A model generated the notes under the pieces. That model made no database searches and had not been told where the DNA came from. It was given only the letters and a program-made list of their open reading frames with translations. Shown piece after piece: positions 1 to 64,000 of a stretch of 64,000 nt of DNA. The DNA comes from Lineus longissimus (Eukaryota; Nemertea; Pilidiophora; Heteronemertea; Lineidae). The position numbers were made by a program, and so were the translations under genes. The stretch lies in assembly GCF_910592395.1 (NCBI RefSeq), contig NC_088311.1:12338501-12402500 (forward strand). The letters run 5' to 3'. How positions within the stretch are numbered: the stretch's first letter is position 1; each line of letters begins with the position of its first letter.

Positions 1-1105
1 ACCAGAGTTGCCATGTTTGAATCCAAGAACGGATTTCAAATCCCTTCGGAACCTTGCACACCCGAGACAGTACAGATAGAAATTGGAAGCTGGGTTCAAT
101 ATCAGGCATGTATGTGCTATTTCATATAAAACATGTCGTAACTCCCGGTAGTAAGGTCCGTGATCTTCGACATTGGGCATGAACACATCCCAGAAGAGGT
201 GGTCCAGTGCGAATGGACTTGCGGCAACGATGAAGACCGAGGTCACCAGGAGGAGCATCACTGTTGTTCGCCTTTCTCGGCGGTGGCGCTGGCGGCTGAG
301 TACGTCCGTCTTCTTGATTCCCCGCCCGCTCTTCCTGACATTATGAACAATCAGAGCATTGAGAATTAATATACTAACAAACGGGATGTAGAAAGCAAGG
401 GTAACGTGAATTTGGTCGAAAATGTAAAGGTACGCTGGGTTCACAAATGCGGCATCAAATGGACACTTGTGTTTCAGTACACCCGCGCTTGGTTCCGCCA
501 CTCTGAAGAAGTTCTGGACGTGAAAAAAGGACCCAGACGCCCGGTATCACGAAACATAATATTTTTGATCGGCGCGGGGTGCACAAGTGGCGCCACTGCA
601 ATGGAAATGCAACGGCTATGAAACGGTCCACAGTTAGTAGGACTAACATCCAGTGAGAGTTAGACATACTGAGAAAGGCCACAAATATGAACTCTTTGCA
701 GAATATATCGCCATTTTCCCAAAACACGTCGGGAAATAGATTCAGGAAGTACCGCTGGAGGAAAAAGTACACCAGCAATGAGAACGAGTCAACGAATACC
801 AAAGCTCGCATATAAATGAATGTTGAATCTTTGCCATACTTTGCCATTCGGAGAACAAGAAATGATAGAATGTTTCCAACGATCCCGATGGCAATAATGA
901 ATGGTGGAACAATCTTGTCTGTCAGAAATATCACGTCATCGAACACTTTGGGGTAATCCCGTAAAGTCTCGTTGATGGTCACGTTTTCCAAGATGGGGTC
1001 GATGCCGCCACTTTGATCGATGGTGCCAACAACGTCTGCCGCACTAGTTAAATTGTCCATGATTGTGTTTTCCGAGTTGTTGAACATACCTCTGACAAAG
1101 TCCAT
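1..1105 (-). CDS. FMRFamide receptor-like GPCR (copy 1), 3' end outside the window, one frameshift
   Basis: Class A seven-transmembrane neuropeptide-type receptor of the plasma membrane. The frame from 1105 encodes an N-terminus with NNS, NLT, NVT and NET glycosylation sites, TM1 (GIVGNILSFLVL), TM2, TM3 with a DRF box (TVDRFIAVAFPL) and the start of TM4. The frame then shifts at a run of six A on the plus strand (523-528). Below it another frame carries TM4 to TM7, with a CPFD extracellular loop, TM5, a basic third loop, TM6 (VMLLLVTSVF), the TM7 motif NPASNFYLY and the start of the C-tail, still open at base 1. One base fewer in the homopolymer would make one continuous receptor, so this is either a sequencing error or a young pseudogene. 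The match to FMRFamide-receptor-like proteins is from family knowledge; the ligand is unknown. A broken paralog lies at 5052-5219 and 23331-23826 on the same strand. Confidence 0.85.
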
Positions 1106-2322
1106 GATGTTTCTGTCATAGGCCGGGCTACGGAGTGTACTCCTGGTGTGGTTGGTTCACTTATCGAAACGTAGGCCTATCTCGTCACGTGATCGAAAAG
1201 TGGCATCAAAGTATCATTTCCTACAAACGGTAAAAGATGATTACCTATACTGCATGCTCATTCTGATTATTTTGCTGCCTCAGACTGGGCTACCCAGATT
1301 TTGCAGGCCTACTCTAATTTTGAGAACCGAAGTGAATACTGTGTTCTCGTGTGAGAGCCGTCCATAGTAGTATTCGTAGTTTTCGGGAGCAACCACTTTG
1401 CATCCTTGACCAATGAAGCGAATTTTGCCGGGTATTGTTTGCCAGAGTTTATAGAACGGGCAAAAGGAATTATTGCATGGTAGCTGTTTGTCACCCATAT
1501 TTATAGTGGTTGCGCCCAAAACCGCCTAAACTATTTATGAACGGCTCTACACGAGAATATAGTATATCGGTCATCATTCATTTTGAGCTCTTACTCTGCA
1601 TGTGCTCTGATTGGCTGATGCATGTGACCGCATTCCGGGTCAAATTACAATTTTGAAGTTAAGATGGCAACCAAAATGTGATGAATTCCGCGAACATAGT
1701 TAATTTAATGAGATTGAAGTAGATCCCATCTTCTGATAGAGAGCGGACCACAACATGTCACTTCTAACGACTGCACAGCTGAGCGAGCTAAGTCATACCT
1801 GACGTAACACTCGGCCCCAGCGGTCTCAAAGAACAATGACATGGCCGCGTTTCGGGTTTTGCGAATGTCTGAGTTGGCAAGTGGTGTGTAACACAGGCTT
1901 TAGGCGGGACTTTTAGGGCTAATCTAACTATCAACTTACCTTTGAGAACAAAAATAATGGAATTGATGTATCCCTCTGATCCTGCAGGATGTCTTGACCA
2001 TCCGTGTCTGGATTCGGAGCTGTGACTGAGAAACTCGTCGGAAAGATATACATGTATGTTGGCGACAGCAACTCGGCCAATTAATTGTTCTTGCAAATCC
2101 CCAATTTCATCGTTAGTATATGAACTTCCTTGTTTCTGCATCCTCTCGCCCACGTACTGAGGGTTGGGTGATTTTAAGAACCAAAGAATGCCAATAATAG
2201 AATATTCTCCATTTTAAAAACAATTTCTTGATGTTCTTTATTTCCTCTTATATGCACATATACATGTAGGGAATGCTATATCAAGCATGTTACAGCCATA
2301 GTTATTGATCTCCCTTTGCCCA
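1106..2322. other. Non-coding stretch, nothing recognised
   Basis: Sequence upstream of GPCR copy 1. Short open frames on both strands show no recognisable domain, and I see no clear TATA box. It presumably holds the receptor promoter and 5' UTR. Confidence 0.4.
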
Positions 2323-2605
2323 CACTGTAAAAAATAACCGTCGAAATTTACGGGGAAAAAACGGCAGCTGGGCTGCCAAGAAAAAACAGTGAAAATTACG
2401 GGAAACCGTTATCTGGAAAACTGGACGAAACCGTGAAATTAGAAGTTTCACCTGTTTTTGCCCGTTTTCTGGATAAAACACGGGAGATAACTACAGTAAA
2501 ATTATGAGTTCCCCCTGTTTTATGGATTACGGTGTACCGTAATTTTTAAGGGTTTTTTTTGGCAGCTGGTTTTTTCCCGTAAATTTCGACGTTTTTTTTA
2601 TAGTG
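2323..2605. mobile_element. MITE with TIRs beginning CACT(G/A)TAAAAA
   Basis: The left end, CACTGTAAAAAATAACCGTC, and the reverse complement of the right end, CACTATAAAAAAAACGTCG, align and continue into a shared AAATTTACGG and GGCAGCTGG. This gives inverted ends of roughly 50 bp on a 283-bp element with no coding capacity. Further TTACGG-type motifs occur inside. The style resembles the CACTGTAAAA...GGCAGC non-autonomous repeats seen in many animal genomes, which is from memory. No convincing target duplication is visible. Confidence 0.75.
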
Positions 2606-3939
2606 CAAGGGGTCGGGGATAAACAGTGAAGTAGTGAAACCTATTGAAATCGCAAAAATTGGATTCCGAGGAAACGATTTGAGGCTTTAAAGGTATGAAA
2701 TCTTATGAGGATTCCTTCAGATTTCTATTCAAGGTTCATTGGCATGTGTGGTGCGGGCGCTTAAAAACTCCTGCCAAGATATGTCAGATTTGTACATGAC
2801 CACGCCAAATCGCTGTAACCGATTGGATAAAACTGCGTCACGTGTATTATCATCATCATCATTGTCTCAGTCGAAGGATGAATATATTCTACATTCTTGG
2901 ATGAGACCATTGGGCTCCACCCCTAATGGTAAATAATGCATATTTAATTTTATGACAATGGTCAAGCTTACCTCGGCAGGCCAGCTGAGCCTGTTGATCA
3001 TATGCGTATGGTTATGAATGCGTGTGCCAGAGCACAATGAAATGACCCTTTTATGGGAAATGAACACCATTTACTCCGTTTTGAAATGTTCATGCGCCAT
3101 GGTAGTGGAAATCGAGGCCTAATTCATCGACCGCAAACGTCACCAATTCAACTTATGAACCATGAATAATCATCAATTACGCTGGGCCTAGTGACTCCTT
3201 TCTCAGGTCTTATAGCCAAGAATGTAGAGTATTCTACCGGGTGCGTTATGCAGGTCTTTTGCTCTGTATTTCGTCGAAATGCGCCGCAGTATTGTGGTGA
3301 GGGTGTATTTTAAGCACTTAGGGACCGTACCCTAGTATTATCATGGATATTCCTGGCCATCGGAAGCGTGATATTCGCCCTCGATGAACGTTTCGTGGGC
3401 CAGAAATATCCTATCGCCCTCGGGATCGCAAGATGTGACGCGGATTTGACTTTTTCGGCGCCCAACGGTTCTGACTTTGTCCGTAAAACATACTCATTAA
3501 ACTGCTAGGTGCCCTGCTGCGCTTTACATCCATTATAAATAATCTAGGCCTACATGCAGAAATATTATCCAGCAATCAATTAATTGGCGGGAAGTACTTA
3601 AATAAAAAAAATACATTTTCGATTTGAATAATGTACCAGTCATCATTTCCCCGACTTCATGACTTGAAACGGATGTCATGTATTAGCTTACACAAAATAA
3701 CATGAATCACGTTGTTCTTGAGATGGGATGGACATTTAAAGGGGCACCGTATACAAACCCATATTGGGTCAAAAGCGTGTCACCTTAGTCAATACAAGCG
3801 CCGACTACCCCAAAAGTGCTCGGATGATTGCGCAAGTGATCAATACATATCCGGCTAATCCTTTTATATATAGCGCATGCGGAACAAGTCCGGATGTCGT
3901 GATTGGTACCCATGACATTTAGCTCCCGTGCGAAACAAC
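2606..3939. other. Non-coding stretch with a weak stem-loop
   Basis: No gene was recognised. A 14-base inverted repeat with one mismatch (GGATATTCCTGGCC and GGCCAGAAATATCC) lies near 3349-3408 around a loop of about 30 bases. Confidence 0.35.
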
Positions 3940-4363
3940 TTAACTTCCAATTGAGATTATTCATCAATCACAATATTTACAAACAGATGTACGGTACGGT
4001 ACGTTACTTATTAAGGATCTAAGTGAACTTCGACCCCAAATAACTGTAGATTGTCCAAAAATGACATTTTGAAACGCCAAACAAATAACGTAGGCAATCT
4101 TTTTCTACTTTTATGAAAATTTTTTTTAATTTTTTGAAAATGGAAATGTGTTGTTCACCACCTCGAGCTTGGCCGTTTAACTACCGATTTCCCAAATTTG
4201 TGATAATTATGCTTAAATTAATTTATTATTATTTTTACTACATACATTTTCAGTATATTTCAGGAATTTTTAGGATATCTACAGATGCTTGATACGTAAC
4301 GTACCGTACCATCAATTTGTTTATAAATATTGTGATTGATGAATAATCTCGGTGGGAAGTTTA
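3940..4363. mobile_element. MITE with about 65-bp terminal inverted repeats
   Basis: The sequence from 3940 through the GGTACGGTACGTTAC block (about 4010) recurs in reverse complement at 4284-4363. Both arms contain GAGATTATTCATCAATCACA followed by an AATATTTA(C/T)AAACA stretch. The interior of roughly 270 bp is AT-rich with no open frame. A related terminal motif (GGTACGGTACGTTACGTAT) is seen alone at about 48977. Confidence 0.75.
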
Positions 4364-5051
4364 GACGGTCTGGAGCAATACTCCTTGACGTCTTTGTCAG
4401 AATTAACAACTGAGAATTCATGGTGTGCATCTAGACTGAAACCTGTTTGAATCCTTCAGATCAACTTATTTGTTTTTTTTATATTCAATTTGTGCCAAGA
4501 AGAGGAATGCATTTTATATTCATCAGAAACAACTGTCAAGGAGTGACAGAGGTCGTGGAATTGCCCTCTGGGAAAAACTAATGGGTGTATGTCGACATTA
4601 AAGACGGGAAATGTGTACTGGTTGGGAAAATACGACTGCAAATAACTCTTATTAAAAGGATATAGCGTCTTACATATTCCGGTTCTGTTTAAACTGAATG
4701 TATTGGTGAACTGAATGTATTGGTGGTCGTCGTCAGATATACAGATGAATTTTAGGCGAGATATCCCCTTTTAATATAATTTTACAAAGCAGCCCTAAAT
4801 GCCATGATCCTTAAAATATAATAGTCTGTCCATCTATGATCCAGGGGCGTGGCTTGCTAGCTTTTTATCGGGGGGGGGGGGGGCAGAATAACATATTTTG
4901 CCAATTTTCGGCCAAATTCTGCATGAAAAACACGTTTTTCGGACTGCCCGCCCCCTATCCCTCTCCCCTGGATTCCCGACCTGTCCGCTGTTATCGTTGT
5001 TCATTGGTAAACCTACCACTGACCAAACGACGCCAGTTTTGCCAGACAGTG
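4364..5051. other. Intergenic, poly-G tract
   Basis: No gene was recognised. A run of 14 G lies at 4870-4883. It presumably includes 3' sequence of GPCR copy 2. Confidence 0.35.
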
Positions 5052-5219
5052 TCAGAGTCTGGTTGTGATACTGTCAGTCTCTGTAGTATCCACACTGAAA
5101 GTCGAATCAAGTCCTTGACTCGCGCTATGTTTCTCCAAATCCGAATCCTTTCTTTTAAACAAATTCACCCTGAAAATGGACTTCAAATCATCCCGGAATT
5201 TACGACATCCAAGGCAATA
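5052..5219 (-). pseudogene. GPCR copy 2, C-terminal tail fragment
   Basis: The minus frame reads YCLGCRKFRDDLKSIF and then a Ser/Thr-rich tail ending in TTRL and a stop. It matches the end of GPCR copy 1 (YCLGCARFRRDLKSVLGF). The fragment begins exactly where the Academ-type transposon starts (5220). On the other side of the transposon, at 23331, the minus strand carries NPAINFYLY, the rest of TM7. Removing the transposon and one ATA copy joins NFYLY directly to CLGC in frame, so this is one gene split by an 18-kb insertion. Confidence 0.85.
5217..5219. repeat. 3-bp target site duplication ATA of the Academ-type transposon, left
   Basis: ATA directly precedes the TIR that starts TAGGCCATGGGCC. 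The same ATA follows the right TIR at 23331-23333. The duplication is supported by the in-frame reconstitution of the receptor codons when one copy is removed. Confidence 0.8.
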
Positions 5220-5291
5220 TAGGCCATGGGCCAAACTCAGAAAGCTGTCATGTTCTTAAACATTTTAGGTAAAGATCTGATTTTTTTAGTA
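5220..5291. repeat. Left TIR of the Academ-type element
   Basis: It starts TAGGCCATGGGCCAAACTCA and pairs with 23242-23330 in reverse complement. The two arms differ by a small indel between the outer block and the AACATTTTAGGTAAAGA block. Confidence 0.8.
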
Positions 5292-5439
5292 TGTGTAGTG
5301 AATACCTAAAAGATAAAAAAACAGCAAGTATCTGGATTTTTGGCTTGCACATTTTTATGTTATAGGCCTGGAAAGATGAGGTTTTGTTCCAAGCAAATAT
5401 TCCACATTTTATGCTCTCCTCTAGTTCGAAGACTGACCA

Positions 5440-5500
5440 CAGGTCGCTTCAGGACCTATTGGACCAATCACAGCCATTGTTTTTGTCTTAGAAAACAAAG
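5440..5500 (+). promoter_or_regulatory. Possible promoter of the Academ transposase
   Basis: A CCAAT box in the context GGACCAATCACAGCC (5461-5475) lies about 35 bases before the ATG at 5501. No TATA box is visible. This is inference from position and motif only. Confidence 0.3.
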
Positions 5501-5683
5501 ATGGCAGCCCCCATGAAATGCTGTCTTCATCTTCTTGAAAATGAAAGTGGCCCATTATGTCCTATTTATGCAGCCAGTTTTGAGAGAATTGTGGTCAGGA
5601 TCAAAGAGTGGATTGATCTAGGTGGTAAGGAAGGTGAATTAGCTGAAGGATTAGCTCAGGTGAGATCTATAGACTGTGCAAAC
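5501..5683 (+). pseudogene. Academ transposase, 5' part, cut by the PolB element
   Basis: The frame starts MAAPMKCCLHLL and runs to the codons for DCAN at 5683, then hits a stop two bases inside the inserted element. The same codons (tgt gca aac) reappear at 17601-17607 beyond the element, where the frame continues HDGYMFYIK into the main part of the gene. The start is the first ATG after a CCAAT box and inside the left TIR region. A possible splice donor (CAG/GTGAGA) at 5657-5664 is not needed, because the frame reads through. It would encode the N-terminal Cys-containing segment of the transposase. Confidence 0.75.
5673..5683 (+). repeat. Target duplication candidate of the PolB element, left
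   Basis: The 11-mer ACTGTGCAAAC occurs here and at 17597-17607. A tighter reading is a 5-bp duplication AACTG (5681-5685 and 17596-17600) directly abutting TIRs that begin AG and end CT. Both readings keep the transposase frame, because they differ by two codons. Confidence 0.65.
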
Positions 5684-5685
5684 TG

Positions 5686-5779
5686 AGCAGCAAGGGGGCT
5701 GAGCGTAGTAGCTGTTTGGACCCGCCACGCCTCCCAGGCCTATTCCCGCGAGCGAGAGACACAACTTTACCCATAAAAA
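5686..5779. repeat. Left TIR of the PolB element
   Basis: 94 bp matching 17502-17595 in reverse complement with two mismatches (GCGA/GCGT and CAACT/CAACA). It is directly followed by a foreign composite repeat beginning GGCCAGGGCCATTGTGCTC. Confidence 0.9.
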
Positions 5780-6814
5780 TGGCCAGGGCCATTGTGCTCA
5801 CCTCATGTGGAGGAAAGATGGATAAAGAGCATGGTATTGTGTCATGTAGTGTTAGGTTTGATGTAGGTCCAAGCAATTACAATTTCCCCAAAATGGCCAA
5901 TTTACAGTACATTCGACCTCTGTGACCTTGAAAAGTAGGTCAAATCAAAGAAGACCCGGGTGACACATTGAATGGTTGTTAGAATTAGATGTACCTATGA
6001 TATAAAATTGGTGCCAATCGGGCAAGTCATTACTAGGAATAATGGCATTTTGAAGAATTTAGGATTTGGCCCCCTCCCTGGAGGCCAAACGGCAAATCAG
6101 ATCGCACCAAACTTCGGTACCTGAGATCACCAGACCAAGGGGTACATGTGTACTTAATTTGTGATCAATAGTCATTGCAGTTAAGAAACGTGCCATAGTT
6201 ACGGCCTGACGGCGAATTTATGCCATTTGACCTCTGTGACCTTGACAAGAAGGTCAAATCAAAAACCTGTGTGACATATACTGTATGGTGGTTAGATGTA
6301 CCCATGATATCAAATTGGTGGCAATCGGGCAAGAAGTTAAGGAATAATCACATTTTTAAGGTTTTTGGATTTTGCCCCCTAGTGGTATAGTGGTGAATCA
6401 TATTGGACCAAACTTCGGTCCCTGAGATCACCTGACTAAGGGGTAAATGTGTACCAAATTTGGTATCAATAGTCATTGCAGTTTAGAAACGTGCCATTGT
6501 TACATCCTAACGGCCAATTTACACCATTTGACCTCTGTGACCTTGAAAAGGAGGTCAAATCAAAAACCCGGAGGATATAATGATGCACCTTTGCTAGAAG
6601 TACCTACCATATTTTTTTCAAAATTTCCCGACTACTATTAAGGGAGATATTGCATATTTTCACTTTTAACGTTTGGCCCCCTGGTGGCCAAACCATGAAA
6701 CGAATCGGACCGAAACTTGGTCTCCAAGGTGTCATTACATAAGGGTACATGTGTACCAATGTTTCATCTCAATAGCTCTAACAGTTACGAAACGTGCCCT
6801 GCTAACGGACGACG

Positions 6815-6846
<32 letters not shown>

Positions 6847-6899
6847 ACAACGGACGCCACGGTATGGGATAAGCTCACCTCTGCTAAGAGGTGAGCTAA
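5780..6899 (+). repeat. Composite dispersed repeat (GGGCCATTGTGCTCAC ... AGGTGAGCTAAAA)
   Basis: It contains about three tandem units of roughly 300 bp. Each has GTGCCAT(A/T)GTTAC, CATTTGACCTCTGTGACCTT, a GGTCAAATCAAA box and a ...TTTGGCCCCCT box. It ends with a CGA microsatellite (about 6808-6850), GCCACGGTATGGGATAAGC and a short hairpin (AGCTCACCTC-loop-GAGGTGAGCT). A degraded second copy lies at 32846-33240, sharing the GGGCCATTGTGCTCAC start. Such repeats are common in marine invertebrate genomes, from memory. It appears inserted next to the left TIR of the PolB element. Confidence 0.7.
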
Positions 6900-8622
6900 A
6901 AAGGAAGCTACCAGGACCTGTTTCGAAAAGGACTTATGGGGGGTGAGTAAAGCCATTATCTCGGCATCCAAGCCCTCGCCCCCCGTCCAGTACAAAACAA
7001 CTGAAACTTTTGAACACTTCTACTCGACTTACGATCTAATAACGCCAATGAAACTACCCGAACACTTTACGACATCTCCCAACGTTACCTCTCCGTACGA
7101 CCATACCAACATCACCATCGAAGAACTCGAAAGAACTCTGAATCACGTAAATAAAAGGTCGGCTCCCGGCGAGGATAGAATCACCTACCGATCAATCGCC
7201 AACCGAAAGGACCTGTGGCCGGACATCGTGGCCCTCTTCAACTCTGTGCTCCAGTCCGGAACTTCACCGCCATCTTGGTCAGAGGCCAACATTACACTTT
7301 TGTATAAATCCGGGGATTCTCAGGATCCCAAATCCTATCGTCCCATATCCTTAACGTCATGCCTGCCACGCCTATTTCACAAGATCCTTGCTGCCAGGAT
7401 TCATACATATATCGAGGAGAACGACCTGATCGACCGGACCGTGCAGAAGGGTTTCCTCCGTCACGCCAAGGGAACAATCGACCACCCCTTTCTTATACAG
7501 GAGGTCATCGACGACGCCATCGCGAGGAACGAAACCCACTGTATCACGCTACTCGATTATAAAGACGCCTTCGGATCCGTTAGCCACGATCTCATCATCG
7601 AAACGCTGAAGACGCTGAATCTCCCGTCAAACATCACAACGTATCTTACGAGCCTGTATTCTAACATCTCGGCCAAAGTCAAGACCAAGGACGGAACGAC
7701 CAATTCATTTCGATTCAAGAAAGGAGTCATGCAGGGAGACACCCTCAGTCCCCTCATCTTTATATTGTGTCTTGACCAGATCATCAAGAAATTCGCACCA
7801 GAAGCAAAGATTTACGGATGCCATCTTCAAAATGGGGACACTGTTTACTTTCTCGCGTTTGCAGACGACACCACATTGATCACCAGAGACCCCGAGGAAC
7901 ATCAACGATTTGTCAACCGGTTATGTGAACTTTCTCGATTAGCAGGACTAACTATCAGGCCAAACAAGTGCCTTAGTTTCATGATCAAAGACGGTACCAT
8001 TCAACCGCTCAAAATTCTCATTGGGGACGAAACAACCAAATCTCTAGGCAAAATTCCACACAAATACTTAGGAAGGGCAATGGTTACAAATCTAGTCGAG
8101 GGGCCATCCAAAATTATCTTCAAAAAATTCAGGGAGGGTCTCAAAAACATCAACAGGGAGAAATTTCTCAGGGGAAGGGACCGTCTCAAAATTCTTGCAA
8201 ACTACTTTCTACCCTCGTTTCAGTTCCTTTTCATGGCCCACGAAATCACAGCTGACAACCTGCGGCGCATGGATGTATTGGCGCTCAGATACTCGCGGAA
8301 ATGGTGTCTGAATGACCCTGGGTACGTAAGCACCACGACCACGTGGCCCCTTGTTAGGCCATCCGTGCTCTACAGTCTGGTGCAAACTCAGGCTTATGTA
8401 CACAGGCTCTATTCGGACGAAACTGTGGTCTCCGCTGTGCATCAAAAACACGCTCGCGAGAACAACCCGCACATCCAGGCCGCAATCGGAGCATTTCTGA
8501 ACACCCCCAATATCAAATCCGCCCTGCGCTACGTGAAACGCGAAAAAATGGGCACCTTGCCCTTCGAACCTACCAAGCTCGCTGCCAACGAGTACCCTGA
8601 TTGGGATGACGTTTTCCCTTAA
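6895..8622 (+). CDS. Non-LTR retrotransposon reverse transcriptase, 5'-truncated
   Basis: One frame is open from 6895 with no in-frame ATG near the start; GTG at 6943 is only the first possible alternative codon. It encodes a reverse transcriptase: fingers (SYRPISLTSCLPRLFHKIL), motif A (LLDYKDAFGSVSH), motif B (KKGVMQGDTLSPLIF), motif C (FADDTTLI) and a thumb with HKYLG. About 200 C-terminal residues follow, without a clear zinc knuckle. The N-terminal endonuclease and start are missing, as expected for 5' truncation, with the break at the end of the composite repeat (about 6899). The catalytic FADD is intact. I cannot place the clade with confidence. It is nested inside the left arm of the PolB element. 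Confidence 0.85.
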   Translation, partial: AKKEATRTCFEKDLWGVSKAIISASKPSPPVQYKTTETFEHFYSTYDLITPMKLPEHFTTSPNVTSPYDHTNITIEELERTLNHVNKRSAPGEDRITYRSIANRKDLWPDIVALFNSVLQSGTSPPSWSEANITLLYKSGDSQDPKSYRPISLTSCLPRLFHKILAARIHTYIEENDLIDRTVQKGFLRHAKGTIDHPFLIQEVIDDAIARNETHCITLLDYKDAFGSVSHDLIIETLKTLNLPSNITTYLTSLYSNISAKVKTKDGTTNSFRFKKGVMQGDTLSPLIFILCLDQIIKKFAPEAKIYGCHLQNGDTVYFLAFADDTTLITRDPEEHQRFVNRLCELSRLAGLTIRPNKCLSFMIKDGTIQPLKILIGDETTKSLGKIPHKYLGRAMVTNLVEGPSKIIFKKFREGLKNINREKFLRGRDRLKILANYFLPSFQFLFMAHEITADNLRRMDVLALRYSRKWCLNDPGYVSTTTTWPLVRPSVLYSLVQTQAYVHRLYSDETVVSAVHQKHARENNPHIQAAIGAFLNTPNIKSALRYVKREKMGTLPFEPTKLAANEYPDWDDVFP

Positions 8623-8963
8623 AACGTACACGTCATTTCCGGTAAGTGGGTTCCTTAGGTTCCTAACAAAGTCTGATTACCATTTCGCAACCTCTCTATT
8701 ATCTGTACTTATGGGGCCTACATGTACCCCGTTGTAATTCTCAATCCCTATTGCTCAATAACTTGACCCACCACTGATAGTTGACACCAAGGATTACCTA
8801 TCTATCTCAATCCTGGGCCCACCGACCAACCTATTCTTGCATAACACTTTCACCCGTCCACTGCCCATATTTTCCGCGCGGAACTTCTAATGTATCCAGA
8901 AGTATTAAGGTAGCAGGAAGGGTTGGGCGTTTGTGGTTTCTGAGTCTGAGGGGGTTGGTGTCT
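8623..8963. other. Probable LINE 3' UTR and unassigned sequence
   Basis: No coding capacity was recognised and no poly-A or microsatellite end is obvious, so the 3' boundary of the LINE is unknown. Confidence 0.35.
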
Positions 8964-9023
8964 GTTGACTGTGCTTTAAGAGAGACTAGGCATGGCGCCA
9001 GTCTCTCTTAAAGCACAGTCAAC
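8964..9023. repeat. Perfect 24-bp inverted repeat (hairpin)
   Basis: The arms 8964-8987 and 9000-9023 are perfectly complementary (GTTGACTGTGCTTTAAGAGA...) around a 12-base loop AGGCATGGCGCC. The right arm and its flank recur as a direct repeat at 9342-9401. Confidence 0.9.
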
Positions 9024-9401
9024 AGGCATTTGGTCTCAGTATTTGGGTTTTGATTGCCATGACTGTACCCCTGTAAAAGTCCGAGGAGGAGAAGTTTGGA
9101 ATGATGAAAGCATTGAAGAAGAAGAAATGTTATTATTGAGGAAAGCAAAATTTATTATGAGACTAGAAGGCAGTGTCCTGACTTGATTATTTTGAAAATG
9201 GCGGTCTGAACACATTAAAAGGTGGAACATGGCATTTTATCGACTTTGAAGTGTTCCGCAGTTAAAGGGAGACTATAGGCAGCAGCTAGGTAGGCAAGAT
9301 AAAGTCATAGAAATTTGCCAATAGGGGTCAGTCATATCTCTAGGCATGGCGCCAGTCTCTCTTAAAGGACAGTCAACAGGCGTTTGGTCTTAGTATTTGG
9401 G
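8988..9401 (+). repeat. 60-bp direct repeat pair (8988-9047 and 9342-9401)
   Basis: Both copies start AGGCATGGCGCCAGTCTCTC and end AGTATTTGGG, with about three differences. They lie in the non-coding left arm of the PolB element. Confidence 0.85.
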
Positions 9402-9551
9402 TAAGTACAGAATCAAGGCAGCTCAGAGAGCAATGATTGAACGATGCTGTGGACAAGTCCAAGGATACTGCATCAGTCACGACCAACTTCTCATCAGAAA
9501 GCGTCACCACCAGCATATTCAATGTTCAATTCCAACCTGTACCAGTCCAAT

Positions 9552-11078
9552 GCACGCCTGTCATGGTCAGCAGTGGTCAGCTTAGCGCGATATGGAACAT
9601 TCTTCCGAAACTCAAGCGAGGGAAGTCTGCTCATTAGCCTATCTCGCGCACTGCTCCTTCTTGTCAAACATCGTAGTGAAATCGTGGTACAGTGGGGCGT
9701 CCTCGAGGATTGCAGCTGGTCGGACAGACGTGAGGTGGAATGTGGGCGGCTGCACTTCTTCGTTGATGTGCGATGGCAGATAGCACAGTTGTTGCGTTGC
9801 ATGACAGCTGAAAGTGAATGTGATATCATAGAACTGAGGCGTTTGCAATGAGACTATAGGTGAAGTAGAAGGAAGGAGTGAAATGGGCCATCTTCCAGTG
9901 ACTAATATACAGCGTAAGGGCACTGGGTGTTGTTAGATTCAGCATTGAATGTATTCCTCGTACAAGCGTGAATAGTGTGGACATACAGTGAGAGGTGAGA
10001 GACCCCTATTGACTACTTCTTGTAACTTTATCTTGGATAGTGCCCCTTTATCAAGACTGAAACCCACTGTGCGGGGCTAAGAAATTACCTTTATAATCCT
10101 AGTTGGATAACCACTGTGTAGATGATTTGAAGAGTGCTCTGTGGATGTGTGCCTGTAATGTCAATGAAAGTATGATGAGGTGATGACGATAGTGGAATGA
10201 CGAAATATTGGAAAGAGATCTATTCCTAGAAGAACATATGTCCTGTTTTGACTGGCGCATTTTAGAATCAGCAGTGAGCACTGTGTGTAACATGGTGGAG
10301 GCAGCGGAGATAATAACTGTGTCGAAAGTATTGTTATAGGGCCTTCCCTAGGCCCATGGGGTTAAATTTACAATCCACGATTGAAAAGACGTAGTTTGAT
10401 CGCATTCAACTATAAATACATTGAACAGCTGTGTTCCTTTAGTAAACACAAGTGAAACTGAAATAGACCAAAACAAGTGATTTTGGGGCTTTGGTTTAGA
10501 CGCATGCCCCACATGCGCCATGCGGGATTATACGGTTCATGTGAACTTGTTGACATCTACATGATCTAGTGCTGTTATTGGTCATGGTACATGGTAGGCC
10601 TAATCATCATGGCTATATGTTTCAGGAAAAGCTCGGAGTAAAATGAACTGCCGATGAATAATGATGTTGTTCATGTTTACCATGTTTTCTAGTACATAGC
10701 CATAGGGTATGCACTGGCCAGTGCACTTTCTGCACGTCGTCATGGTCATGTACGTGATTACCTTGCATATTTTGTTTTTTGAATGCGCATGCTTTTTGGG
10801 CAAAATCACTTGTACCAACACTAATGAATAATGTCTTCTTATCCCTATGACTCCATACACAGTGAGGGCATTGTCCCATTCCCATCAAATGGTAACTTAT
10901 TGTACCGTATTAGGGTGGAAGTTGGGGAGCAGATACCTACCGTTGCACGCCTGTCATAATCAGTAGTGATGAGCTTAGCGCGATATGGAACATTCTTCAG
11001 AAACTCAAGCGAGGGAAGTCTGCTCATTAGCATATCTCGCGCACTGCTCCTTCTTGTCAAACATCGTAGTGAAATCGT
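9552..11078 (+). repeat. 134-bp direct repeat pair (9552-9685 and 10945-11078)
   Basis: The two copies align without gaps from GCACGCCTGTCAT to AGTGAAATCGT, at roughly 90 percent identity by eye. They lie in the left arm of the PolB element and are separated by 1.26 kb of sequence with no recognised gene. They could be relics of a duplicated coding or regulatory segment. Confidence 0.85.
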
Positions 11079-11085
11079 AATGGAA

Positions 11086-11110
11086 AACGTCTGGCTTTGC
11101 GCCAGACGTT
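11086..11110. repeat. Perfect 10-bp hairpin
   Basis: AACGTCTGGC, a five-base loop TTTGC, then GCCAGACGTT. It lies just after the second copy of the 134-bp repeat. Confidence 0.8.
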
Positions 11111-11810
11111 GAGACTAATAAGTGAAGAACTAACAGGTAAAGAACTTCTACTTGCGCGAGACTGATCTGATAAAATTATCATTGCAGAGACTACGGTGAC
11201 GTACACATATATTTTTTACAATCAAAAATGCCCTCAAAAGACGAAATGGAATGATTATTTTATTGATATTTCCTACTATATACCTTCCGATTATCACTTT
11301 ATACAAATAGATCGGCGTTAGGTCGCATGCTTTTCTTTCCTGGTGACACTATAAAGCAAAATAGTTGCAACCCCGTAAATGCGCTATAAGTCCAATAATA
11401 AGTGACGGTGACCCGTTATAAATGTTTCGCCAGCTTCGCTTTTTTGCCGCTACGCGGCGCGTTGGGCCCTTGCGTCTAGTATCTACGGATTTGCGCGCCA
11501 CTTATGTGACTTGAGTAGTCAAATAGTCCATCTTAGGTAATCGACTAGTACCATAGCATTAGTCTTGGCGTATGTCACCAGTTGGTTGGTCACACGCAAC
11601 TCAGTTTGTGCATAAAACCATAAACCCGGTATGTCTTATGCATGTATGTTATCTTCCAATAACCCTTACTATCAGCCAGTAATCCATTCCTGGCCTTACC
11701 CAATACAAGTATGACCGTCTTATCTCGACTTAGTTCCTGTAAGGTCATCATTGTTTACAAACACCGACGTACCTTTCCCCATTCCTGTCTACTGATCTTC
11801 AATGTTCCGC
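11111..11810. other. Left arm of the PolB element, no gene seen
   Basis: No open frame with recognisable content. GC-rich palindromic bits (CCGCTACGCGGCGCG near 11448-11462) are present. Confidence 0.35.
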
Positions 11811-12191
11811 TTACCTAGTGAATTACCCTGTCAACTACTCCCACTTACCTAGTGACATACCCTGTCAACTACTCCCACTTACCTAGTGAATTACCCTGTC
11901 AACTACTCCCACTTACCTAGTGACATACCCTGTCAACTACTCCCACTTACCTAGTGACATACCCTCTCAACTACTACCACTTACCTAGCGACATACCCTG
12001 TCAACTACTACCACTTACCTAGTGTCTTACCCTGTCAACTACTACCACTTACCTAGTGTCTTACCCTGTCAACTACTACCACTTACCTAGTGTCTTACCC
12101 TGTCAACTACTCCCACTTACCTAGTGTCTTACCCTGTCAACTACTCCTACTTGCCTTGTGTCTTACCCTATCAACTACCCCACTTGCCTAG
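11811..12191 (+). repeat. 34-bp minisatellite, about 11 copies
   Basis: The unit is of the type ACTTACCTAGTGACATACCC followed by TGTCAACTACTCCC. The first six copies mostly carry GACAT or GAATT and later ones GTCTT, so higher-order variants arose by local duplication. The array separates the coding block of the PolB element from its non-coding left arm. Confidence 0.95.
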
Positions 12192-12409
12192 TGACTTTGT
12201 GACTTACCTCATTCGTCAGAAAAATAGACATTTGGTGTCTGCATCAGTCGTCCAATGTCAAAACCTCTCTTCAATACCATTCTACACGCTATGTTGTCGT
12301 GCCTGTTCTAGTGCGCGATCCTTAGCAGGAAGATGCTGACAAAGGCTATCGATCTCTGTTTTTCTCTTGCAGGTTCTTATCCAGCCCACTTATGATCCAC
12401 TAAGTTGTC

Positions 12410-12949
12410 TCACCTCTGCTCTAGCCTCGATAAGCTCAGCATTGCAGCGTCGGCATCGTTCTTCTCCTGTATCAAACATCTGGCATTTACCAGCTCATCT
12501 TCAACCTTTGGACTCACGGTATCCTGCTTTGGCACTGTCTGGTCGATTATCTTGTCCTTCTCAGCTACTTGTTTCTGAAGACTGCGCAACTTTTTCCGCT
12601 CTGAATGACTTTGCTCTATATATTTGGCATGTTTGGGTTGCCTAACATCAGCGGGGTAGGCCAGTAACTCACGTAGCGTTCCTCTGTCTTCAACTGCGCC
12701 GTCTACACTCTGTGTTCTTAGCTGTATCTTCAATTCCTCTATTTCAGACCTCATTCGCTCGCACTCGGCGCTACTCTCTTCGAAGTCACGCTCAATCTCG
12801 TCGTATCTTTGCCTCTCGACTTCGGAGCACACTCTCAACACTCGCTGGGCACCAATGTCATATTCCCCGGCAACGACACCAACTGGGAACCCACGACGAC
12901 TCTTCGACGCAATTTCAATACGCTGCTGCTCAGTTAGTTCTCTCGGCAT
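12410..12949 (-). CDS. Small HTH/coiled-coil protein A of the PolB element
   Basis: 179 residues. The N-terminus (MPRELTEQQRIEIASKSRRG) looks like the first helices of a homeodomain-like or psq-type HTH. It is followed by a long charged coiled-coil region (about residues 40-110) and a Glu/Lys-rich tail. It starts the same way as the upstream protein B (MPKKTELTEEQMQEIQSLKG), suggesting paralogs. It lies 151 bases downstream of B on the same strand. A DNA-binding or replication-accessory role is inferred; I recognise no named family. Confidence 0.6.
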   Translation of the reverse strand: MPRELTEQQRIEIASKSRRGFPVGVVAGEYDIGAQRVLRVCSEVERQRYDEIERDFEESSAECERMRSEIEELKIQLRTQSVDGAVEDRGTLRELLAYPADVRQPKHAKYIEQSHSERKKLRSLQKQVAEKDKIIDQTVPKQDTVSPKVEDELVNARCLIQEKNDADAAMLSLSRLEQR

Positions 12950-13100
12950 TTTGTCTCACTATGTCTCTGAAATCCTAGCCTCTAAATCGAAGTTTCCCGG
13001 CACCGGAAAATACCCCCCCCCCCTACCCCGCTACATCGTCTGGTTTCCCACCTCCGATTCCCCGTGCCCTTTTCCGTCCCCGTGATCTCTTCTGACCCTC

Positions 13101-13742
13101 CTACGCCATATCAATTATACCTCGTGGCCTCTTCACTTGCTCCTCCGGTTCCTTCCTCTTGTCCACAATGAAATCCTCAGGACGACTCCCAGTACCTTTA
13201 TACACCGTGTTCTGTTCGAATTCCCGCCTGATCTTCGTACATTGACGCCCTGTCTCATACAGCTTCCATAGAATGGCGGCAACTGGTACCAGGTACATCA
13301 GTCCTTTCACCAGCCCTACATCCTCAGCCTGTTCCACGGCCGAATCCTTATTTAGCTCCTCGTCCACCAACCTCATGAATTCTGCGTCCATGGCCTCAAG
13401 GTCATAACGAACGTGATCGTCGTCGTCATCGTCCAGCCTCTCCCGTATCCTGTTCGAGATTGAAGCTAGCATGTCACTTTGTTCATCTATTGCAGCCTCC
13501 AGACCGCCAAGTCGGTCGTAGAAGTCTTTGACTGTCGGGACTACTGACCACTGCTGGGTAAAATGGTCTTGTCCTTGCACAGATAGGGCCGCTAAAGCTG
13601 TTTCCGGTACATCCTTCAATATCTTGCGTAGGCGCCCCAAGCCTATCTTGAATCTTTTCCTCACATCATCAGCGGGCTCTATTCCCTTTAGAGACTGTAT
13701 CTCTTGCATCTGCTCTTCAGTTAGCTCAGTTTTCTTAGGCAT
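13101..13742 (-). CDS. Small HTH/coiled-coil protein B of the PolB element
   Basis: 213 residues. The N-terminal segment (about residues 5-45) resembles a short HTH (TEEQMQEIQSLKG ... VRKRFKIGLGRLRKIL). The middle is acidic and coiled, with a run of six Asp. A hydrophobic stretch (GLMYLVPVAAILWKLY, about residues 150-165) could be a membrane segment or a buried helix, and the tail is basic. It lies 38 bases after the stop of the polymerase/helicase frame on the same strand. Function is unknown; the context suggests an element-encoded accessory protein. Confidence 0.6.
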   Translation of the reverse strand: MPKKTELTEEQMQEIQSLKGIEPADDVRKRFKIGLGRLRKILKDVPETALAALSVQGQDHFTQQWSVVPTVKDFYDRLGGLEAAIDEQSDMLASISNRIRERLDDDDDDHVRYDLEAMDAEFMRLVDEELNKDSAVEQAEDVGLVKGLMYLVPVAAILWKLYETGRQCTKIRREFEQNTVYKGTGSRPEDFIVDKRKEPEEQVKRPRGIIDMA

Positions 13743-13780
13743 CTTGATTCTTGGTCGTATACTCTTACCCAGAATTTCTG

Positions 13781-14206
13781 TTACACCAACTTGATGCGCC
13801 GATTGTCTGTCACCCTGTACTCTGAGGGTCTTAGGTACACCCCTGACATATCAGGGCAAATGTCTCCTTCAGATAACCCTTTGGCCGGATCCAGATAGAA
13901 CCCAGCCATGTCACCTTCACACTTCGCACATTTCCCACCCTGGCTTGCCATTTTTTCCAGGACGTCGTCGACCCTGACTGTGAAATCAGCCCATCCCACC
14001 ACCTTGACTATCGGCACCAGTGCTTCCTGAATCCTCTTTCGGATGCTCTTCTTTTGTTCTTCTGGGGCCTTGATCCTCTCAAGTTGTTCCATGAATTCGA
14101 CCCTCGATACAGCGAGGTAGGCAAGGTTAGCCCACTCCAGGTAATCGTCGGGTAATCGTCGGTAATCCAGACTTTCTGTGGGTGTTCTATTGTCAGTCCC
14201 TGACAC
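13781..14206 (-). pseudogene. PolB element: end of SF1 helicase plus Cys-rich HNH-like tail
   Basis: This frame continues the helicase of 14008-15759 after a break. It holds the last helicase motif (NLAYLAVSRVEFMEQLERI, similar to motif VI of Pif1/RecD-type SF1 helicases), then a basic helix, then GGKCAKCEGDM, which looks like the first half of an HNH/endonuclease VII-type zinc site. The break coincides with an exact 11-bp tandem duplication (GTAATCGTCGG at 14141-14151 and 14152-14162). An 11-base gain explains the frame change. It is described here only as a break; whether any RNA or protein bypasses it is unknown. Confidence 0.75.
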
Positions 14207-15759
14207 GAATGCACCGTCATCGCGTATCCCAATCTCCAGTTACATCCTTGGATGGCCCTTTCGGCAGCCTCCATCGTCACCTTGACTACGTCATTCAGCA
14301 CCAGTTCTTCTCTGTCATTTGTCCCAGGAATGGTCACCATCACATTCTGGCGTCGGCTATCTCTGGGATGATACAGCAGCGGAACCAGCTGTTCGGGGTA
14401 CTTGTTTTTGTGCTTCTGAAGCAGCAGCTTTTGAACCCTGTCCCTCACCGCCGTCCTGCTCACCACTATCAGATGATCTGGATCCCATTCCTCAAGGAAC
14501 CCGGTCCAGGGTTTAATCGGGACGGACTCCCTCATCAACCTGACCTGTACCTTGTCTGGCTGCAGACGCATCTTGGCTTTCAGCTCCCTGAGGCTGACTT
14601 CCTTTGCTCGGTGATCGGTGGCGATTTCCTCGTAATAATCGGCTTCAGCTCTTAGCCAATCATGGGGCGATTGTCCCGATATCGGGGGAGGTTGACCTTG
14701 GTCGCCGCAGCAGATGACCTGGACTGATTTCGTCTCCAGCCAGCCAAGGAACGTCTCCAAGATTGCTTTCGGGACTGTACACACTTCGTCCCATATCACG
14801 ATCCTTGGAATGTACTTTTGTCCCATCCTCTCCGGCATCCATTCTTCCTGACCACTCCATCTGAAGAAGCTATGGTAGGTCTGTGCTTTCACACCTCTGG
14901 TTTTCATCTCCTTCGCCAATCGGTGCGTCGGAGTTAAGACGAGGGGGTCGCGGTTCCTGAACACATTTGTTGCTCGTGTCTTCTTTCCGGACCCACCCCC
15001 TCCATTCAGGTAACTCAGCCTGTTCACTGACAGAGGGTCATTGGCGATAGGTGCCTGGCTGTCTTCATGATCGTTCCTGCCATGCCTGTGTTCATCCTCT
15101 GCCACATAACAGGCGTGGTCTTTTGGGGCGTATAGTGTTTCACTCTTGTCTCGCCACTGCGCTGGCAACACTGGAACAATCTCCTTGTCCTCAAGATAAC
15201 ACTCCAAGCACGATCCATCCTGGCAGAGACCACATTCTCCCTTTTCTCGGCACGCCTTTACACCAACGAGACGCTCAAAGGCAGTCTTCTTGACGTACAG
15301 CGAGTCAGTCGCCACCCTGACAGCCTCCGTTGCATCAAATCTCGTCAGCATCATCAACAGATTGATGTGAGCATAGGCCAACATTGAGGCCCTCAGGTGA
15401 GCGTACTGAGGCTGGCTTCCGTCATAATATGTTAGGATATGCCCCAGGGGACATCTCTCTGGCGCCCCCACCAGAGTACCATTCTGCCTTGTATCTCTTA
15501 CCAAATAAGCTAACTCGCCCGGGTCAGTAACAAGCCGTCTCGTCATTGTCTTTCCATCAGCTTTGGATCCCTGGGTGAACTTGCCTATCACCGAACATGC
15601 CTGATCTCTGTCCCTTGGCAACCACACCTCTTTCTGTACGTCGTAACTCACAATCACCTCAGTCACCTCCAGGTTTCTCAGAATGCCACTCTCCAGCATG
15701 TAATTAAGCAACACTGTTGGTACCCAAGCCTTCCGGAATAACCGGATGACAACTTTCAT
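14008..15759 (-). pseudogene. PolB element: C-terminal polymerase palm fused to SF1 helicase
   Basis: The first 170 residues carry the rest of a family-B-like palm: a KFTQGSKADGK block, LRASMLAYAHINLL, and ATDSLYV in the position of the usual DTDS motif C (the first Asp is Ala). A CxxC-type cluster follows (CREKGECGLCQDGSCLEC). Then comes a superfamily 1 helicase: Walker A GGGGSGKKT, motif Ia, Walker B IWDEV, motif III CCGDQGQPPPI, and YAMTVHSCQGLTI near the end. Family-B polymerases fused to a helicase are unusual. The 5' end overlaps the preceding frame (15704-15759), where the polymerase changes frame. It acts, if at all, in replication of the element. Confidence 0.8.
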
Positions 15760-17137
15760 CGAACGCCCATTCTCTCACTTTTGCGAATCCTGTCAGGTCT
15801 TTACTTAGAGGTCCATTCACTGCAACCCTGGTCATCTTATTTCCGGGATGTCCAAATCTCTGAAAGTACGGTTGGCACTCTCCATTGCCCATGAAGCTTG
15901 CTGGGTAGCAGGATTTCATGTCAATGCTCACTATATCATTAACATGGTAGGCTTCCGCATTCCACAGCCCACCATGGCCGTGCTCTACACAGGCTAGTTG
16001 TACGTCATCCAGCACGTGCACTGGGGTTGGCTTCCAACCATTTCTCTCTCGGGCCACTACGGCCGCGGCATGATTGACACCAAGAACTCTTTCGGCTAAC
16101 TCTCCCGGAGCATCCGTCAACTCTCCGCAAACTCTCACTATCTGCTCATGCATCTCTGGTGTTCTGAAAGCGCGACCGTCTTGTAGGACGAATTGGTCAA
16201 CCCCTAATTTCTTCTCATGTCCCCCCATAAGCCAAACCACCACAGGCTGACCCTCGGTTGCTTGCTGTATGGCCTCCCATACGTCCCCCTCGTATGTTAC
16301 TACTTGTCTCGAGGAGGGGAAACGGAGGTCTTTGGGCCAGGCGTGGCCGTTATGCACAATCAGCTCGATCACTCTTTGTCTCTGGGTTCGATACTTGCCG
16401 CTATTATATACGTCTTCACCGGCAATGTCCTTCAGGACAATTGCACGCCACATAATCTTTTCCAGTCTTACTACATCGTCAACAGTCGCTCCATGCTCGT
16501 GAACCTCCTCTTCCCAATTTGCGATCTTATTTTGCCGCTCTATTGACAGACCATGTCCGCGTTTGGCTCCGTCGAAGTGTTCAAGTACTCTCCGCGCGAC
16601 ACAATTAAGCTCACCAACCCTTAGGGGTGCTAGATTCGCCGGTTCGGCCGGCTCCACTGGATACAAGCCGTACACAACCGCACTCACAGGATACGCTGTC
16701 CCGTAGTATGGCCTGTCAATGCCCGTCAACTGTCCAGGCGCCGTCTCTCTCGACAGGGTAACCAATCTACCGCCCCGACGTCGGCCTTCTTTCACCGGGT
16801 CGAACTTGTCCTCAAGAAACCAATTGCCGTCAGCGCGCATACGCAAGAACTTTAACCTTAGCAGGAAGTCGCCTTCCGCAAGCTCATTCAATATCGCCGC
16901 GGCCCTTCTGTCAGTCATCTGAGCGTCCAAGATCATGCGGCCTGCCCTCAGGTTGATGCCAGCAGCAACTGGTAGGTCTCCAATATCCAGAGGATCTTCC
17001 TCTTCCTGCATCCAGGTCGAGTAAGTTGCTACTGCGCCATCAATCGCATACTGCCGTTTCGCATCCTTAACAACGTTAACCCATTGCTCGCCCTCTGGGA
17101 AAGGGATCGAGGCGGGAACTTTTCTATCGAGGTCCAT
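15704..17137 (-). pseudogene. PolB element: N-terminal part of a divergent family-B DNA polymerase
   Basis: The frame is open from 17296; I choose the ATG at 17137 (MDLDRKVPAS) because residues before it look non-coding. The protein of about 477 residues ends with polymerase motif A (VSIDMKSCYPASFMG, the DxxSLYPS type) and FGHPGNKMTRVAVNG. The polymerase then continues in the frame of 14008-15759, so there is a frameshift or small deletion near 15704-15759. I cannot identify a full exonuclease domain in the N-terminal 330 residues. It is transcribed leftward from the right TIR. An AT-rich stretch with TATATATAT (about 17358-17407) lies upstream and may hold the promoter. Confidence 0.75.
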
Positions 17138-17501
17138 TTTACTGGGGTATACCCTTGGGATTTCAAACGTCCAAATGAAAATTTTTGAGAGTCTGGGTAG
17201 ATTCTGCACCGTCAGTCTATACAAAAATGCGGTGGTGAATTGGACTTTCACAATTTTGCCCCGTGACTTATATCTGCTGTTTTTTGCGACATACAATTGT
17301 TCTAGAACATTTTGTCATGGGACATTCCCATTGCGCAAAGACACTTATCAATCGTACTATATATATATGTTATGCGGGCCTATGGCCCTTGGACTCTTAT
17401 ATATATGTAAATATCTGTGTACATAATAAACGGGGCCAAAGTTGGTGTTTTTTTGGTTCTCCCTCGTCTTTCGACCTACCTCGCCGCAGACACAAGAGTC
17501 C
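17138..17501. other. Right subterminal region of the PolB element
   Basis: It lies between the polymerase start and the right TIR. AT-rich with ATATATATG repeats at about 17357-17408. It probably contains the promoter for the leftward operon-like gene block, by inference. Confidence 0.4.
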
Positions 17502-17595
17502 TTTTTATGGGTAATGTTGTGTCTCACGCTCGCGGGAATAGGCCTGGGAGGCGTGGCGGGTCCAAACAGCTACTACGCTCAGCCCCCTTGCTGCT
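17502..17595. repeat. Right TIR of the PolB element
   Basis: Reverse complement of 5686-5779 with two mismatches over 94 bp. It ends ...CCCCCTTGCTGCT and is followed by the AACTGTGCAAAC target sequence. Confidence 0.9.
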
Positions 17596-17596
17596 A

Positions 17597-20500
17597 ACTG
17601 TGCAAACCATGATGGGTATATGTTCTACATTAAGCCTACACAGTCTACATGTACAGGCACCACTGCATCATCACATCAGGCTGAGAATAAACCTACAGTA
17701 CCTGTATATCCTGAATTTTGTGCTGACTGCATATCCAAGAATGGCTTTGCATTTCACAGGAGTTGTTACAATAGATTTACGTGCCCTGACCGAGTTGCGG
17801 CTACACACAAACGGATAGCCAAGCAGGCCAAGAAGCGTAAACAATCTAGTGTATGCCAACATGAAGATGATCTTGATACCGAACCTCGGCCACCTAGACC
17901 CAAGCGTGCGCGACAAGAGGCTGACAATATAGAACCGGCAACAGAAGCTACACGCAGAGGGCTTTTTCCCAAGCACTGTATCATTTGCGAGAAGAACCGA
18001 TACACTACTGATTATGCAGGGAGACGTAATTCGGAGAGACTGTGTCTGTGTATGACAGAGCCAGCAGCAGATACTCTAAAAGAAGCAGCCAGGAAAAAGA
18101 GAGACCATAGACTGTTGACTGAATTTGGTAATGTTTGCTTGATAGCTAAGGAGGCAAGGTATTACAACAGGTGTTATGTTTCGTATACCAAATGCGTGAC
18201 GAACAAACCACTCGCAAGAGAAGAAGAAGACGAAGATGTGAGTTATGCGTTTGAACTTTTTTGTACAAGGTTGGTTGAAAAAAGGGTTATCGAAGGTCAT
18301 GAAGTTATGAAAATGGATCAGCTGACTCGGCTGTACAAAGATACTGTATTTGAAGTGAACAATGTTGTCCCGAATTCCTGGACCTACCGCAATCAACAGC
18401 TAAAACGGCGCCTTAAGGACAAATACCCGGAATTGGTGTTTGTGAAACCACCAAAAGGACGAACTTGTGAATTTGTCTTGTACGAGCTTGATGATGACAA
18501 TGCCCCTAGGGTATTGCTACAAGTGAACAACTATAGTATGACAGAGTCTGACACAGCGACTAATACTGAAAGCAATCTGGAAACAGATGAGTTCCCTCGG
18601 TCCTTTTCAACTGATGGTGATGATGATGACAGCGACATGGTCCGGGACTTGTACGGTGCAGCTCAGTGTGTAAAAGGTGCCTTGAACTCTGCGCCACGGT
18701 TTCCTGGACCCTGGCCTCCTACTGCAGATGATTTGAGTGATGAAGCAGCTTACAAAATGATACCGCCTTGTCTCTACAACTTTCTGGCATGGTGCTCTGG
18801 AGTGAGTGAAGAATTGAAAACAGATGGCTTTGTAAAAACAAGTCCTGGTGTCAGGTAAACTGCTTGCCATTTGTCAGGACATTGTATATTTCAGTTCCAA
18901 AGGACGAAAAGTAACGCCAAAGCACTACATTCTTGCTATGACAATGCGTCACCTCACCGGGTCATCTGAGGTGATAGGACTGCTCAATGGCTTGAGACAT
19001 TCTATTTCCCATTCCTCCGTCCTCGAATACGACACTGTACTTGCAAAGAAAGAAGCCAAGTCAGCTAATGATGTACCAACGGGCATGACCAAAGGCAATC
19101 CCACAACATTGGTTTATGATAACAATGACTTTGGCGAGGAGACCCTTACGGGGGCTGGAACGACACATAATACTAATGGTATTATGTATGATTCAGAGTC
19201 AGACTGAGAGAGGCACGGAAGACATTGGGCATGATGATGATGCACAATCACAGTCACTGAAGAGAACCAAAAAAAGGACACTTTCGCCCCCTCCAAAAGA
19301 CATAGTGGCCTACCACAGCAGCAAGAAGAGGAAGGGGCCACCAAAATTTGACAGCGACATTCCTGCTGTGAGTGACGATTGTGAGAAATACCCACGAGCA
19401 TTTGACACTGCGTTCATTGTTTCAAAGTTGCCTGAAGTAGCCAGTGCTGACTTACCAGGATGGACCGGGTTCAATACCATCATGCACCAGGAGATCAAGG
19501 GAAAGAGCAATATAGCCTACTTGCCTATCATCGATGCACCTGCTACTGAAATGTCCACAGTGAACACTGTCCTTCAAAAGAGCGTAGATTATGCCGACAA
19601 GTTGGAGTTGCAGAATGTCGTTGTTGTTTTCGACCAAGCCATCTACAGCAAAGCCCAGCAAATCAGATGGAAGAATGCTCTCTATCGTGAGCGTCTCATC
19701 ATACGACTCGGGGGTTTCCACACCACAATGTGTTACCTGTCTGTTCTTGGGAAACGATTTAAAGACTCTGGTCTGAAAGACATTTTGATTGAATCTGGTG
19801 CTGTAGCTGAGGGATCTATCAATGGAGTATTTAGTGGGCATCATTATAACAGAAGCATGCGTTGTCACAAGTTGGTTTATGAGGAAATGCAGAGGCTCTG
19901 CTGGCAAGCGTTCCTTGACAGTCTTGGATCAGATGAGAGGGAGTTTTTTACTAATCTTGGAATGGAGTTACACAACGTCTGTTCAGATCCTGAATCATTC
20001 AAGGAAATCGTAAAAGGTCAGGAGTTTCAGGGAATGGCTGACGAGTTCGCAGTATTCGTCAGTGATAGGTCAAGCAAAAGTGACACATTTGCCTATTGGC
20101 ATTCGTACCTTGAGATGGTGGAGACGTTGCTGTTGTTCGTCAGGGCAACCAGAGAAGGAGACTGGTATCTACACCTTTCTAGTCTGAAAAAGATGATTGC
20201 CTGGTTCTTCGCGTATGATAAATTCAACTATGCTCGCTATGCGCCCGTGTATCTGATGGAAATGGCAAACCTTCAGAAGACACATCCCCAAGCGTACAGA
20301 CAGCTCTCTGATGGAGGATTTGTGGTCCAAAGTCAAGAAAACTATGGATTTTCGTCTATTGCCTGTGATCAGTCAATTGAACAAACAGTCAATAGAGACT
20401 CAAAAACAAAAGGTGGCCTAACAGGGATAACACTAAGCAAGGGAGCTGTTCATCGGTGGGTTCTGGCTCATTCTGCCAGAGCACAGATTAGCAAGAGATG

Positions 20501-22457
20501 TAGGGAAATAGCAGGGAAAGAGAAAGCTTCACGTTCACGAAAGGACCTTGATGGTGCACGAATCACGGCAGACGAGATGGCTGTTACGAGTGTCATGACA
20601 ACCGTTCAGTCAATGACAGACCCGTTCACGATTGATGATGATGGTCTCCTCAACCTCTCAAATGGCATAGAGACACCGGCAGACATTCGCAGTGACCTAA
20701 TGAAGGCCGAGGAAAAGGGCCATCTTGCATACCAGACGTTTGTGGAGGAGAGACTTGTGGGCGAGGACAAGGATATCTTCAGCACCATAAAACTGGCGAA
20801 GTTAAAAACTTTCTCAGATGTTCTAAAAAAAGGGCCAACAAATGGGGTGCAAGAGAATGTTGCGCTGAAAGCCAATACAGATATTCTTGGGAGGATGGTA
20901 GTGATAGGACAGGCGAAGAACCTTGACATGAAGGATGTGCTTTCTTACAGCCTGCATCCGTTTCCTGCGGCAATTGCAAGCCACGGTGGGGCTCTTGTCA
21001 AGACAGATAAGGCAAAACTACGCAACTACTTGAAAGCCAAGGTGCCACAACCAGAAACCGAATCCGATGCTGATTTAGGTCCAACCCCAAAAGAAGCTGC
21101 TTGGATTTTGGATGGTATGGCTGTCCTTCAGCAGCTTGCCAACCGAAAGGATGCTGTACCAAAGTCATTTGCAGATCTCGCGCGTAGCATATTTGACTTC
21201 ATAGTTTCAGTAGCTGTCAAGTATGGAGCAAAGCGGATTGATTTCGTAACGGATCGCTATCCAGAAAACAGCATTAAGGGGAATGAACGGGAGAGAAGGG
21301 CAGCCAGCGGTGTGCAGGTAATAAGGATCACCAGACCACAGCAGCCTACCCCAAAGCAGTTCAAGAACTTCTTGAAATCCGGAAAAAATAAGGAGAGCTT
21401 AACAGAATTTCTCTTTGAACAGTGGTGCTGCTATTCTCCAGAAAGCTTCAAAGGTGTTGTAGTTTTGATAGCACATGGATCGAAATGCCACTCACTCAGA
21501 GCAAGGGACCCCCAGTTTGAGCCAGGCCTCACTGTTGAAGAAATGCAAGAGCTGAACTGTGACCACGAGGAAGCTGATACGAGAATGTTCTTGCACGCCA
21601 AACATGCAGCAGCTGACTTCAATAACATTGTGATCAGGAGTGAGGATACAGATGTCTTCGTAATAGCTGTGTCTGTAGTGTCTCGCATTGATGCAGAGTT
21701 GTTCTTTCATCATGGGCCATGGTCAAAATTCACCATTACGCACATTAACAATATTAATGCAATCTTAGGAGAGTCTGTGTCTCGGGCCTTAATTGGCCTT
21801 CATGCTTTCACTGGATGTGATAGCGTTAGCGCTTTCAAATCGAAGGGAAAGATCAAACCCCTGGATCTTCTGATGGCGGACAGTGACTATCAAGATGTCT
21901 TTGCAAAATTCGGACAAACCTGGGGAACTAAGTCCCTTGATATGCCTCTAGTAGAAAGATTCGTGTGCCATCTCTATGGACGAAAGGAAGAAACATCAGT
22001 AAACCTGCTACGTTATCACATGTTCAGGTCAAGTTACAAGGTTGGCACAACCCTGCCACCCAACTGGGATTCACTTTCTTGCCATTGCCAGCGAGCAAAT
22101 TATCAAGCCGCAATTTTCAGAAGATGCCTTCTTGCAAATATGAATGCCCCAAGCCCCACAACATTTGGCTGGATGAAGGAGAAAGGGACACTGAAGGTCG
22201 TTTGGAACACCATGCCTATTGCCCCAGATGCCCTGCTCAAACATATCGCATGTGCATGCAAGAAAGGTTGTGGACCTAGGTGTTCTTGTAGACGCCAAGG
22301 ACCTAATGGACTGAAATGCTCAGAATTATGCAAATGTGAAGGATGCACAAATCAACCTGAGGATGAAAATGCTGAAGATGATGTCCAACTTGACCGTTCA
22401 GGGGATGAGGACGAGGGAGAGGATGGCTATGAGGGTGATGAATTTGGTAACTTTTAG
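17597..22457 (+). pseudogene. Academ-type transposase, main part (XPG-like nuclease and CXC cluster), two frameshifts
   Basis: The frame resumes from 5683. The N-part has a zinc-finger-like CADC...FHRSCYNRF segment and a basic linker. It breaks near 18845-18857 and re-enters at SGKLLAICQDIVYFSSKGRK. It breaks again at an exact TATG tandem duplication (19183-19190). The long 3' frame (to 22457) contains an XPG/FEN1-like fold: ILDGMAVLQQL, FVTDRYPENSIKGNERERR, a CDHEEADTRM acidic site, SEDTDVF, and LHAFTGCDSVSAF (about residues 660-905 of that frame). A CXC-type cluster near residues 1043-1078 (CACKKGC...CSCRR...CSELCKCEGC) and an acidic tail follow. The nuclease reading is my inference from motif order. 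The TE context (TIRs, 3-bp TSD) supports an Academ transposase. Confidence 0.8.
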
Positions 22458-23241
22458 ACTGCCTCTCATTATCTATTCTATGAACTTAGTATGAATCGTC
22501 CTTGTACATAACACTCATTGAAGGAATGCTTTATTTGATAGGGCAGTTGCAGGGATTGATACCGTGCACTGCAAGGTTGATAAAACAGGATTCATATGTT
22601 GACATGGATATTTTGACGAGACTTTGTGTAGAGACTGGGGTGTATTGTAATGATCGATTGACACTATGCAGTACGATTTTGTGAATGCCTAGTGAGCAGA
22701 CATTTGGACATACTACAAGTCAAAAGCAAATGCAGATACGGAATATAATGCCTATCAAGATGTTAGAGGGGGCTGCCATGTGTAGGACTTGTGTAGAAAC
22801 TGTGACGTGTAGAGAAAATGGTTCGAGCACTGGATTGTAAATGTAAGTTCCCAACATTTATTTATGTTACTGCATGTACGTACGGTAAACTCCTTTGACT
22901 AACACTACTAATGTTCTTTTTAAATTGTGTTTTAGATGTTTGTGTACAAACCTTACACACAGAGCCCTAGAACAATGATGAGATAAGATGAACGCTTAAT
23001 GTTGATGATTTTGGTCAATCAAGGGTTAATAAGGGTTAATGCAGACCTGCATAAATCTATATATTGTTTGGAGCCAATATCTGAGTCACATTTCTACATC
23101 TAAATTCTTTTAGTTACCATGGTTGTAACAAAACTTGCATTTTTTCACTTTTTTAATTATGTCAGTGTTTTGGTCCATGGAGAGTTAATGTGCAGAGATA
23201 CGGTCCAGATACATGCATTTTTAAAAAGAGAATCCCTTAAT
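22458..23241. other. 3' non-coding end of the Academ-type element
   Basis: No gene was recognised between the transposase stop and the right TIR. AT-rich. Confidence 0.4.
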
Positions 23242-23330
23242 TACTAAAAAACAGTCATTGTCTGTTCTTTACCTAAAATGTTTATGAAAAATTGTTTTGG
23301 GCTGCTTTTCCGAGTTTGGCCCATGGCCTA
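23242..23330. repeat. Right TIR of the Academ-type element
   Basis: Reverse complement of the left TIR, ending GAGTTTGGCCCATGGCCTA, followed by the ATA duplication at 23331-23333. Confidence 0.8.
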
Positions 23331-23826
23331 ATAGAGATAGAAGTTAATGGCCGGGTTTATTGTAATACAAGTCAACGCAATCGCGTAAAAATGGATCACT
23401 CTCTTCGAGATCTGGCATGATCACGTCCCAGAATAAATGATCCAAGGTAAAAGGCGTGACTGCAATGGTAAAGACCCACGTCACCAGTAGAAGCATCACG
23501 GTAATCTGTCTATCCTGCCCGCGACGGAAGCGCCGGAGAGAGTCACCCCGGCCCGCATCCGACATCCCCAATTTTTTCTTCCTCCGCCTCGTGACATTAT
23601 AAACAATAAGGATATTTAGGAAGAGTAGGCTGAAGAGTGGTGTGTAGAAAACAAGATACGTCAGCATATGCTGGAAAATTAGTTCATACGCTTGTGAAAC
23701 AATTGCGTAGTCAAATGGACATTTGAATTTTAGGACGTTCGCTTGCGGGTCCGCGATGCGCAGGAATTGCTGCGCGTTGAACAAACATGAGACAGTCGCC
23801 ATTGCGATGATGCACTTAAAGGTCAA
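23331..23826 (-). pseudogene. GPCR copy 2, TM4 to TM7 fragment
   Basis: The minus frame reads FKCIIAMATVSCLFNAQQFLRIADPQ, then CPFDYAIV, TM5 (YTPLFSLLFLNILIV), a basic third loop, TM6 (ITVMLLLVTWVF) and the third extracellular loop. It then leaves the TM7 frame at a T5 run (plus strand near 23392-23396). In the next frame the TM7 residues INPAINFYLY run up to the transposon boundary at 23331. It is homologous to GPCR copy 1. The 5' half (TM1-TM3) is absent immediately upstream: an in-frame stop and unrelated sequence begin at about 23830, where the P2X7/THAP unit may start. The C-tail is at 5052-5219. Confidence 0.85.
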
Positions 23827-24087
23827 ATGCTGAGCTATTTAACCTGTATTTGTGGTGAATTTTCATAATATGCTATCTTAAAAAACATAATAAACCGGAA
23901 GGAATTCAACAAATAGTGATTTTTTTGTGAAATAAGTGCTATTTGTTCAGTCCTCTGCGAGCTCGTTTTTGAAGGCGCTTTTGAAAAGACCGCCAGATGT
24001 GTAGTTACGATATTCGCCGCTAGGTTCAAATTGGTGACGTCACTAGTGCTGTCAAATCCACGATCATTGACCACTGCGCAAGTAAAA

Positions 24088-25571
24088 ATGGCGGCTGCAA
24101 GCATGGCGAGCGAAGATTGTGCGGGAGATTTGTTTGATGACGATTTGGTTGTTGATGAGGGCAATGGTGTGATTCAACCCTACATGTACGAGCCAGTAGT
24201 GGAGAGTGCGAGAGACGATTCAGATTCTTGTTCTGAATCGGGCGAAGGTGATGATGGGGAGATGGAGGATGAGCGACTTGATCGCATAGGAAATATCAAT
24301 TCGTGAGTTCCAAGTGCAGTGGCAGTGCACTGTGCATGCGATGTGTATAGGCGCGGCATCAGCTGGACATTATAGGGGGCCTATGCTGATATGAGCCATG
24401 TCATCATGTGCATGTATTCATGTACATCTCTACATAGGGCTCCATCGTTCACGGATCGAGTGTTGTCAGTAAACAATTGGCGTTTTTCACCTCGAATATG
24501 TCGAAACCACAACGTATCTTGAGTTGTGTGAGTTCATTCCACATGGTTATTTTATAGTAAGTAGGATCTCGAATCGGAATACTAAGCCTCAGGGTTTGGT
24601 AGTAGGCCTACTCGAATGGAGTGAACTCTAGGCCTAATAATTTGGATTATTACTGTACTGAGACTCTTCCATTGCGGAGCATTACCACACCAAATAGTGA
24701 AATACTAGCCTACACCCGCGCAAAGACAACAGTTTATTCTCACCGTAACAACTTAAGGCGAAAGCCTTCGACAATACTAGATTGATTGATTGATTGAAAC
24801 CATGCTAAATCTTACTGAGCTGAGCTCCAGGGGCCTGCCTCTCACTCAAATTTGGCCTACCCTTGGCCTAGGCCCTGATTCATTGATGGCAATGGCTATC
24901 AAAATATCATCACTGCTGTATAACAATAACATTTATATTATACTTGTATTTGTAGGTGTCATTGTGGTGTCTGCACTCCACAAGAGAAGGGGAGGGAATC
25001 CTTGTGCTGCTCAGACTATTCACCAGTCCAGGCCAAGAAGGATGAGCTGAAAGTAGAGTGCATCACGCAACACCCAGGTTTTTCCAGCACCTGTCTTGAT
25101 AGATGGGTGCTTGAAATGTCGATGTATCACTACATCGAAGAGCAGGGACAAATTGGCGATGACCAGCCCATTCACAAGTAAGTAATGATGACCACCTCCA
25201 TCGCTGTATAATTGAAGACAAGAAAAGGCAATATCAATTCAGAAATGAGATTTTTTTCTCCCTTTGATGACTAGAAATATAGAAAATAGATATAATAAAA
25301 TGTATCTACATGTATTTAGTAATAATATTACAAGTTTTCAATAAATTTAAATAAAACTGTCAATTAAATGTACAAACATTGTTTTCTTCCCAACAATTTC
25401 AGGTTATATCGATACGTGGCCTATAGGAACCTTGTCCGTTGGGTTTGGAAGAGGTTGGGGAGAAGGAACCGTTTGCCGCTCCCTGTTTGTGCTCGGGACA
25501 AGATACGTGCTGCTTGGCCTGCTCCGGACAATGACGGGTACACAGGATTCAAGTATCCTACGTTCAATTGA
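24088..25571 (+). CDS. P2X7 C-terminal-domain-like zinc protein, three exons
   Basis: I read join(24088..24302, 24956..25177, 25403..25571), 201 residues, with GTGAGT and GTAAGT donors and TAG and CAG acceptors, all in phase. The first exon is acidic and Ser-rich (MAAASMASEDCAG...). The second carries the Cys pattern CHCGVC...SLCC...CITQHPGFSSTCL. The third carries LYRYVAYRNLVRWVWKRLG...YTGFK. This is the zinc-binding intracellular domain of P2X7 receptors, found in many invertebrate and fish proteins without the channel part. There are no membrane segments, so it is not an ion channel. It converges with the THAP gene, with 60 bases between stops. Confidence 0.8.
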
Positions 25572-25631
25572 TTTGGTGTGACCGTTCAATTGATCTGTGA
25601 TAGTGAACTCTGATGGTGCTATGAATGAACT

Positions 25632-28392
25632 CTACAGTTTGTTAAACCTCGTTTTTGTTTCTTCTACAACTTTCATCTTGTCCTGCTTGTCGTACTTTGA
25701 GCACACTGGACCTGGAATAGGATGAGCCACTTGGTACTTGTCCTTTGCATCTCTTGCCAATTTGTAAGATGGCAGGTCATCTCTCCGCTTCAGCAGGTCC
25801 TCCAGAATTAGCTGTACATAGTCTGAAAACATAAAAGGAAGTATTAATACAAGTAATCTTGTTTCTTCTTGTTTCTTGCAGTGCTAGCACTAAAGTAACG
25901 ATGCTGGCCGTTATACCTACCATATGTTGATTCAATTTTGACCTCTTTTGCTACTGCAGCTCCTCCTCTCCCCTTGGGGTATGAAATCGACCACTGCGGC
26001 TGTTCATCTTGTCCCATACGCTGTTTCCGATTTGAATTTTCATTAAAGTGGAGTGTGGCGAGCAGTAACCTGTAAAGAGAATTTGTAATACTGGCATGAC
26101 TGGTCAATGCTTTCAATCAATGTTTTACTCGCCTCACGCCTTATAGTCCAAGTAGAGTGCAAGAACAAAGTTCAGTTGCATCACGAATAAGGAAAAGTGG
26201 GCTTTGACAGCACTCACTCAAAGCATTGCATGAATTTTTTTTCGTGATTTAGTTATGACCCCTGAGAATACACTGTAGTCTATCATACCTTGCTTTCATT
26301 GGCTCATAGAAGAAATGGCGGGATTTGGGAGCGAAATAACCAACAATTTTATGATACGACTCAAGAGATGAAGTCTGTACTCCTGGTGAAACCTTTCTGA
26401 TGTCCTTGAGCAATATCTTTTGAGTGAGGATCAGCGTAAGTTCCTTGTGGGCCTTGCTACCTGAAAGAGTAATACTGGTTTAAGTAATAAGGAACAAAGA
26501 ATTAACAGGGCCAAATGACTAGCTGTTTTTCTTTTGATTGAGGGCACTCCTTACTTGTCATGCTGGTGCTGGTATGAAATAATTCAACAAAAATTCTCAA
26601 GACAAATTGCATTCATAGAAACTGCCATACCGGTACTTTTATGACTATCATTCTATTCATTCACTCTAATACAATTCAATTGTTTTAAAGAATCAATTTC
26701 TCAAGAAAGCTACAACAAACACTTACACTTTTTCATCATCAAGGAGCGAGTCATCAAATTCTTGACAATAATCATCTTCACATGGCTCCCAGTCTTCATC
26801 GTCACTGTCATCAGTCTTCATCGTTTCCTGACTTGGAAAGTGCACCTCTTCATCCTCCATGTCTTCATCACTTGGTTTCAAGCCTGAAAATATTGGGGTG
26901 GTCAAAGACATTGTCTGGCACCAAACTGTGACTTATCGGGTACCAACATGTTGGTACCTGTCGTATTGCCAGGCACAAACCAAAATTGTGTTAGATAGTA
27001 AAACCCAAACTGTCTGACACCTTGTCGGGTTGCTACTAGTATCAACATAATTTTCAGGTTTGGGGTTACCTTGGAAAACTGGCACATCAATGTCAAACAG
27101 ATCTGTCTGAATGGCAATTTCTCGGACTTCTGGTTCTGCCTGCCAGCCAATATCCCCGGTGCAGGAGGTTGTCTGTGAACCTTTGTTCCGAGACCCAGTG
27201 ACAATATTGACCTGGACAGCCTTGGCAAACCGCATGGAGACTGAGGAGCCAACTTGTGTCCCAATGGCAAAGGTTTCAGGGTGTTCCTGCAAAGATAAGA
27301 AATAGAATTGAGGCTATTGTTCCGGGGATGTTGTTTACATTAACTTTCACTACACTATTAATGCAGCTAATTTTTATTACAAGATTGTGGGATTAATCCA
27401 TCCTCTGATTTATTAGTCTACACTGTTCGGGACATTTATCTATGACCACCCAATATAACCAGTTTTTGTAGAGCCACACCCTGAAGTCAGTTAATAGTAA
27501 GCTTATGACACATGGGGCTGGGTTATGATTGAACATACTTGTGGCAAAACCTGCAAATCGTCTAAACTCTGTGGCAGTACTGCATCCTCTATCAGGTGAT
27601 TGCCAACCTCCTCAAATCGGCCTTCATCAGCCATCACAAAACCATCATCCTGCTCAGCTGCCTCCTCCGCCTCCTCTCCATACAACACGTTGTATCCCGC
27701 TACCGCCTCTGCTACAGCCTACGAAATGAGAAACAAATATTTTAAATAGAAGGCCTATCATAATTGACTAATAGGAGTAGGACTTTTGTATTTGACTTGC
27801 TCCTACAGCTGAAGGTAGCCTAGTAGGTGCAGTCGTGCAGTATCAATTATGAAAATTATCAAGTTGTAGTCTTAAAAGGTCCTCAGGCCCCAGCAACACC
27901 ACATCCTACACTTCACCATGCCTACCCCATGGTCATGCACTCGAGATGGAGGTATTCCTAGCCTAGGCCTATGGCCATGGGGTATAATTTCATACCTACT
28001 ATACTGATTTCATAATAAATAATAATCACCTGCTGATGTGCCCTCTTCTGCACAGCTGACCGCGGCGCACTGGTCGTAGGCGTACCATCCATGGCATCGC
28101 CTTCACCATGACTGAAGACTGTAGGGAAGGCACCTGGCTTCAACAGGCGTTTTTTAGGGTCAAATCCTATCGCACGGCATATGGCTGGGTCCAACAGGTA
28201 ATCTCCGGCAACGAAGTGCTTCGAACATACCCTCGCACCGAGAGACGGGACCCAAGAAGACGGACGATGCATGCGTCTTACCCATACTTTTCGGGCCTTC
28301 TTGTCGCGAGGAAAATTGTAATAACCGACCCCATCTACTTTCAACACCTTCGTTGAATCACTGCTGCAGTTTGGTGCGACGCAGTAAACCAT
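25632..28392 (-). CDS. THAP-domain protein with LHFNEN-type C-terminal region, seven exons
   Basis: I read complement(join(25632..25822, 25921..26069, 26289..26456, 26727..26883, 27070..27286, 27539..27718, 28030..28392)), 474 residues, phases consistent. For the fifth exon in transcript order (26289-26456), the acceptor GGTAG is required to avoid a stop. Exon 1 is a THAP zinc finger (MVYCVAPNCSS, WVRRMH, ARVCSKHF). The middle is acidic, with AIQTDL. The C-terminal part has TSSLESYHKIVGYFAPK and LLLATLHFNENSNRKQ, a conserved module I know from uncharacterised animal proteins. THAP domains bind DNA and are common in transposases and domesticated genes. No DDE domain is present. The frame is intact throughout, unlike most neighbours. 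Confidence 0.75.
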
Positions 28393-29100
28393 TTTTGCTT
28401 TAGAACATGTAAAATAATTGGTTTTACATGGTAGGAACGGCGTGAACGCAACCAGAAAGTAGAATCAGCTGCCGTCAGATGAATGAAAACAAAACTGGTC
28501 TCCTGTCTTGCGCAGGCATCTACAGCATGGCGTTTGTGTATGCAGACAGTGGGATCAGTCTAACAATGACAGCACCAGTGACGTCACTCCTCATTTGGAA
28601 TTCCCCAAAACCGCGAGAGTTTCCGAACGAAATACGAACTTTGCCGAAGCAAATTCACGCTGAGACAGGGCGGTTTATTTGAATTTCTTTATTCCATGCG
28701 ATATTTATGCAAATAAATTTACTACATTTGACATCAAAGGTAACAAAAGGTTATCCTGATGTACTTTGATTAAGATTAGGCCTAACTTTGGCATTTAACC
28801 TTTAAGAAAGAATTAGCGCATCACATGCATTTGGCAATCAGCAACGCCTAGACTGTTTCAGCAGCTTGAGCAGCTTATTTTCATATTTTGGTACGTCGCG
28901 TGTAGATCATGACGACGCTGTCGAACTTTACTTATTAAATATCCACCTCACAAGATGACGACGTGGAACTTGACGATGGAATTTGGGAGCAAAAATTCCT
29001 AACACTAGACCGTTTGCAAATGACGTCACGAAACTTCCGGTCGACCATGTTAGGGGTAAACAGAACAGTGGCACTACATGTACTACACGCAACATGCACG
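28393..29100. other. Intergenic, contains the THAP gene promoter region
   Basis: No gene was seen. TGACGTCA palindromes occur at 28579-28586 and 29021-29028. CACG at 29097-29100 is the left target duplication of the palindromic LTR. Confidence 0.4.
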
Positions 29101-29494
29101 TGTACCGTGAAGCCCTTAAAAGGTAGGCTTCACGGTGTTCATAGGGTTAACTCAATTCGTTTGAAGTCTACCGAACGTGCCTTATCAGGTTATTCGTCAT
29201 TGTTCTTAGCCTTGATTAATATTATTATACAATATAAGCAGTGAGTCCAGGTGTCCGAGTCACGCGGTTCCAAGTCGGAGGATTGCGGTGACAGCAGTAA
29301 GTCCTTAAAGGGATGGCCAGTGATCTTGGCACAGTTAACGTTCCGATCATGGTCACCTGGTACGAGGCGTCCAATCATAGCGTCCCAATGGTCTTCAGCT
29401 ACCAGGGGGAGGCACTTGACATTGTTAGGTCTCTCTCTGGACGGCCTCGTACCCTGGACCGGGTTGCTCCTTTAATTAGTATTCGTCTTCCGTA

Positions 29495-29562
29495 GTGGCG
29501 CAGTGGAAGCGTGCTGGGCCCATAACCCAGAGGTCCGTAGATCAAACTACGCTCTGCTACCA
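29495..29562 (+). other. Initiator tRNA-Met copy, 5'-truncated, with CCA
   Basis: GTGGCGCAGTGGAAGCGTGC, then GGGCCCATAACCC (CAT anticodon arm), AGGTC, a perfect five-pair T stem CGTAG/CTACG, and CTCTGCTACCA. It lacks the first six bases of the acceptor stem, and the T loop has six bases (ATCAAA) rather than seven. It directly abuts the LTR end, where its complement would be the primer-binding site. It is not a functional tRNA gene. Confidence 0.85.
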
Positions 29563-30235
29563 TGTTCCCAGCGTCCCTGAGGTTAACGAACATCCCTCAA
29601 GAGACCTCGTGCCGTAGACCGATGCTGAACTTGCAGACATACTAACTTAGCAGAGAATGAACTCGGAAGTCAGGAGTAATCATATAATAGTTTATTTGTA
29701 CTTACTTGATTTAGGAGTTTCTGATTTAGCTAGACACTATTGGATGCAAGCTGGGCCGCCCAAGAGAGGAAAGAGAGAGAGAGCCGGCGTGCCCAGTGCT
29801 TAAATACCTAGACGCCAAGTCACGAGCTCAGAGTCCAGGATTACGGAAGACGAATACTAATTAAAGGAGCAACCCGGTCCAGGGTACGAGGCCGTCCAGA
29901 GAGAGACCTAACAATGTCAAGTGCCTCCCCCTGGTAGCTGAAGACCATTGGGACGCTATGATTGGACGCCTCGTACCAGGTGACCAAGATCGGAACGTTA
30001 ACTGTGCCAAGATCACTGGCCATCCCTTTAAGGACTTACTGCTGTCACCGCAATCCTCCGACTTGGAACCGCGTGACTCGGACACCTGGACTCACTGCTT
30101 ATATTGTATAATAATATTAATCAAGGCTAAGAACAATGACGAATAGTCTGATAAGGCACGTTCGGTAGACTTCAAACGAATTGAGTTAACCCTATGAACA
30201 CCGTGAATCCTACCTTTTAAGGGCTTCACGGTACA
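29563..30235 (-). repeat. Complete LTR, 673 bp, minus strand
   Basis: In minus orientation it starts TGTACCGTGAAG and ends GGGAACA. A TATTTA box lies at 29801-29806 and AATAAA at 29691-29696. Directly after its CA end come TGGTAGCAGAGCG and further tRNA-iMet complement. This places U3, R and U5 in the expected order. Confidence 0.8.
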
Positions 30236-30595
30236 CACGTCTGATCAAGTTTTTGACATTCTGTGTTAGAATAATGCCAAGTGTTTGCGGTGTAATCGGT
30301 TGCAGTAAACCGAAAGAACAGGGAGACAGACCATAGCTTTTTCAGGCTACCGGCAGTCATCGAGCATCAAGGAGAAACAACCCGGGAGTTGAGTTTTAAT
30401 CGGCGTAGAAACTGGCTCTCGCGGATTGACCGAAATGTAACGTCTGATTTCAGTTTTTTGGCGAACCTACGAATCTGTTCCGATCATTTTGTCAAAGGTC
30501 AGTCTCTCCATACTTCGATCACAAAGGGATATACCCTCAGTGTTGCATTAGGCCATGTGTAAGCCCCTGGCCCTGTTACCGCTACCGCACGGTAC

Positions 30596-31100
30596 TTAAA
30601 GGGAACTGACACCGCCCAGCCAGTTCGTATGACCTCGTTTTCATTTCCCGCGTATCGGGTGATCAGAACGAGGCATGAATGAAACATGGCGCCTAGCTGT
30701 CAATAATTGAGTGACGTCACCACTATGGAATTTACTACGAAAACTCATGAATGAAAGATCGCATGACTCACGGCTATTTTCTCGGAGTACAAGGCGGCCA
30801 AATGTTGGGCAACTGTATCATTTGTCTTCAAGTTCAACTCCTTCCGTATTACTTTCCATATCGCCAGCGTCTCACGCGAAATCCATAGCCGCTGATCGGC
30901 TTTTGAGACCTTTTTGGTCGCCCCATTACGCGAACTTTCGTGACATGATTCTCAATAATAACAAATTGAACTGCGCATGCTCGGGCACTGGGGGCGGAGC
31001 TACAAATCTGAATTCGAACAGGAAGTTGGAAGTTTGACTTTTTCGGGCGGTGAAAGTCGAAAAGTTGACTAAATCGCTCGGCGGTTCCAGTTCCCTTTAA
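30596..31100. mobile_element. TTAA-flanked MITE, about 497 bp
   Basis: It starts TTAA-AGGGAACTGACACCGCC (30596) and ends in the reverse complement of TTAA-AGGGAACTGGAACCGCC (31100). The tetranucleotide TTAA duplicated at both ends suggests a piggyBac- or Kolobok-type mechanism. No coding capacity. It sits in the intron of the THAP-DDE pseudogene. Confidence 0.75.
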
Positions 31101-31598
31101 TGGGTGTCTATTCGTATGTGTATTGTATGGAGAATGCACGCTGTGCAAAATGGATGAACAAGTGGTTGAAGTGCACCATTTCAAGCTTTTAGTATGGACT
31201 TTTTCATCTCTGTAGTGTCCCCCAAACTTTGATAGGCAAAGTCCTGCGACACTTATGAAAGCCTTCTGTTTTGTTACTACCTGAGCGTAGGCTAGTGATG
31301 ATTACAAATACAACTACAGACAACTACAGTACATGTAGTTTCTTTTTGTGCCCACTTTACTTGCTCTTGACTTGGCTGGTGCCTCTGCCACTGGCACTGC
31401 TGGAAGTAATGGTGTCTGTGATTGCTTGGGTTTGGTGTGACTGCGGGGTCATATCAGTGGTCAGTAGGGAGTTATCCCCCCCCCCCCCGCCCCCCCACAC
31501 ACACACGCACACGCACATTCAGCCACAGCACTGTGAATATTAGTAATGTGACAGGCTACTGGCATCCACTGTTAACATTTCAATTTACTCCATTTCAG
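31101..31598. other. Intron remainder, poly-C and CA tract
   Basis: Intron of the THAP-DDE pseudogene after the MITE. A CCCCCCCCCC...(CA)n tract lies at about 31477-31517. Confidence 0.5.
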
Positions 31599-32845
31599 GC
31601 AAGCCCTTTCCACTGTATGAAGAAACAGACCCTGACTGGGCTCCCTTGGCCATGAAAAACAGAAGATTTCTGAGACAGTTGCAGCACGTCATGAAAGGAG
31701 GGTGGAGCGTGCTCAGAGAATATGTGAGATTGAAGCGGCATCAGCCCTTCTTGATCTCAATGCTGAGCTCAATCTCCAAGCCGAGTTAGAGACAGAATTA
31801 CCATTGCCCAATGAAATTGGGACACAGACTGACTTGTCTGGGGATAATATTGAGGCCATGCAAACTGAAATCAATCGTCTTCTGCAGGAAAATATGGATC
31901 TCAAAGAGAAATGCAATAATAAAGAACTCAATGAGGACTTCTTTAAGGTTGATGACAATCGTGTCAACTTTTACACTGGCTTGCAGAACTTTTTATTATT
32001 GATGCATGTCTTCAACTTTGTGAACTCTTCCATCAGATGCACAGGTCAGAGTGCTCTCACTAAATTTCAACAAGTTGTACTGACTTTGATGAGACTGAGA
32101 CTTAACTTGTCCTCACAAGATCTTGCCTATAGGTTTTTGTGTGTCTGTATCAACTGTGTCAAGAGTATTCAGATCTATTTTTATGTAATGCACTGCCGAC
32201 TGGGGTTTCTAGTAAAATGGCCATCAAGAGAAGAACTGAGAAAGACGATGCCTATGAGCTTCCAAGTTAACTTTGGTATGAAAGTGGCTGTTATAATATA
32301 TTGTTTTGAGGTATTCATAAATAGGCTGTCTCATGGCCAGAGCACAAACTTGGCGTATATACAAGCACCACAATACAATGAAGTTTTTGATTGGGATCAC
32401 TCCACAAGGAGTCATTTCATTTATATCAAGGGCATAGGGTGAGCGAGTCAGTGATAAATATTTAACTGAGCACTGTGGATTTTTAAACAACCTATTGCCT
32501 GAAGATGTGGTCCTGGCTGACAGGGGTTTTGACATTAGAGATTCAGTTGGGTTGATGTGTGCCGAGGTTAGAATTCCAGCCTTTCTCTGAGGAAAAAAAG
32601 CAGTTGTCCATGACTGAGGTTATTCACTATTGATACCAGGTCAATAGCAACTGTTAGGATACATGTTGAGAGGATCATTAGTCCTGTAAGACAGAGGTAT
32701 ACCATTTTAAATGATCCTGTTGCCATTGACTTTGTCTACAGCAGTGAAAATGAAGAATGGACACGACTTGACAAAAATGCAAATGTTTGTTGTGCCTTGA
32801 CTAACTTGTCTCCATCAATTATTCGGTTTGATAAGATGAAACAGC

Positions 32846-33240
32846 CAGGGGCCATTGTGCTCACTGCATAGATAGTTGGTGGTTAGGAATTCATCCTGGT
32901 TAAGAAACATGCTACATGTATAGTATATAGGTCAAACCTAAGTTGGTATGGTATGTGATGTATCGTTGCTTGGAGTACCTACCATAAAAATATCATCGAA
33001 AACAAGTCACTAATAAGCGAAATATTGCACCTTTTACCTTTTTTAGTTTTGGCCTCCTGCCAAGTCGAGAATCAAACCAGGTCGACATTCAGTGTACGAG
33101 GTTATATGGTGTAGGGAGTCGTTCGACCCAAATTTCAAGTTCATAGCTTTATCGGTTAAGAAACGTGCCATAGTTACACTCAAACGACCAATTTACGCCA
33201 TTTGACTTCTGTGACCTTGACCCTGTGTATATTGTACAGT
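32846..33240 (+). repeat. Second, degraded copy of the composite dispersed repeat
   Basis: It starts GGGGCCATTGTGCTCACTGC and contains TTAAGAAACGTGCCATAGTT and GCCATTTGACTTCTGTGACC, as in 5780-6899. It is inserted after the transposase 3' end. Confidence 0.7.
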
Positions 33241-33336
33241 TCTACGAGGAGGTATTCTATCTCTGTGATATTTAAAAAACACTGTGGACATTTTCTTTCT
33301 GGTAGGACTGTAATATACATTCCCTTTTGAATGGGT

Positions 33337-33351
33337 CCAGCTCAAGTTCTG
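33337..33351 (+). repeat. 15-bp target duplication of the Penelope-like element, left
   Basis: CCAGCTCAAGTTCTG here and at 38271-38285. Confidence 0.9.
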
Positions 33352-33759
33352 CCGAAATCAAACACGGTCACTAGCAGAGCAACCGGTAAAAAACAGTATG
33401 TTAAACAAAACATAACATGCAACTCAGAAAGAGTTGTCTATCTCCTTGAATGTGCCAAATGTAAATACCAATATGTGGGCCAAACAAGAAGGACACTCAA
33501 AACCCGAATGAACATACACCGCTCTGGTATCAACAATAAGAAAACCACATCCATTGGCTCACACTTCAATAACAGTAACCACTCTATTAAAGACCTCCGT
33601 GTCTATGGACTTGAAAAGTTATCCCAATCGAACAATGAGAGAACCTACGAACTAGAAAATCGTCTGCTAGCCAGAGAATCGTATTGGATCTATACTTTGC
33701 GAACCGCTCGTCCCCTTGGCCTAAATGTCATGGACCAACTGGTATCAGTCATCGAATGA
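33352..33759 (+). pseudogene. GIY-YIG endonuclease C-terminal fragment in the partial copy
   Basis: The open frame SNTVTSRATGKKQYVKQNIT continues through VVYLLECAKCKYQYVGQTRR and on to LGLNVMDQLVSVIE and a stop. It is the endonuclease domain without its reverse transcriptase. Unlike the full-length copy, it retains an unbroken C-terminus. Confidence 0.85.
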
Positions 33760-34252
33760 ACATCCCTCAGATGCCTGGCATCTTTACCTACCTTAATATA
33801 TGGCGTGGAGTTACTTTCATTCCATATTTTTATGTAATTTGTAAAATTATCTCTCTGTAACTCGCTGAATCATTAACTTGAACCGCCATTCTACCTAAAG
33901 AGCCACCTATCGGCCACGCGATGCTCTACAGTTCCTGGAAACCACGCCCCCTAAAAGCCTCAGGAATCAATGTAAATATCAACAAAGCACATCACGAACA
34001 AGGTCGCTGACGGCGTATGTTAAGACGTAGCATAGCGCAAACCAGAATCTCTGTTACATTTTGTATAAAACCTGGTTGATCTTTTGATTCTGTATCTCTT
34101 TGAAAAAGTGTCAAATACACGAAACGTCGAGAATACGTAGATCGTTGCATGTGTTTTATTCACTATAATCTGTTTGTTTTTAAACACATGCAAGCATCCC
34201 ACGGAGGGATCCGATCTCCCAAAAGTCTTTCAGCCGGACACCCTCATAGCCT

Positions 34253-35512
34253 ATGGACGGTTCGAAGACAAACCCAGGATCAACCAAGAGATTCCGTAAT
34301 TCGAAACCGAAGAATGATCACTACAATCAAGGACGTAACATCGACACTGATAACCTCCGATTTAGTAGCTCATCTTCAAACTCATCTGTAGACACGGAAA
34401 CCAGTATACCACCGCGCAAACTGCGACATGTTACCACCATCGACGAAATGCCGAACAATAAGAATACAGATTCTACACGGCCAAACATACTTCCAGACAA
34501 TGCCTATGGGGTCTACCTCAATAATGACCCGAACGACAAAAATCACCAACAACGGGAGAAACCCAATGTACACTTCCAAGATGAACAAATACTTGAACAC
34601 GACCAAAACCAGGGACAAGGAAACCCATCGGCATCACAAGAGACCAACCAAAGTCAAAGATCGTCTCAAACGCCCACAGCTATGAACGCCAACGGCCCAC
34701 CGCAAGTCCCCACATACGCAGTAAGTCAATACGTTAGAGTTAAATCCCTTATGGACAAGACAATGAGATATAATCTACACAAGGAATACCTCACCAAATA
34801 TATCGACAAACAAATGATCTCAACAGGACTCCTCATCAAATTAACACCATCGTTATGCCAAGAAAATGAGGATTTCGTTCATCACTGGGACTCGATACTC
34901 CAAGACACATCATCACGCCTCATGACCCTCCTACTACGTAACATCGACGAAGCCATCACTCAATTCACGATGGACCTGGACACCGCCAAAGCTAACCTCC
35001 AGCAATCGATCAATGCAACGCTCTATGTCAGATGCATAGCCTGGATTGAACGGACAATCAATTTCAGGAAACTAGAACACCTGAATCGAAAAGAACGTAA
35101 ATTTAACGATCAGCTGACCACAGGAACAACTGAAGACACACCGTCCACATCCTCTTCTACTAACGACATAACTCGACGCAACCGATCGAGAGAACGCTCA
35201 AGCATGCCAATTGAACGCAGACGCAGCAACTACCGCGAACAAACGCCAAAAAACGCCAGAGGAACCCCCCAAGAGACAAGAAGACCGAGGTCCAACTCCA
35301 GACAAAGGAATCAGTGGAACCAACCAAATCGCCGACCACAAACGGACAACAGGACTCCACGTGGACGTCAAAATCAACCGCGAAGACAAGGTCAATACCA
35401 ACAACGACCGGTAAGTCTGAATGCTCTAGGTCTGGACCAAAATGCCATGACAGTCCTGGGTGGGTTCCTAAATCAACTAGGCGATATGCTAGGGGGAAAC
35501 CCAAGACAGTAA
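34253..35512 (+). CDS. Penelope-like element, N-terminal charged protein
   Basis: 419 residues, starting MDGSKTNPGSTKRF. The first 150 residues are polar and low in complexity (Asn, Asp, Gln, Ser). The middle (about 160-290) is helical, with ...QYVRVKSLMDKTMRYNLHKE. The end is very basic (RRNRSRERSSMPIERRRSN...), suggesting RNA binding. It overlaps the reverse transcriptase frame, which begins near 35500 in another frame. It may be translated as a separate protein or by frameshifting; the sequence does not decide this. Confidence 0.6.
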   Translation: MDGSKTNPGSTKRFRNSKPKNDHYNQGRNIDTDNLRFSSSSSNSSVDTETSIPPRKLRHVTTIDEMPNNKNTDSTRPNILPDNAYGVYLNNDPNDKNHQQREKPNVHFQDEQILEHDQNQGQGNPSASQETNQSQRSSQTPTAMNANGPPQVPTYAVSQYVRVKSLMDKTMRYNLHKEYLTKYIDKQMISTGLLIKLTPSLCQENEDFVHHWDSILQDTSSRLMTLLLRNIDEAITQFTMDLDTAKANLQQSINATLYVRCIAWIERTINFRKLEHLNRKERKFNDQLTTGTTEDTPSTSSSTNDITRRNRSRERSSMPIERRRSNYREQTPKNARGTPQETRRPRSNSRQRNQWNQPNRRPQTDNRTPRGRQNQPRRQGQYQQRPVSLNALGLDQNAMTVLGGFLNQLGDMLGGNPRQ

Positions 35513-37748
35513 AATCCCTTGCAGAGAAAGAACTTAAAAGATCGGTAGTAAACCTCAGTGACTACAAACTAACCAACGACGAAATGAAACTACTCAGCAA
35601 ATGCTTAAACTTCTGCCCTGCCACAAAATCATATGACAACCATCAACTCAACCAAGACACAGAAGAATTCTTCAGAAGAATCAGATTGAAGGAATTCTTT
35701 AACACAGATGACGAAACAGACCCTCAGACTGCAGGTACCAACCCCACTGACTACCAACTACGCAAAAAGTCTAATTGGACTCCGCCCACTGACCGCAACG
35801 CCCACCTTGAATCCTACATTACCACCACTTCTGTCAATCTCAACAGAGCCCAACCCCAAAAACCTTTGACAACATATCGCCAGGTGAAAGAAAAGCACTT
35901 AGCTCACTGGGTGACAACTCGGACATAACCATAAAAAGGGCTGACAAAGGTGGTGCCACAGTGGTACTAAACACCTCCGATTACATCAGAGAATGTAATA
36001 GGCAACTACTTGGCACAAAATTCTATGAGGAACAATCGACCGAACTCACCACCCGTCACGAACTTCAGGCACAACAACTTATCGACAACATGCGCGACCA
36101 CAGGCACATAGATGAGAAAACCCACAAATATCTATACCCTGTGGACTCCCGCATCCCCAGGTTCTACTGCCTACCCAAGATCCACAAAAAGGACAACCCT
36201 GGCAGACCAATTGTCTCTGGCAACAATAGCCCTACAGAGGCTTTGTCCAAATTTGTTGACCATCATCTCAGACCATTGGTCAAAGAGACAACAACATACT
36301 TAAAGGACACTACGGACTTCATCAACAAACTTAACGCTGTTAATCTAGGACCACAAAACCCAGACAAACCCAAACCACTTCTAGTGACCCTAGATGTCAC
36401 CTCCCTATATACCAACATCCCCCATGATGAAGGACTGGTTGCAATGAGAGAACATCTCAACACCAGACAGCAACATACCATTCCAACGAACACCCTGACG
36501 GACGCTGCTGAACTTATACTCAAAACCAATAACTTCACTTTCAACAAAAAACACTATCTACAAAAATCAGGCACAGCCATGGGCACATCCATGGCCCCAT
36601 CCTATGCCAACCTGTTTCTGGCTAAATAGGAATCATATTTCTGGAATCCTCGTGCCGACAAACCTCTTATGCATGTCAGATTCATAGACGGCATCTTCAT
36701 GATCTGGCCACATGGCAGAGAGAAACTAGACCAGACTATACGTGACATCAACGAACATCACCCAACCATAAAATACACGGCTAACATCAGTGAAAACTCA
36801 GTAGAGTTTTTAGACGTCACTGTTAGCATTGGGGACCAAAACACCATAGAAACTTCCCTGTTCACCAAACCCACAGACTGCCATCGCTATTTGGTTTCAA
36901 CTTCGTGTCATCCAGACCACACCAAGAAAGGTATTGCATACAGTCAAGCAATCAGAATTCGCCGAATCTGCTCACGTATTGAAGACTTTGACCAGCATAG
37001 CAAACGTCTCATCAGAATGCTACATGTCCGAGGACACAAACTGAAGGACCTAAACGAAGCAATAGCCAAAGCCAGATTACTAGACAGGGACAAACTGCTG
37101 CGAGAACAATCAACAACCACCAATAGAGACAATGTCATTCCTCTGGTCACAACGTACAATCCATCACTTCCTAATCTACGAGAAATCGTCAACAAACACT
37201 GGGATGTCCTGGAAAGCTCTGATAAACTAAGGACTGCCCTGAACTCTGCCAAACCACTCATCAGTTACCGCAGATGCAAAAATCTACGGGACATTCTCAC
37301 AGGAGCCGAAATCAAGGATAAAAAACTGTGTAAACCTAACACTGGCATAATCAATGAGTTAGAAAGGCAAACCCTCCTACCTTTCGCACCCCCACTGACA
37401 AAAGGCAGCAACAAATGCAATAATAGCAAATGTGCCAACTGCAAATATATGCAGAAATCAAACACGGTCACTAGCAGAGCAACCGGTAAAAAACAGTATG
37501 TTAAACAAAACATAACATGCAACTCAGAAAGAGTTGTCTATCTCATTGAATGTGCCAAGTGTAAATACCAATATGTGGGCCAAACAAGAAGGACACTCAA
37601 AACCCGTATGAACGAACACCGCTCTGGTATCAACAATAAGAAAACCACATCCATTGGCTCACACTTCAATAACAGTAACCACTCTACCTCCGTGTCTATG
37701 GACTTGAAAAGTTATCCCAATCGAACAATGAGAGAACCTACGAACTAG
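35500..37748 (+). pseudogene. Penelope-type reverse transcriptase with GIY-YIG endonuclease, broken
   Basis: It begins KSLAEKELKRSVVNLSDYKL and shifts frame near 35885. It continues SDITIKRADKGGATVVLN, RFYCLPKIHKKDNPGRPI, motif A (LDVTSLYTNIPHDEGL) and motif B (GTAMGTSMAPSYANLFLAK). An in-frame TAG follows at 36627-36629, then motif C as VRFIDGIFMIW. The usual YIDD or FIDD has lost its second Asp, now Gly. The thumb, a Cys-rich linker (CNNSKCANCKYM) and the GIY-YIG domain (VVYLIECAKCKYQYVGQTRR) follow. A 7-bp deletion relative to the partial copy (near 37686) shifts the C-terminus. At least three lesions make it inactive. Confidence 0.85.
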
Positions 37749-38270
37749 AAAATCGTCTGCTTGCCAGAGAATCGTATTGGATCTATACTTTGCGAACCGC
37801 TCGTCCCCTTGGCCTAAATGTCATGGACCAACTGGTATCAGTCATCGAATGAACATCCCTCAGATGCCTGGCATCTTTACCTACCTTAATATATGGCGTG
37901 GAGTTACTTTCATTCCATATTTTTATGTAATTTGTAAAATTATCTCTCTGTAACTCGCTGTATCATTAACTTGAACCGCCATTCTACCTAAAGAGCCACC
38001 TATCGGCCACGCGATGCTTTACAGTTCCTGGAAACCACGCCCCCTAAAAGCCTCAGCCAATAGGAATCAATGTAAATATCAACAAAGCACATCACGACAC
38101 GAGGTCGCTGACGGCGTATGTTAAGACGTAGCATAGCGCAAACCAGAATCTCTGTTAAATTTTGTATAAAACCTGGTTGATCTTTTGATTCTGTATCTCT
38201 TTGAAAAATTGTCAAATACACGAAACGTCGAGAATACGTAGATCGTTGCATGTGTTTTATTCACTATAAT

Positions 38271-38285
38271 CCAGCTCAAGTTCTG
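38271..38285 (+). repeat. 15-bp target duplication of the Penelope-like element, right
   Basis: CCAGCTCAAGTTCTG, identical to 33337-33351. Confidence 0.9.
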
Positions 38286-38879
38286 TCATAGTTGGTCCAT
38301 TGCGTAGATGCGTTCAACCACTTGCCTGACCTCTTATAACTGCCATACCCAGTCTTCTGCTACATCGATATATTGTGAAAAATCAAGGGCTGTATACACC
38401 ATTGCAATGTAATTCTTCACACTCAAGATTAACGATACGCTTAGGGCTGGATCACAATTTTCAATGTTTTCAATTTCAAACTTGAAAGAATTAAAACAAA
38501 ATTAATGCACTCCTGTGACAGGTGCTGACAATTGTGATTCAACCATTCAGAAAATTCATGTAGATTTGCTCTCACATTGACTAGACAGAAAAACAATTGA
38601 ACAGAAACTATATACAAATATCACACAGCGGATAATTTGGCACTTGAGCACACATGTAGATGATCTACACTGCCAGACAAAAACACAACAATGTACACAA
38701 AGGTAAACAGAAATGTGACCCACATCAAAATGGCTAAAAATTTGGCACTTGGACCAATTTTGCTTTCATGGAGCTCTATTTCTCACTGCATCGTACGACT
38801 CCATCTGCACAAGTCTGTGTTCTGCCTTTCAACATTCAGAAAGCCAATTTCCTTTTTATTCCTCCCTTTCTAATCTGCG
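38286..38879. other. Intergenic, nothing recognised
   Basis: AT-rich, no domain-bearing frame. Confidence 0.4.
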
Positions 38880-40875
38880 CCTTAGGTCTTTTTCTACATT
38901 CTGGACAAAACCAATTTCTTTTTTTTTGGACATGCACTTAGTTTCAAGCAGGACAGATGGAACCTCTGAATTGGACAGTTTTCATTGCCACATATGATCA
39001 AACTATCCCCATCAAGACTTTCTACAATAGCACTAAGAATCTTTCGAAGGGTCTGCTGTGTTTTGACTCTCAGACGAAGTACTGGGCCTTGGGGTACTAT
39101 AACAGGATCTGTTAACCAGTGGTGCTCGAGAGTAAAATTTTCCAACCAATTCTAGTAGAAGCATCTTTTCAAAGAATTCTCTAGCCTTTGGTAAGATACC
39201 AGCCCAAAATTCTTCATCTGGCAAAATAGTAAGTTTATGGTAACCTCTCTCTGCCCATACAACAAAATCACAGTAATCTTTATGACAAAGAAAAAGCTGG
39301 GCCTGGACCTGATAGTAATAGGGGTGTTTCTTATCAAGGGTGTAGGCTCTATCTTCGGTCTCGATCAAACATGAATGCTCAGTTGCCTTCTTGTCTTTCA
39401 CACACAAAGGAAATTTGATTTCTAATACACCAGAACCACAGCACGAGCAAGAAACAGCACCATCTGGGGTAGCCCCAAGAAAAGGATACTTAGGGTCAAT
39501 GACCAATCCAGACTGCTGACACTCAAAATTATCATGTGTTACATTTTGATCAAAAATGTAGTCTTCCCTGGCGGCACTCTCATATTCGCAACCCCAGACT
39601 GCGGCCTTGGTCTGAAATTTTGCAGTTTCAGGGTAACAAATACGTCTGATGAGACTTGCTGCTGGCATATTAATGTCTGTGTGGCAGACAGCTTTCAATA
39701 TTGAGGCAGTTACTCAACCAGCACGATACCTGAACCAAAGCTTACTATCAGACCGGCTACGAGTACTTTCTTCAACTAAGTCAGCCTCTTTCTGGCTAAT
39801 GGCAATCTGGATATCACCGCAGTCTGCTAACAATCTATCATATTCAAGGACACACAAACTTTCTCTCCTCAATTCTGTAAGTGGCCTTTGAAACTCATCC
39901 CTTGCAACCGTTGGTACATATTTTGAATTGTATGGCTCAGTAACATTTAAAATGCTTGAATTAGCATCAAGCTCTTGAAAAAAGTCTATAATGTCTTGTG
40001 CCCTTGGGGCATGAATTTCTTTCCTCCACGGAGAAACTGGTCTTGCAATACTACATGTAGCTCTTGGCCTTTCACCATGATCACTATCAATCAAACAGTC
40101 TAATTTCTTCCTCATGGAATTAGCAGATGTAAAGTCAATTCTATGAGCTGGTTCATATGATACTTTCTTCATCCAAGGTGGTAAAAGCCAGTATGCCTTT
40201 TCTTGTGTGACAGTTTTTTTTTCTCTATGACGAACAGCTGCCTCCACCCAGAAAAACGTAGCTGACACATGGGTACAGGTTCCACCTTAACCAGCTTTAC
40301 AGTTGCAGTTGGCCCTTCAAACGTTCCTACATTTCTCGACGACTACCCATGGCTTGGTGGCTGTTTCACTTAAACTTTGTGAGTGGAGCACCTAAAATAA
40401 AAGAAGGCACATATATAGCAGGATATAGGGGTTTGTCAGAGTATGAAATTCCACCACTGTGCAGCATGCTTACATCACTTAGCCAATGATTATCACGGAA
40501 GTTATCATTGCTATTGTCAGTTGAATTTTTCAATTCCTTTCCCTTCATCTTAATTGGGAGACATCAGCCGTGTAATTCTACATCCTCATGTGAAATTCTA
40601 CAGCAGTGCTGCAGAATTCTACAATTTCCTGAAACCTTTTTAATTTTAAGTGCACCCCTTGCATCGCCTGGCTATAAAATAGGCTTGTGGCCTGGCCTGT
40701 ACAAATTATCAATGGTAAATTAAAGCATCAGTCCACACAATAAAACTAAGCTCACCCTAGCTGTAAGGGCAGCAATAGCATCATTCACATAGGCCACTCT
40801 GACCTCCCGGACCCATCCACAGGTGAACTGATTGTGTGCATCCAGTCCTTATAGGCACGCATTTCCTGAGCGCTG
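38880..40875 (-). pseudogene. SWIM zinc finger - YqaJ nuclease - PHD finger gene, decayed
   Basis: An upstream exon (about 40756-40875) encodes EMRAYKDWMHT, then one frame over QFTCGWVREVRVAYVNDA. The next exon starts at 40391 (VLHSQSLSET...KPWVVVEKC). It has a SWIM motif CNCKAG...GTCTHVSATFFWVEAA with a TGA just before it and a TAA inside it. HRIDFTSANSMRKKLD follows. At 39714-39716 an in-frame TGA interrupts FRYRAG/VTASILKAV, consistent with CGA to TGA. The YqaJ-type nuclease domain follows (GLVIDPKYPFLGATPDGAV, GVLEIKFPLC, HPYYYQVQAQLFLC). Past another shift comes a PHD-like end, CGNENCPIQRFHLSCLKLS then NWFCPECRK. Such genes are multicopy and transposon-like in animal genomes. Confidence 0.8.
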
Positions 40876-40880
40876 TACAC

Positions 40881-42474
40881 TGGGTTGGGTGTCAGTACAA
40901 GGTAGTTAAAAATGGTAGGTAGTTAAACGATGTACGTTATTTCAGGCAATGCCTGGCGTTCATCGCTATAATCGGACTTTTTCAAGCAGACACATGGCCG
41001 CCATATGGTATCGATGGTCGCCCCCCCCCCCCCAACATGGCGGCCTTGAAACCTGTGACGTCATTGCAAAGGGTCTATTGCCTTCTTCCTAAATGATTGC
41101 ATTTGCCATAACAAAATTCGATAAAATGATGTTACCGGGATTCCTGTGCGGGAACATCAGAGAATGTATCCCATATTTCAGTGTCTCCATGCAATAGACA
41201 AATAGACAGACCATGTATTTTTCAATAGAGGGAAAATAGTGAAATGTTTCGATTTCTCTTTCCGCATTCCCAAACAAAAATGTGCGGAAACAATCAGAAA
41301 CAGACACACCCAACAACGAATATAAGCGCTTGACTCCTTCCCTGACGAAAAATGAAACATATCATATTTTCAGTTGCTAGTACAATGAAAATTAATAGGA
41401 AATATAAACGGAAATTTTGAAATAACCGAAAGTTGTGAAAAAAACTATTCCAATGACCGATAAGAAATGGAAGAGATTTTAGATAACATTGACGATAGAT
41501 ATGGGCAACAACTGATGGCTCACCATTTAGCGCCTTAAATTCGGTCGGTGTGGGCATATTGGTATTTTTAAAGGCCTACGCCATTCGTTAAAAATTTTGA
41601 TTTGATTTAAAAAAACTCCCAAATGCGTCAATACGTGCATACAAATTCGTATGCAGAATAACACTGCCCCACAGCATTGGGTGTAACTGCATTTCTATTT
41701 TCCTTGACCGGCAGTGGCTACGAACGGCGAATCCTGTTAACGATGACTTACTAATGCAGCACAAATCTAAAAAATCTAAAACCCTGCCCTGGTAGTGGAT
41801 GGTCCATCTTGCCTTTCCAAGAAAGCCCCATTTGTCTCGTTGATGCAACTTTATATCTTTGGCAATGCTTAAACCGATCGTAACTTAAGATTACTCCAGA
41901 GGAAAGCCCACATAAAACTGGTCATATGACACCACGATATAATATTCTCCTTTATGGCATGTCAACATAAGACAAAGCAGATAAATAAAGAGGCACTGCT
42001 GCATATGACAAATTTAGTTGCACGTGAATCAATATCATGAATTACCACTTCTGGTTGGTAACAGTTTTATGGTCTGGGACCATGGAAGCTTTGCGTTACG
42101 ATGGGTTGCGAGACCTTAGGGGATGAAAAGTCCCATAACTGACATCCATATAATGACATGCAAAATGACTTGAAGAGTGAATATTATACATCAAAACTAG
42201 CATAACGAAAGTTGGCAAGCATTTAATTTTTTTATGATATACATAGGCCGTTAACCGTTACCTCTATACGTCGCTTAATTGCCTCCCGAGTCCGGTACAA
42301 ATGATATTCCCAGTTAGTTTTTAGAGGCACTCGTGGTCATTCTGATACCGTTAAAATTAAGTGAGATTTGTAGTCCCTGATGCCAAATATAAGTAGTTCA
42401 CATTTACTTTCATTGAATTTAATATGGAAATCAATTGAGAACTTAGTTGCCACTGCAAGCATACGCTTAACAAT
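40881..42474. other. Intergenic, nothing recognised apart from a poly-C tract
   Basis: No domain-bearing frame. A run of 15 C lies near 41021-41035, and TGACGTCA at 41056-41063. Confidence 0.4.
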
Positions 42475-42804
42475 ACTGGATCCACTCACCAATACGATCC
42501 CAAGCCCGACAAGACCCGATTTCTCCTACCGCCTCGATGGGTAGGGCCTAAACAACTGGCCATGATAGTAGGCAAAAGGGATGGATATCTTGTCTTCGTT
42601 TTTTATCCAATTGGTCTTTAATTTTAATATGAAAAGTTCCGCTGTAGAGTCATGACTATTCATGAAGATTACGTTGTTAACTCTTGAATAGATATCCCAC
42701 CCTTTTTTGGCTGCGAAAGGCCTGATATTGTGTTCGCTGTTTAGATTCTACCCAACAAATCGGGTATTGTCGGGCTTGGGATCTTATTGGTGAGTGGATC
42801 CAGT
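42475..42804. repeat. 48-bp inverted repeat pair (42475-42522 and 42757-42804), MITE-like
   Basis: The left arm ACTGGATCCACTCACCAATA... is mirrored at the right with about two mismatches. The span is 330 bp without coding capacity. No clear target duplication. Confidence 0.75.
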
Positions 42805-44237
42805 AGTTCATAAACAAACCGGCGCTTGCTCAGCGGATTAGTTTCATAGCTTAATTTGGTGTAATGTTTCTGACACTCATCGTGAAAAAAATATTTTTTA
42901 AATATTGTCAGTTGTTTAATTAGAGCCATTGATTGCAACAGTCCAAAACCATCCAAAAACACGTTTTCTTGCAACCGTAGCATCAAATAATCAAACCACC
43001 GAAAAAAACTTAGGTTAGGCTGGAGATATTTGGCAAGCCGTACATGTAACACGAAAACAATGTTTTAAGACAAGAAATCATGCTTGAGTCTCGCATTCAA
43101 ACAAGCAGTGCTCGAGATGAGGGCGCCAAAAACACCAACTTAATATTAGAGAGGCTACCTAAGGACGTGATTTTGGGACGGGTGCAGTCGCTCTAATGCT
43201 ATTCGACGTCGCCATATTGAAAAATAGTCTACGCTGCTACCACATGACAATTGTGACGAGGTCGCGCAGATGGGAGATGGAAGAGTTCTCTTTTGAATAA
43301 TCTTACATTTCTACATCTGTGGGGTCTTTTTTCCATATATCATATTTTTACAGTTTAATTTGTTGAAAACGAATTTTGTAGCTAATTTTTATCGTTCGAA
43401 TAGCCTTTTTGAAAGAGATTTTCGAATTCTTCAAAGAAGTAGTTTTTTGCGCCAAAGACGTCATCAATTACAGATTTGGTCTAACGTACTTGTCGATACT
43501 CTTCAAGAATCGAGCCGAAGTTGCATGAACACCACACTTTATGCGTTTGATTATGACATCATCACTTCTAGCAGCCGATTCATACGCATACAGATAGCTC
43601 CGTGCATGAAAATAGACTGTGACGGGGAGGGGAGGGGAGGGCACTTACCAGGAACTTAAGATAGCAGAGATAATTTTTTTAGGGTAGCTTTCACACAGGT
43701 GAGTTTTTAGCACCACCACCTCTTTAACCTCTCCCGCATCAATGTTGTCTCCTTATATAAGACTAAGATATGAGAGGCGCGCATGCCCAGTGCCATTATT
43801 TCTGCTCCCCTTCCATAAATTTAAAAGCAATATACCTGTCATTAATATTCGTCCGTCATTATTGACCTCACTACGAAAGGCTATTTAAAAGGTTAAATAT
43901 ATGTGGAAGTGAACACCTCTTTTTCATCTCAGTGTCTTGCAAAAGGGATTTTCATTCATAGAGGTCAGATTTGACTGATGTGATGATATCAGCTGAAATT
44001 CTGCGAGGTATTTCTCACAAGCTAAACAACGGCCCCAATTCTTTGAAGCTTTTTATACGATCGACATGTTCCTGGATCTTGCTGCCGTTTAAATGGAAGT
44101 ATGAAGCATTCATAATTTATGATACAAGGTTCGAGTTATGACCAATCATATATATCAACAGCCACGTGATATTACACCACTGCAAGACAACGTACAAAAG
44201 GCACGATATGGCGAATGACTGACCACAACCAGGGAAC
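42805..44237. other. Upstream region of the Ly6-type gene
   Basis: No other gene recognised. The ATG of the secreted protein follows at 44238. No clear TATA box is seen close to it. Confidence 0.35.
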
Positions 44238-47200
44238 ATGTTAACATCACAAGAGTCACAAACTTCTGCCAAAATCGTTCGATGGATATTAGCAACATTA
44301 TCATTCTTTTGTCTGATCAATTCTGGTAAGTACTTAGTTTATTACTTTATCATGAGTCTTGACTGAATACGAACTAGAGACAATAGTTTATTCTCTTCGT
44401 GTAGTGTTCGATAATAGTGACTTCAGAATTACTGAAGGGTCATCCCAGAGAAAATGTTGGCCATGTTCTGCCTTTCTGTGGAATAATATTTCAGGTTAGT
44501 TGAAGGAAAACTTTATCATCTCTTTTCCTCCCCATACATCGGGTAGGAAAATAATAACGTCTCCAACTTTATTCTCATCTCAGCAAGAACGATGGCCTGG
44601 GATGTCAAGAGCATTTAGATGTAAAATGACATGGCTATTGTCTACTCATTGTGCAACGTCTACTGTCAAAACACAAACAACGTACATCAAATCTATAAAT
44701 GTGAACTAAAACCTAGTCGTGATATCTCGATTCTGGAAGGTTCACACCATGACAATACGGCTTTGTACTCAGAGTTTAAATTACATTTTTCCTCTCACTT
44801 CATGGGCATATTCGACTAAAACGTAGCTTTTTTGTACCAGCTATGATAAAATGTGTTCTAATCGATATATATAAAGAAAAAGCATTGCAAGCATTTGATA
44901 GACTCTAACATCAGTGCCGTCATCAAGCTTGAAATTGATATATATTAACGGGTATATGTATACTCAACTTTTCCAGCAATGGAAAGGGGCCTTCCCTCTT
45001 TTCAAGTAATCAATCGGTTCAGTTTATGGAACATTGAAAAATATTCACGAAACACTGCTTAGTTAAGATAAATTATAGTTACTGTCGCCAAGAAAATTAT
45101 CCAGCCTCTTTCGCTTAGGTTTTCATTGGAATGAGGTATGAAAATAGATACCTAGCTGTGAGACATCCAGAATGATTGTTTCACCATAAAAATCCTTAAA
45201 TTCGACTGCTTGGAGTACCACTATATATAGTGAGGCACTAGAAAATATTGAGTTCTTAGTAGAATTCGGTTTTTTGACAAGATTCTGTTCATGCTCAGGC
45301 ATAGATCTTTAAGGTATGAAATAAGAAATTGTTATCATGTTCGCAAATGTGTTCATACTGTCAAAGTAAACATGTATTTGATTTGAACTCTCGAGCCCAA
45401 GTAACAAAAACTCTGACAAACCAGAGTTTGAGAGTGTGCAAATAGATTGTGATAGAAGACACGGCCTATATGGCAAAACAGAAACACTCTTTAACAGCGT
45501 TTTAGGCACAAAATATCAGGTATTTCCTCTGAGCAATTCGCGTTAGATTACAACTAACTCGACAATTAAGGGTTCAACGCTGATTCGCATTCAAACTACT
45601 GCCTTCATTGCATTTTATTCATGAAACTTCAGCAAAATGAATGCTTATTTACTCAAAATATATGGGGGGGGGGGCTCTTCTATTTTGATAATGACTGACA
45701 AACTACCCGAGGTATGGGGAGATTGAATTGCATGGGCTGGGTTTGAATTCTTATGAAACTTTGATGCAATGTTCATTTCCGCAAACAAATGTTCATTTTA
45801 ACATTAACTCAGCACGGTAAATATGTTTCTGGGGTGTTTTGCATCATAATTCTTCCATTTTAATCATGTCTTAGTCTAGCAAATTCCCCGTGACACGGAA
45901 CAGGTTCAACTGCATGGAATGATAGTTTGAATGGCAATGAAAATCGAATGCAATTCGGAAGACAGCATTTCAACGCGGAATCGTCCAATGACAATATATT
46001 ATAACAATATAATCAATGAATATGATATTATGATAGCATACAATATAATAAGACAATTCATGGAACGGTTCGATGACGTCACGTTTATGTCAGCCAATCA
46101 GAGGTAAACATTTTCATCCTGCCTATATAAACCCGAAATCAGCATGATGCTGTAGTTCATCTTATATTAATTGTGTTATAACTTGTTTCATATGCGTATT
46201 TTTTTAAAAGGGAGCTTGCACAATTAACGGGGTTTTATTGGCAAAAACAATTTTTCCCAAGCATTTCATTTTATAAGCATTTTCGTTTTTCTCAGCACAA
46301 TATCTAGACTCTTCAACATACAGAGATTAATAGAAAAAATATTGTTGCCTCAAGAGGCGCATAATATTATAATTTAGTTGCTTGGACAATTTTCAGTTAT
46401 CAACTACAACAAGGAAAAAGGGCCACTTTTAACCCTTACACTCCAAAGTCTTCAACCTTCCCATCCGGAGATATAGGATAAGCATTTTTGTGCCGGAAGG
46501 CCGATTTTCACTTCTCCCGCTGTCAACGTTGACATTCGCGTGACCACTGACGTCATTCTATAGGGCATTTCGCCACAACTAGACACATTTCTGCCAAGGG
46601 GCGGGCGTGGATTCTCGGAATAGAAACCATGCCAAAAGTGTCAGTTTTGATCTTATAAAAGATTACGAATCTAGGTCAGATCAATTTTAGTGCCGGAGGA
46701 AAAGTGCCAAATGGCGTATTTTAATTGGGGTGAATAATTATCTTCAAGACGCATCCCTATAAAATCATAATATTTGCTCAAATCTTCATTGGTATGAAAT
46801 GTAAACATTTGATCAACGGCACAAAAATATTGAAAAACTAAAAAGGTGGCAATATTTTTAGGTTGTGAGAAAAGTTTAAAAAAAAGACATTTGAAGACAT
46901 TTGAAGGCTGGCTTCCAGCCCTGAAACTAAATGAAACAAAAGGATATGTTTTGGTTTGCTCTGTGAGTATATTTCTCACTTGTCTTTTTATCCCCTCCCC
47001 CCTTAAAAAGTACAATACGTGCATAAATTATTTTTCAGTGGCTTATATGCAAGAGATCACATCAAAATTTCAGGGAAATGTTGAATGTCCTTGAAGGGCT
47101 GCTATCATAGTTTATTAACTTAAACGATGTGTTGGAATTATCGTTATGTTGGCTATCGTCTGCTATTGTATAGAAATTAATAGTTCATAACTGGAAAACT

Positions 47201-50200
47201 CTTTCCCGCATACTTTTAACCCTTACACAGTATTATTCATCTAACACTGATGTTATCGAAAAACTGGGATAATGATTTTTCAAATGATATCATCTTATTA
47301 TGTCATGCTCTATGGGGGTGTCGAAATATATTTTCCTCTGTACACACCATGCAACATTTTGCCAACATGGAGTTGCAACCAGGAAGGTTGTAAAAATGTT
47401 TCTAAAATGTTGTCATAGTACACATGCCTTTTAGTGATGACTAGAAATGAATTAAGAAATAATAGCATTACAAGCAGTTGATTGGCTTTCGTATTAATGA
47501 CGTCATCAGCATTAGAGTAACCAGCTAAGCTGGTTGACCTAAAAACAAGCTCATCGATTACATGTTTCATTCTTCGAGGAAAAGGACAGTAGCATAACGC
47601 TAGTCAATTCCTAACGCTAGTCAATTTATTTTAGTCATCAAGTCCTTTAACCATATGCTCGCCGGGAGGTTTCCTTGCGGGATGAACATTAAAGTCCAAG
47701 AAGCTGATTTCTCCGGAATCTCATCAAATAGTTCATGTCTGCATCGATTACGGCAAGATTTACCTTAATGAGATATATAGATTTTCGGAAATTTGATCGC
47801 GCTGATTTTTGGACCCTGTTAAAAAACATTATTTTTTTGTTAATCTACGACGATAATCAAATAGTTATTTAGCGAAAATTCACGTAATGGCTATATTCGT
47901 TTTTACCACTCAGATGTTATACAAATCGTACTTAGGGTATCTATAGTTACATTCTGGAGAGCAATTACACATAGATGGGTAAATAATGACCAAACTTGTT
48001 GTAAAAGAGAAATATACACTTATCTCAGGATATGAAACAAAGCCATTCCCCAAAAAAGCTAAAAAGAACGGAAAACTAAATCAGTTTGAATATCCAAAAA
48101 AATTCAATTATCGACACGTTGTTCGAACATAGTTCAATGATAATTCAAAGTGTCCATCCACAAATTAAAGGAGAAACATTATTTACGAATAAATTGAGTT
48201 CAGTCAACCTGAGGAAGTTGGAAAATTACCTCCTGGAGATCTGACATTGCTGATTGTAGCTTACGTACTGCTAATTTCACATAGGTTCATTACTTGTTTC
48301 GCTAGGTCTTTGGTAAGTTTCTCGATAATTGCTGGTCAAAATGCCATGGTGCTTATATTCACAGTTGCTTTTTTATTGTTTCCTACCTTCAGACTCTTCA
48401 GACATGTTAGAAATGATTTTGTCGAGAGTTCGGTCATATCAGAGTATTTCAATTTATCTGAAAGACCCTGGTCGTATCTACCAATTTATTTATTTATTTG
48501 CATTGTATCATGTAACTACGAATAGGCCTACCTTACAAATGTTTTGAATAATGCTAAGGGCTTTCTGGAGGAAGCACACAGTTTCAGAAAAAGGCCAAAT
48601 TTTCGTAAGATTTGGTTATCGCAAATTTCAACGTGTGATTTTAAAACATAAACTGTAAAGGTGAAATCATAAACTATTACGAACAAACCGAAAGTATCTG
48701 CATCAACGTCATTTAAGTGTACATTGAGTATCAGTGACAAAGATAAGTTATGCATTGGGAAATCTTTTCTTAAAGTCATGGACATTTTTGGGTCCCCAGA
48801 CCAATGTAACAACCCCCCCCCCCCCGTAGTGTCGAGGTGACCCTTGGATATTTCATGATAGTGGAGATTTTGGTTGCATTAAACATGTTAAGGTCGATCT
48901 ATACCCATGCGTGGCGCAAAATTGCCCAACTTCAACTCGTGATACTTCATTGATAACGATGATTCCAAAAAAAATGGTACGGTACGTTACGTATGAAACA
49001 TCCCCCGATCGTATTTCTGGATTACCCAGAAAAATGTCATTTTTGGGAAGGTCAAAAAATCACATTGCTCAATTTCATGTCAACATGCTAAGTCGCGCAT
49101 CGAAGCATAATCTGTTTGAAAGGACGAAGCCATTCCTAGCGCATGTCCGCATAACCGCCGATAATTTAAAATAATTATAATTATAATTATAATATATAAT
49201 TAACAAAGTTTAGCTATTACTCCACATAATTTCTCTACTGCGGAAATTTCGCGGAAATGTACTTGAAAAACCAAAAATCCGCGGTTATAGGGACAATCTC
49301 CAGTTGGTTAACTCCACATTTCCATTTTCAAAATTTGAAAAATGTTTTACAAAAGTGGAGAAAACTTTTGAAACTCTATCATTCACGTCGGTTTGTTTAC
49401 TGTTTGCAACACGAGCCCATTAGAGTGCGTTTCGAAATATTATGCACAAATCAGCCGACAATTGAAAACCAAGGCCTATAATTGCGGTCATATTTCAGGG
49501 TTGCGGTAAGGCATCAATAAAAGTTCCTCGTGCGCTGACTCTGCCTAAAATCGGCGAACAGAGTCTAGGCAATTATGATTCATTATGTTACACTCCAATG
49601 GGTAGCTCGGAATGTGCTTGCCTTGGGCAAACCCCTTGAGTAAAAATCGACCTCAAGAGCTCCTCGGTCACAAATATTGGGGTTGTTCAAGCCAGTCATC
49701 CACATTTGAACGCGAGTTCCGCGTCAGTTATATACATATAGTTCTAAAAGAAAATGTGGTAACTGATTCCGTATTCCTTTACGAAGGTATGTTGGTGACA
49801 ATTGCTAATGACAAATGTTGGCTAAAATCGACCTCTCATTTTTTTGACAATCAGATTAGTTGCGGCTGATGGTTAACGTCGAAACAAAAAGCTACGACAT
49901 TAATATTGAAACTACCAAGGAGTTGAATCGACAATATGTCGAAGTTTCAACCGGATGTAACACAAAGTTGCCACGGTAGCAAATATATCGGGAGGATAAT
50001 AAACGTGAAAAATTGCGGCTGATGACAGTTTTACTTGCACCTTTGAGCCACATGTAAGGCTGCCATATAAAGGACTTGCCTCACAAATACATTTTGTCAA
50101 CTCTTTCATTTTCGAGGTGTAAAGTATGGCCTAGTTCTTTTCCAAAGTACACGTAGTAGCTTCCAGGAAATCAATTTTTTTAACATCCCGCTAGTTATAA

Positions 50201-53200
50201 CCATTCCGACAATATCCAACCACATCAGAGGCATTCAACAGGAACTGCACCGCCGAACTGTAAATAAACCAGCGCTCCAAATGACTTTTTAATTACCATG
50301 AGGAGGACTCATCAACAGATGCACTCCATGACTTCCAGCAAACGGTGGTTGATGCAAAATCTGACCTCAATACATCAGTCGAAGAATAGGACCCATTTTC
50401 CTTATACTCGCTGTCCGGGTTTGGGCGCTTCGGGTGGCATTCCTCGCATGAAAAGGCATAAAAAGGTGACAGCAAGTAAAATGGTTTATTGTCAATTTTA
50501 ATGAAACGTGATCATTGTATACTGTAGCACATTAAAATAAAGACATATCACATTTATCATTTACCAGACAATATTCACCGAATACTCAAGTATCCCTAAA
50601 ATAAATCCACAAAAATAATGAGTCTACTCCCTGAAGGCATTTGCCAATATTATTTGAATTACCATTAGGCCTACTAGTACCCTGATAACATAGGTACGTC
50701 ATCGCCCAAATTCGGTGATAGTGTGCTAGGATTTTACAAAGGACCCGTTCACTGCTGTTTCTATATCATTGAAAATCGAGCACCTTTCATAGCGTAAACC
50801 CATACCGATACATATCTAACACTGGAAGAATTAGTGAAACGCTTTGTTGCATTTTTCTCTATTTATTATTTTGGCACTTGCTAAAATAGTACAATAAATA
50901 AATCCACGTTGTGCAAGTCACTACCACCAATCCCGTTGACGAATTCTATTGCAGTTAACTAACCATTATGCATCAACAGTAAATTAACTTATCGGTAGTG
51001 ATGCAACAGAGGGAAAAAGTTCATCAGCGACCTTCTTGTTCGGGTTGCGAAATATTTTAACATAATTTATTGGTTATTTACAGCTTGCCTGATGACACAT
51101 GCATGTAGCCGAATGGAAAGCATGGATCGAGGACCATAAAAATGACAAGAGCGAACGTTCAGTTGCTACGCAATGATTGAATGGCAAGCACTGTCAAGTG
51201 GCGTCATTATTTATGTTAATTATCGCTGCACAATAATATATTAGAATCTTTACTTTTGTATCTGCGCACTTAAACACTACTGAACGAACCCATGCGCCAT
51301 CATCCTGAAACTGATGGTCTTATACTCCCTTTAAACCTAGACTGGTTAAGATGCAATGGACTACTATACAGCGCTTAGGTAGTTTCCAGCGCTTAGGTAG
51401 GTCCAGGTTCAGGGCTATCACATTGTTGATACAGCGCTTAGGTAGTGTCCATATAAACACCTTCGATTTTTCTTAATCTGCTGCGCAGCAGTTGAACGAT
51501 ATGTTTATTTTTTTACATGTGTCACCAGGAGCGAATTCGGGGGGGGGGCATTTGAAGGCCTTATTTAAATGCCGTCACAAAATATCTAGTATTAGAGCAG
51601 CAGCCCAGAGCATTTTGGTCAAACGAACAAGGTACCAATGTCTGATTACAGCAACATTTGCTGTTTAACCTAACATTTTCAGATATGGATGTCTGCTGGG
51701 GACCCTCTGCTGTCTGTGGGCCCTGGGACCCAAAAATGGGATGGATCAATCATTGGAGATACCACATGAAACCTAATTGAAATGAACAGGGGCATCTCAT
51801 GGAACACTGATTGGATACCGCTAGACAAATTGTCCTCTGCATATGGCCCCACAGACCCCCCCCCCCCCCAAAAGGGTATCCAAGTTTCAAGCTGGATTAA
51901 ACGTTGGAGGTACATGCACCACACAAACTAAGTTAAAATGAACAATTACACTCTACTAAATATAAAATACCAAATACCAGACAAATTGTCTGCTGCACGA
52001 AGTCCGCCAGACACCCCCAAAAAGTTACACTATGGAGGAACATATTAAAAGTACCACATGAAAGTAGGTTTAAATGAACACCTATAATGAGCATGCATGT
52101 TTGGACCATAGCTATCTTATAACTAGGAATATGGAACTAAAAATATAAATCTCCCAAGGAAGTATTATCACACTCTTAAAATTAAGTGGTAAAATAACTA
52201 TTTATTAGTAAATTTTAACTTATGGTGATAGTTGCTGTAACAGTTATTTTAACAATAATGTGAAATAGTTGAAAAAAAACAACTAAGAAAAATAGTAAAA
52301 CTTTAACCAATAATCAGTTATTTTCTACTACTTGAGTTAGTAAATCAGCCAAAATAACTATTTTTCTTAGTGAGCTGAAGATGTTTTGTTTCCTCTGTAT
52401 TTTCTGCCATTTTGGTTGTGGTGGCAATGATGATGATAACAAAGCAGTAGTTTTGTCAACACCTTTAGTCCATTTTATTTCTATCAGATTCTGCTGCGCC
52501 TTTCAAATCCTATGATCAAACCAAGGAGAAATAATTGATAATAATAATATAATAATAATAATAAATACCGGATATCATAGTGCCTCGTACAAGCTAAGCA
52601 TGCTCCAAGGCACTTTACAATGGAGTTAGAAGCAAATATTTGGATTTAAAACAGTTTGATAGTGGTAAAACAGATAGATTAAAAAAAATTGAGTCTCTAA
52701 AACATAGATGGCACATTCTGAATATAAGTCTATGCAGCTACCAACTAAAGGCTTCGCGGAACAAATGGGTTTTAAGTGATTGTCTGAAAGTTGACACAAG
52801 CTCTAAGTCCTTCATGGCATCTGGAATCGCATTAAAAAGTCTTGGTCCACTGACTCGAAATGATCGGTCTCCATTGTACGTTTTGGTCCTTGGGACGATA
52901 AGTCTTGTTTTAGCTGATGATCTTAGTGACCAAGCTGGTGTATAGGACCTTATCATATCACGCAAGTATGAAGGTGCACTGTTGTTAAAAGCTTGAAAAA
53001 CCATAAGGATAATTTTGTATTTGATACGAAACCTCACCGGCAACCAGTGCAGCTGCTCCAAGACCGGAGTAATATGTTCTCTGCGTTTGGTACGCGTGAT
53101 TATTCTGGCAGCCATATCCTGAACAGGTTGGAGTCTGCCAATGGTTGCATCTGGGAGACCATAAAAGAGCGAATTACAATAGTCCAACCTGGATGTAACC

Positions 53201-56200
53201 AAACCATGCACAAGAAAGCGACATGCATCTTCTGTCAAGCATCGACGGATTCTACCCACGTTGCGCAATTGCATATAGCAACATCTTGTAACACTGTTAA
53301 TGTGAGCTTCCATAGACAAGGAACGGTCAAACATAACACCGAGGTTTCGAACGGTAGAGACTGGACTAATTGATACCCCATCTATGCTGAGGCTAAGATC
53401 ATTATCATGGCATTGGTTTTTAGGAGCAAAGAACATGACCTCTGTTTTTTCACTGTTTTGTTTCAAGAGATTAAGATCCATCCATTTTCTGATATCCTCG
53501 AGGCATGTTTCTAGCTGTTTAATAGCAGCAGCATGGTTATCAAGATATTTTTTCTTCAGAAAAATATAAAGTTGAGTGTCATCGGCATAGAAGTGGTAAT
53601 CTAACCCATGCCGCCTTATCAGGTCACCAAGAGGTTTAGTATACATAGTATAAAGCTTTGGACCCAACACTGATCCTTGCGGTACACCAAACTTCAGTGT
53701 TTTCGGTGATGACAAATTACCATTCATATTAACTGATTGGCACCGGTTGTCCAAATATGACATGAACCATTCAAGAGCCGACCCTGTCACATTGTAAACT
53801 ACTCTCAACCGCTCAGCTAGTATGTTATGATCAATGGTATCGAACGCAGCCGATAAGTCCAACATGACTAGTAAAGCAACATCCCCCCTATCAAAGGCAG
53901 TGAGGATGTCTGACTGAACGCGGAGGAGATCAGTTTCTGTGGAATGGCAAGGCGTATAGGCACTCTGAAAGGGTTCACGTAGGTTGTTAACATTTAAGTG
54001 ATCGTCAAGCCGCTTTGACACCACCTTCTCAATTATCTTGGATACAAAACTCAGATTTGATGTGGGCAGTATATTCGCGCATTGAAAACTTTATTTCTCA
54101 GACAGAAAATCTGCATTGGACTTCCTGCCTATGTGACAGTAGATGGTAAGAAAATCAACAACATGTTACAAGTGTTGGCATGGTACATTCTATACATGCA
54201 ATAGGCAAATTCAACATAATGAAGAAATTTTAGTCTGAACCCTTCCCGATATAAACCTCAAGACCATTGCTGCACCTCAAAAACTGTGATGATTGTATCT
54301 GTCATCACCAACAGAACAAAGGGATGTCCAAAATTGCCCAGAAAAAGGCTTGTTTTTGATGTACAGTCTCAATCAAAAGTAAATGTAAACTTGCAATTCT
54401 TAAGCAGGAAATGTTTGAGGGGTACTTTGCACAAGATAGCCGAAAGCCCAAAGGATAGTCATTCATCGTCCTTAACAATGTCTCATGTGTCTTTTCAAGA
54501 CTGGTGCCTGGTGCGTCCAAACATGTACATCTGATGATGTTTCCATCAACCGAGGCCATCTGCATTGATCACTGGTCGAAGGTTATCAAAACAAAAAGCT
54601 GAATAACCTCTTTATGACGGTGTAGATTCGGTCATTAACCCGTAGCCAGCCAACCAGATTGAGCCCTTTGGTCAAGTGCAACCTCAAACAAGACAAACAT
54701 ATTTAAAAGGTTTCAAAAGCAGGAATAATTGAGTTGCTTGAGAAGAAGGAGATACAATACCAATGCTTTCATCAATGTCTGAGTATGTGCACCTGGACAT
54801 CTGGCAAATTGTTTTTGTAGTTTCCTGTGCTTCCAAGAACTGTCTTCTTTAGAGGTGTAAAGTATGTTGTGATACCTAAGCAATCACAATGACCCTTCTC
54901 CTCCTTTGCTACTACTTAGACCTGTGATGACCCAGGTGTTATTTTATCATGTACTGAAGATTTGTTTGGTTGTGCTTCTTTCACTCAATAGTTAAAGCAA
55001 TAATTGTCATACAACAGTTTTGAAATTGCAAACTACACGCATATACAATGAGTGGTGGCCCAGCAAAATTCTAAAGTCTAAGTGTGCTCATGGCATGATA
55101 TGCACATTATCTTTTACTCGCCTCAACAAAGTTGATCTAAAACTAGTTTGCATGACATTTTCTTTATCAATACATAATCACTAATCAGACAAAGCTAGAC
55201 ATAGAAATTGAAAAATACATCTTTTGATACATTTTTTATGAATACTTACAATTTTAACTTTTCTGCAGCAAAAACCCGGTTAGCATTTTCACAAGTCAAG
55301 CTCATGTATCTCTTCACTCACTGATCTGCCACCATTTTGGCTAAAAATGATACTTTCTCGGCGGGCTCATACTGGGGAACTGCAACTAAAAAGGCATAGT
55401 TATTCTTATGATTATTACTAATGATGAAGCATATATTAAAGACCGATATTATTTACCCGACCGTCGGATCTACATTGAAGGAAATCGGTCTTGTTGGCCC
55501 GACCGTCGGATCTCAAGTAAAGGAAATCGGTCCTGTGTACACGACGGTCGGGTGACCAATACTGAAATTCTTCACTCCAGACCCGACGCCGTCGTGTCTC
55601 AAGTGAAGGAATTTGGTACTATTCACCCGGCCGTCCGGCGCAAGTCTGCTGACAAGGTTGCCCAACTCTCCGCTAGGGGCATGGTACTGCCCCTTAGGGG
55701 AAACAATGGCGGCAGATGTAGGTCAAGCGGGCCTGTCGGTTGGACAAAAAATCACCAATTTTGCCCAATTTCAATCAAAATTATATTGTAGTCGGGTCAA
55801 TAGCGCGGGCAATCTTAATCTTGACTCGAGACACGACTGTCGACCAGCAAATACATTATATTGTAGTCGGGTCAATAGTGCAGAAAATCTTCAGTCAAGA
55901 CACGACAGTCGGGCGAATAATAATTTTCTATATTAAATGTAGACATATGTTTATAGTAACAAGACACCGAACAGCCCGCTGGTCAACTCTTGTCCAAAAA
56001 GTCAGAACATGCTGCTCTACGGCACCCTTCTGAATTCTTCGAATCACAATGTATTGCTGCATAGGAGAGACGTCGGAAAACGACAGTAGGCCTACACAGA
56101 CAGGTACATGAAAAGCAGGCAAAATCGGTACACCAACCGCTTCTTATAAATCGTTGTGTTGAGCTATTGAAACCAACGATGCGCCACCTTTGTGTCGTTG

Positions 56201-59200
56201 ATCAAGTTGCAGGGCGAATTACGAATATTTAAACAAAGGTTAACTCGGCAGTATGCTGACTCATGGACTTGCTGTCCAAGAAACACAGTAATACAATACA
56301 CTGTATACGGTGTACATCTGGCGGCCGGCCGTGACGTCCAGAAAAGTTTTACCAGAAAACGGCCTAAATCACCATTCTAAATTATTCTAAACGTAAAAAA
56401 GACGATCTATAGCGGTGCTATGTGACCTATCATTGACGCTGAAAGCTCCCTTGCGTCCCTCACTCTTATAAGATCCTCTCTGTAAACCTTGCATTTGTCG
56501 GTTCGAGTACCGCGAGCAAACGAAGCGAGGAAAAAATGGCGGCTGAAAACGTTTTTCGTCTGCCTAATTTTAGCACTCCTGATTGGTGGATGGTTTTACT
56601 GATAAAATAGTTATTTCTCAGATTGCGCGCATCTGATTGGTCCGGCTTTTTACTAATCTTTTTGATTAATTTGTTTTATTACTTTTAACTCAGAATAACT
56701 GATTAGTTATGTTTACTACTTAAAGGTTATTTTGGCTTTACAACTCAAATTAGTTTACTACAATTTACTACTTTATTTAAAGAATGCACATGCTTCAATA
56801 AAGGAATGAATTCATGAGTCAGATATAAGGAATTAAAGGAAAAATATTTTGACAGCAATGAACAAAAACAAAATAACTTCAGGCAATTGAACTCAGATAA
56901 CCAGTTAGCATGGTTAGTAATCATGACCTCAACAGGAAACTGAGCAAATAAATAGTAATATTGTTCGCCGAAGAAGCATTTAAACTACGGACATTTACCC
57001 CTTAAATAATAAAACAAAAGTGCTGTAGTCTAATGTGTGTATAGTGTCTCATAAGCCTCGCAGAGGCTGGCTCACATGTGGAGGTGACACGTAAATAAAC
57101 AATGTATATACTAGTATATAACAAACAGTACATTCGTCATTCTTTTGTGATCATCGCATAATTAACACAGTGTTCTTATAAAATTTTGAGTTAATTACAA
57201 AGAATGACAAAGTTTGAAAGTTTGAAAATTTGTGAATTTGAAAATTTGAAAATTTCAACCGTTTTCCTTAAAGAATACGCGTATCCAAGGAACGGTCGAA
57301 TTATTAGTGATGTGAAGGGAGAGTTTCCGGTCTGATTGACAGAGTGAGTAAAAAGGCCTGGTTTGTTTAATTTTCAGACGATGGATTAAAATGTTCTGTG
57401 TGCACAACGTCAAACCCATCCTGTATCGAAGACCCCCCACCAGCAAGACACTGTCCGCTACAAAACGGAGAATGTTACGTTTTATGTGTAAAAAATGCTC
57501 AAGGTAAGATCATTCAGTCAGCACAGGTCCCAAAGTCTCAGACTTTCACTCAAGGTATGTTAAATGTTATGTTCTTTTAAATCTTTAGCAAGATAATCCG
57601 GGGTCGAAACGACGCAAATCGGGCGCTTGTCATGGGCCAACGCACTCCAGCCATGCTCTCAAGCCCAAGCATCATCGCAGAATTATCGCGTTTCGATGGT
57701 CTAAAAGTACAAAATGGGTTTTGAACATTTCACCTCAAAGGTTGGCAATTGGGGGCGGCGTCATTATAAGTCAGTTAACGATTAAAGCGTATTTTCGCAT
57801 ACATGTAATGTACGTTCTCGACGTAAGTGTGAATGTGAATGTGAATGTGAATGTGGTGAATCTGTTTACACAGTGACTTTTGTTCACACGTCCACTCGTG
57901 GTCCAGCACGAGGTGATTCATTCAAGGGTAGGCTGCCATGGGGAGAACACGACGGCTTAAGGAAATTGTCACAGTGTCTCGACTCGTGGCAGGAATTAAG
58001 AAAAAGTATGGAATTTCGCAAAACAGACGACCTTTGGTGAGAAGTTACACTCCAAAAGGTTAGGAAAAGCTACTCTACGGTATATAGTCTGAGCAGCTTC
58101 CCGTTTGTCACTTTTATGATTGTCGCTCGTGTGTACATCCAACAGGGTTGATTCTTCCCGATACAGTTCAACTAACTTCATTGTAGCCTGTCTGCTTTGC
58201 GAGCCCACATGGTATGCCTTGCTGTTAACACTGTCTTCTTTCTTAATCGAAAATCATCAATCACGACGGGAGGTCACTGCACTTTTGAACACGTGACCCA
58301 ATCTCAGCTACCTGATTGGTCCGTCCTTGCGTCCATATCGTTGGCCAATTAAAAAAACGATGTGCTTCACTGTACATGGGGACGAATTATATCGGTCTAC
58401 CATGTCGTGAGAATAATAGCGTGAGTATTGTACATCCGGCATCGCAAGGATAAGAAAATCGTGTCGTAACTCCACGGGTATTCGAAAACCCTGGATCAAC
58501 AAACACTGGACTGGACTGGACTGGACTGGATTCAACGTCACTGCTCACCATCGCCTGCATCAACATGGCGACAACAATGTATTGAGAAACGACGGGGAAA
58601 TGGGACATGGTATCAGTCTGATAAACTTATAGTGGCCAATTCCATCTTCGCAGTGGCTATGCCATGTGCGCGAGTTATTATAAGCTCGGAGGTAAACCTC
58701 CATGTTATAAGGGAGTGTGCTGATTGGTTTGCACGTGCTACCCCATGTGCGATCCGTCTATGCTACACTGTGCATGATATGTGCATGCTATGTACATGAG
58801 TGTAGGCGATACACTTCGATGAATTATCGATATTATCAGGCCGGTCCGGTGGCACACATCTGCCAATTTCATCATGTTAATGGCGTGTCAAGACCCACAA
58901 ATCACTCAGATGTCTAGAGCAGGCACTTGTACATATTTCTGTTTACATAATACATAACCATACCTATTCTGTCGTCGCCAATTATCGTAAAATCTACGAT
59001 AAAACCCGGGCGACTTTTCGTGACGCCATGTTCATGATGTTGATGATGGAAATAGGCGGGAAGAGATTCGGCAGGGTTGTGGGAATTGTATAACTTTTAG
59101 AAAAATCCAGGTGGTGGAGGGCGCTGAGTCATAGTCCAGTCCAGTCCAGTCCAGTCCAGTGTTTGTTGATCCAGGGTTTTCGAATACCCTAAGTCCACAC

Positions 59201-61022
59201 ACTGTGCGTGTAAGCAAACATCGCATAGCGTAAATTGGCCTAGGCAGCACAGTGCTGGAGAACCGTGACGTTTATGGCAGGTGGGAGGGGACATGAGTCA
59301 GAATTAGTCGGTCGATAAAATACCTGCAGCATGAACCTCCCGCAAAAATTCCTCCCGCAAAAATCTACCGTAAATCGGACCTGGGCCAATCACCTCACCG
59401 ATCTGGTTGTCGACAATAAACTCTAATTTATACAGAAAATACATCCTATATCGCCCAAACCAGGCGTCACATCTGTTCTACACATCGTCAGGCGTTTATA
59501 AACCGCACAGTTTGCATCTCAGCTGCAAGAACGAGGGGATGAGTTAGTGAAATAAAAAAATACAAAATATTGTCGTTTTTATTTCGGCCAAATCTACCTC
59601 GCCGCATCAGTCCAATAGTGCCGTGGATGAGCGATTTCAGCACATTCAGATTCATTGGCGGCCAATTCAAGCAGTGACAGCTTGACCGCCTCACACTACT
59701 ATCATTGCTCCGGTGTAAGCACCAAAATGCCATCAACGCTGATGCACGCCATCGTCACCGTGATCCTTTCAGCTGTGAGAGATATATTGTTAGGTCATTT
59801 CTGAAGAAAGAAACCACTGAAATTTAGATGATCCTAGCTCGCTCTTTTCATTTGATTAAAGAAAAATATAAGACAAACCTCTTGAAAGAGAACAGATGCT
59901 AAAAACTTTGTTTCATTACAGTTTTTCCGCCCCTCAGTCAAGCTCCATGCGGACGGAAACTTATACTTATAGGCCAAGAGCCAAGTTATGAAAATGTTGC
60001 TAGAAAATAAGTTCCTTTTGACAACGGGTAATGGACAAATGGTTATGTTCAGCTTTAGTGGGGTAAAATGGGGATGGATTGACAAGAAGCAGGGTCGATC
60101 AAAGCGGCGTTGTGAACGCGAAATGTCAGGATTTTGGATTGGGACTTCATGGACGCGACACAGTATTTTTTTCCAAATGTAAAGTTGCACATTACCTAAG
60201 TAATGGGACGTGGACACATTGAAGGGCCTAAATGTCCCATACAGTAGGGGTCAAAACGTTGATGTCATCGAATCATGTCAACATGGGTATATAAATAAGG
60301 TCTATGAGAATTCATGCCATAGTTTTTGGCCCTCTTGATGTACCCTGGATCCCCAGGGAGAATCAAAAAGGTAATAGTGATACGTTTGACCCCATGCCAT
60401 GAGCTTCATTAGTGGGCAGTTCGGGTGGATAAAAAATTGTTTTTATTCTACTGCACTCTAGACCTTCATTTTGATACGCACGAGGACACGCTCGGTGTAA
60501 GGGTTGTAAAATAGTAAGTTTTACCCCTTTTTAGACCCTAATTTTTAGATCTTAACGATCTTTAGCCCAAAGGTGTCATCATAGGTGTCATCATTGGTAT
60601 AAAAATGAAGGTCTATTCGGGTACTGTCAAATAAGACATTTTTTATCGACCTTTACTGTCCATGAAGGTATGGGAATGGGTATGGGGTATAAGGTATGGG
60701 TGTAGGTATGGGTATGGGTATGGGTATAAGGCACCATTTGTCCCTTTACGATTAACCCGAAAGTTATGCATTGCATGGAATATAACCGTAGTATACCATA
60801 TTGTGTCAGATCATGGTCAAAGTTAATTTACTTACAAATCTTTTATGTTTTCCTTTTTCAGGAATAGTATTAGAAACAAGTCGGGGATGCACAGCGCAGC
60901 TTGACAGCCAGTGCATGATAGCAATACGGTGGGATGGCGGAGCTATGGAGCCAATACAAACTTGCACGCATCGTTGTACATGGGATGGATGCAACGCTGT
61001 ACCATGTGAAATGATAAGATGA
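44238..61022 (+). CDS. Secreted Ly6/uPAR (three-finger domain) protein, three exons
   Basis: I read join(44238..44325, 57378..57503, 60862..61022), 124 residues, both introns phase 1, with GTAAGT and GTAAGA donors and TTTCAG and TTTTTCAG acceptors. Exon 1 encodes a signal peptide (IVRWILATLSFFCLIN). Exon 2 starts with the family hallmark LKCSVC, then SNPSC, HCPLQNGEC and YVLC. Exon 3 has GC, QC, CTHRC and ends near the canonical DGCN. Ten or so cysteines in this order fit the three-finger fold. There is no GPI-type hydrophobic tail, so it is likely secreted. Nothing marks it as a venom protein; such domains are common in innate and developmental proteins. Intron 1 is 13 kb and full of repeats. 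Confidence 0.75.
46074..46131 (+). promoter_or_regulatory. Promoter-like cluster: CRE, CCAAT and TATA within 60 bp
   Basis: TGACGTCA (46074-46081), AGCCAATCAG (46090-46099) and TATATAAA (about 46124-46131) occur in the usual promoter order on the plus strand. No open frame follows, so it may be a transposon promoter, an alternative promoter of the Ly6 gene, or a non-coding RNA start. Confidence 0.4.
51369..51445 (+). repeat. Three copies of CAGCGCTTAGGTAG
   Basis: Exact 14-mers at 51369-51382, 51387-51400 and 51432-51445. Confidence 0.85.
51660..52060 (+). repeat. Degenerate tandem repeat, about 140 bp unit
   Basis: Motifs AGACAAATTGTC, TACCACATGAAA and CAGACCCCC/CAGACACCCCC recur two or three times with the same order and similar spacing. 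Confidence 0.5.
52171..52372. mobile_element. AT-rich MITE (CACTCTTAAAA ... TTTTTCTTAGTG)
   Basis: Imperfect inverted ends (CACTCTTAAAATTAAG and CACTAAGAAAAATAG in reverse complement), AAATAACT blocks near both, 202 bp. Similar AGTTATTTTGGCT blocks occur at 56600-56790, probably a related copy. Confidence 0.5.
52533..54063 (-). mobile_element. L2/CR1-type LINE, 5'-truncated
   Basis: On the minus strand it starts inside the reverse transcriptase at about 54063 and ends with GTGCCTTGGAGCATGC, GAGGCACTATGATATCC and a TTATTATTA microsatellite, the usual tail of L2/CR1 elements. It lies in intron 1 of the Ly6-type gene, antisense. Confidence 0.85.
52738..54024 (-). CDS. Reverse transcriptase of the L2/CR1-type LINE
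   Basis: 428 residues with intact motifs: LDLSAAFDTIDH (motif A), GVPQGSVLGP (motif B), FYADDTQLYIF (motif C), RNLGVMFD (thumb) and the C-terminal LHWLPVRFRIKYKI and FRVSGPRLFNAIP blocks typical of the CR1/L2 group. The frame is open from about 54063, and the endonuclease domain is absent because of 5' truncation. The polymerase frame has no stop, which suggests a fairly recent insertion. Confidence 0.9.
   Translation of the reverse strand: MVSKRLDDHLNVNNLREPFQSAYTPCHSTETDLLRVQSDILTAFDRGDVALLVMLDLSAAFDTIDHNILAERLRVVYNVTGSALEWFMSYLDNRCQSVNMNGNLSSPKTLKFGVPQGSVLGPKLYTMYTKPLGDLIRRHGLDYHFYADDTQLYIFLKKKYLDNHAAAIKQLETCLEDIRKWMDLNLLKQNSEKTEVMFFAPKNQCHDNDLSLSIDGVSISPVSTVRNLGVMFDRSLSMEAHINSVTRCCYMQLRNVGRIRRCLTEDACRFLVHGLVTSRLDYCNSLFYGLPDATIGRLQPVQDMAARIITRTKRREHITPVLEQLHWLPVRFRIKYKIILMVFQAFNNSAPSYLRDMIRSYTPAWSLRSSAKTRLIVPRTKTYNGDRSFRVSGPRLFNAIPDAMKDLELVSTFRQSLKTHLFREAFSW
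54064..55439. other. Intron 1 of the Ly6-type gene, nothing recognised
   Basis: No domain-bearing frame on either strand. Confidence 0.45.
55440..55930. repeat. Array of CCGAC/GTCGG-based degenerate repeats
   Basis: The palindromic core CCCGACCGTCGG is followed by ATCT...AAGGAAATCGGTC at 55463 and 55504 (spacing about 42). Diverged or inverted copies lie at 55541, 55580 and 55626. A second unit, TTATATTGTAGTCGGGTCAATAG, repeats at 55781 and 55857 (spacing 76). It sits in intron 1 of the Ly6-type gene. Confidence 0.75.
55931..57377. other. Intron 1 end of the Ly6-type gene
   Basis: AT-rich MITE-like block at 56600-56790 with AGTTATT and GGTTATTTTGGC motifs, and a (GAAAATTTG)-type simple repeat at 57214-57258. 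No gene. Confidence 0.45.
57829..57856 (+). repeat. GTGAAT microsatellite
   Basis: About four to five GTGAAT units in intron 2 of the Ly6-type gene. Confidence 0.9.
58073..58208 (-). pseudogene. MADF-like domain fragment
   Basis: The minus strand reads MKLVELYREESTLLDVHTSD then HKSDKREAAQTIYRR. This fits the first two helices of a MADF domain (hydrophobic-ELYR...L.DV...Y..+.KRE.A). The second half of the domain is not visible in any frame. MADF proteins accompany PIF/Harbinger-type transposons and transcription factors. A short match, so weak. Confidence 0.35.
58476..59189. repeat. Perfect 55-bp inverted repeat pair with (CTGGA)5 (58476-58530 and 59135-59189)
   Basis: Both arms read GGGTATTCGAAAACCCTGGA TCAACAAACA followed by five CTGGA units, in opposite orientation and without mismatch. 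The span is 714 bp. It could be a foldback MITE or a recent inverted duplication within intron 2. Confidence 0.9.
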
Positions 61023-61309
61023 GCGGTACCTGGAGCAGTAATATTACGTTACGGGGTCTTTTTAGCAAATGTGTGTAAAAGTCAAAGTTTTTCTCGACAG
61101 AGAGCTTTTCAAGGTTCAGGATATTGTGTTCATAACTGCATGATTTAGTAAGATCAGCTAATATATCGTGCAATTGTACCCGGGACACTCTTGTCTAGGA
61201 CATTATGTATTGTTACAATGGGATGGAAAGACAAGAAGCAGGGTCGATCAAGGCGGCGGTGTGATCTCAAAGTGTCAGGATTCTGGATTGGGATTTCATG
61301 CACGCGACA
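60071..61309 (+). repeat. 90-bp direct repeat pair (60071-60160 and 61220-61309)
   Basis: Both contain GGGATGGA, GACAAGAAGCAGGGTCGATC, TGTCAGGATT(T/C)TGGATTGGGA and CGCGACA without gaps. They flank the last Ly6 exon. The minus strand reads a similar peptide in both (CRVHEVPIQNPD / CRVHEIPIQNPD; RRFDRPCFLS / RRLDRPCFLS). Confidence 0.85.
60665..60735 (+). repeat. GGTATG(G) minisatellite
   Basis: Irregular repeats of GGTATGGGTAT in intron 2 of the Ly6-type gene, 120 bp before the last exon. Confidence 0.85.
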
Positions 61310-61430
61310 TTTTGTGCCATTCAATACGATGCCCAATTCAATAACATCAATACACTGTACGGAATGACAAGTTGAAAGGGTTGACGTGATCGATGAAAGT
61401 AAAGGAAATAGTGGGTGAACAAGCCCCATT
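61023..61430. other. 3' region of the Ly6-type gene
   Basis: Contains the second 90-bp repeat copy (61220-61309) and ends at a poly-C run (61436-61449). No polyadenylation signal is singled out. Confidence 0.4.
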
Positions 61431-63130
61431 TTAACCCCCCCCCCCCCCTAGAGAGTGAAAACGGTGGTACACCTCCGGAGATTCAATTTCATTTTTCAAA
61501 TCGTTAAAAAACATATCTTCTCTTAGTGTTTCTTCGTTGTAACTTTCTTGTGAGGTGTAAAAAGAATATGGCACAGAACCTTTCTTTCTCAGTAATTTGA
61601 AATCTTCGTTGTCTGGATAAAACTTCCTGGTTATTTTAAAGTCACCATCTACCATTGATTTTGTGATGTTGTCCAAACCGGATTGCAGAAATCTGAAGGA
61701 ATTTAAAACCGAAAACAACCAAACTGAAAAGAAATATCTTCTTCTGCTGACTTGGGAAGTAGTTTCAGTCTGTTACCTTTTGTCTTCTTAATTAACGTTT
61801 TTTTTAACCAGTGTTTTAATGAAAAGATGAAAGTCATAATGACTAAGATTGTTCAAGAAAATTAGTACAAAGTTGGCATGTTTCGCAATGAGGTTACAGA
61901 AGTTGTGGGCTGCACCTCTAAACTTACCACTGCAATGATCATGATCTCTAACCATTTTTTCATTGTTCTTATTATCTTTGCTACCTGTTTCACAGTATGC
62001 CTTGCTACAATAATAACAGTTTCGATTTTTCTTATCCAGCTCAAACTTTTCTTGCTCTTCGCTAGTCAATTCCATTTCTAATTCTGTATTTAAAAGTTTC
62101 CCAAATTCATCTTCCTTCTGCATTAACCATTCACAAAACCACTCAACCACATCCTCCCTGCGGTGTGAAAAATATGCGCTTTCAAAAAGTTCTGGATAAT
62201 CTGAATGAATGTAACATCCCACTGCAGAGGCTTTTTGGATTTTTAATCGCTTAGTTTTTTCTGACCCCTCAGTGCGTTGCGTGCTAACAACACCACTTTA
62301 AAAATGTGTTACGATATCGCTAGTTGCTTCGAAATTGGCATACACCACGAAAGGAATCCTATTTTCAAACGAGTGGTTTTTAAATTTTAGGTTTGCTGTT
62401 GCACTTCCCTTCTTTAGCATTTTGATTTCGCAATAATCATGCACCCCATATTTCTTTTTGTGATTAACTAGAAACATTTCTAGCTCAAAAGCATTCATAC
62501 ACCTTCTACATAAAGATTTTTTATGACTGCTATTATTCCGAAAAAATACAGATGTATTTTTCAGTAGCATATAATGCTCTTGGTAGTACAAAATATCTAT
62601 GACGTTTTCATCTTCAAAACCTCTCTTCGATTTGTAGTTTGATGTAATCCAAACATTTTTGTATGGCAACCTCTGGTTTTGATTTTTTTAAAACAACCCC
62701 AAATGGAGATTGAATTCCATGAAGTATTTCAGTGTTAATCTTTAAAAAAGAAGCTTTAGAGAAGTTAGCTTCCACATTAATACTGTCTTATCTTAAAATG
62801 ATGGCTTTTAAGAAGTGACAAAATCTCAACAAATTTCTGTTTGTAATTCAATAAGCCTGTTATTACCTGTGGTTGTCTAACTGCACTACTGTCAATTGCA
62901 CAGTTACTAAATCTGAAGGTAAGTGGTTTTTTCCTTTCTTCTAATTTTTTTTACTATTTCAATTCCTTTAATTTCCCCAGCCCCTGACAAAAAATCTTCC
63001 TCTTTTTCTGTGAGTTGTGAAGTATTACTAGAACTGCTAGTAGGTTCTTCCTCTGGAGAAATAGGTAACAAATCAGGTAGTTCACGAAGTGGAGCCAGCT
63101 CGTTCGTAGGTGTGAGTGTTCTATTGAACT
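61431..63130 (-). pseudogene. Polinton/Maverick-type DNA polymerase B fragment, decayed
   Basis: Minus-strand pieces in order: an N-terminal acidic region (about 62930-63110), a block at 62785-62915 (RQPQVITGLLNYKQKFVEIL), and 62298-62669 with a Cys pattern (CRRCMNAFELEMFL...H) and the exonuclease I site as FVVYANFEA, where the usual Asp is Asn. Next is 61788-62222 with an HNH-like insertion (RDHDHCSGKFRGAAHNFCN) and NNLSHYDFHLFI. Last is 61431-61718 with LQSGLDNITKSM and LRKKGSVPYSFY. This is the exonuclease half of the protein-primed PolB found in Polintons and related animal viruses. The palm domain is absent and frames are broken. No TIR was seen. Confidence 0.75.
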
Positions 63131-63920
63131 CCTCTGATAGATTTTTTTGTGTTATTTTTGTGTTTTTTCAGATTTTAGGTGGTGGTTGTAATTTTTCTTT
63201 AAAACTTCAGAAAGACTATCTCGACAAAATTCCTTTTAAGGTTTATACTTTATTCGTTCAATTTAAGATATAGGTTTTTTTCTTAAAGTGATACTATGAT
63301 GTGATTTACAACTTTGCGGAAATACGACCGTTTTTAATTGTTGATCACAAATGTAAAGCTCAAATTTTCCATTTTTGATTAGATTTATCATAAAATCGCT
63401 GTTTTAATCGCGTCAGACTGGCCAACTACCGAAGATGTTTTGAAAAACCCGTACTAAGTCACGTGACCTCATGACGTCACAACATGAACAAGTCAGACCG
63501 TCGAATATTTTCCTATTCGCTCTAGGAAGAAGCTATATCCGCAGTAGTTTGCGTACGCTCAGGAAAATCTAATGAATATTAAATGAGGTCTAAATAGTTT
63601 TAGGAATACCATTATTATGACGTCAGCGATGGAATTTCCTGGTTGAACTTAGGAAATTTATGATGAAATGACTAGGACTGTGGACTTGGGGGGGGGGGGG
63701 GCGTCCCTTCCCTTACTTCGTTACTTCGAGATTTTTTCCAAATGTGCTGGAAGACCCCCAACGGCAGACGAATTTGGAGTTGGTTCTCGAAATTGTGTTC
63801 CGGCGGAGCATCAGGAGGAGAAGATGAACCACCGGCTGGTGACCTCTTGACTCGAACTTCATGGTATGATATATTTTTATTATGACAAAAAACATATTTA
63901 ATATACAAAGATGAATTTAA
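63131..63920. other. Intergenic, nothing recognised
   Basis: Two TGACGTCA palindromes (63472-63479 and 63618-63625) and a poly-G run (63689-63701). Confidence 0.4.
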
Positions 63921-63959
63921 CCAGGGCTAAGGTCCCCGAGGGGACATTAGCAGCCCTGG
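63921..63959. repeat. Strong stem-loop
   Basis: CCAGGGCTAAGGTCCCC and its partner GGGGACATTAGCAGCCCTGG pair around a GA loop with one small bulge. It is the end of some repeat or an RNA hairpin; unidentified. Confidence 0.6.
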
Positions 63960-64000
63960 CTGTACAGTTTGGTACATACATATATTCTATATTTTAGCCA

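Follow-up and report, generated by a model that had tools for sequence, protein, structure and literature searches.

The window, the whole 64-kb stretch of DNA analysed here, belongs to an animal-type genome and probably contains a polinton-like mobile element that is now dead, in the form of a derivative without the viral module. By its motifs, its replication gene has the Tlr1-like helicase (pPolB-S1H) architecture published for polinton-like viruses (PLVs), the Tlr1 element, and transpovirons, and a reverse transcriptase (RT) gene lies between the same terminal inverted repeats (TIRs). What is new here is the hosts of the relatives and the linked RT, as the fusion itself has already been described. 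A search of the whole 391-Mb genome identified three polymerase loci: C4 (in the window), C6, and C11. The features of the window copy are:

5501..5685, plus strand, interrupted target gene of another transposon, left part, which joins the right-flank frame when the flanks are joined
5681..5685, left target duplication AACTG (alternative, 11 bp at 5673-5683)
5686..5779, plus strand, left TIR, starting AGCAGCAAGG
6943..8622, plus strand, RT of non-LTR type, 559 aa with no stop, directed inward from the left TIR (Pfam RVT_1, E 3.8e-31)
11810..12197, no strand, 34-bp tandem array of 11.4 copies, separating the RT side from the polymerase side
12410..12949, minus strand, 179-aa protein, HTH-like N-terminus (by eye)
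13101..13742, minus strand, 213-aa protein, HTH-like N-terminus (by eye), one hydrophobic stretch
13781..14206, minus strand, polymerase-helicase piece 3, helicase motif VI and CxxC tail
14008..15759, minus strand, polymerase-helicase piece 2, palm end with VATDS motif C, and SF1 helicase with Walker A ending in GKKT
15704..17296, minus strand, polymerase-helicase piece 1, N-terminal part, protease-like Cys/His region, palm motif A
17502..17595, minus strand, right TIR, ending GCTGCT
17596..17600, right target duplication AACTG (alternative, 17597-17607)
17596..18858, plus strand, interrupted target gene, right part (listed ORF 17620-18858)

Element ends and target site

The preliminary description judged this DNA to be mobile from its TIRs and from a target site duplicated within the gene of another transposon, and the present analysis agrees. 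The two 94-bp TIRs are identical at 92 of 94 positions, and joining the flanks gives a single open frame across the insertion site, starting from the ATG at 5501 and coding for 477 aa if the target duplication is read as 11 bp or 480 aa if it is read as 5 bp. One repeat search drew the pair slightly wider (5677-5779/17502-17604, 95% complementary). No further TIR copy was found within the 64-kb window, where the next best match was 22 bp at 82% (E 0.63), and the TIR had no match among the viral contigs searched. The duplication can be read either as the 5-bp AACTG, flush with the TIR ends, or as the 11-bp ACTGTGCAAAC, with 2 and 1 extra bases; in paralogues of the interrupted gene, one TGTGCAAAC unit at this site would favour 11 bp and two would favour 5 bp. 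For Polintons the expected pattern is a 5-6-bp duplication flush with the TIRs, to which the flush AACTG corresponds, with the 11-bp reading also possible. A Mutator-like transposon had been suggested by the 11-bp duplication, and this candidate was weakened by the flush 5-bp reading. Past the target gene, the next gene (19116-22457) gave a weak DUF6589 match, below the Pfam cutoff.

The polymerase-helicase and its relatives

The minus-strand coding block runs through three frames, across which all motifs named in the preliminary description were found (SIDMKSCYPA, VATDS, GGGGSGKKT, GDQGQPP, and SRVEFMEQLERI). Its claim of a polymerase fused to an SF1 helicase is borne out, with piece 2 matching Pfam AAA_30 (E 9.5e-11) and reaching up to 68% identity to relatives. 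The helicase lies C-terminal to the palm, as one protein in the relatives; in the window copy the frame is broken. In motif C, TD is kept in all 43 covered rows of the relatives' alignment and D before TD in none of the 43. In the Cys/His region before the palm, Cys is present in 15/15 and His in 17/17 covered rows; no match to an OTU fold was obtained for this region, and its OTU-like label rests on its position and on PMC11071308. The window protein is read as a probable Tlr1-like fusion: an N-terminal region, an OTU-like Cys/His region, a palm with altered motif C, an SF1 (Pif1/RecD2-type) helicase, and a zinc-type tail. A Tlr1-like helicase should have a palm of the protein-primed type (TPR1/TPR2); the phi29 polymerase had no significant match to the palm here (hhalign E 0.11; phi29 terminal-protein control, E 0.09). 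No polymerase appeared among the 50 matches listed in PDB fold searches, an absence that is uninformative because the helicase filled the lists. A structural match to H6WBE3, which we guess to be a transpoviron protein, had low TM-scores (0.22/0.24; rmsd 30.5).

The tail had also been described as HNH-like and proposed as a candidate insertion enzyme. Its CxxC is present and an HNH core occurs in 24 of 27 long relatives, but the core was seen neither in the three window frames nor in the C6 tail frame, and an integration role for the tail is therefore unlikely. Among the first 21 matches listed, intact single-frame relatives measure 1,065-1,367 aa. The earlier suggestion of similar proteins in corals and fungi proved right, as the named sources include the coral Desmophyllum pertusum and Glomeromycota (Rhizophagus, Gigaspora, Diversispora, and others), along with molluscs. 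Searches of viral contigs returned 1, 26, and 1 pattern matches (the last from a C6 ORF query), with no true relative among them, and 50,697 phage records held only two weak partial matches. Of 60 stretches from the Genome_contigs set, L001 alone (3,152 bp, from a Diapherotrites MAG) proved to be a relative, and it is probably eukaryotic contamination. Among the papers listed in our literature searches, we saw none that reports Tlr1-like polymerase-helicases in animals or Glomeromycota, prior descriptions being from PLVs, a ciliate, and transpovirons. A paper on viral PolB genes in Rhizophagus (PMC10640383) was among those listed.

The statement that no described transposon class carries such a fusion has to be withdrawn, as PMC11071308 and PMC12721341 describe it for PLVs, Tlr1, and transpovirons, with Krupovic et al. 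2016 cited there. In the former, the Tlr1-like helicase is given as a palm and SF1 helicase with the first Asp of motif C lost, the Cys and His of a vOTU protease before the palm, and a C-terminal homing-type endonuclease of GIY-YIG or HNH kind, and the Tlr1 element of Tetrahymena also carries an rve integrase. The protein studied here shares the fused palm and SF1 helicase, the altered motif C, and the Cys/His region, with an endonuclease in relatives and an rve integrase at C6; it differs in that the named hosts of its relatives are molluscs, a coral, and Glomeromycota, that the window copy yielded no gene of virus type, and that an RT is linked. The OmPLV Helicase SF1-pPolB of Oxyrrhis marina likewise unites both activities in one protein, but its helicase precedes the polymerase and its exonuclease is kept, according to PMC12721341. 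Polintons (Mavericks) have TIRs and a short target duplication in common with the element, and an rve integrase and an A32-type ATPase in common with its C6 locus, whereas their pPolB, according to PMC11071308, has no SF1 helicase fusion and keeps its exonuclease.

The linked reverse transcriptase

The RT frame lies within the stretch 5780-12400 and did not appear in the preliminary description. Against the PDB it matched R2 and LINE-1 proteins (best 2.6e-30), and it was at first read as a nested LINE; that reading was dropped since the best genome matches of this RT are the C6 and C11 loci, and it is retained as a rival in which the RT would be a nested or specialised retrotransposon (compare Ngaro in virophage-like elements) and not an element gene. 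PMC12220804 and PMC8547959 document nested RT elements both in PLVs and in endogenous virophages, the RT here is of non-LTR type, and intermediate relatives with no polymerase match are located at C5:19133359 (42%, 171 aa) and C2:13300922 (40%, 137 aa). We nevertheless find this rival rather unlikely. An RT was found at 3/3 polymerase loci with identical orientation and order, and no match elsewhere in the genome exceeded 42% among the 78 of 1,745 candidates scored. Comparison with C6 and C11 points to purifying selection (dN/dS 0.15 and 0.27, with dS close to saturation at 1.95 and 1.63), and no repeat family of at least 25 bp lies on both sides of the RT in the window. The RT resembles a nested LINE yet, as far as sequence can tell, behaves like an element gene. 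Its enclosure by both TIRs is seen in the window copy only, because the left end of C6 was searched for and not found and that of C11 was seen only as a subterminal inverted repeat.

Virus-type genes at C6 and the origin of the element

At C6, an rve integrase (marginal Pfam score) and a Pox_A32-type packaging ATPase (Pox_A32 E 1.8e-10) sit between the RT and the polymerase, in a block of roughly 10 kb in which most ORFs had no match (ten searched in Pfam, ten in PHROGs). The integrase and polymerase are packed tail-to-tail, their stop codons one base apart. It had been proposed beforehand that, if full-length relatives lay among a set of Polinton genes, this would be an ordinary Polinton derivative. 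Integrase and ATPase are found at C6, where the polymerase itself is broken; the set is largely but not fully present, since no capsid protein was identified in any search, and the ORFs adjoining the ATPase were unmatched. Insertion of an ordinary Polinton into a small element, between its RT and its polymerase, would explain these two hallmark genes and the unmatched ORFs, but the single base between the stop codons leaves no space for a TIR, and no separate polymerase was seen by eye among the block's listed ORFs, so that we consider such an insertion very improbable.

When 13 C6 proteins were compared with the window and C11 stretches obtained, there was no convincing match (best E 0.011), and for this reason loss of the viral module is something that we infer rather than observe. 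Of the ATPase and major capsid protein expected of polinton-like viruses, the ATPase is found at C6 and the capsid protein was not identified; the window and C11 gave no trace of either. The rve integrase expected of Polintons is likewise without convincing trace there. These untraced genes would also suit a transposon class of its own, transpoviron-like and with neither capsid nor integrase. Insertion would then be performed by the two small proteins (179 and 213 aa) or by an enzyme not seen, and C6 would be a recombinant with acquired virus genes. Window and C6 have an identity of about 0.90-0.96 on one side of a point near 14.8-15.0 kb and of 0.74-0.84 on the other, a sign of recombination. 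The 179-aa protein has a relative at C11, adjoining the polymerase of that locus (70% over 74 aa, dN/dS 0.21), and the 213-aa protein, with a best 19-residue mean hydropathy of 1.58, has one relative elsewhere (P0121, 46% over 90% of length).

Transpovirons, linear episomes of giant viruses including mimiviruses, are described in PMC7031253 and PMC11071308 as having TIRs, pPolB-S1H, predicted DNA-binding proteins, a small protein with a membrane segment, a tandem repeat 3' of the helicase, and no capsid. In these points the window copy is alike. The element here is chromosomal, at three loci, with an RT and with TIRs of 94 bp rather than the 380-520 bp of transpovirons (PMC7031253). A transpoviron-like central tandem repeat was considered and rejected, the array being absent from the stretches examined of the C6 and C11 copies (L012, L014, and L028). 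Against a separate class stand the tail-to-tail packing at C6, the AGCAGC...GCTGCT ends and flush 5-bp duplication, which fit an rve integrase, and the lack of any enzyme-family match for the two small proteins in the searches made. We regard it as improbable.

Under the preferred reading, a polinton-like derivative, the living element would have been linear DNA copied from its TIRs by the polymerase-helicase. Insertion would have used an rve integrase as in C6-like relatives, either supplied in trans or since lost from the window copy, leaving the 5-bp target duplication. The window and C11 would represent the form without the viral module, of which C6 would retain at least part. The RT would have been captured long ago from a non-LTR retrotransposon, and purifying selection would then have preserved it as a gene of the element; our best guess is a role in element copying or end repair. 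We put forward tentatively, as plausible though somewhat short of even odds, an animal polinton-like lineage in which a single element bounded by TIRs permanently carries both genes, the polymerase-helicase and the non-LTR-type RT, under selection, with or without a virus-type integrase and packaging module. If this is true, the substrate of the RT would be the nucleic acid of the element itself, and a DNA element would possess two polymerases whose templates are of opposite type. Such a pairing of a DNA element with a linked RT under selection would be unusual and is testable in intact copies, and the many intact single-frame relatives would open the family to study.

Ends and target site of the element

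The element is real. Its parts in the window are as follows.

5686-17595: the element under study
6943-8622, plus strand: reverse transcriptase (RT) frame
12410-12949, minus strand: 179-aa gene
13101-13742, minus strand: gene of the 213-aa protein
13781-17296, minus strand: polymerase-helicase (palm and SF1 helicase)

The terminal inverted repeats (TIRs) of the preliminary description were correctly placed, and the pair measures 94 bp with 92 of 94 positions identical. Target duplication can be read in two ways, either as 5 bp (AACTG) flush with AGCAGC...GCTGCT ends, or as 11 bp (ACTGTGCAAAC) separated from the TIRs by 2 bases at one end and 1 at the other. When the flanks are joined, a single open frame runs from the ATG at 5501 for 480 aa (5-bp reading) or 477 aa (11-bp reading). 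The duplicated target described within the gene of another transposon was also seen, and joining the flanks restores the open frame of that gene.

Our search of the 391-Mb assembly (30 contigs, the window being G000:C4:12338501-12402500) matched the polymerase at three loci, with 9 candidates scored: the window copy on C4, C6 5828592-5830689, and C11 7352080-7353053, the latter two in pieces. TGCTGCT is present in the right ends of all loci, with ends as placed in this analysis. The C11 ends have an inverted stretch in common (46 bp, 93%), and a left end was searched for at C6 and not found.

The surroundings and the interior of the element hold further features.

455-1105, minus strand: rhodopsin-type GPCR fragment (7tm_1, 7.9e-15), which with the next fragment flanks the transposon cluster
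23344-23826, minus strand: second such fragment (3.9e-9)
17596-22457, plus strand: right part of the interrupted transposon gene and, after it, a gene for 1113 aa (19116-22457) whose DUF6589 match is weak
5895-6571: 301-bp repeat in 2.2 copies between the left TIR and the RT, with relatives at 33155-33221 and in stretch L015; probably a dispersed repeat
9551-9685 and 10944-11078: two direct copies of a 135-bp sequence, with 95% identity and a spacing of 1,393 bp, located after the RT and before the small genes
35961-37748, plus strand: RT-like ORF (by eye), then one carrying a GIY-YIG domain (3.2e-7); together they resemble a Penelope-like element
39033-39698, minus strand: YqaJ-like viral recombinase domain (4e-14)

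Polymerase-helicase of a published kind

The polymerase-helicase gene of the window is split into three frames, and because of these breaks, which are enough on their own, the window copy is dead as judged from its sequence. Its Walker A motif reads GKKT where relatives mostly have GKT; among 39 covered alignment rows, the residue after GK is T in 37, K in one, and D in one. Identity between the window and C6 is about 0.90–0.96 over 13841-14817 and 0.74–0.84 over 15041-17100, and this change along the comparison is a sign of recombination between lineages.

It had been suggested that no described transposon class carries a polymerase-helicase fusion. The fusion is not new, since PMC11071308 already describes such a protein in polinton-like viruses (PLVs), the Tetrahymena element Tlr1, and transpovirons, with a vOTU domain, a palm, an SF1 helicase, and a C-terminal GIY-YIG or HNH domain. 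According to the same paper, the palm lacks the first Asp of motif C and its activity is predicted. In the literature searched, we found no report of the fusion in animals or Glomeromycota. L001, a 3,152-bp contig in a Diapherotrites MAG and probably eukaryotic contamination, also codes for a polymerase of this family, in broken form.

Gene content and the C6 block

A relative of the 179-aa gene adjoins the C11 polymerase, and none was found in the C6 stretches. The 213-aa protein, which has a hydrophobic stretch, has one relative (P0121); a search of the C6 and C11 stretches found no other. Neither small protein gave a convincing match to Pfam or NCBIfam.

At C6, the block between the RT and the polymerase extends from position 6207 of L028 to 6411 of L012, two fetched stretches with parts of this copy, and contains the following.

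rve integrase: Pfam 5.8e-7, just below cutoff; IS481 core 2.3e-13, below cutoff
Pox_A32 ATPase: 1.8e-10, over cutoff
Protein whose match to phage head-decoration and fibre families is weak and spans just 40 residues: 1.6e-4
ORFs without a match

One could read this block as a nested Polinton; the stop codons of the integrase and the polymerase are one base apart, which argues against it. Comparison of 13 C6 proteins with the window and the fetched C11 stretches left no convincing trace (best E 0.011). The best reading, and one we consider probable, is that the element derives from a polinton-like one, has since decayed, and codes for a Tlr1-like replication protein; our confidence is no higher because only part of the viral module at C6 could be identified.

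A linked reverse transcriptase

The window RT frame has 81 matches in the genome, with 78 of 1,745 candidates scored. Among those scored, the best after the window itself are C6:5816602-5818203 (53–75%) and C11:7349220-7350694 (43–64%), and the remainder lie at 22–35%, except for one C5 and one C2 locus. These two, C5:19133359-19133868 (42%, 171 aa) and C2:13300544-13301338 (at 13300922, 40%, 137 aa), range over 35–42%; neither has a polymerase match in the genome search (9 candidates scored), and they could be further relics. A separate RT lies at 52738-54024 of the window, minus strand (RVT_1, 2e-22).

The arrangement is alike at all three polymerase loci: a plus-strand RT faces a minus-strand polymerase that lies at higher coordinates. 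Between the window and C6, dN/dS is 0.15 for the RT (529 codons) and 0.13, 0.36, and 0.03 for the polymerase pieces; between the window and C11 it is 0.27 for the RT (509 codons), 0.15 and 0.31 for the polymerase pieces, and 0.21 for the 179-aa gene, these ratios being rough because dS is high (for the RT, 1.95 with C6 and 1.63 with C11). Linkage at three loci, together with the substitution ratios, suggests that the RT is a gene of the element, and this linked RT is the surprise of this element.
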